Part shown: piece after piece, positions 1 to 33,555 of the stretch | Layout: each line of letters starts with the position of its first letter | How positions within the stretch are numbered: position 1 is the stretch's first letter | IMG/VR virus record: IMGVR_UViG_3300042261_000306 | Coordinates: 1 to 33,555 of that record | Reading direction: 5' to 3' (one strand) | Length of the DNA stretch: 33,555 bases | Source of the DNA: a virus | Translations under genes and position numbers: made by a program | The notes under the pieces: generated by a model | What the model saw: the letters and a program-made list of their open reading frames with translations, nothing else | Databases searched by the model: none | Told to the model about the DNA's origin: nothing

Positions 1-60
1 GGTCCAGTCACCGAGCGCTAATCAAGAGCCTGTAACGCGTGCATGATCAACCAACAGCCA

Positions 61-85
61 TCCGCCTAAGGGCGGAGATTATTTT
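61..85 (+). terminator. Rho-independent terminator, + strand
   Basis: A perfect 6-bp stem (TCCGCC, loop TAAG, GGCGGA, 61-76) is followed by a T-rich tract ending in TTTT. It would end transcription entering from the left of the window. The reverse strand has no T-run after the stem, so it works in one direction only. Confidence 0.6.
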
Positions 86-208
86 ACCACGTTTCCTGGG
101 GGTTCTGTCAAACTATTATTTTCGCATCTCTGCGGATCGCCCACAAACCAGCGTTTTCCGGGGTTTCCCGATCAGCGGATTTTTCCCTGAGTGTGATATT
201 TTTCAGGT

Positions 209-235
209 GGGGGTGTGCAGGGAGGGGGGAGGGGG
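209..235 (+). other. Putative G-quadruplex motif
   Basis: Four G-runs lie close together: G5 at 209-213, G3 at 220-222, G6 at 224-229 and G5 at 231-235, with loops of six, one and one bases. This fits the standard G-quadruplex pattern. It lies in non-coding, G-skewed DNA. Folding in vivo and function are unknown. Confidence 0.6.
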
Positions 236-408
236 TCTGTTTTGCCCCTGTTTCCAGTGTGCGGGCCGTTGGATTGGCGCCTGTGGCGCGTGTGCTTTCC
301 GTCAATGTTCATTGGCGGAATTGTGCGCCCGTAAGCAGGTCGGGCCGTCAGTGGGCAGGTCGTCGGGCCGCGCCGCTCGTCGGTGCGCTTGTCCTGGTGT
401 CGATGCGT

Positions 409-428
409 GGGGAGGGGTGGGGCGGGGG
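409..428 (+). other. Putative G-quadruplex motif with one-base loops
   Basis: Four G-runs of at least four bases are separated by single bases A, T and C (409-412, 414-417, 419-422, 424-428). Single-base loops with four tetrads are predicted to make a very stable parallel G-quadruplex. It is about 180 bp from the first motif and on the same strand. Function is unknown. Confidence 0.7.
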
Positions 429-757
429 TCGTGGACCGGCGAGCGATTGACGGCGGGGGTCTGGAGCGTGACGTAGCTACTTCGCCCCCGCACTGTCTTC
501 TTTACACACCCCCTACATTTGGTCCTGCCATTGGTCGCGTCGAGTCGGCGTCTGGAAAATGGTGCGGTGGTGGGTTTGTGGACAAGGGGGTTGGTGGTGA
601 AACCAAGGGTGTTGGTTGTGTGGTGGCGGCGGCGAGTATACCGGTGGCGTCACCGAAATGATGGCGGATTCGTTACGCCCCCCCAAGTGGACCGTAGGGC
701 GTGCGGGCGTTGGGAGGGCGGTGGGCTATATATTTTTGGAGGGTGGTGGCGGGCAAG

Positions 758-812
758 AAAAAACGCGCCCTTGATTGACATTCCCCTCCATAGGGCAAGC
801 GGTCAGGCGCGT
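758..812 (-). terminator. Candidate terminator of the leftward operon
   Basis: Read on the minus strand, ACGCGCC (812-806) and GGCGCGT (769-763) can form a 7-bp stem directly followed by six T residues (763-758). The loop of about 36 bases is long, though part of it can pair internally. The site is about 50 bp beyond the stop codon of the last leftward gene, the expected position. Confidence 0.4.
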
Positions 813-862
813 GTGTTGGGAGAAGGGTATCAGGAACGGTGCGCGGCGTCAAGGGGGGTGGT

Positions 863-1288
863 TCATGACTTCGCCCTCCACTCGCCGCACCAGTCGGTTT
901 CAAATCGGGTTTCGTAGTGTGCGTTGCGCCGACACCGAGACTGGATCATGTCCTGTTGCACGACTGGTTTGCCATCAAACCGGGAGATTGGAAGAACGTC
1001 AATCCAGTGCTGCGTTTGCCAGAACCGGCAGTTGCCGCACGACTCCTGCACTGGCGGCTTTGGCGCGTCCTGCTTGGGAGGAAGCGGGTTGGCGTCGTTC
1101 CATGCGCCAACAGCAGCAATTATGGAAGAATCAGCCGCATCCTTCCCAGAGTGCAGTGCGCTCATCCATGCAGTTTGGTTTCCGCACGTACATTGTACCT
1201 TTACCTGATTCCAGTATGCGGGCGGGTTGCATCGCGCGCCTACCGACACAGCGCCGATCTTGCACCTTACGCAAGGGTTGAGATTCAT
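863..1288 (-). CDS. Cys-rich Lar-like restriction-alleviation protein (two zinc-binding modules)
   Basis: The protein has 141 residues and two Cys modules. The first (residues 6-60) has C6-x2-C9, C20, C33-x-C35 and then an AWNDAN motif. This is the layout of Lar-type restriction-alleviation proteins, in which a small zinc ribbon ends in a W-N signature. The second (residues 84-135) has C84-x2-C87-RFW, C119 and DWCGEW, a pattern seen in small phage zinc-binding proteins. The start is supported by AAAGGA upstream of the ATG. It is the last gene of a leftward operon led by a serine recombinase, 12 bp after the stop of the preceding small gene. Known Lar proteins modulate type I restriction. A counter-defence role here is inferred, because the family match is by motif only and the fused second module is unusual. 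Confidence 0.75.
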   Translation of the reverse strand: MNLNPCVRCKIGAVSVGARCNPPAYWNQVKVQCTCGNQTAWMSALHSGKDAADSSIIAAVGAWNDANPLPPKQDAPKPPVQESCGNCRFWQTQHWIDVLPISRFDGKPVVQQDMIQSRCRRNAHYETRFETDWCGEWRAKS

Positions 1289-1300
1289 TTGCGTTCCTTT

Positions 1301-1405
1301 CTACGGGTTGCGTTTCGGCGGTTCGGTGAGAAGGATGAAAACGGCGACGCACAGGCACAGGATGGTGAAAAACTGCACAAGCGCGGGTTCTGCGGAGTGA
1401 ATCAT
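1301..1405 (-). CDS. 34-residue single-span membrane protein
   Basis: The protein is a short N-terminus, one hydrophobic segment (about residues 8-27, rich in L, V, F, I and C) and a basic PPKRNP tail. The start is fixed by a strong AAGGAGG (1411-1417 on the reverse strand) five bases before the ATG, and by an ATGA overlap with the stop of the upstream gene, which implies translational coupling. A longer reading from 1489 has no comparable site. The function is not recognised. Position and size would suit a superinfection-exclusion peptide, a holin-like peptide or a regulator of its membrane neighbour. No lysis enzyme is encoded nearby to favour a lysis role. Confidence 0.6.
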   Translation of the reverse strand: MIHSAEPALVQFFTILCLCVAVFILLTEPPKRNP

Positions 1406-1584
1406 CGCTTCCTCCTTGGCATGTAAAGCCTTTTGGCGAACATCCAGTCGTGCATTGTTCGGCATCCTTGGCGTCCCTCGAACAACCAAACCACGGCGAA
1501 TATCCAGCAGATTGCCGGTGCCAGCAGAAGGCAGGCAATCGCTTCCATGACGCTTTTCGGCGGGCGACCTTCGATGTACTCCAT
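1402..1584 (-). CDS. 60-residue single-span membrane protein
   Basis: The protein has one hydrophobic segment (about residues 14-36, including IACLLLAPAICWIFAVVW) and a strongly basic C-terminus ending MPRRKR, which suggests a cytoplasmic C-terminal tail. A good TAGGAGG lies just before the ATG and overlaps the stop region of the upstream recombinase gene. The stop codon overlaps the start of the 34-residue membrane protein by four bases. The pair therefore looks like a translationally coupled two-peptide membrane unit. The function is not recognised. Confidence 0.65.
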   Translation of the reverse strand: MEYIEGRPPKSVMEAIACLLLAPAICWIFAVVWLFEGRQGCRTMHDWMFAKRLYMPRRKR

Positions 1585-1592
1585 TGAGCCTC

Positions 1593-2321
1593 CTACCTAG
1601 TTGCCGAGCGTTCGATGATGTCGGAAATCGTTTGCAGCGAGAACGGGCGACCGCACCGCGCCATGAATCCGTTGTCGTTCAGGCGCGTGCGGATACCGGC
1701 CAGTGTTATGCCCTTTGCGCGAAGTGCGGCGATGAACATGCAAATGGTCTGCTCGCCAAGGTCCGGCACAAGGGAGTCGTCGATCAGCTTGCCGGTGCGC
1801 GGTCCCTCGGCGTGCCGCTTGGTGGATACCAGCGTCCATCCATAGGGCGGTTCCTTGGAGCCAACCTTGCGATGCTGCGCGATTTTGTGCTGTAGGGCCA
1901 TCTTGGTACGTGCGGAGATTTGATCGCGCTCTAGTTCGGCAAGCGCGGCAAAGACACGGTAGATCATGCGGCCAACCGGGGAAGTGGTGTCGATTTGCTC
2001 CGAGAGGGAAACGAACTGGCACTCCTTTTTGTCTAGGACGCTTGCGAGTTCAATGGCATCCCGCGTCGAGCGCGTCAGGCGGGACAGCGAGTACACCACC
2101 AGCGCGTCACCCTTGCGGACGGCTGCAAGTGCCTCCTGAAGCGCGGGGCGGTTGTCTGCGCGGCCACCAGACAGGCCGGGGTCAACAAACACCAGCACGT
2201 CGTCGGGCGCGATGTCGTGCAGCGCGGCCCATGCGCGTGCCTTGGACTCCTGCGCTTCGAGGGAAACGCCTTTGACGACCTGAGATTCGGATGATACCCT
2301 TATATAACAAATTGCTCGCAT
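1593..2321 (-). CDS. Serine recombinase (resolvase domain plus short recombinase domain)
   Basis: The 242-residue protein starts with the catalytic domain of serine recombinases. The motif YIRVSSESQ places the nucleophile at Ser10. SLSRLTRSTRD (about residues 78-88) carries conserved arginines, and the LAELERDQISARTK region marks the long helix at the end of the domain. Residues about 155-238 match the Recombinase domain of larger family members: PPYGW, spaced helices, GITLAGIRTRLNDNGF and a terminal SLQTISDIIERS. There is no Cys-rich zinc ribbon or coiled coil after it, so it is much shorter than classic large phage integrases. The ATG is preceded by AAAGGG. It leads the leftward operon and faces an AT-rich divergent control region whose repeat also lies inside codons 5-7, which suggests self-regulation. 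Integrase, invertase and resolvase roles are all possible. Confidence 0.9.
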   Translation of the reverse strand: MRAICYIRVSSESQVVKGVSLEAQESKARAWAALHDIAPDDVLVFVDPGLSGGRADNRPALQEALAAVRKGDALVVYSLSRLTRSTRDAIELASVLDKKECQFVSLSEQIDTTSPVGRMIYRVFAALAELERDQISARTKMALQHKIAQHRKVGSKEPPYGWTLVSTKRHAEGPRTGKLIDDSLVPDLGEQTICMFIAALRAKGITLAGIRTRLNDNGFMARCGRPFSLQTISDIIERSATR

Positions 2322-2444
2322 TTTGGCCCTTTCTGCTGTGACAAAGGCAATATAACATTTTGCGTGGTGCTATACAACAAAGAAAAGTGCATGGTGAAAG
2401 ATTTATTATACAACCCATGTTGACATGCGCACGCCAATGTTATA
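2301..2444. repeat. TATAYAACA repeat cluster in the divergent control region
   Basis: Four direct copies of TATA(C)AACA lie at 2303-2309, 2351-2357, 2371-2379 and 2407-2414 (the last lacks the final A). An inverted copy, AATGTTATA at 2436-2444, is an exact 9-bp inverted match to TATAACATT at 2351-2359. The first copy is inside the recombinase gene. The surrounding DNA is clearly AT-rich against a GC-rich background. They look like operator sites for a regulator or the recombinase. Confidence 0.5.
2349..2410 (-). promoter_or_regulatory. Candidate promoter(s) for the recombinase operon
   Basis: On the minus strand a perfect TATAAT (2410-2405) and a TATATT (2354-2349) lie about 85 and 30 bases upstream of the recombinase ATG. 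Neither has a convincing -35 box at 17 bp; the second has a weak TTGTAT. The region is AT-rich and holds the operator-like repeats, so a regulated promoter is likely but its exact position is not settled. Confidence 0.35.
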
Positions 2445-2446
2445 GA
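2420..2446 (+). promoter_or_regulatory. Candidate sigma70-type promoter for the rightward genes
   Basis: A perfect TTGACA (2420-2425) is followed by TATAGA (2441-2446) at 15 bp, or by TAGAGT (2443-2448) at 17 bp. The first rightward gene starts 25 bp downstream. The -10 element overlaps the inverted TGTTATA repeat, so a protein bound there would block this promoter. Confidence 0.45.
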
Positions 2447-2472
2447 GTAGCGGCGTCAAGGGGGATCAGGCT

Positions 2473-2715
2473 ATGAATTGTTTGCGGTGTTCACCGAAGC
2501 GCGTTGCGGCAGGCAATCCGGCGCGTGAGGCGTCGTGTAGGTCGCTTTGCCCATCGTGCAACTCTGTCGTTCGCCGGCAGATCGCGGAAGGCAAGACGAC
2601 CTGGGACGCGGAAATTGCGGCGGGTCGGTGCGCTGCGGCGCGGGTACATGTTCCCAACAAGTGTCAGGTGCCGGCAACGGCGAAAACAGCAAACCAAACA
2701 GGAGAGCAGGCATGA
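2473..2715 (+). CDS. 80-residue Cys-rich protein, possible zinc binding
   Basis: This is the first rightward gene after the divergent control region. C3-x2-C6 near the N-terminus and C26-x2-C29, with C22 nearby, could bind one zinc ion as a small treble-clef or ribbon fold. The remainder is basic and Ala-rich. The start is preceded by a GGGGGAT stretch, and the stop overlaps the next start as ATGA, which supports both genes. No family is recognised. As the first gene of the unit it could be a small DNA-binding regulator, but that is inference from position. Confidence 0.6.
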   Translation: MNCLRCSPKRVAAGNPAREASCRSLCPSCNSVVRRQIAEGKTTWDAEIAAGRCAAARVHVPNKCQVPATAKTANQTGEQA

Positions 2716-2957
2716 GCGAACAGAACACGGCGGGTACGGCGGATGCAGGGGTGGCGAAGGCGAAGAACAAGCGTGGCGACACAATCCCGCGCTGGCAGGT
2801 TGTCGTTGCCGGGAACGAAATCACGAACATCCTGCCCGACAAGTACAAGTCGCCGGAATCCGCGCTCCGCGCCATCGAGTCCAAGAAGATCGAGAACGCC
2901 ATCGGTCTGTTCCGTCCGCTGGCGGTCGAGGCCAAGGTCACGGCGCGTCTGGTGTAG
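2712..2957 (+). CDS. 81-residue hypothetical protein
   Basis: The start at 2712 is chosen because it overlaps the previous stop (ATGA) and has AGGAGAG upstream. The longer frame from 2547 would run through most of the preceding gene. The N-terminus (MSEQNTAGTADAG) is low complexity, followed by a compact alpha/beta-like stretch with WQVVVAGNEITNILPDKYKSPESALRAIESKKI. The next gene follows after 13 bp. No family is recognised. Small proteins of this kind are common in the early or DNA-processing region of phages. Confidence 0.65.
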   Translation: MSEQNTAGTADAGVAKAKNKRGDTIPRWQVVVAGNEITNILPDKYKSPESALRAIESKKIENAIGLFRPLAVEAKVTARLV

Positions 2958-2970
2958 GAGGGGCGGCGCG

Positions 2971-3111
2971 ATGAGCAACCAGTTCAGGGCGTCAGGCAAC
3001 GACACGGCGGCACGCAAGCGCGATCAGAAAAAGTGGGATGCGTGTCCGCTGTGGAAGAAGTGCGGCAAGGCGGCAAACAAGAAGGGCGGGAAGTCAAATG
3101 GGGTACGATAG
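2971..3111 (+). CDS. 46-residue basic protein
   Basis: A short gene with AGGAGGGG (2956-2963) before the ATG. The product is very basic, with many Lys and Arg residues, and has DACPLWKKC with two Cys six residues apart. It overlaps the start of the SSB-like gene by 14 bases. A nucleic-acid-binding role would fit its charge and position, but no family is recognised. Confidence 0.5.
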   Translation: MSNQFRASGNDTAARKRDQKKWDACPLWKKCGKAANKKGGKSNGVR

Positions 3112-3529
3112 CAGAGAGAAAACGCCGACCACAACGAAGGTCGAGGTTGTCGGAACGTGCGTCAAGGTTGTCGAGCCGGACGCGACCAGTCGCTTCCCGA
3201 AACTCGAAGTCTGGGTCGAGTACGAGGACGGTCAGTACAAGGGTCTGCTTCCGTTCGAGGCGGGCGAGAAGTACGCCGCCAAGTTTGTGCCGCGCCCGCA
3301 GTTGGGCGACATTGTGCGGGCGTCCGGGTACGTCAGCGGACGTGCGGCCAAGGACGGGAGCCGCGTGTACCTGTCGATTCGGCTGGCGTTCATGCGCGTC
3401 GAGGGCACGGTGATGCCACGCAGTCGCGCCGAGTCGCATGATGCCAACGCGCCTGAACAGCCGCAGCGCGTCTCTGACGGTGTGCCACCGCCGACTCCGG
3501 ACATTCCCGAACCGGATTTGCCTTTCTGA
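3098..3529 (+). CDS. SSB-like protein with acidic DLPF tail
   Basis: The product has 143 residues from the ATG at 3098, which follows a GGGCGGGAAG site. The N-terminal 105 residues are beta-rich (KVEVVGTCVKVVE, LEVWVEYEDGQYKGLLPF, GDIVRASGYVSGRAA, RVYLSIRLAFMRV), which suggests an OB-fold. The remaining 35-40 residues are a flexible, Pro-rich acidic tail ending PDIPEPDLPF. That ending closely resembles the conserved acidic tip of bacterial single-stranded DNA-binding proteins (usually ending D-I/L-P-F), which recruits partner proteins. The core is not clearly a standard SSB sequence, so the assignment rests mainly on tail and fold pattern. Its place before the terminase genes fits DNA replication or recombination. 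Confidence 0.6.
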   Translation: MGYDSREKTPTTTKVEVVGTCVKVVEPDATSRFPKLEVWVEYEDGQYKGLLPFEAGEKYAAKFVPRPQLGDIVRASGYVSGRAAKDGSRVYLSIRLAFMRVEGTVMPRSRAESHDANAPEQPQRVSDGVPPPTPDIPEPDLPF

Positions 3530-3537
3530 TCTACGCC

Positions 3538-4113
3538 ATGGAACCTGCCACACCAGCGGAAGTCGCCGTGCAACCTGCCAACGAGTCGCAGGCGGTTGTC
3601 GCGGCGATCCCCAAGGAAATCTTGGAGCGCGGCGAGCGTTTCTTGGAACTTCTTGACAAGGGCGAGACGTTCGCAAAGGCGATGACGCTAGCGAATCTGC
3701 GCCTTGGGCAGTACCGGATGCTTGCGGGCGTGCCAGGGTACAATGACCGTGTGGCGGCGGCGTGCCGGACGTTCAAGGAGACGGCCAAGCACGCGGTCCT
3801 GCACAGGGCCGTGGACGCGATTGTGAACGGGGACACGCAGGAAGCGTTGGACAAGAACGGCGATGTGCGCACGCTGCGTACAAAATTGGACGGCAATCTG
3901 GTCAAGACGGTTCTGGCCGGTCTGGACAAGGACTTTGCCAACCAGCAGGTCGAAAGCGGCGGTGGCGGTGCGCGGGTCGTGCTGAACGTGAACCTGCCTG
4001 CGGACGCCATGCTCAACATTACGATGGGCAACGAGCGTCCGGCGAACCTTGGCGAAGGGGTTGTGCTGCCAAAGGCGATTGACGTGCAGGGCGAAGAGAT
4101 AACGGGTCGATAG
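3538..4113 (+). CDS. Possible terminase small subunit
   Basis: The protein has 191 residues. Residues 24-75 (ILERGERFLELLDKGETFAKAMTLANLRLGQYRMLAG) look like a helix-turn-helix region. A helical middle follows (FKETAKHAVLHRAVDAIVNGD), then RTKLDGNLVKTVLAGLDKDFA, and the tail is a Gly-rich linker plus a short beta segment. This order, an N-terminal DNA-binding helix-turn-helix followed by helices and a tail, resembles small terminase subunits that recognise the packaging site. It lies upstream of the large subunit, though three small genes intervene. The start lacks a clear ribosome binding site and is probably coupled to the stop 8 bp upstream. A generic phage DNA-binding regulator is the main alternative. 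Confidence 0.45.
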   Translation: MEPATPAEVAVQPANESQAVVAAIPKEILERGERFLELLDKGETFAKAMTLANLRLGQYRMLAGVPGYNDRVAAACRTFKETAKHAVLHRAVDAIVNGDTQEALDKNGDVRTLRTKLDGNLVKTVLAGLDKDFANQQVESGGGGARVVLNVNLPADAMLNITMGNERPANLGEGVVLPKAIDVQGEEITGR

Positions 4114-4126
4114 AAAGGACTCTCCC

Positions 4127-4399
4127 ATGAGAAAGTATGTTCGCCGCATCCGCATGTGGTTCTGGGCGGCTTCGCACGCATGGACGCTGGCACGCCGCGC
4201 CATGAATCTGCAACAGCAGGTCGGATACGCGCAAATCGTGGACGTGTGCGCCAAGCAGGGCGTCATCGTCGCCATTCGCGGGAGTCGCAACGGATGGTCG
4301 GCAACGCTTGGCAAACGCATGGACATCAAGGCGGATTCGTTCCAGTCGCTCATTGCGACCATCGCGGACCTGCCTAACCGCGCAAGCAAGGAGGTGTAA
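4127..4399 (+). CDS. 90-residue hypothetical protein
   Basis: AAAGGA lies upstream of the ATG. The N-terminus is strongly basic (MRKYVRRIRMWF) with an amphipathic helix through about residue 32. A small alpha/beta segment follows (AQIVDVCAKQGVIVAIRGSRNGWSATLGKR), with a pattern of alternating hydrophobic residues. It lies between the possible small terminase and another small basic protein, all closely spaced and codirectional. No family is recognised. Confidence 0.6.
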   Translation: MRKYVRRIRMWFWAASHAWTLARRAMNLQQQVGYAQIVDVCAKQGVIVAIRGSRNGWSATLGKRMDIKADSFQSLIATIADLPNRASKEV

Positions 4400-4400
4400 C

Positions 4401-4577
4401 ATGCCAGTCAGGGTCGTTAAACGCGCCGGCAAGTATCGCCTCGTAGAGCCTTCTGGCCGCATCGCCAAGACGCGCCTCGGGAACGCCATGGACGGCGGCG
4501 GCAGCAAGGATAAGGCGACCCGCGCACGTCAGGCCGCGCATATCAATCAGGCGTTGCGCGAATCCGGCAGGATATGA
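4401..4577 (+). CDS. 58-residue basic protein
   Basis: A near-perfect AAGGAGGTG precedes the ATG. The product begins PVRVVKRAGKYRLVEPSGRIAKT, which could form a short beta hairpin, and ends with a basic helix (KATRARQAAHINQALRESGRI). The stop overlaps the next start by four bases (ATGA). Small proteins of this style are common next to phage terminase genes. No function is assigned. Confidence 0.6.
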   Translation: MPVRVVKRAGKYRLVEPSGRIAKTRLGNAMDGGGSKDKATRARQAAHINQALRESGRI

Positions 4578-5116
4578 AGAGTAGGCGTCCTACTGAGTGG
4601 TATTCGCTGCTGCACACCCACGCGCTGATCGCGCAGATCGACCGCGCCATGGGTGATGCACAGGGAGCCGGTTTGCCGGACGTTATCACAACCCTCATGG
4701 AGTGCCGCGAGTTTGCCAGCCGGATTCAGAACACACCGGCACTCATGCTGTTTCGCGGCGTGGTGTCGCACAAGCACCTGAGCCTGAAGCACGAGTACCA
4801 CCACTGGGTCAACGTGCGGGCGTGGAGAACCAGGATCGGCGAGAAAGGCACGCTTGAAGGGTACATGGGCGACCCCATGCTTGTGTGCTTCAGCGAGCGG
4901 CACAAAGACTTTGCGGAGACGATAGCATACAACGACTTCATCGAGGTTGACGGGGAGATGTACCACTTCACCAAGCGTGACAAGGTGACGGACAAAGTGA
5001 TATGTGTTGTTCCGTACATGAATGTGCGCAATGCCGAACTGATACGGAGAGGGGAAGCGGTTGACTCAATCAACCCTTACGAACGCCATGCCGAACCAGT
5101 CAAAACAACCGCATAA
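4574..5116 (+). CDS. 180-residue hypothetical protein
   Basis: Translation is probably coupled to the upstream gene through the ATGA overlap. The protein is mixed alpha/beta without obvious catalytic motifs. It has a His-rich stretch in the middle (residues about 65-80, HKHLSLKHEYHHW) and a beta-rich second half. Its last 56 bases overlap the terminase gene, whose TTG start lies inside it. No family is recognised. The location suggests a role in packaging or its regulation, but nothing in the sequence proves this. Confidence 0.65.
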   Translation: MKSRRPTEWYSLLHTHALIAQIDRAMGDAQGAGLPDVITTLMECREFASRIQNTPALMLFRGVVSHKHLSLKHEYHHWVNVRAWRTRIGEKGTLEGYMGDPMLVCFSERHKDFAETIAYNDFIEVDGEMYHFTKRDKVTDKVICVVPYMNVRNAELIRRGEAVDSINPYERHAEPVKTTA

Positions 5117-6728
5117 GGTCATAACGCCGAAAACTTACACGCCGGACGGGGCAACCCTCGTGGCGTTTCTCAAGTCCCGAGCCAAGTCGCGCATGATTCG
5201 CGGCCCGCGTGGTTCCGGCAAGTCAACGTGCATCGTGTGGGCAATCTGGCTAACCATGACCACCATGCGCCCGCTGAAGGGCACGAAGATTCGCAGCAGC
5301 CGATGGGCGTTTGTCGCGGCAACATACCCGCGCATCCAAAGCACCGCGCTCAAGGAATGGATGTACTGGTTTGGCGCGTTCACCGAAGTCAAGCAGGGTG
5401 TGCAGACCATCGCCACAATCAACGTCGAACTGGAAGACGGTACATCGGTTGACGCGCAGATTCTATTCACCGCCGCCGATGATCTGCAAAGCGCGGGCAA
5501 GTTCAAGTCCACGCAGTTGACCGGCGCGTGGCTGGTGGAAGCCGCAGAAATACCGGATGATTCGGTCTACAAGATGCTCTACATGTCGGTTGGACGCTGG
5601 CCGGGTGACGCCGACGGCGGCGCGTCTTGGGCGGGGATCGTGTCCGATACCAACTCCATGCCTCGCGGTCACTGGTGGCAGCGGTACGAGGACGAAATCA
5701 GGCCGTCCGACATGGAGTTCTTCAATCAGCCGCCGGCACTGCTGGACGCCTACCCGTTCGACCCCGCGAATCCAGTCTACATTCCCAACATGGGGCAGGA
5801 CAAGCGGTGGGGGCCGGCAGAGAACATCAAACACTGTCGCGGCGGGTTCAACTACTACATGGACGCGCTGAAGACCTACTCGCGGGAGTGGATTCAGGTC
5901 TTTATCCAGAACAAGTACGGGCGGCTGTCTGCTGACCGGCTGGTGTATCCAGAGTACCGAGACGACGAACACGCGACAACCAAGCTGTTCCCCTATCGCG
6001 GCATCCCGCTGCGTCTCGGGTTCGACTGGGGGCTGACTCCCTCGTGCATCATCTGCCAGCTTGACTCCTACGGGGTCTGGCGGTGCTTGGAAGAGGTTTG
6101 CGGGAACAGCATTGGTGCGCGTAACTTCGCACGGCAAGACCTGGCCCCGGTGATCCTGAAGCGGTATGCGGGCATCCCCATCATTGCGGCTGGCGATCCT
6201 GCTGGCGGTCAGCGGGACCAGTCCAATGAAAGCACATGCTTCAAGGAGTTGGAAGCAATCGGCATCACGGTTCACAAGGCTCCAAGTAACGCGCTGATCC
6301 CCCGGCGCGAGGCGGTGGCGGCGTACCTGTCGCAGAGCAAGAAGTTCCTGCTGGACGTGGATCGGTGTCCAAAATTGCACGATGGGTTCAAGGGCGCGTA
6401 TCATCTTGACGAAAAAGGCGTACCGGATGACGTACCAGAGGGGCATATTCACGACGCTTTGCAAGCCATCCTTTTATATAGCAGCGTCAACCCAAGCGCA
6501 CAGGCGCGGGACTGGGAAGGCAACGGCTGTTTCTCGTCCGAAGTGATGAAGGCGATGGGTTTCAACCTGCCGGGGTCACAACGGCTTGACGGGTACGGGC
6601 AGACGGATGCCGGCGGCAACGTGCCGGTTGACACAAGCGGAAACTCGGTTGAGAACACGCCGCCCGCCGACCATGTTCCATGTGGAACGTCGCCGGACGA
6701 TGGCATGGCGTGGGCGGTGGAGGGATAG
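5061..6728 (+). CDS. terL: Terminase large subunit (packaging ATPase and nuclease)
   Basis: The 555-residue protein powers DNA packaging and cuts the concatemer. The ATPase domain has Walker A GPRGSGKST (48-56), a motor-region segment SRWAFVAATYPRIQ (about 83-96), and a Walker B-type strand GAWLVEAAEI (155-164) with E160 in the catalytic position. The RNase H-like nuclease domain shows the expected acidic residues: D322 in GFDWG, D379 in AAGDPAG and D465 in GHIHDALQA. The C-terminal 70 residues are a Gly/Asn-rich tail. The start is taken as TTG at 5061, because GGAGAGGGG lies just upstream. The first ATG at 5088 has no such site, so a TTG start with a 56-bp overlap of the previous gene is favoured. 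Confidence 0.95.
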   Translation: MTQSTLTNAMPNQSKQPHKVITPKTYTPDGATLVAFLKSRAKSRMIRGPRGSGKSTCIVWAIWLTMTTMRPLKGTKIRSSRWAFVAATYPRIQSTALKEWMYWFGAFTEVKQGVQTIATINVELEDGTSVDAQILFTAADDLQSAGKFKSTQLTGAWLVEAAEIPDDSVYKMLYMSVGRWPGDADGGASWAGIVSDTNSMPRGHWWQRYEDEIRPSDMEFFNQPPALLDAYPFDPANPVYIPNMGQDKRWGPAENIKHCRGGFNYYMDALKTYSREWIQVFIQNKYGRLSADRLVYPEYRDDEHATTKLFPYRGIPLRLGFDWGLTPSCIICQLDSYGVWRCLEEVCGNSIGARNFARQDLAPVILKRYAGIPIIAAGDPAGGQRDQSNESTCFKELEAIGITVHKAPSNALIPRREAVAAYLSQSKKFLLDVDRCPKLHDGFKGAYHLDEKGVPDDVPEGHIHDALQAILLYSSVNPSAQARDWEGNGCFSSEVMKAMGFNLPGSQRLDGYGQTDAGGNVPVDTSGNSVENTPPADHVPCGTSPDDGMAWAVEG

Positions 6729-6731
6729 CGG

Positions 6732-6911
6732 ATGAAATGCCCAAATTGTAAGAAAGGCTACCTGCACCGCAGAAATGGCGAACCGATGATCCTTGACGAC
6801 AAACCTGTAGATGTGCGCACGCGGTTCTGCAAAAAGTGTGGTTGGCTGTTCAAGACGCACGAAACCGTCGTTGCGTCCTTTCGTGCCAACAAATCGCCTG
6901 CGCGAAAATAG
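6732..6911 (+). CDS. 59-residue zinc ribbon protein
   Basis: The product starts MKCPNCKKGYL and has a second pair FCKKCGWLF, a classic C-x2-C ... C-x2-C zinc ribbon (C3, C6, C38, C41). It starts four bases after the terminase stop, with only a weak GGGATAGCGG before the ATG. It lies exactly between large terminase and portal, the two parts of the packaging motor, and is followed by a regulatory-looking spacer. A role as a packaging accessory or small transcription regulator is possible. The sequence supports only zinc binding. Confidence 0.65.
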   Translation: MKCPNCKKGYLHRRNGEPMILDDKPVDVRTRFCKKCGWLFKTHETVVASFRANKSPARK

Positions 6912-6951
6912 TTACCATATAGTAATCTAGGCCACTGTACGAAATCGTACA
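6912..6951. promoter_or_regulatory. Two dyad elements between terminase and portal modules
   Basis: TTACCATATAGTAA (6912-6925) is a near-palindrome with one mismatched pair. TGTACGAAATCGTACA (6936-6951) has perfect 7-bp arms around AA. Both lie in a 104-bp AT-rich spacer, unlike the tight packing elsewhere. They look like binding sites for a dimeric regulator controlling the head genes. A TATAGT at 6918-6923 could be a -10 box, but I see no clear -35 box. Confidence 0.5.
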
Positions 6952-6972
6952 TTCTGCCGCATGATTCTCGCA

Positions 6973-7002
6973 AAGGGGCACCAGCGTCGTTTGACGCCCC
7001 TT
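6973..7002 (+). other. Stem-loop in the leader of the portal gene
   Basis: AAGGGGC (6973-6979) can pair with GCCCCTT (6996-7002), or the inner GCGTC (6984-6988) with GACGC (6993-6997). The two stems overlap and exclude each other. There is no T-run, so it is not a standard terminator. The structure ends about 13 bp before the portal start and could affect its translation or messenger stability. Confidence 0.4.
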
Positions 7003-7015
7003 AACGCGAGGGCAG

Positions 7016-9100
7016 ATGGACATAGGCAAGACAGATTTGGCCGTTGCGAATCGCGCTTCTGCGAATGAATCCCCTGCTTCCGGTGTTGCCGAGTCGCAAA
7101 GCACAGCCGCGCTGGATTCCGCGCCCGCATCGTCGGACGCAAACTCCATCACGCTGTTCAACATCCAGACCAAAGAGCAGTACGACGGCGTGATTCGCCA
7201 ACTCTGCCACGGCAGCGGCGTTGCTCCGTGGGTCACTGGCGCATGGGACCGCAACCGCATTTATCGCATGACCCAGGGCATCGACCAGAAGATGCTTGAC
7301 GCGATGAACCGGCGCGAAGGCATCTACAGCGGCAAGCAGATTGAGCAAATCCGCGCCATGAAGTCGTCCAGCGTGTACCCGCTGATGATCGACAAGATGT
7401 GCCGGCGTGCAGAAGCCTACGTCGCGGACGCCTTTTCTTCGGTCGAGCGGCCCGACAAGCTGCGCATCTCTGGCGAAATCGAACTGACAAAGGACCAGCG
7501 GCGGGAGATTCTGCGCCAACTCGAAGGCCAGGTGCGTCAGGCCGTGCGTGCGTCGGGCGGGGCCGTGCTTCCTCCTGAGCGGGTCGAGTCCATGTTGCTT
7601 GCCATCGAGGACAACGTGCGCCGGAAGCTGATGCAGCGTGCCAAACTCGCCGCAGGGTCGATGGAGAACGTGATTTACGGGCAGTTGGACGAAGGCGGAT
7701 GGCGCGATGCGTTCGACGGGCTTGTTTCGGACGCAATCACACTCAAGGGCGGAGTCATCTATGGCCCGTATGCGACTGTTGACAACGAGATTCACTTCTT
7801 TCGCGGCAAGAACGGGAAAACCGGCCCGGTGGCTCGGAAGGTGTACCGCTATCGGTGGGATCGGCGTAGTCCGTTCGACATCTTCCCGGCTGCTGGGTGC
7901 CGCACGCTCAACGAAGGCGACCTTGTGGACCGCGTTCGGTGGACCCCCGAGAACCTGTTAGCGCAGGCGGGTCAACCCGGATGGGACAAGGATGCCATCA
8001 ATTCCGTTGTCACCAAGTACCACGAGCAGGGCTTCGCCTACTTCACCGGATTCGACTCTGCACGCGGGTATGCGGAAGAGATTGGCAACGTCGTGCAGCG
8101 GCAGTACGGGTTCATCGAGTGCCTGCGTTTCTACGGGCATGTGCGCGGGGACCGGCTGGAGATGACCGGCGTACCCGGCGACACGCGGCAGATCATGTCG
8201 AACGCGCTCTACCACGTCTGCTCCGTGGTGTGCGGGTCTGACGTGCTGTACGTGTCCGTGCTGGACCCCGACATTGACTTCCGGCCATACCTTTTCGAGT
8301 CCTACGCGCCGAAGTGCGGCGGTTTGTGGGGCAAGGGGTTTGGCGAACTGGCGGCAAGTGAAGACGCCATGCAAGCGGCGGCGGCTCGCGGGACGGTCAA
8401 CAACGCCGGATTCGTCACCACGCCGACCCGCACCATCTACAGCGAGCAGTTGGTTGGCGGCGTACCGCTGGGAGCGGCGTACCCCGGACAGACGTACATC
8501 GCCAAGTTCATCCCCGGCGCGACCCAGAAGCCGGTTGAGTACCACCAGATTCCGAACAGCATGAAGACGCTGGCGGAACTGCGCGAGGACGCCGAAAAGT
8601 ACGCGCATGAGATGGTTGGGGTGCCGCTGACTGACCTTGGATCGGGCGAAACCTCTTCCGTCGGGCGCACGGCTACCGGATTTGCGGAGATTGAGAAGAA
8701 CGCAAGCCGGTCCATGGCGTTCTTCCTGTACCGCCTCGAAAAGAACGTCTGGCGTCCGAACATTGATCGGCTGAACAAGCTGAACATCCTGTACCACGAG
8801 GACGAAAGCATCAAGACCGAAGCGGAAGTGATCCCGCAGGGCGTCTTTGCCGAGTTGGACCGCCGCGCCAATGCCAGCCGCAAGATGGAAGTGCTGAACG
8901 CGGTGCGTGGCGACCCGATTGTAACCCCGCGCAAGCGTGCGGCCCTGATTCAGTCGATTGGAGAGGACGCCGAGATACCGTCTGACGCGCTTCCGAGCGA
9001 AGATGACATTGCCAAGGCCGAGGCGGAAGAGGCGCAGCAGAAGGCGATGGCGGCGCAGGCGCAGCAGGCCCAGTCACAACCCATGGAAGGTGCTGCATGA
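7016..9100 (+). CDS. Portal protein
   Basis: The 694-residue protein is called as portal from its length, its position directly after the terminase module and before a scaffold-like and a capsid gene, and its content. The N-terminus is disordered. Residues about 50-330 form a mixed domain with RNRIYRMTQGIDQKMLDA and VYRYRWDRRSPFDIFPAAG. A later segment reads SMKTLAELREDAEKYAHEMVGVPLTDLGSGETSSVGRTATGF, like the long helix and clip of large podovirus portals. The C-terminus is a Gln/Ala-rich helix. The portal forms the dodecameric DNA channel at one capsid vertex. The start has GAGGG close upstream. The stop overlaps the next start (ATGATGA). Confidence 0.8.
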   Translation: MDIGKTDLAVANRASANESPASGVAESQSTAALDSAPASSDANSITLFNIQTKEQYDGVIRQLCHGSGVAPWVTGAWDRNRIYRMTQGIDQKMLDAMNRREGIYSGKQIEQIRAMKSSSVYPLMIDKMCRRAEAYVADAFSSVERPDKLRISGEIELTKDQRREILRQLEGQVRQAVRASGGAVLPPERVESMLLAIEDNVRRKLMQRAKLAAGSMENVIYGQLDEGGWRDAFDGLVSDAITLKGGVIYGPYATVDNEIHFFRGKNGKTGPVARKVYRYRWDRRSPFDIFPAAGCRTLNEGDLVDRVRWTPENLLAQAGQPGWDKDAINSVVTKYHEQGFAYFTGFDSARGYAEEIGNVVQRQYGFIECLRFYGHVRGDRLEMTGVPGDTRQIMSNALYHVCSVVCGSDVLYVSVLDPDIDFRPYLFESYAPKCGGLWGKGFGELAASEDAMQAAAARGTVNNAGFVTTPTRTIYSEQLVGGVPLGAAYPGQTYIAKFIPGATQKPVEYHQIPNSMKTLAELREDAEKYAHEMVGVPLTDLGSGETSSVGRTATGFAEIEKNASRSMAFFLYRLEKNVWRPNIDRLNKLNILYHEDESIKTEAEVIPQGVFAELDRRANASRKMEVLNAVRGDPIVTPRKRAALIQSIGEDAEIPSDALPSEDDIAKAEAEEAQQKAMAAQAQQAQSQPMEGAA

Positions 9101-9348
9101 TGACCGAAGCGCAAGTTGCAGAACTGACAACGCGAATCCGCCGGCAAAGCGGGGTCGAGTTGGCGGCGTTGCATGAGCAGTGGCGCGAACAGGCGCACCT
9201 TTCTGGCGAGAGCGCGATGGACGAAGAGGGACGCATTCGCTCTCAGGCACTTTCTGTAGTTCACCGGGAACTGGCCGCACTCTGGCGGGACGACGAGATG
9301 GAAACCCGCCAAGCCGTGCAGCAGGAATCGGAAGCGAACGACCAGTAG
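9097..9348 (+). CDS. 83-residue helical protein coupled to portal
   Basis: It starts within the portal stop (ATGATGA), so its translation is probably coupled. The sequence is almost entirely predicted helix with charged heptads (VAELTTRIRRQSGVELAALHEQWREQAH) and no Cys. It lies between portal and scaffold-like genes, so it may be a portal or scaffold accessory. The function is not recognised. Confidence 0.65.
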   Translation: MMTEAQVAELTTRIRRQSGVELAALHEQWREQAHLSGESAMDEEGRIRSQALSVVHRELAALWRDDEMETRQAVQQESEANDQ

Positions 9349-9357
9349 GATTTTCAA

Positions 9358-9441
9358 CGGGAGGACGGCCTCGCCCCGGCGGATGTCGGGTATCGCGGCC
9401 CTTTCCAAGCGGAGAAACTGTCACACGTTTCAGCGCGTGTG
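9358..9441 (+). other. Stem-loops in the gap before the scaffold-like gene
   Basis: CGGGAGG (9358-9364) can pair imperfectly with CCTCGCCCCG (9369-9378). CACACG (9422-9427) pairs perfectly with CGTGTG (9436-9441). The following bases are A-rich, not T-rich, so these are more likely messenger-processing or stability elements than terminators. Confidence 0.35.
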
Positions 9442-9461
9442 GCAAAAAAGGAGATGCTGAG

Positions 9462-10613
9462 ATGTCGAACGATGGACAAGAAGACGATGACATGACCGGG
9501 TTGCCGATTCACGTCCGGGTCAAGATGCAAGCCGCCGCACAAGCCGAACAGGATGACGCCGCGCAAGCGGGTGTTACTCCCGTTCAGACTGTTGCCACTG
9601 CGGATGCAGGCGAAGTACCCGCAACGGATGCCGGCGAAACGGGGCAAGCGCAGCCGGCGGAAGCCGTCTCTGCGTCGGAACCTGCGGAAGATGTGGCGGT
9701 CCTCAAGCAGAAACTCACGGAACTGGAGTTCGTGAACAAGAAGCAGAAGGAACGCCTGAACACTGGGTATGGCCGGCAACGCGCCGTCAACGAGCGTCTG
9801 GCAAAGGAGATTGAAACCCTCCGCGCCGAGAACGCACGTCTGGCCGCGCTGAAGTCCGCCGAATCCGGTTCTGCCGCAGAGGAAAGCGACGAAGCCGTGT
9901 TGAAGCGTGCGGATTGGACCCAGGAAGAGATTGACGAGGCAAGCCCGTCCGAAATCAAGCGTACTGCGCGGATGATCCGCAAGCAGGAAGCTGACCGGAA
10001 GGCTCTCGAAGATCGTCTTGCGGCACTTGGCAAGCAGGGTGTGGCCGAGACTGCGGCGGTGAAAACCTCCGCGATTGACGCTGCCATTGACGCCAAGTTC
10101 CCCGGTGTGCGGGATGCCATGAAGCGCGGCGGAGATGCGGACGTTGACTGGAACATCTTTCGGGATGAACCAAACCCCGACAGCGAGGACGGCAAGACCA
10201 ACGGCGAATGCTATGACGAAGCGCGGAAACTCGGCAACCGCATGGCGGCTGTTGGGATCATCGAGCAATTCGTGAAGGACAACAACCTGCCGTTTGGCGG
10301 CTCGGTCGAGTCCACAAGCGGACGCGCGGTGGAGGTGCCGCCTCGTCGCCTCATGCCTTCTTCTGGGCCTGCCGTTCCTGAATCGGCGTCGTCCACCACC
10401 AGTGCTGACACGGACACCAAGCGGACGTTCAAGCAGTCATACATCGACGCTTTCACGGCGAAGTATGCGCGGAACCAAGGCGGCTCTTTCAGGCCGTTCG
10501 TGGTGAACGTCGGCGGGGCGCAAACGGTTTTCAAAACTCTTAAGGATGCGGAACAAGAGGACGCCGCGATTTCCGACGCCTTTGACAACTCTCGCGTTGA
10601 CTTGCACGGCTAG
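9462..10613 (+). CDS. Probable scaffolding protein
   Basis: The start at 9462 is chosen because AAGGAG lies 8 bp upstream; the longer frame overlaps the preceding gene. The 383-residue protein is very acidic at the N-terminus (SNDGQEDDD), followed by a disordered Ala/Gln/Glu region. A clear coiled coil spans about residues 80-125 (VLKQKLTELEFVNKKQKERLN, then LAKEIETLRAENARLAALK), and further charged helices end in a compact C-terminus rich in Lys, Arg and Phe. This composition and the place immediately before the major capsid gene are typical of internal scaffolding proteins, which guide shell assembly and then leave. The assignment rests on context and composition, not on a recognised domain. 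Confidence 0.75.
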   Translation: MSNDGQEDDDMTGLPIHVRVKMQAAAQAEQDDAAQAGVTPVQTVATADAGEVPATDAGETGQAQPAEAVSASEPAEDVAVLKQKLTELEFVNKKQKERLNTGYGRQRAVNERLAKEIETLRAENARLAALKSAESGSAAEESDEAVLKRADWTQEEIDEASPSEIKRTARMIRKQEADRKALEDRLAALGKQGVAETAAVKTSAIDAAIDAKFPGVRDAMKRGGDADVDWNIFRDEPNPDSEDGKTNGECYDEARKLGNRMAAVGIIEQFVKDNNLPFGGSVESTSGRAVEVPPRRLMPSSGPAVPESASSTTSADTDTKRTFKQSYIDAFTAKYARNQGGSFRPFVVNVGGAQTVFKTLKDAEQEDAAISDAFDNSRVDLHG

Positions 10614-10678
10614 GCCGCGCAGCGCGCAGAAGCGAAGGAACGGGGTCCGGCACCTACCCGCAGGAAGGATTGGTTATC

Positions 10679-11665
10679 ATGGCTCGTCAATTCCCACAGG
10701 CAGCGGGCGCGCCCATTTATGGGCCGACGGTCATCCCGCCGCGTTTCTACTCGGACTTCCTCAAGAAGTACTACCGGACCACGGTCCTCAAGTCGATCTG
10801 CAACACCGAGTTCGACAAGGACATCACGGGCTACGGCGACATTCTGAATGTCGCGCAGCTTCCCGACATGGAGTTGTTCGACTACTACGAGGGGATGGCC
10901 CTTCCCACGCAGTCCAACTTCTTCAAGCCGGACGTGCAACTGAAGATCGACCAGGCCAAGGGCTGGCGCGTGCCGATGAACCCCGTGTTCAACAAGCAGA
11001 CCATGCACAAGGACTTCTGGACCCGCATGGCTGACGACGGCGCGAAAAAGATCAACATTGCCATCGACCGCACGGTTCTCGCCGGGTTTGCGTCGCTGGT
11101 CAACGCCTCCAATGCCGGCGCGACTGCCGGTGTGGTCACTGGGTCATGGGACCTGGGAACCGTTGGCGCGGCCAAGACAATCTCGCCGGACGACTGCGTG
11201 CCGTTGCTGTTGGCAATGGAACAGGTGCTGTTCGAGCAGGACATCATGGCGGACCCCGATGGCGGCAGCGATGGCGTCAACGAGGACGAAATGTATGCCG
11301 TGGTGCCGGGATGGTTCAAGAGCTATCTCATGCAGGCCAAGGTGTTGCAGGCGTGGGTCTCTGGCGATGCCAAGAGCCCCATCCGCACCAACTCGGTCGG
11401 GCATGTGGGTGGCATTGTCATCCACGTCTCCAACAACCTGCCGTACACGACCGCGACCAAGACTTCCCCGATCCTCTTCGGTGTGAAGAAGGCCACGAGC
11501 TTCGCCCTGCAACTTCAGGTTGCCGAAACCAAGCCCGCCGCGACCGATTACGGCCAGATCATGCAGGCTCTCACGGTGTGGGGCTGGAACGTCATGATCG
11601 ACAAAGGCGTGGGCGTTGCCTACGTCAAGCCGGGCACGATCACCGCGCCTGCCGTTGAGGGCTAA
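10679..11665 (+). CDS. Major capsid protein
   Basis: The 328-residue protein follows the scaffold-like gene, the normal place for the major head protein. The ATG at 10679 has AGGAAGG upstream; an in-frame TTG nine bases earlier would sit too close to that site. The sequence is consistent with a P22/N4-type HK97-fold subunit: an N-terminal arm, a long helix region around residues 110-150 (FWTRMADDGAKKINIAIDRTVLAGFAS), VVPGWFKSYLMQAKVLQAW, and C-terminal strands (GGIVIHVSNNLPY, PILFGVKKATSFALQLQVAE, WGWNVMIDKGVGVAYVKPG). Phrases such as a self-contained beta segment followed by GVKKATSFALQLQ are common in phage major capsid proteins. I see no sign of a cleaved prohead protease segment. Confidence 0.85.
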   Translation: MARQFPQAAGAPIYGPTVIPPRFYSDFLKKYYRTTVLKSICNTEFDKDITGYGDILNVAQLPDMELFDYYEGMALPTQSNFFKPDVQLKIDQAKGWRVPMNPVFNKQTMHKDFWTRMADDGAKKINIAIDRTVLAGFASLVNASNAGATAGVVTGSWDLGTVGAAKTISPDDCVPLLLAMEQVLFEQDIMADPDGGSDGVNEDEMYAVVPGWFKSYLMQAKVLQAWVSGDAKSPIRTNSVGHVGGIVIHVSNNLPYTTATKTSPILFGVKKATSFALQLQVAETKPAATDYGQIMQALTVWGWNVMIDKGVGVAYVKPGTITAPAVEG

Positions 11666-11692
11666 TGGCAAGGAACTGTGTTGAAACCAAAC

Positions 11693-11718
11693 CCCGCCTT
11701 GCCTGAACAGCGGGCGGG
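11693..11718 (+). other. Stem-loop after the capsid gene
   Basis: CCCGCC (11693-11698) pairs with GGCGGG (11713-11718), with two more A-T pairs possible around a bulged C. The bases after it are TTGAAAAAGAAAG, not a T-run. It could protect the abundant capsid messenger or reduce read-through. Confidence 0.4.
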
Positions 11719-11743
11719 TTGAAAAAGAAAGACTGAGGATCAA

Positions 11744-12169
11744 ATGGCTGCATACATCAAGAAGTACGGAGTGACCGCCGCTGGTAAGGGCGGCGTTGGG
11801 ACAATCGACATCAACCTCGACGCGACCGAGTTCAACTCGGGTGCGGGTTTCGGGGCCGGCGACACGATTTCGTATCTGCTTCCCGCCGGGACGCAGATTC
11901 TGAACGCGCTCGTCAAGACCGAGGCGACCTGGACCGGGACAATCAGTCTCGGAACGACCGCCAGTGCGACCAACATCATCTCCGCCGGGACTCCCGCTGC
12001 CGCTGGCAGTGCGATCACGGCGCAGGCGCTGTTGAACACCACGACCGCTTCGATTGCCGCGCTGGATGCGGCGACGTACCTGATCGTGACGGTCGCATCG
12101 GCCAACACCACCGGCAAGCTGCGCATCAGCGTGCTTGTCCACGCGGTCGATCTCGGCATTGCCGGGTAA
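11744..12169 (+). CDS. Small beta-rich structural protein (possible head decoration)
   Basis: The 141-residue product is rich in Thr, Ala, Gly and Ser with alternating hydrophobic strands (GAGDTISYLLPAGTQILNALV, TYLIVTVASANTTGKLRISVLVHAV). It has no Cys and few charges, a profile usual for capsid decoration or fibre-type proteins. TGAGGA precedes the ATG. It directly follows the major capsid gene and is much like the next product in size and composition, although that one carries a signal peptide. A capsid cement or decoration protein is the likely role by context. Confidence 0.65.
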   Translation: MAAYIKKYGVTAAGKGGVGTIDINLDATEFNSGAGFGAGDTISYLLPAGTQILNALVKTEATWTGTISLGTTASATNIISAGTPAAAGSAITAQALLNTTTASIAALDAATYLIVTVASANTTGKLRISVLVHAVDLGIAG

Positions 12170-12177
12170 TCGTCCCA

Positions 12178-12213
12178 TGCGGGGGCGTCGTCCATCGGGG
12201 CGGCGTCTCCGCA
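12178..12213 (+). other. Stem-loop before the signal-peptide gene
   Basis: TGCGGGGGCGT (12178-12188) can pair with GCGTCTCCGCA (12203-12213) as 11 pairs, three of them G-U. No T-run follows. It occupies the intergenic gap and resembles the hairpins in neighbouring gaps. Confidence 0.35.
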
Positions 12214-12257
12214 CAACGGCTCACAAACTGCACAAGGAACGGAAGGAAGGGTATCAC

Positions 12258-12680
12258 ATGAAACGGATTCTGATTGGACTCGCGGTGCTGGCACTGGTTG
12301 CCGGAACCGCTTTTGCTGGTAACTCGCGCATTCTCGTCACGCTGCCCGCTGGCGCGCTGTCAGCGACCACCACCGTGACGACCGCGCAGTTGGGCGCGAA
12401 CGTGCAGGTTGCCGAGGTCATCGGCGTCTCCTACGTGTTCAGCGCGGCCAGTCTGACGAACGTCGTGCTTGCGTCCACCTGTCTGACCGCCGCCGGGGCA
12501 TCGCTTCCGGTTGCGGCGACGGTTGGCACCGGGACTGCGGCTCTGTCAAGTTCGAGCGCGTCCTCGTATCCGGTCTGCATTGTACCGGGCGACAAACTGG
12601 TTGTGACCACAACCGCCACGAATGACGTGGCGACGAAGGTCATTTACTCGGTGCGGACGAGTCTCCCGCAGGGCATCTAG
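12258..12680 (+). CDS. Small beta-rich protein with Sec signal peptide
   Basis: The 140-residue product starts MKRILIGLAVLALVAGTAFA followed by GN: a basic start, a hydrophobic core and an A-F-A cleavage motif, so it looks like a Sec-exported protein cleaved after residue 20. The mature part is Thr/Ser/Val/Ala-rich with two Cys (C75 and C107), which could form a disulfide outside the cytoplasm. GGAAGGAAGGG precedes the ATG. It lies in the middle of the capsid module, where export would be unusual. Its size and strand pattern (KLVVTTTATNDVATKVIYSVRTSL) resemble the preceding decoration-like protein, so it may be an exported copy. The function is unknown. Confidence 0.7.
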   Translation: MKRILIGLAVLALVAGTAFAGNSRILVTLPAGALSATTTVTTAQLGANVQVAEVIGVSYVFSAASLTNVVLASTCLTAAGASLPVAATVGTGTAALSSSSASSYPVCIVPGDKLVVTTTATNDVATKVIYSVRTSLPQGI

Positions 12681-12707
12681 GCTGTAGACGCTCCGGGCAA
12701 GAATCGT

Positions 12708-12744
12708 GCGGCTCCGCTCGCGTCACAACGGGCGGGGCCGCTTT
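12708..12744 (+). terminator. Strong stem-loop with short T-run (attenuator candidate)
   Basis: GCGGCTCCGCTC (12708-12719) and GGGCGGGGCCGC (12730-12741) form a 12-bp stem with two G-U pairs and a 10-base loop, followed by TTTC. The stem is very strong but the T-run is short, so partial termination or 3'-end protection is more likely than full stop. Confidence 0.5.
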
Positions 12745-12781
12745 CAAGCAACAGAAACACACCAAGCGAGAGGGCAAGGAT

Positions 12782-13549
12782 ATGGCGAAGAGAGACACAC
12801 AGGCTGGCACTGGTGGCACGGTTCAGGAGTTGGAAGTTCCTGCCGGAGTCACCATCCCGTCGGACGCTACCCAAGATGGGCCGTCCGTGGCGGGTGCTGC
12901 TGCAATAGCCGGGGATGGGGTTGCGCAGGACGTGGCGAGCGTTGCGGGTAATGAGAACTTCATCGACCCCGACGCCGAGAAGGACATCATCAAGCGGCGT
13001 CTGCGCCTGATGGCCGAGCCGATCATGCTCAAGGAACACTGCGAGCGTTTCCTGTACGTGCGCAGTCGCAAGTGGGCGATTTCCCGCAAGAACGGAATCC
13101 CCGAGGACATCACCGACCCCGGACGCACCTTCCGTGGCGGCGAGCATCTGCGGGCGGCTGCGTGGCATGAAGTGGCGACCTCCAAGCAGGGGTTCGACAT
13201 GGACGTGCGCGGAGAAAACCACCAGTTGTGGTATCGTCAGCCCGAGATGGACCCGAAGACGGGCAAGCCGATCCGCGACGACGAAGGGTTCATCAAGTAC
13301 CGCGATGCACGTCCGGTCAAGGGTATGAACGACGACACGCTCGCCGGCCAGATGGCGGCGGTCAAGCAGCACTGGGTTTCGGTCATTCGGCCCGACATGT
13401 ATGCCCGCTGGGAGCGGTTGCAGTCGCAGGGCGCGAACGTGGACCTGCCTGGTGTTGTGGCGTCGGACAAGATTCCGGCGGCACTCAACCTGTTTGAAAT
13501 GGACATGAACATGGCCGAAGCCGCGATCACGGGCAAGGCCAAGGGCTAA
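12782..13549 (+). CDS. 255-residue hypothetical structural protein
   Basis: The first 55 residues are low-complexity Ala/Gly/Val. The rest is charged and apparently globular, with EKDIIKRRLRLMAEPIMLKEHCERFLYVRSRKWAISRKNG and WYRQPEMDPKTGKPIRDDEGFIKYRDARP. AAGGAT and an upstream GAGAGGG precede the ATG. It lies between the capsid-associated proteins and the adaptors. A neck, internal or capsid-associated role is likely by position, but no family is recognised. Confidence 0.65.
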   Translation: MAKRDTQAGTGGTVQELEVPAGVTIPSDATQDGPSVAGAAAIAGDGVAQDVASVAGNENFIDPDAEKDIIKRRLRLMAEPIMLKEHCERFLYVRSRKWAISRKNGIPEDITDPGRTFRGGEHLRAAAWHEVATSKQGFDMDVRGENHQLWYRQPEMDPKTGKPIRDDEGFIKYRDARPVKGMNDDTLAGQMAAVKQHWVSVIRPDMYARWERLQSQGANVDLPGVVASDKIPAALNLFEMDMNMAEAAITGKAKG

Positions 13550-13564
13550 CTGGAGGGCGGCGGC

Positions 13565-14233
13565 ATGGCAAGAATTACGACAGTTGCCGGGATGATCCCC
13601 GAGTTGGTGGGACGTTTTCGCAATGCTGAGAACGGCCATGCCGCCGTCACCGTCTATGCAGTGTGGCGCGACATCTGCGAAGAGACGGAAGCCTATCGCT
13701 ATCGGCTGGTTGCAAACTCCACCGACAACGCGGCTGAGTACACGCTGACGCTGCCGGGGACGATTGGCGCGGACGTGCAGCGCGTGTACCGCGTGTTCCT
13801 GAACGGCGCGGAAGTGCAGCAGGGCAACTACGAGGCGTCGGACCTGCCGGTGTTGCGGCTGGCATACGCGGCGGGCCTCGGGCAGACGGGTGTTGCGCCG
13901 TCCGCGACATATCCGTATGGGCAGGGGCTTGTGGCGTACCTGAGCCTGCTGCCGTGGGTGAATGACCCGACCGGCATTGACGCCAACCTGTTCTCGCGGT
14001 GGCACGCGGCGATTTACGAGGGGTGCTGCGAGCGCATGGCCCTGGAGTTCCCGAGAACATACGCGGACAAGGACACGGCGCGGCTCATGTCGCAGCAGCA
14101 TGGGATACGGTACTCTGCGGCCAAGTCGAAAATCCGTGCGGCGGTCGAACAGGCGAATACGAGTGCGCCGATTCTGATGAACTGTCCGGGTGGATTCATG
14201 GCGGATGATGGACCTTACGGGCAGGCATACTAG
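13565..14233 (+). CDS. Head-tail adaptor-like protein
   Basis: The 222-residue product has helix-rich ends and a beta middle. Residues 30-80 (VWRDICEETEAYRYRLVANST, then EYTLTLPGTIGADVQRVYRVFLNGAEVQ) and the helix FSRWHAAIYEGCCERMALEFPRTYADKDTARLMSQQ follow the pattern of podovirus head-to-tail adaptors, in which a small beta domain is carried on a four-helix bundle that docks under the portal. GGAGGG precedes the start. The next gene, 11 bp downstream, has the same style of N-terminus. Identification is by pattern and order. Confidence 0.55.
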   Translation: MARITTVAGMIPELVGRFRNAENGHAAVTVYAVWRDICEETEAYRYRLVANSTDNAAEYTLTLPGTIGADVQRVYRVFLNGAEVQQGNYEASDLPVLRLAYAAGLGQTGVAPSATYPYGQGLVAYLSLLPWVNDPTGIDANLFSRWHAAIYEGCCERMALEFPRTYADKDTARLMSQQHGIRYSAAKSKIRAAVEQANTSAPILMNCPGGFMADDGPYGQAY

Positions 14234-14244
14234 GAGGATGCGCC

Positions 14245-14604
14245 ATGGCAATCACCTTTCAGAGCGTCATTGACAACGTGCGCCAAGACATTCCGGTGTG
14301 CGACGCGACGGATGAGGACATTCGCCGGTACTGTCACCGCGCATGGCACGAGATGTTCCACACCTATCCGTCTCTGCGGCGTGCTTTCAACACGACCACG
14401 GGGGCGGTGACGGAGATTCCCGAAGACGCGCCCGAAGACGCCACCGAGTTCCCTGACGTATTGGATGGCCGGCGCATCCCGATTGAGGCCAGCGTGCGGG
14501 CATCCATCGTGTTCAAGTCGAAGATGGACGATGCGCAGGCCAAGCGGTACAAGATCGAGATTGAGACGTTCACAAACGAACAGGGCATCGACAACCGCGT
14601 GTAG
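14245..14604 (+). CDS. Second adaptor- or neck-like protein
   Basis: The 119-residue protein has an N-terminal pattern typical of phage neck and adaptor proteins: TFQSVIDNVRQDIP, then a short acidic loop and DEDIRRYCHRAWHEMFHTYPSLRRAF, followed by a hinge and a C-terminal helix rich in Lys/Glu. AGGAGG sits eight bp before the ATG. With the preceding protein it probably forms the connector between portal and tail. The exact division of labour is unknown. Confidence 0.55.
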   Translation: MAITFQSVIDNVRQDIPVCDATDEDIRRYCHRAWHEMFHTYPSLRRAFNTTTGAVTEIPEDAPEDATEFPDVLDGRRIPIEASVRASIVFKSKMDDAQAKRYKIEIETFTNEQGIDNRV

Positions 14605-14633
14605 GGTTGTCGCCAGCAGGGGGATTATTTGCC

Positions 14634-17600
14634 ATGGCGTCAGACACAGCCCGCCCGTATGTCGATTTCTACCAAGAGAAGAACGCCATTCTCGTTGACC
14701 TGACCGACATCCCAGGCGTCAATTCGCAGGTAGCGGTGCGGCGGTGGGACTGCTCCATCCGGGAAGAGCAAGCGCAGCGCATCATCGCGGAAATGGACGT
14801 GTATTCGTCCAGCGCGAACAAGACCCCGCAGCGATGGATTCAAGACCCGAACGCCGGCACGTTGGGCGCACAGGACGCCAGCGGAAGGCTCCCCGGCAAG
14901 TGGCGCGTCGTCAGTCACCAGTACAACCCGCCGAATCGCCGTGAGCGCGGGCTGTACCAAGTGCTGGCGCAGGGGTTCTTGCAAGCACCCGCGCTGCTTT
15001 CGCCTGACGAAATGCAAGACCCCGCGATGGCCAACAAGCAACTGGCTGATTGGTCGGCGATTGACAAGGAAGCGCGTATCACAAAGGTTGTGGACTGGAG
15101 CGTGGCGGGCAAGGATGCTTTTGCGCCGTACTACATCGTTACCTATCCAAATGTCGCGCAGGAAACCGTCGCGGAGTTTGTCAAACTTCTGATTCCGCGT
15201 GGACCGATAACGGACCCGGTGTTTGACTCGCAGACGCGCTTGGACGGCAACTACACGTTCACTGCGGCCAAAAACATCGAACAAGACGATGGCAGCAGCA
15301 TTGTCGTGGCGATTCTCGTCAAGGCTGGGTCTCCGGGGCTGAACATCCCGATTGCAAACAACTGCGGCAACATTATTTCGCGGACTCTCTACATGAACGC
15401 GCCGGTACCGGTTGCGGTGCCGTCCGGTGAAAGCGGCATTGAGTACAGCGTGCGAGACTTCTCGTTTGACCCTGAACTTGGCATGTTCACGATGAGCATC
15501 GAGCGGGTCGAACAGAAGGTGTTGACAACGGGGGTCGTCACGCAGGCAAGCGACCTTGCGGAGACGGTAGAGTCGCAGAAGTTTTCTGGCGTGCGCATTG
15601 GAGACGTGGACGAGGCGAATGTGGCGGTCCCGTTGTGGACACCCGGAAATCCGGCTGTCGGCCAGACCATCGAACAGCAGGTGACAAAGAACCAGAACTG
15701 CACCAAGGACTACGGGCAGGTGCGGAAGACGGTGAAGAGTTGGCTGGCGGCGATAGTCTCCAAGGCAAAAGACCTGTACGAAATTTCCGTCACAACCGTC
15801 AATCGCGGGCAGGCGGCGGCTGCGGCGGACCCGTCTGAACCGTCCGGTGGCGTGTATTCGGACGTGCGCAACGAGCAGAAACCGGATGGGTCGTATGACA
15901 TTACGGTTGCGGTGAAGACAGAGCGTGCGGTGTCGGATGCGCTGCTGGCGAACGCGGAGACGGTGTTTGACACAACCGGAGTTGCGATAGCACGCGGGCA
16001 GTCTCCGTCCACTCCGCTGACCGCATCGGTTGCTGCGGGCACCATCGTTGAGAAGAAGGGCGAGAAGTCCAAGGGCGCGTTGCTGGACGTGACCACAACC
16101 ACGCGCATCGAAAAGAACGTGCCCAACGCCGTCTTGTCCGCCACGCAGACGCTCTTTGAGACGCAGGCCGGAGTAGTGGACAAGGGGCAGTCCGTTGGCG
16201 CGATCACGGCCCCCGCAGCGTCAGGCGGCGTCGTGGTCAGCAAGACGGGCACGCTGACGCCTGGCGGATTGCAGAACGTCGAGACTAACACCAAAACGGA
16301 ACTGCCGGTATCGAGCGCGATGGTGGAGAACGCCGCCACCATCTTCGATACACAGGCCAAGGTGATGAACAAGGCGCAGTCACTTGTAACGTCGCTCACT
16401 CCGGTGACTCCATCCGGCGGTGTCACGGAAGTCAAACGGGGCATCAAGACTCCGGGTGGTCTGTTGGACGTTGAGACCGACACCCGCACAGAGAACGCCG
16501 TAACGGGTGCGGTGCTGGACAACTCCGCGACCATCTTTGCAACGCACGCCAAGCAGGTTGACAAGTCACAGGCAACATCCACCAGTTTGACGCCAAGTGT
16601 GTCTGCCGGCGTGATTACCGCCAAACAGGGGCAGAAGACGCCGGGTGGATTGCTGGACGTTGTGACAGACGTAACAACCGAGCTGCCTGTGACCGGGGCG
16701 GTCGTAGAAAACGCTTCTACAATCTTTGAGACGCTGGCCAAGCAGGTCAACAAGGCACAGTCCGAGGGTACATCCCTGACGCCAGCGACGCCAACCGGGG
16801 GCGTCACAGAGACCAAGCGTGGGATCAAGACTCCGGGCGGGCTGTTGGATGTTGAGACAAACACAACGACCGAACAAGGGGTTGCTGCTGCTGTTGTAAC
16901 GAAGCAAAAGACCGCTTTTGAGGATGTCACCACGACCGTCAACCGCAATCAGGCGTCCGACGCGGCGGCACCATCGGTTGCAGGCCAAACCGTTACCAAC
17001 CAGAAGACTCCGGGAGGTTTGGTCACGCAGGAAATCAAAACGATTGTCCCGGTTGCCGCGTCTGACGCCGAGCATCGGTCAAGCGCGACAATCTTTGAGA
17101 TTGTGGCCGAAACGACCGATAGAAATCAGGCGGTTGCGGCCACTCCCATCACCACCATTCCGTCCGCCGGCGCGTTGCACACCGTCGTGGCGTCAGAAAC
17201 GACAGAGGGCAAGTACAACAACACGGCCCGCGACGTGACGGAACAGGGTGTCGCCAACGCTGTGATTTCCGATACCAAAACGCTTTTCATGGATGATGCG
17301 GTTGTCGTAGACAAGAACCAAGCAGCCAACACTTCGCTGACGGTGCCTGCGGCGGCGGGCGGCGTTTTCAAGACTATCACCGGGCGCAAGACGCCAGGTG
17401 GGTTGCTTGACGTTGAGACGCAAACCAAGACGGAAGCAGCGGTCACGGGTGCGGTTATTTCTAATCAGACGACGGCACTGGAAACCGTCGCGGTAACGCT
17501 TGACAAATCGCAAGCGGCTGGAACGTCGCTAACGTCAAGTCTGTCAGGTTCTCCTCCTGTTTTGGTCGAAAAAAAGGGCATCAAGACCCAAGGCGCGTTG

Positions 17601-18179
17601 CTGGATGTCGAGACCACCACCACAACGGCGGTCCCTTCAAGCGACACACAGACCATCACTTCGCAGAATGGCGTCTTGACGCGCATCATGTTCCACAATA
17701 AGACTTCTGCGGAGGTTGCGTCACTGATTGCCGGACTGCCAGCCGGAGACAGCAACACCATCCATGACTTCGGCATTAACAAGTTTGGCCTGTATAGCGG
17801 GATGCTTCATTCGCGGACGGTGTTGACGGCTGGCGATGGGCAACTTTGGGCGCGTACCGGGCTGACGTTCGTGACGACTGAAACGCACACGGATAGTCAT
17901 GGCGTCCGGTGGCTATACAAGGACACCTACATCTATAACGAGTGTCGTGGCGTCGGGTGTAGCGCGGGGTCGAAGCGTGCCAGCGGAGGACATCAAAGCG
18001 GTACGTTGAGTCTGGACCTAAAGAACGACCTGTATTTTGTGAAGCGCGTGGTTCAGATTGACCGCGAAGTGTTCACGGTTGGTCGCATAAGTGCTGGCGG
18101 CGTGTGGACGCCTGCGGCTCCGTCGTCTGTTGGAACGTACAACATCTTCACTGCGGCGGTAATGCCTTGGGGGACATAA
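14634..18179 (+). CDS. 1181-residue fibre- or spike-like protein with tandem 63-residue repeats
   Basis: The ATG at 14634 has GGGGGA upstream, while the longer in-frame TTG start at 14607 has no site. Residues 1-390 are an N-terminal region starting ASDTARPYVDFYQEKN. Residues about 394-1005 consist of about nine full tandem repeats of roughly 63 residues plus a partial one. Each has (K)TPGGLLDVET-T, a V-x3-A-V stretch, an (S/A)TIFET-like stretch and ends V-[DN]-[KR]-x-Q. The C-terminal 175 residues are globular, rich in Gly, Thr and Tyr. Repeated beta units with a distinct tip are typical of tail fibres, where repeats set the length. It follows the adaptors and precedes two other likely virion-surface proteins. 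The repeat family is not recognised. Confidence 0.7.
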   Translation: MASDTARPYVDFYQEKNAILVDLTDIPGVNSQVAVRRWDCSIREEQAQRIIAEMDVYSSSANKTPQRWIQDPNAGTLGAQDASGRLPGKWRVVSHQYNPPNRRERGLYQVLAQGFLQAPALLSPDEMQDPAMANKQLADWSAIDKEARITKVVDWSVAGKDAFAPYYIVTYPNVAQETVAEFVKLLIPRGPITDPVFDSQTRLDGNYTFTAAKNIEQDDGSSIVVAILVKAGSPGLNIPIANNCGNIISRTLYMNAPVPVAVPSGESGIEYSVRDFSFDPELGMFTMSIERVEQKVLTTGVVTQASDLAETVESQKFSGVRIGDVDEANVAVPLWTPGNPAVGQTIEQQVTKNQNCTKDYGQVRKTVKSWLAAIVSKAKDLYEISVTTVNRGQAAAAADPSEPSGGVYSDVRNEQKPDGSYDITVAVKTERAVSDALLANAETVFDTTGVAIARGQSPSTPLTASVAAGTIVEKKGEKSKGALLDVTTTTRIEKNVPNAVLSATQTLFETQAGVVDKGQSVGAITAPAASGGVVVSKTGTLTPGGLQNVETNTKTELPVSSAMVENAATIFDTQAKVMNKAQSLVTSLTPVTPSGGVTEVKRGIKTPGGLLDVETDTRTENAVTGAVLDNSATIFATHAKQVDKSQATSTSLTPSVSAGVITAKQGQKTPGGLLDVVTDVTTELPVTGAVVENASTIFETLAKQVNKAQSEGTSLTPATPTGGVTETKRGIKTPGGLLDVETNTTTEQGVAAAVVTKQKTAFEDVTTTVNRNQASDAAAPSVAGQTVTNQKTPGGLVTQEIKTIVPVAASDAEHRSSATIFEIVAETTDRNQAVAATPITTIPSAGALHTVVASETTEGKYNNTARDVTEQGVANAVISDTKTLFMDDAVVVDKNQAANTSLTVPAAAGGVFKTITGRKTPGGLLDVETQTKTEAAVTGAVISNQTTALETVAVTLDKSQAAGTSLTSSLSGSPPVLVEKKGIKTQGALLDVETTTTTAVPSSDTQTITSQNGVLTRIMFHNKTSAEVASLIAGLPAGDSNTIHDFGINKFGLYSGMLHSRTVLTAGDGQLWARTGLTFVTTETHTDSHGVRWLYKDTYIYNECRGVGCSAGSKRASGGHQSGTLSLDLKNDLYFVKRVVQIDREVFTVGRISAGGVWTPAAPSSVGTYNIFTAAVMPWGT
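15813..17650 (+). repeat. Tandem coding repeats, about 190 bp each
   Basis: About nine full units of 177-192 bp, plus a partial tenth, encode the 63-residue repeats. The most alike DNA stretches are around 16440 and 16823, encoding IKTPGGLLDVET. Unit seven (about 16956-17130) is shortened and unit eight lacks the TPGG motif, so the array is degenerate at that point. Confidence 0.75.
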
Positions 18180-18799
18180 TGCCGACGTTTGAAAACAACA
18201 GTGGCGGCATTGACGCCGGACCAAACGCGGCGGGTCTGAACAAAGACCGCCTCGACAATCTCCGCGACATGGAACAGATGGTGAGGCAGATGGTTGGGCT
18301 TGCGATGGCAAATGCCGCGCAGGAAGCAGAAAACGAAAACGGCAAGCAGTTCAAGATTAGCGTGCCGCGACACGAGATCACGGTTGCCCCACCCGCTCCG
18401 TACCCGTGGAGCAAGACGCTGACGTTCGGACTGGAGGACTACGGGGGCGGCGTTCTAAATGTCTATCTGGGCGCGTGTCGGAGAGGCGGTGGTCCTGCGA
18501 CGGTGCGACCGTTGGGGCCGGGGACCGACTCGGATGTGTGGCTTGCGACTTCTCCGACAGCGGTAACTTTCGCGGCGGACGACGGAAGCGGCCAATGGGT
18601 TGTCGGGAAGTGGACGGAAGCGAGCGGACTGGAAATCCTCGCCACGCCGCAGACGAACGCGCCATCGCCGCGTGACGGCACAGGAGGGCTTTACTTCCCG
18701 ATTGCGTTGGTTTCGTATTCCAACAACAGGTTCATACTGCTTAACTACTGCGTTGGCGGCGTGTTTGACCTGTCGGTGTTCGGCCCGGAGGGTGCATAG
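18179..18799 (+). CDS. 206-residue possible fibre-associated protein
   Basis: The start overlaps the previous stop (TAATG), implying coupled translation. Residues 20-55 form a probable coiled coil (LNKDRLDNLRDMEQMVRQM and on), followed by a short linker (KQFKISVPRHEITVAPPAPYPW) and a C-terminal beta-rich domain of about 140 residues with Gly and aromatic residues (WLATSPTAVTFAADDGSGQWVVGKW). A trimerising helix before a beta domain is typical of small fibre or tip proteins. The stop overlaps the GTG start of the next gene. No family is recognised. Confidence 0.6.
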   Translation: MPTFENNSGGIDAGPNAAGLNKDRLDNLRDMEQMVRQMVGLAMANAAQEAENENGKQFKISVPRHEITVAPPAPYPWSKTLTFGLEDYGGGVLNVYLGACRRGGGPATVRPLGPGTDSDVWLATSPTAVTFAADDGSGQWVVGKWTEASGLEILATPQTNAPSPRDGTGGLYFPIALVSYSNNRFILLNYCVGGVFDLSVFGPEGA

Positions 18800-20880
18800 T
18801 GGCATACCCCTACAGAACCATAGGCGCGGTAACGGTATCGACCATCCTGGCGGTCGGCACTGGCCTGCTGTGGTGGCAGCGTCCGGCGAGCGTGAAACCA
18901 GATGTGCCGCGACCGCAGTATGAGGCAACCTTCATGGTCGCTCTTGCGGCGGAGCGGTTTCCGGCGATGGGCCGAACGACAAACTACCTGCAAACCATCC
19001 CGGCGAATATCAGCATCATTGTGGGCGGCCCGACTTCGACCCTGCACGCGGCTGGCCTATCTTCTATGCAGGTCACGGAGGATGGATACACCTATCAGCG
19101 GGTTTTCTCTTCAAACCAGTATTATTCGTGCGTTTTCGACGCTGCGGACGCAATAATCATGTCCGGCGGAAACCCGGAGACAGGAACCATTGTCAATCGC
19201 AGGACCGGAACGGGCAGGAACTCGCTGACCCTCTATCGGTACACAAACCAGTATTGGCGAACGGATCAGATATCCACTTACCTCGGCGGGACTACGTTCT
19301 GGATGTCAACCAACGATAGCCTGCCGTGCGTCCTGTACCCACGAAGATACCTGCCATTAACGACAGGGTACGCAGCGAACGCGCCCGCCTATCCGGTTGC
19401 GGTTTGCGGGTGGATCAAACTGCAAATGCTTGAGTACCGGACGAACTCGCCCGCCGTGGTGTGGACAAACACCGTGGGCCTGTTTCCGAACGCGACGTTT
19501 CAGTATCCGGCAGGGGTGCGGGCGGCGGTTTCACAGCATATTGGAACGGATTACACTCTTAACCCATCGCGGTACTGGATTCTTCCCAGCAACACGTTCT
19601 TTGAAACCGGGATTTTTGACGGAAAGTTCGTATTCGGCTGGCAGACTCGAACAGGAGGGATTAACGCATCTGCTCCATACAACTCATACGAATCCAGTGG
19701 ACCGGTGCTTCCAAGGCATCCGGGAGACAATCTGCCTAATCCATCAATCATAATTGATGCATTCGGTGGGGACATGTACCCCGCCTATCTGCACTCTGAA
19801 ACAAACTGGTGGACCAATCGCGTGACGCTATCCGTGGCTCACCGTGTCGCGCAGACGAATTATTGGGACGGAACCGTGATTCTCTGGACAAATGGCGTGG
19901 CGATCACAAACCAGTATCCGGCGACGAACAGCGGGGCATCGGTCACGGCTCCAAGCGCAACCGCAGGCCGACGCAGCACGACGAACTATCCCTACACATT
20001 CTCGACAAACTGCTGGCCGGCCAAGGCGTTTGCTTTCGAGCGGGACGGCGACCCCTACACCTGGTCAACGAACGCCTATAACGACCTTGCTCGACCCTTG
20101 TCGATCATGCAATGGCAGGACATTTACGGCGTCACTTATGAAAGGACAAATGGGCTCGGTTACTTTTATCATACGTCTTGGGACACAGGTGACATTGACG
20201 GAAGATATTGGTACAATAGCGGTTACAGCCTATCAGGAGTTAATCCCGTGTATATGCCACCGACCGCATACAATAACACGGTAGGCCCTAGAATATACTG
20301 GAAATCGTATATGATAACTAGATACTGGGAATGGGACTTTCCATCGTGGCCTCCCTATACGCACTATTCGACTGTAACGACTCAAAAGTACTGCCGTGTT
20401 TTTTTTGATTTGGGCTGTTTTGTTGTGTGTTCAAACTCGTTACCTTTTGCGTTGACAAACATGTATCTGCATTTCCCAGGAGGTCTGATCGCCGGAACAT
20501 CTTACAGCACAACGCACGCAAATGTTGCGGGAATATTTGATAGCGTAACGAACAGAACTTCGTTCTTTGATGTTGAATACAATCAAAATGCCAACGGTCC
20601 TTGCTTCTCAAACTGCTACCCGAATGTATCGGATTTGTTATCTTTTGCTGATTGGCAGGCCGCACTTGATTCATGGATGGCCGACTCAAGCACGTTGGTA
20701 TCGCAGGGCTTGTCTGGTTATTGGCAGAATGGATGCAATCATGGGTATTCGGAGAGCTATTGGGGTGGAGGAGTGCAGGAAGACAAGAGCGGTTACATGT
20801 TCATGGAGCTGCCAAAGCTGACGGCCCGCGTAGTTTTCTCTGCCCTGACCAACTACGTCCACCACGCGCCCGCAAGGTAG
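18799..20880 (+). CDS. 693-residue protein with N-terminal membrane anchor, possible receptor-binding or surface protein
   Basis: Translation starts at GTG in the previous stop (TAGTG), with GGAGG (18787-18791) upstream. Residues 6-26 (RTIGAVTVSTILAVGTGLLWW) form a hydrophobic segment after a basic Arg, so the protein could be a signal-anchored or exported protein. The rest is rich in Asn, Thr, Tyr, Trp, Ser and Gly with at least ten Cys residues, typical of extracellular beta-rich proteins. The DNA from about 20150 to 20650 drops to roughly 40-45% GC, unlike its neighbours, which suggests an acquired receptor-binding part. It lies in the fibre cluster. A virion surface protein or a host-envelope protein made during infection are both possible. 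No family is recognised. Confidence 0.65.
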   Translation: MAYPYRTIGAVTVSTILAVGTGLLWWQRPASVKPDVPRPQYEATFMVALAAERFPAMGRTTNYLQTIPANISIIVGGPTSTLHAAGLSSMQVTEDGYTYQRVFSSNQYYSCVFDAADAIIMSGGNPETGTIVNRRTGTGRNSLTLYRYTNQYWRTDQISTYLGGTTFWMSTNDSLPCVLYPRRYLPLTTGYAANAPAYPVAVCGWIKLQMLEYRTNSPAVVWTNTVGLFPNATFQYPAGVRAAVSQHIGTDYTLNPSRYWILPSNTFFETGIFDGKFVFGWQTRTGGINASAPYNSYESSGPVLPRHPGDNLPNPSIIIDAFGGDMYPAYLHSETNWWTNRVTLSVAHRVAQTNYWDGTVILWTNGVAITNQYPATNSGASVTAPSATAGRRSTTNYPYTFSTNCWPAKAFAFERDGDPYTWSTNAYNDLARPLSIMQWQDIYGVTYERTNGLGYFYHTSWDTGDIDGRYWYNSGYSLSGVNPVYMPPTAYNNTVGPRIYWKSYMITRYWEWDFPSWPPYTHYSTVTTQKYCRVFFDLGCFVVCSNSLPFALTNMYLHFPGGLIAGTSYSTTHANVAGIFDSVTNRTSFFDVEYNQNANGPCFSNCYPNVSDLLSFADWQAALDSWMADSSTLVSQGLSGYWQNGCNHGYSESYWGGGVQEDKSGYMFMELPKLTARVVFSALTNYVHHAPAR

Positions 20881-20942
20881 GGTTATAATGGAAATGAAGC
20901 GTCGGTGTTTGATAGACTGTTGCGAAGAAAGGCGAGTGCGAT

Positions 20943-22928
20943 ATGGCAGACATGACAACGGATGAAGCGATTGCGGGGTCAGCGGACGCTCGCGTGGAAT
21001 CGGAAGCGGCCCGCGTCGCTGCGGCCAACGCAATCGCGGAGCAGCGTGCTTCCGAGCAGGCGCGACGCCTTGCCGCGCAACAGGCGGATACCGCGTCGAT
21101 CACAGGAGCGACCGGCATACAGGGGCAGTTGAACCCGCGTGCGGACGCCGGGGCTACAGCGACGACACCCCCCGCCGCGTCGGCGGCGGCACCCGTTGCG
21201 ACACCCGCGCAGACGCCAGCGCAGACGCCAGCCACCGCGCAAGCCGACCTTGGCACAGAGCGTCCGCAAGTCGTCAGCATGGATGCTATACAACAGCGGC
21301 TTTCCCCCGCACAGCAGGCGGCATCGGAGCGGTACAATGCGAACGCCAAGCGGGTCGGCGGCGGGGCGGATTTGTCCTCTCGCGGCACGGTTGTTTCCCC
21401 GGCGGCACCCGGTAGCGCGTCAGAGCGTGCGACGGCGGGTGAAAATGCGCGGCGTATGGGGTCTGCTGGCCCGGTAGCGGGACGGCCCACGGCAAGGCCC
21501 GCAGCGGCTCAGGGCGGCGTTGCGGCCAGCGGGGGTGCCGTTGCCCCGGCAGCAGGCGAAACGGGCGCAGGCGGGGCGGCAGGCGCGACGGACGACGGCG
21601 GGATGCGCGTTACGCGGGAATCGACCGGCCCGAAGGGTACGACGGTCACGCGGACCCGGACGCCGACGCAGGAACGCATCCGTCAACTCGCGGCGATCCC
21701 GAACGCCGCCAAGACGCCAGAACACTATCAGGAAGGCATCAATCTGATGGTGCAAGACTTCAACGAGCGGGTCAAGGCACTCGAAGGCAAGCCGACCGAA
21801 ATGGCGGCGTTTCTCAGAAGTGCGATTGAGGCGCATAGCAAGGCTGCGCCGGACCCAGCGCACCCGGAACTTGGGCGAGCGCGGTTGGGCATCGTCGCGG
21901 ACGCCAAGGCAAAGTTGGACGCCATTGAACCGGAGCGCGTCGCCGCAGAAGCAAGGTCGCAATCGGCGGTTGCCAGTGCGCAGGAAGCGCAGATAAAGGC
22001 GATGGCGGCGGTCCCCGAGACGCTTGCCAAGTTGTCCACGCCGGCACCGCATGAGACGGACGGCGGAATCAGGGCTATCACCAGCGCGGGACGGTGGCTT
22101 GTCGCCAACAAAGCCGCGATGCTTGCCAACAAGACGCTCACACAGGAGCAGTTTGACCAGTACCACGGCGAACTGCTTGGCCGGCTGACGGACGCGCAGA
22201 CCGAACACCACAAGGCCGAATCGGAGAAGAAGAAGGTCGGCGTCGAGAAGGAGTTGGACGCCACCATCAAAGCCAAGGGCGCGAAGAACCTGGGCGTCGG
22301 CTTTTTTGAAGGCGAGATGTCGAACGCCTATGCGCAGAAGGCGGACTACTTGGAGCGGGCAATCAAAGCGACCGCGCTGACGGCTGACGGGCGCGTGGTA
22401 TCGACGCTGACCGAACCGGCGAAGGACCGGCTGAAGATGGAACTGCGCATCGCCAAGGAGCAGCAGCGGAAGTGGCAGGAGCGGAAGGACAAAGAGGATG
22501 TCATTGAGGGCGTCGTGCGCGGAACAATGGGCGCGGTCGGCAAGCAGTACCTATCCGGCAATCGCCTGTCCGTTGGCGACATGCAGAAGGCGACAACCGC
22601 AATGACCGTCGGCGCGTTGAAGGCGGGCATGACGCCGGACTACAAGAAGGCGTCGGAAGCCTACAACAAGTCGGTCGAGAACACGGCCAAGTACGACTAC
22701 ATGATGGACGACCGGGGCAAGCACCCGGACAAGTACCAGTATGACCCTGCCACGGGGACCATCACGGACGTATCGGACCCGAAGAATCCGGTTGTCGTGA
22801 CCAAGCCGGACGAGAAGGCGGAAAACGCGCTGTACGAGAAGATGCGGGAGATGCTTGACCGAACCACCGCAGGATCGGTTGACAAGTCGTTTGCCGCCAC
22901 GGAACAGCAGCCGGCGCAACAGCAGTAA
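20943..22928 (+). CDS. 661-residue probable internal or ejection protein
   Basis: AAAGGCGAG precedes the ATG. The first 200 residues are a disordered Ala/Gly/Pro/Gln/Thr-rich region. The remainder is mainly long charged helices with segments such as TQERIRQLAAIPNAAKTPEHYQEGINLMVQDFNERV and AYAQKADYLERAIKATALT. It has no Cys and a Gln-rich end (EQQPAQQQ). This design, together with the position before a giant polyvalent protein, resembles podovirus internal virion proteins that leave the head with the DNA. It ends 15 bp before the giant gene, so the two are made together. No domain is recognised. Confidence 0.6.
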   Translation: MADMTTDEAIAGSADARVESEAARVAAANAIAEQRASEQARRLAAQQADTASITGATGIQGQLNPRADAGATATTPPAASAAAPVATPAQTPAQTPATAQADLGTERPQVVSMDAIQQRLSPAQQAASERYNANAKRVGGGADLSSRGTVVSPAAPGSASERATAGENARRMGSAGPVAGRPTARPAAAQGGVAASGGAVAPAAGETGAGGAAGATDDGGMRVTRESTGPKGTTVTRTRTPTQERIRQLAAIPNAAKTPEHYQEGINLMVQDFNERVKALEGKPTEMAAFLRSAIEAHSKAAPDPAHPELGRARLGIVADAKAKLDAIEPERVAAEARSQSAVASAQEAQIKAMAAVPETLAKLSTPAPHETDGGIRAITSAGRWLVANKAAMLANKTLTQEQFDQYHGELLGRLTDAQTEHHKAESEKKKVGVEKELDATIKAKGAKNLGVGFFEGEMSNAYAQKADYLERAIKATALTADGRVVSTLTEPAKDRLKMELRIAKEQQRKWQERKDKEDVIEGVVRGTMGAVGKQYLSGNRLSVGDMQKATTAMTVGALKAGMTPDYKKASEAYNKSVENTAKYDYMMDDRGKHPDKYQYDPATGTITDVSDPKNPVVVTKPDEKAENALYEKMREMLDRTTAGSVDKSFAATEQQPAQQQ

Positions 22929-22943
22929 TCGCGGGGGATCAAC

Positions 22944-25900
22944 ATGGACGACTCCACACTGGACCCCTTTGCAGCGTCAGAAAACGCCGCACCAGACCCC
23001 GGCACCTTCGCGGCGGTGACTGGCTTGGCTGGCGGTGCGCAGGGCGAATTGGCGGCACAGGCGGCGAACAACATGCCGGTTGCCGCGCGTCCACCCGCGC
23101 AGCAGACTTCGCCCACGACTGCGCCCGCGCCGGAAAAACCAGCCGAGAATCCCGTCGCGCAGGATGATCCCTTCGCAGCGGAAGAATCCTTCGCAGGGCA
23201 GGCGGTCGGCGTGACCAAAAGCCCGACGGACGCGATGGAGACTGCGGCGGCAAGTCGGAGCATGGCAACACGGGATACGGAACTGAATCCGCCACCGCCA
23301 GAACTGACCGGCGTTTCCAAGAGCCAGAAGGCGGCGTGGAAGCAGGGCGAGAAGGTCAAGGCAATCGGCGGATGGGAAGTCGCAGGAAGGACGCTGGCAG
23401 AGGAAACGGGTCCGTTTGCGGCAGGCGCGGCGGCTGGAATGGCGTCCTTTGGGCCGGCAGCAGAGGTGGGTCTATTCCAGGGTGGTCCGTATTGCGCACT
23501 GGCGACCGGCACGGCGGTCAGTACAATCAATGCTATCGGCGCGGCTACCCTTGTGGCACACGCGCAAAAACGACTGCAAAACCTCGTCAACTCTCCCGAG
23601 TACATGGAAGAGGACCGGCGAATCAGGCAGCTGGCCGCGCAAGAGCATCCGCAGGCCGCTGGCGCAGCCGCAATGATTCCCGGCATGGCGATGTTGTTGA
23701 CGCCGCAGGGAGAGGCGCAGCTTACACGGAAACTTTTGCAGCGCATGATTGACGGCGGCAAGGCTCGTTCTGCGCAGTCCGTGTTAAGGGCGCGTGCGAT
23801 CATCGAAGGCGGCGGCGTGCTGAAAAGCGCAACCGGATTCGGCAGGATGTCGGGCGCGGGTGCGGGTATCGCCAATGAAGAGGCGGGGGAGCCGGTTGCC
23901 AGCATTGGCGATGAAACCATCAAGGGTTTGGCGATGGGCGGACCCTTGCACTTCATGCCGATGGCGACAAAGGTGCTTGGCGACTCCCTTGCGGCCAAGG
24001 CGCCAAAGGGAATGACCGCCGCGCTTGCCTTGGCGTTTTCCAGCGAAGCATACGATGCGACATTCCGGGGCAAGCCGTTTGATGCGCAAAAGGTTTTGGA
24101 TGAAGCCAAGAGCAATGTCCCGGCATTTGTGCTGATGGAGGCGTTTCCCAAGGTGCTTTCCATGATGGCGCGGAAGCCAACCGAATCGCGGCCCGTTTCG
24201 GCCATCGACGACCCCTTCGCGCAGCCCGAGAACGCGCCAATTCAGAAACCCGGCGCGGTGCAACTTGTCGGAAATCACACCGACGCCACGCGGGAAGTTG
24301 CTGACTCCGCGCAGGCCGCAATCGACAAGCGCGGACTGAAGGTGCCGGTGCAGGTCCATGCGGACAGCGAGAGCCTGGCGCGGGCAATCGGTGCGCCGGT
24401 CACGATGAAGGCAGACAACGCGACAATCACTTCGCCGGACAATTCGGACAGCGCGAAACTCAAGGTGTCGGCATACCACGGCACGCCGCACACGTTTGAA
24501 CCGGAACCTGGTTCTCCGTTGGGCAAGGTGAAAAAGGAGAAAGTCGGCTCGGGCGAAGGCGCGGCGGCATACGGATGGGGCGTGCTGTATGCGGCTGAAA
24601 ACAAGGGCGTTGCGGACACGTACACAAAAGCCGGAGACCCCGCGCAGCGGTTCAAGGTTCTCGCGCACGAACTTGCCAAAGCGCAAGGAAGGTCAAACAC
24701 GGTTGAGGTGGATGGTCAGGTGTTGAGCGACTATCAGATGGCGCGCCGCCTTCAAGACAAGGATGCCGAGTTCATTGCCAAACTTCCCGAGAACATCCGT
24801 AACAAGATTGAACAAGCGGAGCGGGGCAACCTTTATCACATCGAAGTCAACGCAGAACCCGAGGACATGCTGGATTGGGACAAGCCGTTGAGTGAGCAGA
24901 GCGAGGGCGTGCGGAAAGCGCTTGGCAAGCATCTGGTCAGGTCAGAATACAACGTCAATGGAAAAGGGCTTTCCAGTTTTACAGGAAGCGCGGTGCTTGG
25001 CGTCAAACTTCAATCTGAATTACGGAAGACGGATGGAGACGTAATGACAGCACTTCGCAATCTGCGAAGCATAGAGACAGGCACGGACTTGTGGAGGAGC
25101 CAAGTTGACCATGCGCTGTCGCTCGACTGGTCGGGTCTTAGAAAGTCGGAGCAAGAAAAACCTTGGAGCGGTCAGGGTCTGTACAGGGAACTAGCGGATG
25201 CGCAAACTCCAAAAGCCGCCAGCGAATACCTAGCGTCCCTCGGCATCAAGGGCATCCGGTACGCGGATCAGGGGAGCCGTGGCGCTCCGGTTGTCCGTCC
25301 AGTGACCAGCAGCCGCACGGGTGACACGCTTTGGCAGGTAGATGTTGGCGGCGGGACGCAGCCGATGGAGTTCGCCAGCAAAGCGGAAGCCGACGCCAAA
25401 GCCGCAGAGATGGCGAATAGCAAGACCTACAACTACGTCATCTTCGACGAGAACGACATCCGCGTGATCGGGCGCAATGGAGAAGTGTTGCCGCCGTCAG
25501 AGGCCATGAATGTCGAACCGCGCTTCAAGAAGTCCGCGCCAGACTCCATCGCAGCCGCAGCGAATATCACAAAGGGCGAAGTCCACATCGACTCATCCGC
25601 ACCCGAGTATCGCAACGCGGACGGCACGGTGAATCACAAGGCGGTCGAAGCGGCGGTCGTGCATGAGGCAATCGGGCACGTCGGCATAGAGCGTGCATTG
25701 GGAAAAGAAAAGTTTTCCCAAATGGCGGTATCGCTTGCATCCTCGTTGTCTCGGAATGAGCGTCGGGCGATTGGCGAACAGTGGGGAATGAACTACACCA
25801 AACCGGAAGATGCCAGCCTGACCCGCGAGCAGCGCAAGGAAAAGCGGGACAAGTACATTCTGGAAAATATCGGCGCAGAACACTTGGCGACCATCGCGGA

Positions 25901-28900
25901 GAACGCGCAACTTGGCGGCGTATGGCGGTCGATCATGGACAAGGTTGTTGTGGCGTACAACCGGACGCTGCGTGCGATGGGTGCGCCACGGGACTTCACC
26001 GACGCGGAAGTGCGGGACATTCTGCGCAAGGGTGAGCGTGCCGCACGGAAAGGCGATTTTGGTGCAGCAGAGTTCACAACCGGTGCGGATATGCGTGCGA
26101 AGGCGGGGCAGCAGGCGGGCGTTACACCGGAGCGCGACGCCCGCTTCCGCGAGTTGACGAAGACATGGCCGGGGGGCGGGCAGGCGCAACAAACCGGAAT
26201 GGAAGGCGCACTGCGGGCGCGATGGACCGCCGACGCAATGCAACACGCTGATTATCTGATTGCAAACGGAGAATCTGTTGGTGTCGGATCGTTGAACAAG
26301 CGCGTACTCGACCTCGTGTCTAAACTTCGATCCATCGGGATAGACTTCGATGCACCATACTTGAGCGCAAGCAAGGGACTGCCGAAGTTCCGCGCCGAAG
26401 CGATTGAGTTGGCGAGCAAAGCCAAGGATGCCATTCGGAGCAAGGCGCAACCAGCACAACCCCCCGCCTCCATCCCCGCCGCGTGGGCCGCGTGGAAGTC
26501 CGCTCACCCCGCCGAGTACGCCGAGCTTGAGAAGATGCGGGCGGAGGTGCTGAAGGAGCAGGCTCCGCAACCTAGGCAATCGTGGCGCAACGCCTACGAA
26601 ATGGGGAAGCGAGCCAAAGCAGACGGCGTGCGATCAGAGCGCGAGTTCTTCGAGGCAATGACCACAACGGAACTTGATTCGCTTCCATCGGAATCTCCAG
26701 GATGGAATGCGTTTTTCAGGGCCGGTTTCTACGACAAGGATATGCCTGAATATGTCACCGGATGGCGCTACGGCAAGATACCAGAATCAGACCAATCCAC
26801 CAACTTCCGCGAGCAAATAGCGGAACGCGGCGTGTCGCTGATGCGGCTGGACGGCGAAGAATCATCGTCTGGTGCAAAGGTATATGAGATGTTCAACCGC
26901 AAAGGTAACATGCTTCACGTTGGCGGGTGGTATGCCGGGCGCGGGACAGATGGAGAACCGCTTATTGTTGGCGCGAAGGAAATCAAATCCGCCGAAGTCG
27001 CCCCCGACGACACGGGCCGCATACCGCCGCCGAGCGAGTGGGGGAATAGTGGCACGCCTGATATACGAGACGTGTCCAAAGGGGTACATGCAAGCATGGA
27101 GTTGCCGAATGAGGGTGCTGAGGGCAAGAAACTGCCTCAGCCTGGCTATGAGAAACCGGGCGAGGATGCGGCGGCGGACGCCCGCTTCCGCGAGTTGACG
27201 AAAACGTGGACGCCCGTGGGCGGTGATATTTTGCCGCATACTGCGGTGTCAAACACTCCCGGCACATGGCGATACATTGACTCATCCAAACAAAGAGTTG
27301 AGCAGCTCCAGTCATTGAATGTCAGCGCACTCCCAGTGACCAAAGGAAATCGCATATACGCCGAGACCGTTGACCGATACATTCGCAATCGCACGGACAA
27401 ACATCCGGTCGTGTTCCTCGACTCGAAAACCGGAAAGTATTTTGTGGACGACGGAAACCACAGAATCCAAGCAGCTAAAGCGCGAGGCGAGAAAACTGTA
27501 CTGGCGTGGGTGCGCAAAGGACTGACTGGCGGAATGCCAGACCCGCGCCTTGACGCAGCCCCTCCCGCCGACATCCGCTACAAGGCGGGTCTGACACCCG
27601 AGCAGATACGCCAGCGCGAAGAGTTTGGAAAGAAGCGCGACGCGGAAGTTGCCTTGGCAAGTCAGCAGCGGCAGTCAAGAATTGCCGAACTGACGCAGCG
27701 CATTGCAGACGAAAACAAGTCCCTTCAGCGCGACCCAGTGACCGATAAGCCCGTTGGATTGACGCCTGAGCAGGTTGCGTTGCGGCAGGAATACAAATCT
27801 CTCATGCAGAAAGAGATGGAGTATGTCTTGGCGCAAGAGTCTGTAGGGAGTGGCTACGGCGTTGGGCAGACTCCCGAGCAGGCGGCGGAACAGGCGCGTT
27901 TGCGTCAGGAGCGCGACCGGCAGACGGCCACAATGGACGTTCAGAACCAGGCGGCGCGACAGGCGGCAGCCGGTGGACCGCCGCAGCCCGCACAGCCGGT
28001 CGCAGAGAAGAAAACGCGCAACCGCCAAGGTCCGCGACAGGGTTGGGAAGAACGTGCGCCCGCGATGCGCCAGGAGCAGAACGTGCGCTTCATGGCGGGG
28101 AAGAAGCGCGTCGATGGAGAGGAACAACCCGACCTACTTCCCGCAGACCAGCAGCCGTTCAATCTTGCGCAGGAACAGTCCGCGCTCGACCCTCAGGCAA
28201 TCGACCGACAGATGGCCGACCGCAAGCGCAAAGCGGATCAGGACCGCCAGCAGCAGGAGTTTCGGTTTAAGGCGGGAAAGAAGAAGGATAAGAGCGGATG
28301 GGCGGTCAACAAGATTGTGCTGCAAAGACTCTACGACCGCGAAAACAAGAAACCTCCAGAGCAGCGGCGCACCGACAAGGAGTTGCGCGAACTGGCCTTG
28401 CGCCCACCCGTTGACCGAGACACGCAGGTTGGCATCGACCCCGAGCGGATGCCGACGTTGAGTGCCATGATTGAGAACGGATGGTCGATTCGCAACCGGA
28501 AGAACGAAGGCGGCGGCGAATACGACGAAGCCGGAACGTGGAGAGAGTTTGGCCGTTTTGCGCAGGAGATTTTCGGTGGCGAACACGGCGATGCGGCAGA
28601 CATTGTTGCAGACAACCTTGGCCTGACAACATCTGAGATGTGGCGCAGGTTGAGGAACGAAGTCAAGAACTACAAGTCGAAGGCTGCAATGCGCACGGCG
28701 GAAGAGGATCGCATCGAATCCGATCAGGTCCGGGCAGAAGCCAAGTTGCAAGGTCCGCAGGAAGTCTCCGCATACGACTTGGAACAGGGCGATTTGGTCA
28801 AACTCAATGGCCGCTGGCACGAGTTCAGCACGGACGAAGTGAACCAGACCCCCGTGCTGGAACGTTCCACAGGCGAAGTCGTCCCCATGCACGTCAGCGC

Positions 28901-31900
28901 ACCAATGCAGGTAGACGGCGTGGTGCGCAAGGGAGACGTGATTTACGACTTCGAGAAGAAGCGCATGGACGCGGACAGGGCGCAGCTCCGCAAGATCACG
29001 GATCAGGGCGACTTGGTGCCGGCGGATGAGGCGAACCAAGAGAACGCAAACCTTGCGAGACTTGCGCCCGATGAAGCGGAGATTCTCAAGGCTTTCCGCG
29101 CCGGCAAGAAGGCGCAGACCCCCGCAGAGCAGCCCGCCGCGAAGGTTGGCGCGGGTGAGCCTCCGACGGTCGCGCAGGAGCCCGCCAAGCCAGCACTCAC
29201 GCAGCATCTTGTAAACGGCCTTTGGGAGAACAGAGACGCGGACGGTAACCCAGTTGGAGAACTGTACCAGACGCGGGAGGATGCTCAGAAGGCTGCTGGC
29301 ACGACGGTCGGTTTGCAAGAGCCACCAAAACAAACCAATGAGCCTATCCGCGACGATGACGGGAACATTGGACTCACGTTTTCTTCTGACGACAAGGCGC
29401 GTGCGGAAAACGACTTGCCTGAGCGCGACCAGTCCGAAAGACGAAGCAACCGCGAACTGATTGAAACAGCGGCGGATAGCGTGTCAAAAGACCCGCAGTT
29501 GCCGCAGCGGATCATTGACGAATTGAAGGAGACAGGACGCAAGCAGATCACGCGAGAAGAAAGTGGCGTCCTGTTGTTGGAAAAGGCTCGTCGTCAGCGT
29601 AATATGGACGAGGCGCGTGATGCGATGAATGACCTGTCAGAAGAAGCTGCTGAAAACGTGCTTGCGATTCATCGGTGGGAAAAGGCAAAGAACGCTTATC
29701 GTGAAGTATCCGATGTTCATGCGCCTGCCGTTTCAGAGGCGGCAAGGCAGTTGCAGGCACAGCAAGTCAAGCTGGACCCTGACTTGAACTATGTGGAGCA
29801 GGAGAAGTCTCTTGAGGTTGAGCTTGGACGCAAACCAACAGACGATGAAATTGCGGAACGTCACTCTCTTGTAGACTCCCTTCGCAAGGAAATCGCAGCA
29901 CTGAGAGCAAAAGAATCCAGACACGCGGCGATCCTTGCCAAGCGCACAGCTGACGCACGTTTGAGCGAACTGGTTTCTGTGGAGAATGGTGGTGCGCCGG
30001 CACAGGAATACATTGCTCCAGAGATTCTTGAGCGTGCGCGGAAAATCGTCGAGAAACTGGACAAGGCTGCTGATGCTGCTGAAAAAGACTTCATGGCGAA
30101 GTGGCAGACGTTCACGCGTGGCGGCGCAAACGACGTGTCCAAGGCCGTAACGCTACCAGCAGAAATGCTGAAACCGTTGGCACTACGCGGTGCTTCGCTG
30201 TTAGCGCACGGAGCGTTGGACACAGCAGAGTTCACGGCGAAGATGGTAGAGCGATACGGGCCGCAAGTGGTGGCATACATCGGTCAGATTCGCAAGGAGT
30301 CTGACAGGGTTTTACGCGGTGAGGCTGGAGGAGACGCGAAGGTATTGGACGTGATTGGCAAAACGGACGCGAAACCGCTATCGCTCGAAGTGCTGAAAGG
30401 AAAGGCAAAGGCACTGGCCGACAATGGCACTGGAACGGATTTGCTTGGAAACATCATTGACCAGTTGGCGCGGTATCACATTCAATCCGAAGGAATTAAG
30501 ACAATAGACTCCATGACGGATGCCTTGCGCAAGGACTTGTCGGATGCCTACCCACAAATCACAGGTGTGCAGATTCACAATGCTTGGTCCAGGTACGGGA
30601 AATCCACATTGCCAGACCAAGCGGAAACGGAGGTTGCTTTCCGCGACCTCAAGGCGCAGGCATTGAAACTTTCTCAGTTGAACGCGTTGGCAACGGAGTT
30701 GCGCGTAAAGAGAACAGGTGCGCAGCGCGATCCTCCAAGCGATGAAGTTCGTCGTCTGCAACAGAAACTTCACCAGAAGATGAAGGAGGCTGGTGTGTCG
30801 GTTGGAAACACGGCAGAAGAAGAACTGCAATCTATCCAAGCAACCATCGCCAAGCGTCTTTCGCATCAGTTGGCCGACATGCTTCATTATTTGGACACTG
30901 GGGAGAATGTGGAGAAAACCCCCGGAGTTCAATACAGCGAAGCAAACGAGGCTGTCCGAGCAATCAAAGAGCGCGTGCGTGCGGTCATTAACTCCATCAC
31001 CCCCACAGACCCTCAAAAGGTCACCGCAGCAAAGATTGAACGAGCCATTACGCAGTACGAACGGCTTGCGTCGGAAGCGTATCGAATGATGGGCGAAGGC
31101 GTTACGGAACGTCCGAGTGCGGAAGCGCTGCCAGAGACGCCGGAACTCAAATCGGCGCGTGACGCCAAGAATGAGGCATACGCCAAACTCAAAGCGTTGG
31201 CAGAGGCGTCAAAACCGCAGACCAGCAAAGAAGCCCAGCAAGCCATGAGCGACCTGTTGGCGGCTGAAAAGTCATTGGACCGTCTTGAGGGCGGCTCGGC
31301 CAAGGAAAAGGTCGCACCTCGCTGGGAGACTCCGCGCACTTCTGAAACGGCACCCATTCTGGATGAACTGTACCGCGCATGGCAGTCCCTTGCGGAGAAG
31401 CGCGTTGAGAATGAGCGTGCGGAAAAGGACAGTCAAACGTCCAGGGCCATTGAAGCGGACATGAGGCGGGATAAGGCGACCATCGAACGGCTAGAACGCC
31501 AGATTGAGGATACCGCTGGAACGCCCCCGGAGCGGTCCCCGGAAGCGGATGCTGCCCGTGCGCAAAAGAAAGCGGCTGATGCGAAGGCTGCTGCTGACAA
31601 GGATGCGGCGTTGACTCCGGAGCAGCGAGAGTTGAAGCAGCGAATTGCGGACTTGCGTGATGTGCGCAAGACGGTTCAAAAACTTAACGATGCCACGCAG
31701 TCGGCGGAAGAACGGTTGCTGGCGTACAGGATTGCAGGAGCAAGAAAGCGTGCGGACGCGCTTGAGCAGAAGTTAAGTGTCGGAGACACGTCCAAGAAAG
31801 CAGCGGTTGCTCGCATCCGGTACGACACCGGAAAGTACGATCAAAAGTTGAACGAGATGCAGCGGGAGCTTGACGCTCAGATGGCACGAGCGAACACTGC

Positions 31901-33449
31901 GCGGTCCAAGATTCGTCAGGCGCAGCTTGAGAACGAGATTGCGCATCGCTCCGGATGGGAAAAGAAACTGGACTGGTGGCGCGGGTACCGTCGTTTCGCA
32001 ATTTTGTCCGCGCCAACAGCCCTTGTAAAAATCCCGTTCTACGGAATCAACGCGGCCATTCTTAAGCCGTTGCGCATTCTCGCTGAAAGTGTTTTCAGAA
32101 ACACGGATACCGCAATGCGGCAGGGTAGGTATGTTACACCTGCATCGCTCGGTTCTTATTTTTCCGCTCTTCCAGAGGCGTGGAGTTCGATGAAGAAAAC
32201 ATTTGCGGAAGGAAAGGATGAAATAAAAGCAGCGCATGAGACTGATTCAGAAGGGAATATGCGCCTTGACATTGACGGAAAGATTCCAAGATGGATGACA
32301 ATTCCACAAAGATTGCATGAGGCTGAAAAGGCAGGTTTGCGTACAATGGAATACCGTTGGGCGCAGCGTGTTCAAGACGACTGGGTTCTGCAAATCGCGA
32401 AGCGCGATAAGCAGTTTGCAAGAGGGAAGGTGCTGCTATATGACGCGGCTATGGATCATGGATTCGATCCGTTCAACCCAGTTGTTCGTTCCGTGATTGA
32501 TAAGCGTGCATGGGAATGGGCAAAGGCTGAGATCCTGATGGAACCCGGAGTGCTTGCCGGCAGTGTGCGGGCTGCAACTCACTGGTTAGAGCGTGTTGAT
32601 CCTAGAACTGGCAAGCCAAACCCAACCAAAAAGGTTGCTTCTGTTGGAATAACAACGGTTGCCCCCATTCTTACTGTTCCTGAAAACTACTTCAAGCAGA
32701 CGATGCGTTACCAGTTTGGTGCGATGTCAGGATTGGAATGGGCGGCGAAAGAGATGTCCGGCGCGGCTCGCAACCTCAATGACGAGCAGGCATGGAGACT
32801 CACCAGGCGCATGACGGAAGGTGCAATCGGAGCGGTTGCTGCCAGCATCGTGATCTATTCTCGCCTAAACGGTAATCCAGTCATTCAGCGTGGTAGTTAT
32901 GACGACCCGGAAGGGAAGGAGCATGATGGGCTGAAACCTGGAAAGATGAAGGTTTTTGGTCATCCAATCTCCAAGTTTCTGTCCCATCATGGATTCATCG
33001 AGAGCCTTGTCGTGGTTGACAATATGGCTCGTACAATCCAAGCAAGTGGCGTTTCGGATGAAGTTGCCAAGACGTTCCTAGAAAACGAGATTGAGCAGAT
33101 TGGCAACTCACCGATTACCAGTCTAAACATCAACATGAATGCGAGAACATGGGGTAGGCCGGCAAGTCTCATTGGATCGACGGTTGCCGGAATGGCGATA
33201 CCGTTGGCCTTCAAGCAGGTTGCGGAGCGCATGGACCCTAACAGTCCAGACGCTTCGGCGTTTTGGTGGCTTGACGCCGGAAATGACGTGGATATTCAGA
33301 AGCGCGCTGCGGACAAGAATGATAGTGCAACCAAGCAGTTTTTCGACTCCCTAAAAACGGTCGTTCCGGTTCTGCGCCAGCAGGTACCAGAGAAGCAAGA
33401 AGGCAGACGTGGCGGTCGCGGTGGTCGTCGCGACAACAACCGGAACTAG
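22944..33449 (+). CDS. 3501-residue polyvalent protein (ADP-ribosyltransferase-like, zincin-like and ParB-like domains)
   Basis: The start has GGGGGAT upstream. Visible parts: 1-500 partly disordered N-terminus with hydrophobic stretches; 508-850 ADP-ribosyltransferase-like domain of the phage polyvalent type, with YHGTPH (511-516), YGWGVLYAAE (543-552), GIKGIRYADQ (767-776) and YNYVIFDENDI (829 on); 880-1046 zincin-like domain with HEAIGH (907-912); 1100-1420 unrecognised; about 1425-1525 ParB-like segment with DDGNHR (1502-1507); about 1938-1990 a small SH3-like stretch; 2150-3000 long helical, coiled-coil-rich region; 3000-3430 C-terminal region with hydrophobic helices like those of phage large polyvalent proteins; and an RGG-type basic tail. 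It has no polymerase or helicase motifs. Such giants are packaged and injected to act on the host early. Target modification by the first domain is inference. Confidence 0.85.
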   Translation: MDDSTLDPFAASENAAPDPGTFAAVTGLAGGAQGELAAQAANNMPVAARPPAQQTSPTTAPAPEKPAENPVAQDDPFAAEESFAGQAVGVTKSPTDAMETAAASRSMATRDTELNPPPPELTGVSKSQKAAWKQGEKVKAIGGWEVAGRTLAEETGPFAAGAAAGMASFGPAAEVGLFQGGPYCALATGTAVSTINAIGAATLVAHAQKRLQNLVNSPEYMEEDRRIRQLAAQEHPQAAGAAAMIPGMAMLLTPQGEAQLTRKLLQRMIDGGKARSAQSVLRARAIIEGGGVLKSATGFGRMSGAGAGIANEEAGEPVASIGDETIKGLAMGGPLHFMPMATKVLGDSLAAKAPKGMTAALALAFSSEAYDATFRGKPFDAQKVLDEAKSNVPAFVLMEAFPKVLSMMARKPTESRPVSAIDDPFAQPENAPIQKPGAVQLVGNHTDATREVADSAQAAIDKRGLKVPVQVHADSESLARAIGAPVTMKADNATITSPDNSDSAKLKVSAYHGTPHTFEPEPGSPLGKVKKEKVGSGEGAAAYGWGVLYAAENKGVADTYTKAGDPAQRFKVLAHELAKAQGRSNTVEVDGQVLSDYQMARRLQDKDAEFIAKLPENIRNKIEQAERGNLYHIEVNAEPEDMLDWDKPLSEQSEGVRKALGKHLVRSEYNVNGKGLSSFTGSAVLGVKLQSELRKTDGDVMTALRNLRSIETGTDLWRSQVDHALSLDWSGLRKSEQEKPWSGQGLYRELADAQTPKAASEYLASLGIKGIRYADQGSRGAPVVRPVTSSRTGDTLWQVDVGGGTQPMEFASKAEADAKAAEMANSKTYNYVIFDENDIRVIGRNGEVLPPSEAMNVEPRFKKSAPDSIAAAANITKGEVHIDSSAPEYRNADGTVNHKAVEAAVVHEAIGHVGIERALGKEKFSQMAVSLASSLSRNERRAIGEQWGMNYTKPEDASLTREQRKEKRDKYILENIGAEHLATIAENAQLGGVWRSIMDKVVVAYNRTLRAMGAPRDFTDAEVRDILRKGERAARKGDFGAAEFTTGADMRAKAGQQAGVTPERDARFRELTKTWPGGGQAQQTGMEGALRARWTADAMQHADYLIANGESVGVGSLNKRVLDLVSKLRSIGIDFDAPYLSASKGLPKFRAEAIELASKAKDAIRSKAQPAQPPASIPAAWAAWKSAHPAEYAELEKMRAEVLKEQAPQPRQSWRNAYEMGKRAKADGVRSEREFFEAMTTTELDSLPSESPGWNAFFRAGFYDKDMPEYVTGWRYGKIPESDQSTNFREQIAERGVSLMRLDGEESSSGAKVYEMFNRKGNMLHVGGWYAGRGTDGEPLIVGAKEIKSAEVAPDDTGRIPPPSEWGNSGTPDIRDVSKGVHASMELPNEGAEGKKLPQPGYEKPGEDAAADARFRELTKTWTPVGGDILPHTAVSNTPGTWRYIDSSKQRVEQLQSLNVSALPVTKGNRIYAETVDRYIRNRTDKHPVVFLDSKTGKYFVDDGNHRIQAAKARGEKTVLAWVRKGLTGGMPDPRLDAAPPADIRYKAGLTPEQIRQREEFGKKRDAEVALASQQRQSRIAELTQRIADENKSLQRDPVTDKPVGLTPEQVALRQEYKSLMQKEMEYVLAQESVGSGYGVGQTPEQAAEQARLRQERDRQTATMDVQNQAARQAAAGGPPQPAQPVAEKKTRNRQGPRQGWEERAPAMRQEQNVRFMAGKKRVDGEEQPDLLPADQQPFNLAQEQSALDPQAIDRQMADRKRKADQDRQQQEFRFKAGKKKDKSGWAVNKIVLQRLYDRENKKPPEQRRTDKELRELALRPPVDRDTQVGIDPERMPTLSAMIENGWSIRNRKNEGGGEYDEAGTWREFGRFAQEIFGGEHGDAADIVADNLGLTTSEMWRRLRNEVKNYKSKAAMRTAEEDRIESDQVRAEAKLQGPQEVSAYDLEQGDLVKLNGRWHEFSTDEVNQTPVLERSTGEVVPMHVSAPMQVDGVVRKGDVIYDFEKKRMDADRAQLRKITDQGDLVPADEANQENANLARLAPDEAEILKAFRAGKKAQTPAEQPAAKVGAGEPPTVAQEPAKPALTQHLVNGLWENRDADGNPVGELYQTREDAQKAAGTTVGLQEPPKQTNEPIRDDDGNIGLTFSSDDKARAENDLPERDQSERRSNRELIETAADSVSKDPQLPQRIIDELKETGRKQITREESGVLLLEKARRQRNMDEARDAMNDLSEEAAENVLAIHRWEKAKNAYREVSDVHAPAVSEAARQLQAQQVKLDPDLNYVEQEKSLEVELGRKPTDDEIAERHSLVDSLRKEIAALRAKESRHAAILAKRTADARLSELVSVENGGAPAQEYIAPEILERARKIVEKLDKAADAAEKDFMAKWQTFTRGGANDVSKAVTLPAEMLKPLALRGASLLAHGALDTAEFTAKMVERYGPQVVAYIGQIRKESDRVLRGEAGGDAKVLDVIGKTDAKPLSLEVLKGKAKALADNGTGTDLLGNIIDQLARYHIQSEGIKTIDSMTDALRKDLSDAYPQITGVQIHNAWSRYGKSTLPDQAETEVAFRDLKAQALKLSQLNALATELRVKRTGAQRDPPSDEVRRLQQKLHQKMKEAGVSVGNTAEEELQSIQATIAKRLSHQLADMLHYLDTGENVEKTPGVQYSEANEAVRAIKERVRAVINSITPTDPQKVTAAKIERAITQYERLASEAYRMMGEGVTERPSAEALPETPELKSARDAKNEAYAKLKALAEASKPQTSKEAQQAMSDLLAAEKSLDRLEGGSAKEKVAPRWETPRTSETAPILDELYRAWQSLAEKRVENERAEKDSQTSRAIEADMRRDKATIERLERQIEDTAGTPPERSPEADAARAQKKAADAKAAADKDAALTPEQRELKQRIADLRDVRKTVQKLNDATQSAEERLLAYRIAGARKRADALEQKLSVGDTSKKAAVARIRYDTGKYDQKLNEMQRELDAQMARANTARSKIRQAQLENEIAHRSGWEKKLDWWRGYRRFAILSAPTALVKIPFYGINAAILKPLRILAESVFRNTDTAMRQGRYVTPASLGSYFSALPEAWSSMKKTFAEGKDEIKAAHETDSEGNMRLDIDGKIPRWMTIPQRLHEAEKAGLRTMEYRWAQRVQDDWVLQIAKRDKQFARGKVLLYDAAMDHGFDPFNPVVRSVIDKRAWEWAKAEILMEPGVLAGSVRAATHWLERVDPRTGKPNPTKKVASVGITTVAPILTVPENYFKQTMRYQFGAMSGLEWAAKEMSGAARNLNDEQAWRLTRRMTEGAIGAVAASIVIYSRLNGNPVIQRGSYDDPEGKEHDGLKPGKMKVFGHPISKFLSHHGFIESLVVVDNMARTIQASGVSDEVAKTFLENEIEQIGNSPITSLNINMNARTWGRPASLIGSTVAGMAIPLAFKQVAERMDPNSPDASAFWWLDAGNDVDIQKRAADKNDSATKQFFDSLKTVVPVLRQQVPEKQEGRRGGRGGRRDNNRN
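26136..27202 (+). repeat. 26-bp exact direct repeats bounding a 347-codon module
   Basis: An identical 26-bp sequence lies at 26136-26161 and 27177-27202, starting GACGCCCGCTTCC and encoding DARFRELTK. The extended match continues with few differences (RELTKTW). The copies are 1041 bp apart, exactly 347 codons, so recombination between them would remove or duplicate the intervening unrecognised module without a frameshift. Confidence 0.75.
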
Positions 33450-33464
33450 CCAAACCAAACGTGT

Positions 33465-33494
33465 TTGACTATGCAACATCAAATGTGCCATAAT
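33465..33494 (+). promoter_or_regulatory. Sigma70-type promoter for the gene at the right edge
   Basis: TTGACT (33465-33470), an 18-bp spacer and CATAAT (33489-33494) give five of six matches in each box. The site lies in the 68-bp gap after the giant gene, about 24 bp before the next start codon. It suggests that a new transcription unit begins here. Confidence 0.6.
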
Positions 33495-33517
33495 ACGGCG
33501 CGAAGGGAAGGACGCGA

Positions 33518-33555
33518 ATGAGCAAGCGAACGAGTCTTTGGCGGCGGATGATCGC
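33518..33555 (+). CDS. Start of a gene cut by the window edge
   Basis: The ATG at 33518 follows GGGAAGGA and a good promoter. Only the first 13 residues (MSKRTSLWRRMIA, the last from an incomplete codon) are in the window, beginning strongly basic before what may be a hydrophobic part. The gene cannot be identified. Confidence 0.55.
   Translation, partial: MSKRTSLWRRMI

Follow-up and report, generated by a model that had tools for sequence, protein, structure and literature searches.

The window analysed here, that is, the whole stretch of DNA, is a virus contig of 33,555 bases, truncated at both ends judging from its gene content. It carries genes for a large terminase, a head-tail adaptor and a major head protein (Table 1), and almost one third of it is taken up by one open frame of 3,501 amino acids (22944-33449), whose sole match in the part of the relative loci that was compared was weak (29% identity over 245 aligned positions, in locus L088). 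This frame contains the longest exact direct repeat in the window, of 26 nt (26136-26161 and 27177-27202). A promoter-like TTGACT...CATAAT in the final stretch (33465-33555) is followed by a new rightward start near 33519, so that the record is cut inside the next gene.

Near the left end, a leftward operon encodes a small serine recombinase and finishes with a CxxC-rich gene. The G-rich block studied here sits in a gene-free spacer, bounded on one side by the end of this operon and on the other by that of a putative rightward gene at the window's left edge. The AT-rich gap upstream of the recombinase gene (2300-2450) holds TATAACA three times, once inverted, and TATACAAC twice; these repeats are candidate recombinase-binding or operator sites.

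Table 1. Coordinates of genes and sequence features in the window
Feature	Position	Strand	Remarks
Gene-free spacer	22-862		bounded by the ends of a putative rightward gene (left edge) and the leftward recombinase operon
Hairpin, 6 bp, then GATTATTTTA (T-rich tail)	61-76	+	fair; possible terminator of the rightward gene ending at the left edge
Promoter-like TTGACA-19-TAAAAT	81-111	-	points left, out of the window
C-over-G bubble	132-509	-	second in block; third largest area in window
G-rich block	200-760	+	G 42%, T 24%, C 22%, A 12%
G-quadruplex motif 1	209-235	+	G runs 5, 3, 6, 5; loops 6, 1, 1
G-quadruplex motif 2	409-428	+	G runs 4, 4, 4, 5; three single-base loops
G-quadruplex motif 3	697-718	+	G3+, weaker; absent from the preliminary description
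C-over-G bubble	494-905	-	largest in window; overlaps end of leftward operon
Rut-like 78-nt stretches	554-631, 685-762, 188-265, 396-473, 790-867	-	RhoTermPredict-like rule
Weak interrupted stem, then TTTTTT	~763-820	-	possible intrinsic terminator of leftward operon
15-nt exact direct repeat, GCGGCGTCAAGGGGG	843-857 and 2450-2464		on either side of leftward recombinase module
Last gene of leftward operon, 141 aa	863-1288	-	CxxC-rich; without family match
Small serine recombinase, 242 aa	1593-2321	-	Resolvase PF00239
Large terminase	5061-6728
Head-tail adaptor	7016-9100
Major head protein	10670-11665

The spacer and its edges

With the window's confident genes as its training set, a codon model gave negative scores to every open reading frame of at least 30 aa that overlaps 22-862 and is not part of a neighbouring gene. 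For the leftward operon such a model is a weak guide, since the real-looking gene at 863-1288 scores only -0.01; with this reservation, the negative scores of every such frame in the block bear out the earlier statement that 200-760 holds no gene, and a coding gene there was rejected. A structured RNA was likewise rejected, because the block had no match to an Rfam family and neither strand was much more stable than its shuffled versions (z of folding energy -1.08 for + and -0.55 for -, 20 shuffles each).

Each of the three rightward frames at the left edge meets a stop by position 46. The preliminary description had placed the block between the terminators of neighbouring transcription units, which stands in part: the hairpin on the + strand is a fair candidate, but the stem on the - strand is weak, its folding energy being no better than that of shuffles (z -0.59), and a terminator scan of 1-3000 returned four sites against 3.8 expected by chance. 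The promoter-like pattern at 111-81 matched twice in the window, against 0.42 matches expected by chance. Because of this leftward site, leftward genes may exist past the left edge, and it speaks against a simple convergent layout. We also looked for GCTGGTGG and the looser GNTGGTGG, which we take to be Chi motifs. The former is absent from the block, with one copy per strand in the window; three copies of the latter lie in the block, out of six on the + strand, and seven are on the - strand, a signal too weak for Chi-like sites to be retained.

G-quadruplex motifs

With G3+ motifs defined as four runs of at least three G separated by loops of 1-7 bases, the whole window contains exactly three on the + strand, all within 209-718, and none on the - strand. 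The block thus has the sequence features for G-quadruplex formation, namely four runs of three or more G with short loops. Both strong motifs reported previously were recovered as described, including four runs of at least four G with single-base spacers at 409-428.

Of 5000 dinucleotide shuffles of 200-760, 1.0% contained at least three G3+ motifs, 2.5% a G4+ motif, and 0.08% four G4+ runs whose loops are all single bases. When the whole window was shuffled 500 times, the corresponding values were 12% for at least three G3+ motifs on the + strand, 0.8% for a G4+ motif and zero for its single-base-loop form. From these frequencies, the number of G3+ motifs is unexceptional for the window, and their clustering and the motif at 409-428 are beyond chance.

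The 25-nt G4Hunter peaks of the two strong motifs reach 2.64 and 2.76, on one strand and about 200 bases apart. Peaks of at least 2.6 occurred five times in 2.59 Mb of sequence from 208 loci of distant relatives, and in none of these loci did a pair of peaks at or above 2.4 share a strand within 1 kb. The only other peak in the window with a magnitude of at least 2 (-2.04) is at 26450-26485 on the - strand, inside the 3,501-residue gene. PQS density was close in the window (1.64 per kb) and the distant relatives (1.31 per kb), and scattered quadruplex motifs numbered 139, in 62 of 209 sequences (the distant relatives plus the window). The exact 409-428 motif had no occurrences in IMG/VR contigs.

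The C-rich strand

Read on the - strand, which is the sense in which the adjacent operon would be transcribed, the block is rich in C and poor in G. Within the per-strand listings of the six largest C-over-G bubbles, C-minus-G per 78 nt was highest at 494-905 (34) and 132-509 (32), the next value being 22. Under a RhoTermPredict-like rule (78 nt, C exceeding G, a C every 11-13 nt), 188-867 contains five of the ten top-ranking separate stretches of the - strand, the best of all being 554-631 with a C/G ratio of 6.67. Rut-like stretches by this rule occur at 14,572 window positions on the - strand, many of them weaker ones elsewhere; where that strand faces rightward genes it often has more C than G, hence the numerous weaker hits.

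In the 208 distant-relative loci, crude gene calls delimited 356 non-coding gaps that were 250 nt or longer, and none reached the skew of the block; the closest, in L109, had 33 against the block's 34. By a plain 500-base skew the block stands out less: with coding stretches counted in, five of 62 GC-matched loci contained a 500-base stretch that was at least as skewed.

Relatives

A terminase profile search found at least 80 viral loci, the best with 37% identity among the matches listed, and in genomes 80 loci (best 36%); an alignment of the recombinase pair gave 41 viral loci (best 51%). These counts leave out the window itself (L001) and treat contigs that overlap or nearly duplicate each other, such as L182-L184, as separate. 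The terminase, the capsid, the recombinase and the gene that ends the leftward operon were each used as queries, with no useful close relative among the matches listed. No listed gap of at least 250 nt in the 41 recombinase loci resembled the block; the highest G and C fractions among those gaps (0.39 and 0.40) both belonged to L203, which has 69% GC. Comparison of DNA with phage (50,697) and plasmid (72,556) records gave short chance matches only: blastn of the spacer with E up to 1 returned 19 short phage matches, none covering more than 5% of the query and the lowest E being 0.07, which were judged to be chance.

Interpretation of the block

We tentatively interpret the block, from its composition and position, as an untranslated trailer to the leftward recombinase operon that serves as a termination zone of the Rho-dependent type. 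Of the readings considered, this one best fits the observed position, strand and composition, with an unselected, compositionally biased spacer a close second. RNA polymerase running past the last gene, which ends at 863, would make a long C-rich, G-poor RNA free of ribosomes; Rho would load on this RNA and halt transcription before it reached sequence further left, with possible help from the weak stem and run of U near 763. The observed G-quadruplex motifs are on the + strand, the template of the putative trailer RNA, and may be mainly a by-product of its C-runs. Several points tell against such a trailer. At 42% C, any DNA is apt to pass the spacing rule, weaker rut-like stretches are common elsewhere on the - strand, the gap in L109 is nearly as skewed, the length far exceeds what a rut site needs, an intrinsic-type terminator may already sit at about 763, and the C-rich strand would coincide with the transcribed one by chance in one case out of two. 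That the host of the window phage has Rho is assumed.

It is quite possible, if somewhat doubtful, that a long non-coding gap simply accumulated strand-biased mutations until its + strand was rich in G and T, leaving quadruplex motifs that have no role. Strand-biased mutation can produce a G+T-rich, A-poor strand, and the block does have one strand high in G and T and low in A; searches for conserved elements, repeat arrays, structures and families found none in it, its G3+ count is unexceptional (12% of whole-window shuffles), and scattered motifs occur among the distant relatives too. Against such drift, the single-base-loop motif exceeds what composition yields, none of the 356 gaps of relatives is equally skewed, and the window's other longer gaps (2322-2472 and 6729-7015) lack the skew. 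Phages also seldom keep 800 gene-free bases. The two strong motifs on one strand, with G4Hunter peaks that are rare in relatives, would suit quadruplexes that act, either by stalling leftward RNA polymerase from the template strand or by folding in a rightward RNA and blocking it. We consider this unlikely: the operon's own RNA would not carry the G-rich strand, and PQS density is near that of the relatives.

The role proposed in the preliminary description, that of an origin of replication, a packaging site or a recombination site, appears very unlikely. A long gene-free stretch near a recombinase gene, with a short AT-rich tract at 727-737, is what might be expected of such a site, but the large terminase gene is about 4 kb away, the recombinase-site-like repeats at 2300-2450 fall outside the block, and similar DNA is absent from phage and plasmid records. 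Neither iterons nor an inverted-repeat array were present in 1-3000, and an iteron-type origin was rejected in view of the missing direct-repeat array. The origin, packaging and recombination readings are thus each without support.

The least probable reading is that the leftward recombinase module was inserted beside the start of the rightward operon, stranding its old leader as the block. The 15-nt repeat flanks the module, a repeat of 15 nt or longer arose in 0.8% of shuffles of 1-3000, and the copy at 2450-2464 coincides in part with where the ribosome site of the rightward gene at 2473 would be. The repeat was, however, sought after the fact, and a repeated ribosome-binding leader is an alternative possibility. 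Moreover, of 17 recombinase loci scanned among the 41, nine had an exact flanking repeat of 12-18 nt, its sequence being shared only by the near-duplicates L182 and L183; the other eight had none, two of them having short downstream flanks. A mobile-cassette reading of the repeat was accordingly judged weak, similar loci giving it no support.

To return to the Rho-type trailer, its transcription, the loading of Rho and termination are predicted steps. A more elaborate version seems very unlikely: an extreme, long Rho-loading trailer and template-strand quadruplexes would together form a two-part insulator of a temperate phage, separating the recombinase operon from a separately promoted leftward unit (111-81). 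For the window phage by itself the result is modest. Should the trailer function as suggested, the quadruplex motifs found in spacers of phages could frequently mirror C-rich, Rho-loading RNA encoded opposite them.

Comparison with known systems

The nearest phages by terminase, at about 27-34% identity, include Pelagibacter phage Hodr, Rhizobium phages, MEP301, Pmp11 and BcepC6B. Burkholderia phage BcepC6B, Pasteurella phage Pmp11 and Hodr, which have podovirus-like head and packaging modules, have terminases about 30-34% identical to that of the window, and in BcepC6B and Pmp11 the head-tail adaptor follows the terminase as it does here. These three phages share no DNA with the window, and its leftward recombinase module is not annotated in the regions of them that were viewed.

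Like the putative G-quadruplex sequences of dsDNA virus genomes (PMC8036883), those of the window are G4Hunter-positive with G3+ and G4+ motifs; unlike them, the window has two strong predicted motifs clustered in a single spacer. The score bins of that study may not be comparable with 25-nt peaks, the window motifs scoring 1.29 and 1.37 as merged regions.

The closest parallel is with rut sites and Rho-dependent terminators of the E. coli type. In the RhoTermPredict paper (PMC6407284), rut sites are described as C-rich, G-poor stretches with regularly spaced C, and a table for E. coli has C/G ratios of at least 3 in 37 of 4,494 validated predictions. The RNA expected from the window would share this C-rich, G-poor composition and regular spacing and, as in terminators of the Rho-dependent type, is predicted to follow an operon's last gene immediately and to be untranslated. 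Compared with E. coli-type rut sites, the trailer, with its putative Rho dependence, is longer and more skewed, with C/G up to 6.67.

What the first reader, a model, noticed from the sequence alone, without database searches (positions are those of the whole stretch)
22944..33449. Giant polyvalent protein with an unusual domain set, likely injected into the host
The 3501-residue protein combines an ADP-ribosyltransferase-like domain (508-850), a zincin-like domain with HEAIGH (907-912) and a ParB-like segment with DDGNHR (1502-1507). It has no visible helicase, methylase or polymerase, which are common in other polyvalent giants. About 2000 residues remain unassigned. Polyvalent phage proteins are known to bring several anti-host activities in with the DNA, and this combination with the unrecognised 1100-1420 and 2150-3000 regions may include new activities.
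Basis: partly seen in the sequence, partly recalled or inferred. Interest (0 to 1): 0.8.

Follow-up and report, generated by a model that had tools for sequence, protein, structure and literature searches.

The report
Phage giant protein with repeated cut-site-like tags
This 3,501-residue phage protein does carry an ADP-ribosyltransferase and a zinc protease, and, like other giants of its kind, it repeats its own short peptide tag between its domains, as if the giant were a polyprotein meant to be cut into separate weapons by its own protease.

Summary
One 3501-aa ORF (22944-33449) ends a podovirus-like virion gene module. Residues 511-845 are an ART-PolyVal relative: 61 of 68 aligned homologues hit PF18760 and the model matches viral ART-PolyVal models, though no PDB fold matched. 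Residues 866-1045 are an HExxxH zincin (profile E=9e-15). The ParB-like segment is sub-threshold. The rest has almost no relatives.

ART-carrying giants repeat a short peptide, specific to each protein, between their domains: NYSIG, [YF]MPA, LFQ, LLAK, GLLES, and here R[FY][KMR]AG. In 71 non-redundant proteins the peptide before the ART matches the one after it in the same protein far better than across proteins (z=10-12). The effect is confined to the immediate flanks. Codons differ in half of the matched residues. In the window the motif occurs in the giant only, not in 14 other proteins. Motif letters tend to track zincin type; that test was post hoc.

Best reading: these are processing sites, making polyvalent proteins polyproteins cut by a phage protease, probably the built-in zincin. 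Iyer et al. 2017 proposed zincin processing, but no paper found here describes sites. Cleavage itself is not shown.

The parts
22944..33449 (+). Giant polyvalent-type protein, 3501 aa
   Evidence: ORF and translation
22944..24455 (+). N-terminal region 1-504, Ala/Gly-rich, carries DPFA three times (7, 75, 423); no interdomain motif
24456..24473 (+). Motif copy KLKVSA (505-510) directly before the ART
24474..25478 (+). ART-PolyVal-like domain 511-845; H512, Y549, D835
25521..25538 (+). Motif copy RFKKSA (860-865) between ART and zincin
25539..26078 (+). HExxxH zincin 866-1045; H907, E908, H912, E979
   Evidence: (E 9e-15)
26094..26108 (+). Motif copy RAKAG (1051-1055) after zincin
26142..26168 (+). 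RFRELTKTW copy 1 (1067-1075); FRELTKTW also follows the zincin-like motif in L164
26169..27182 (+). Unassigned region 1076-1413
27183..27209 (+). RFRELTKTW copy 2 (1414-1422), before the ParB-like segment
27306..27527 (+). ParB/Srx-like segment 1455-1528 with DDGNHR
   Evidence: sub-threshold:
27576..27590 (+). Motif copy RYKAG (1545-1549)
28086..28106 (+). Motif copy RFMAGKK (1715-1721)
28263..28283 (+). Motif copy RFKAGKK (1774-1780)
29094..29111 (+). Motif copy FRAGKK (2051-2056), last copy
29112..33446 (+). C-terminal 2057-3501, unassigned; no interdomain motif; proposed virion or ejection part
   Evidence: role is inference
5061..22928 (+). Virion module: terminase large subunit (5061-6728), portal/head-tail adaptor (7016-9100), major head protein (10670-11665), tail-like and helical proteins up to the giant

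Best explanation
The protein is a phage polyvalent protein that is packaged and ejected, built as a polyprotein. N- and C-terminal parts (about 1-505 and 2057-3501) serve packaging and ejection; the middle (505-2056) is a string of effector cassettes (ART, zincin, unknown, ParB-like, others) separated by a phage-specific peptide, R[FY][KMR]xG or similar. A phage protease that recognises that peptide, most likely the built-in HExxxH zincin, cuts at these sites so that the cassettes act separately in the cell. Shown: the giant ORF, the ART and zincin families, and the repeated protein-specific peptide at domain flanks. Inferred: packaging, cutting, that the zincin is the cutter, and the order of events.
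For: In 71 non-redundant ART giants the peptide before the ART matches the peptide after it within the same protein, not across proteins (z=10, no shuffle of 20,000 reached it). The effect is confined to the 15 residues before and about 45 after the domain; shifted windows mostly give z below 2, with exceptions of 4.2 and 3.0. Further copies lie elsewhere in the same proteins: 55 against 18.6 expected. The peptide is kept while codons differ in 47% of identical residues, so selection acts on the peptide. It sits at the end of a G/P/S/D/E-rich linker with a hydrophobic anchor at -5 (63% F/Y/W/L/M against 18% background) and the domain starting one residue after an Ala, which looks like an exposed protease site. 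The same flank test on a different domain, PBECR1, gives z=3.1, p=0.0014. In the window [FY][KMR]AG occurs 5 times against 0.2 in shuffles, and the motif is absent from the other 14 proteins, which argues for an in-cis role. Motif letters track the zincin: Q-ending motifs with an HExxH zincin next to the ART (p=1.4e-4), F[RK] motifs with HExxxH zincins (p=0.001). Zincin processing of polyvalent proteins was proposed on other grounds in PMC5512222.
Against: No cleavage is shown. The window's own pre/post ART pair (KLKVSA / RFKKSA) is not significant alone in the pairwise test, and its motif pattern was chosen after seeing the copies. About half of the 71 proteins show no clear pair (33 reach the looser score used), and many held sequences lack a recognised zincin (some are contig fragments). 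The motif-zincin associations were defined after inspection and are not corrected for relatedness. A test of motif copies against homology-block interiors was only in the expected direction (5 against 8.3). N4 virion RNA polymerase, with an MPTase domain, is packaged uncut (PMC5512222), so any cutting may come later or not at all in some phages.
Confidence: 0.5

Rival explanations
1. The repeated peptide is a binding or sorting tag (for a chaperone, portal, scaffold or ejection channel) repeated along the giant; nothing is cut there.
For: P1 DarB is targeted to the head by its N-terminal 30 residues (PMC9024508), so short tags do matter for such proteins; a tag would also be phage-specific and conserved at peptide level.
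Against: A tag need not sit exactly at both flanks of an enzyme domain, one residue before the ART. The motif is missing from the N-terminal part of this giant, where the known signal of DarB lies.
Confidence: 0.2
2. The copies are leftovers of cassette shuffling: domains are swapped by recombination between similar linkers, and linker similarity is a DNA-level effect.
For: Cassettes are clearly mobile and duplicated (L005, L115, L158 carry repeated ARTs); same-codon use is above expectation (53% against 43%, z=2.5); RFRELTKTW occurs twice here as an exact 9-mer.
Against: Nearly half of the identical residues use different codons and similarity is confined to a few residues at the flanks; recent DNA duplication would extend further and keep codons.
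Confidence: 0.12
3. The sites are cut, but by a separate phage prohead protease or a host protease, not by the built-in zincin.
For: DarA of P1 is processed during head maturation (record note); SPN3US head proteins are cut by its prohead protease (PMC10052503 abstract); L110 GLLES resembles T4-type LxE sites (from memory).
Against: In the window no protease was recognised among the virion genes and the motif is not in the major head or scaffold-like proteins. Motif class follows the zincin class.
Confidence: 0.13
4. An ordinary polyvalent protein with no special feature; the window's motif copies are chance resemblances.
For: The window's motif is degenerate and was fixed post hoc.
Against: The family-wide test does not depend on this window, and the motif is concentrated in the giant.
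Confidence: 0.05

Closest known systems
Phage polyvalent proteins with Tox-ART-HYD2-like ART and zincin MPTase (Iyer et al. 2017, PMC5512222)
   Same: Giant late-gene protein combining ART, zincin (HExxxH variant described there) and a ParB-like segment; predicted packaged and injected; zincin processing predicted there.
   Different: The paper text searched here describes no recurrent interdomain peptide or cleavage sites; most of this protein has no assigned domain; the sequence is an orphan outside the ART and zincin.
DarB-like giants of Bcep22-like podoviruses (JC1 gp69, 4515 aa, PMC9144972) and P1 DarB (PMC9024508)
   Same: Very large protein at the end of the virion module (JC1); virion-borne in JC1 and P1.
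   Different: P1 DarB is annotated as helicase and methyltransferase; no such domains were detected here, and virion presence is untested here.
P1 DdrB (ParB-like domain plus C-terminal metallopeptidase)
   Same: Head protein combining ParB-like and zincin domains and reported to be processed (PMC5512222).
   Different: Smaller (995 aa), no ART, no obvious repeated motif when read.
Prohead-protease processing of head proteins (T4 gp21, SPN3US gp245; PMC10052503)
   Same: Short-motif cleavage of virion-borne proteins.
   Different: There one separate protease cuts many head proteins; here the motif is confined to the giant and the candidate protease is in the same chain.

Membership tests
Polyvalent protein (Iyer et al. 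2017) | Two or more domains of unrelated activity in one polypeptide of a phage or conjugative element | tested here: met
   ART plus zincin in one ORF
Polyvalent protein (Iyer et al. 2017) | Encoded with late virion genes and delivered with the DNA | tested here: inconclusive
   Gene lies at the end of the virion module; delivery not testable here
ART-PolyVal (PF18760) | Profile score over gathering threshold | tested here: not met
   Window domain has no direct hit; 61 of 68 aligned relatives hit at E<=0.01 and L001 passes the cut-off. Related to the family, not a member by the Pfam cut-off
ART-PolyVal (PF18760) | H-Y-D active-site residues | tested here: met
   H512 and Y549 in invariant columns; D835 in the strand-5 position, a column that varies in some relatives
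ADP-ribosyltransferase fold | Structural match to solved ARTs | tested here: inconclusive
   No PDB match at E<=0.001; viral models named ART-PolyVal match at down to E 2e-14
Zincin MPTase of polyvalent proteins, HExxxH clade | HExxxH plus downstream Glu ligand, profile match | tested here: met
   E=9e-15 to a profile of 8 relatives; H907, H912, E979
ParB/sulfiredoxin superfamily | Profile or fold match | tested here: inconclusive
   SbnI E=0.09, DUF6551 E=0.05; single-sequence model too poor
Processed viral polyprotein | Cleavage at defined sites between domains | not testable with these tools
   Only candidate sites shown

The most novel reading that the evidence does not exclude
Phage and mobile-element polyvalent proteins are true polyproteins: each carries its own cleavage peptide at its cassette boundaries, read by its own zincin, and peptide and protease co-evolve so that cassettes can be swapped between elements only by acquiring the local peptide.
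Probability: 0.4. Interest if true: 0.85.

Novelty: new variant of a known kind. Interest (0 to 1): 0.66.

Why it matters
Polyvalent proteins are widespread, and how one chain of many enzymes works after ejection is unresolved; zincin processing was only predicted. If each giant marks its own cassette borders, the borders can be read from sequence. That splits 'unassigned' regions into testable units, points to the protease, and would be a bacterial-virus counterpart of polyprotein processing with protease-site pairs that differ from phage to phage.

Tried and rejected
Direct Pfam and PHROG scans of the whole giant and its pieces gave nothing above threshold. A weak Peptidase_S21 (assemblin) hit on the region after the zincin (E 0.0014, 18.8 bits against a cut-off of 27) was not accepted. 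Relatives of the C-terminus and of 1053-3501 were sought in viral contigs and phages: none, except L164 for the region from about 1064 to 1206. A single-sequence AlphaFold model of 1067-1544 failed (pLDDT 37). A profile search of the ART against PDB sequences gave only weak hits to unrelated proteins. Motif against homology-block interiors: direction as expected but not significant. P1 DdrB read for the motif: not obvious. Tandem repeats in the 1190-aa protein: none at DNA level. Paper searches for a described interdomain motif found none; subscription papers and supplements were not available.

Full report
What is in the window. The window is a virus record of 33,555 bases. Forward genes run terminase large subunit (5061-6728), portal or head-tail adaptor (7016-9100), major head protein (10670-11665), further virion genes, an Ala-rich helical protein (20943-22928) and the giant, 22944-33449, 3501 aa. 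This order, with the giant last, is that of podovirus virion modules with DarB-like giants. In JC1 that giant was found in virions with 51 unique peptides (PMC9144972).

Domains. The whole protein gives no Pfam, PHROG or PDB sequence hit. Residues 503-862 align with domains from other giants at 26-41% identity. Of the 68 aligned domains 61 hit PF18760 ART-PolyVal, and L001 passes its cut-off. The window's own copy has one extra residue in the catalytic strand (GVLYAAE instead of GLYFAE) and large inserts, which probably costs it the direct hit. H512 and Y549 fall in invariant columns and D835 in the strand-5 position, as in the H-Y-D ARTs of PMC5512222. The model (pLDDT 78) matches viral proteins annotated ART-PolyVal at E 2.5e-14 and weaker, and an unnamed viral protein at 2e-17, but no solved structure. 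The zincin is solid: a profile built from eight other giants finds 896-1040 at 9e-15, with HEAIGH and a downstream Glu at 979. This is the HExxxH variant described in PMC5512222. The ParB-like segment only reaches E=0.05-0.09 with ParB/Srx-type proteins.

The repeated peptide. Reading relatives showed that each giant repeats a short peptide of its own: NYSIG (L040), [YF]MPA (L063), LFQ (L092), LLAK (L005), GLLES (L110), ESYNQ (L161), LxAK (L001, L027). Copies flank the ART directly, for example QYMPA-AYHGTP and TEKM-FMPA in L063, and they lie beside other Pfam domains: 12 residues after LPD1 and 48 after LPD3 in L001, 7 after the second ART in L110, 9 after the second ART in L063.

Tests. (a) One ART per protein, ARTs under 60% identical, n=71: the best 5-residue match between the 35 residues before and the 55 after the ART averages 18.1 within a protein and 15.0 across proteins, z=10, none of 20,000 permutations as high. 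(b) With the 15 residues just before the ART z is 11.5; moved further away it is -0.4 to 1.5, except 4.2 at offset 30 and 3.0 at offset 250; in several proteins another copy lies about 30 residues upstream (L040, L011, L089). After the ART the signal lies at +0 to +45 and is gone beyond. (c) Extra copies elsewhere in the same protein: 55 against 18.6. (d) Codons: 66 of 124 identical residues use the same codon, 52.8 expected, so the peptide is kept while the codons have largely diverged, though some recent duplication remains. (e) Column statistics: a flexible linker, then F/Y/W/L/M at -5 in 63% (background 18%), and Ala at -1 in 61 of 71. (f) Replication with PBECR1, another domain: n=18, z=3.1, p=0.0014, shifted controls -1.6 to 1.9. 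(g) Inside homology blocks: 5 of 39 copies, 8.3 expected, not significant.

In the window's giant. Copies are KLKVSA (505) before the ART, RFKKSA (860) between ART and zincin, RAKAG (1051) after the zincin, RFRELTKTW (1067 and 1414), RYKAG (1545) after the ParB-like segment, RFMAGKK (1715), RFKAGKK (1774) and FRAGKK (2051). [FY][KMR]AG occurs five times against 0.2 in local shuffles (p about 0.0005; pattern chosen after inspection); one of the five, 1258, lies inside the unassigned region, and one match of the looser pattern, 569, lies inside the ART. The two motif patterns do not occur in the 14 other window proteins. All listed copies lie in 505-2056, leaving motif-free ends of about 505 and 1445 residues. 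The nearest relative, L164, has the FRELTKTW peptide in the same place after its own zincin-like motif.

Who reads the peptide. Motifs ending in Q go with an HExxH zincin next to the ART (7 of 15 against 2 of 56, p=1.4e-4). F[RK] motifs go with HExxxH zincins (p=0.001); these carriers have ARTs only 24-38% identical. Both classes were defined after looking at the data and relatedness was not modelled, so this is suggestive only. Together with the in-cis distribution it favours the built-in zincin over a general head protease.

What is known. PMC5512222 proposes that zincins process polyvalent proteins, before packaging (P1 DdrB) or after entry, and also cites N4 virion RNA polymerase as packaged uncut. 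Searches of that paper for linkers, motifs and junctions gave no description of interdomain cleavage peptides, nor did other searches. P1 DarB is directed to the head by its first 30 residues.

Verdict. The protein is a new and divergent polyvalent protein, with a domain set of known kinds. The new part is a family-wide property, a protein-specific peptide at cassette borders, best explained as processing sites. The peptide's existence and placement are shown; cutting, the cutter and the timing are inferred.

Noticed in passing
window 22944-24455 (residues 7, 75, 423); L164; L128; L139; L130: N-terminal regions of giants repeat short acidic or aromatic peptides (DPFA x3 here, IDFD x4 in L164, N[FP]FD[QA]FD in L128 and L139, FDDLLP x2 in L130): candidate packaging tags, compare the DarB N-terminal signal.
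   Followed up: partly
L001:1571-20821 and L027:1583-20968: Two related virus contigs encode giants of more than 6,400 residues; in L001 ART, RadC, LPD1, LPD3, LPD5 and DUF7178 were found. Both carry the LxAK-type peptide repeatedly.
   Followed up: partly
window 25284-25412 (residues 781-823): Small strand-rich insert ending in a helix (TLWQVDVGGG...FASKAEADAKAAEM) inside the ART, absent from the four relatives aligned residue by residue.
   Followed up: no
window 14607-18179: 1190-aa tail-like protein made of several divergent copies of a repeat (KTPGGLLDVET...); no DNA-level tandem repeat found.
   Followed up: partly
L150 (Phocaeicola vulgatus ATCC 8482): A polyvalent-type protein in a bacterial genome carries the same kind of flanking peptide (RFRQV before, RFRFI after the ART), so the feature may extend beyond phages.
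   Followed up: no
window 26142-26700: Sub-threshold assemblin (Peptidase_S21) similarity, E 0.0014, in the unassigned region after the zincin.
   Followed up: partly
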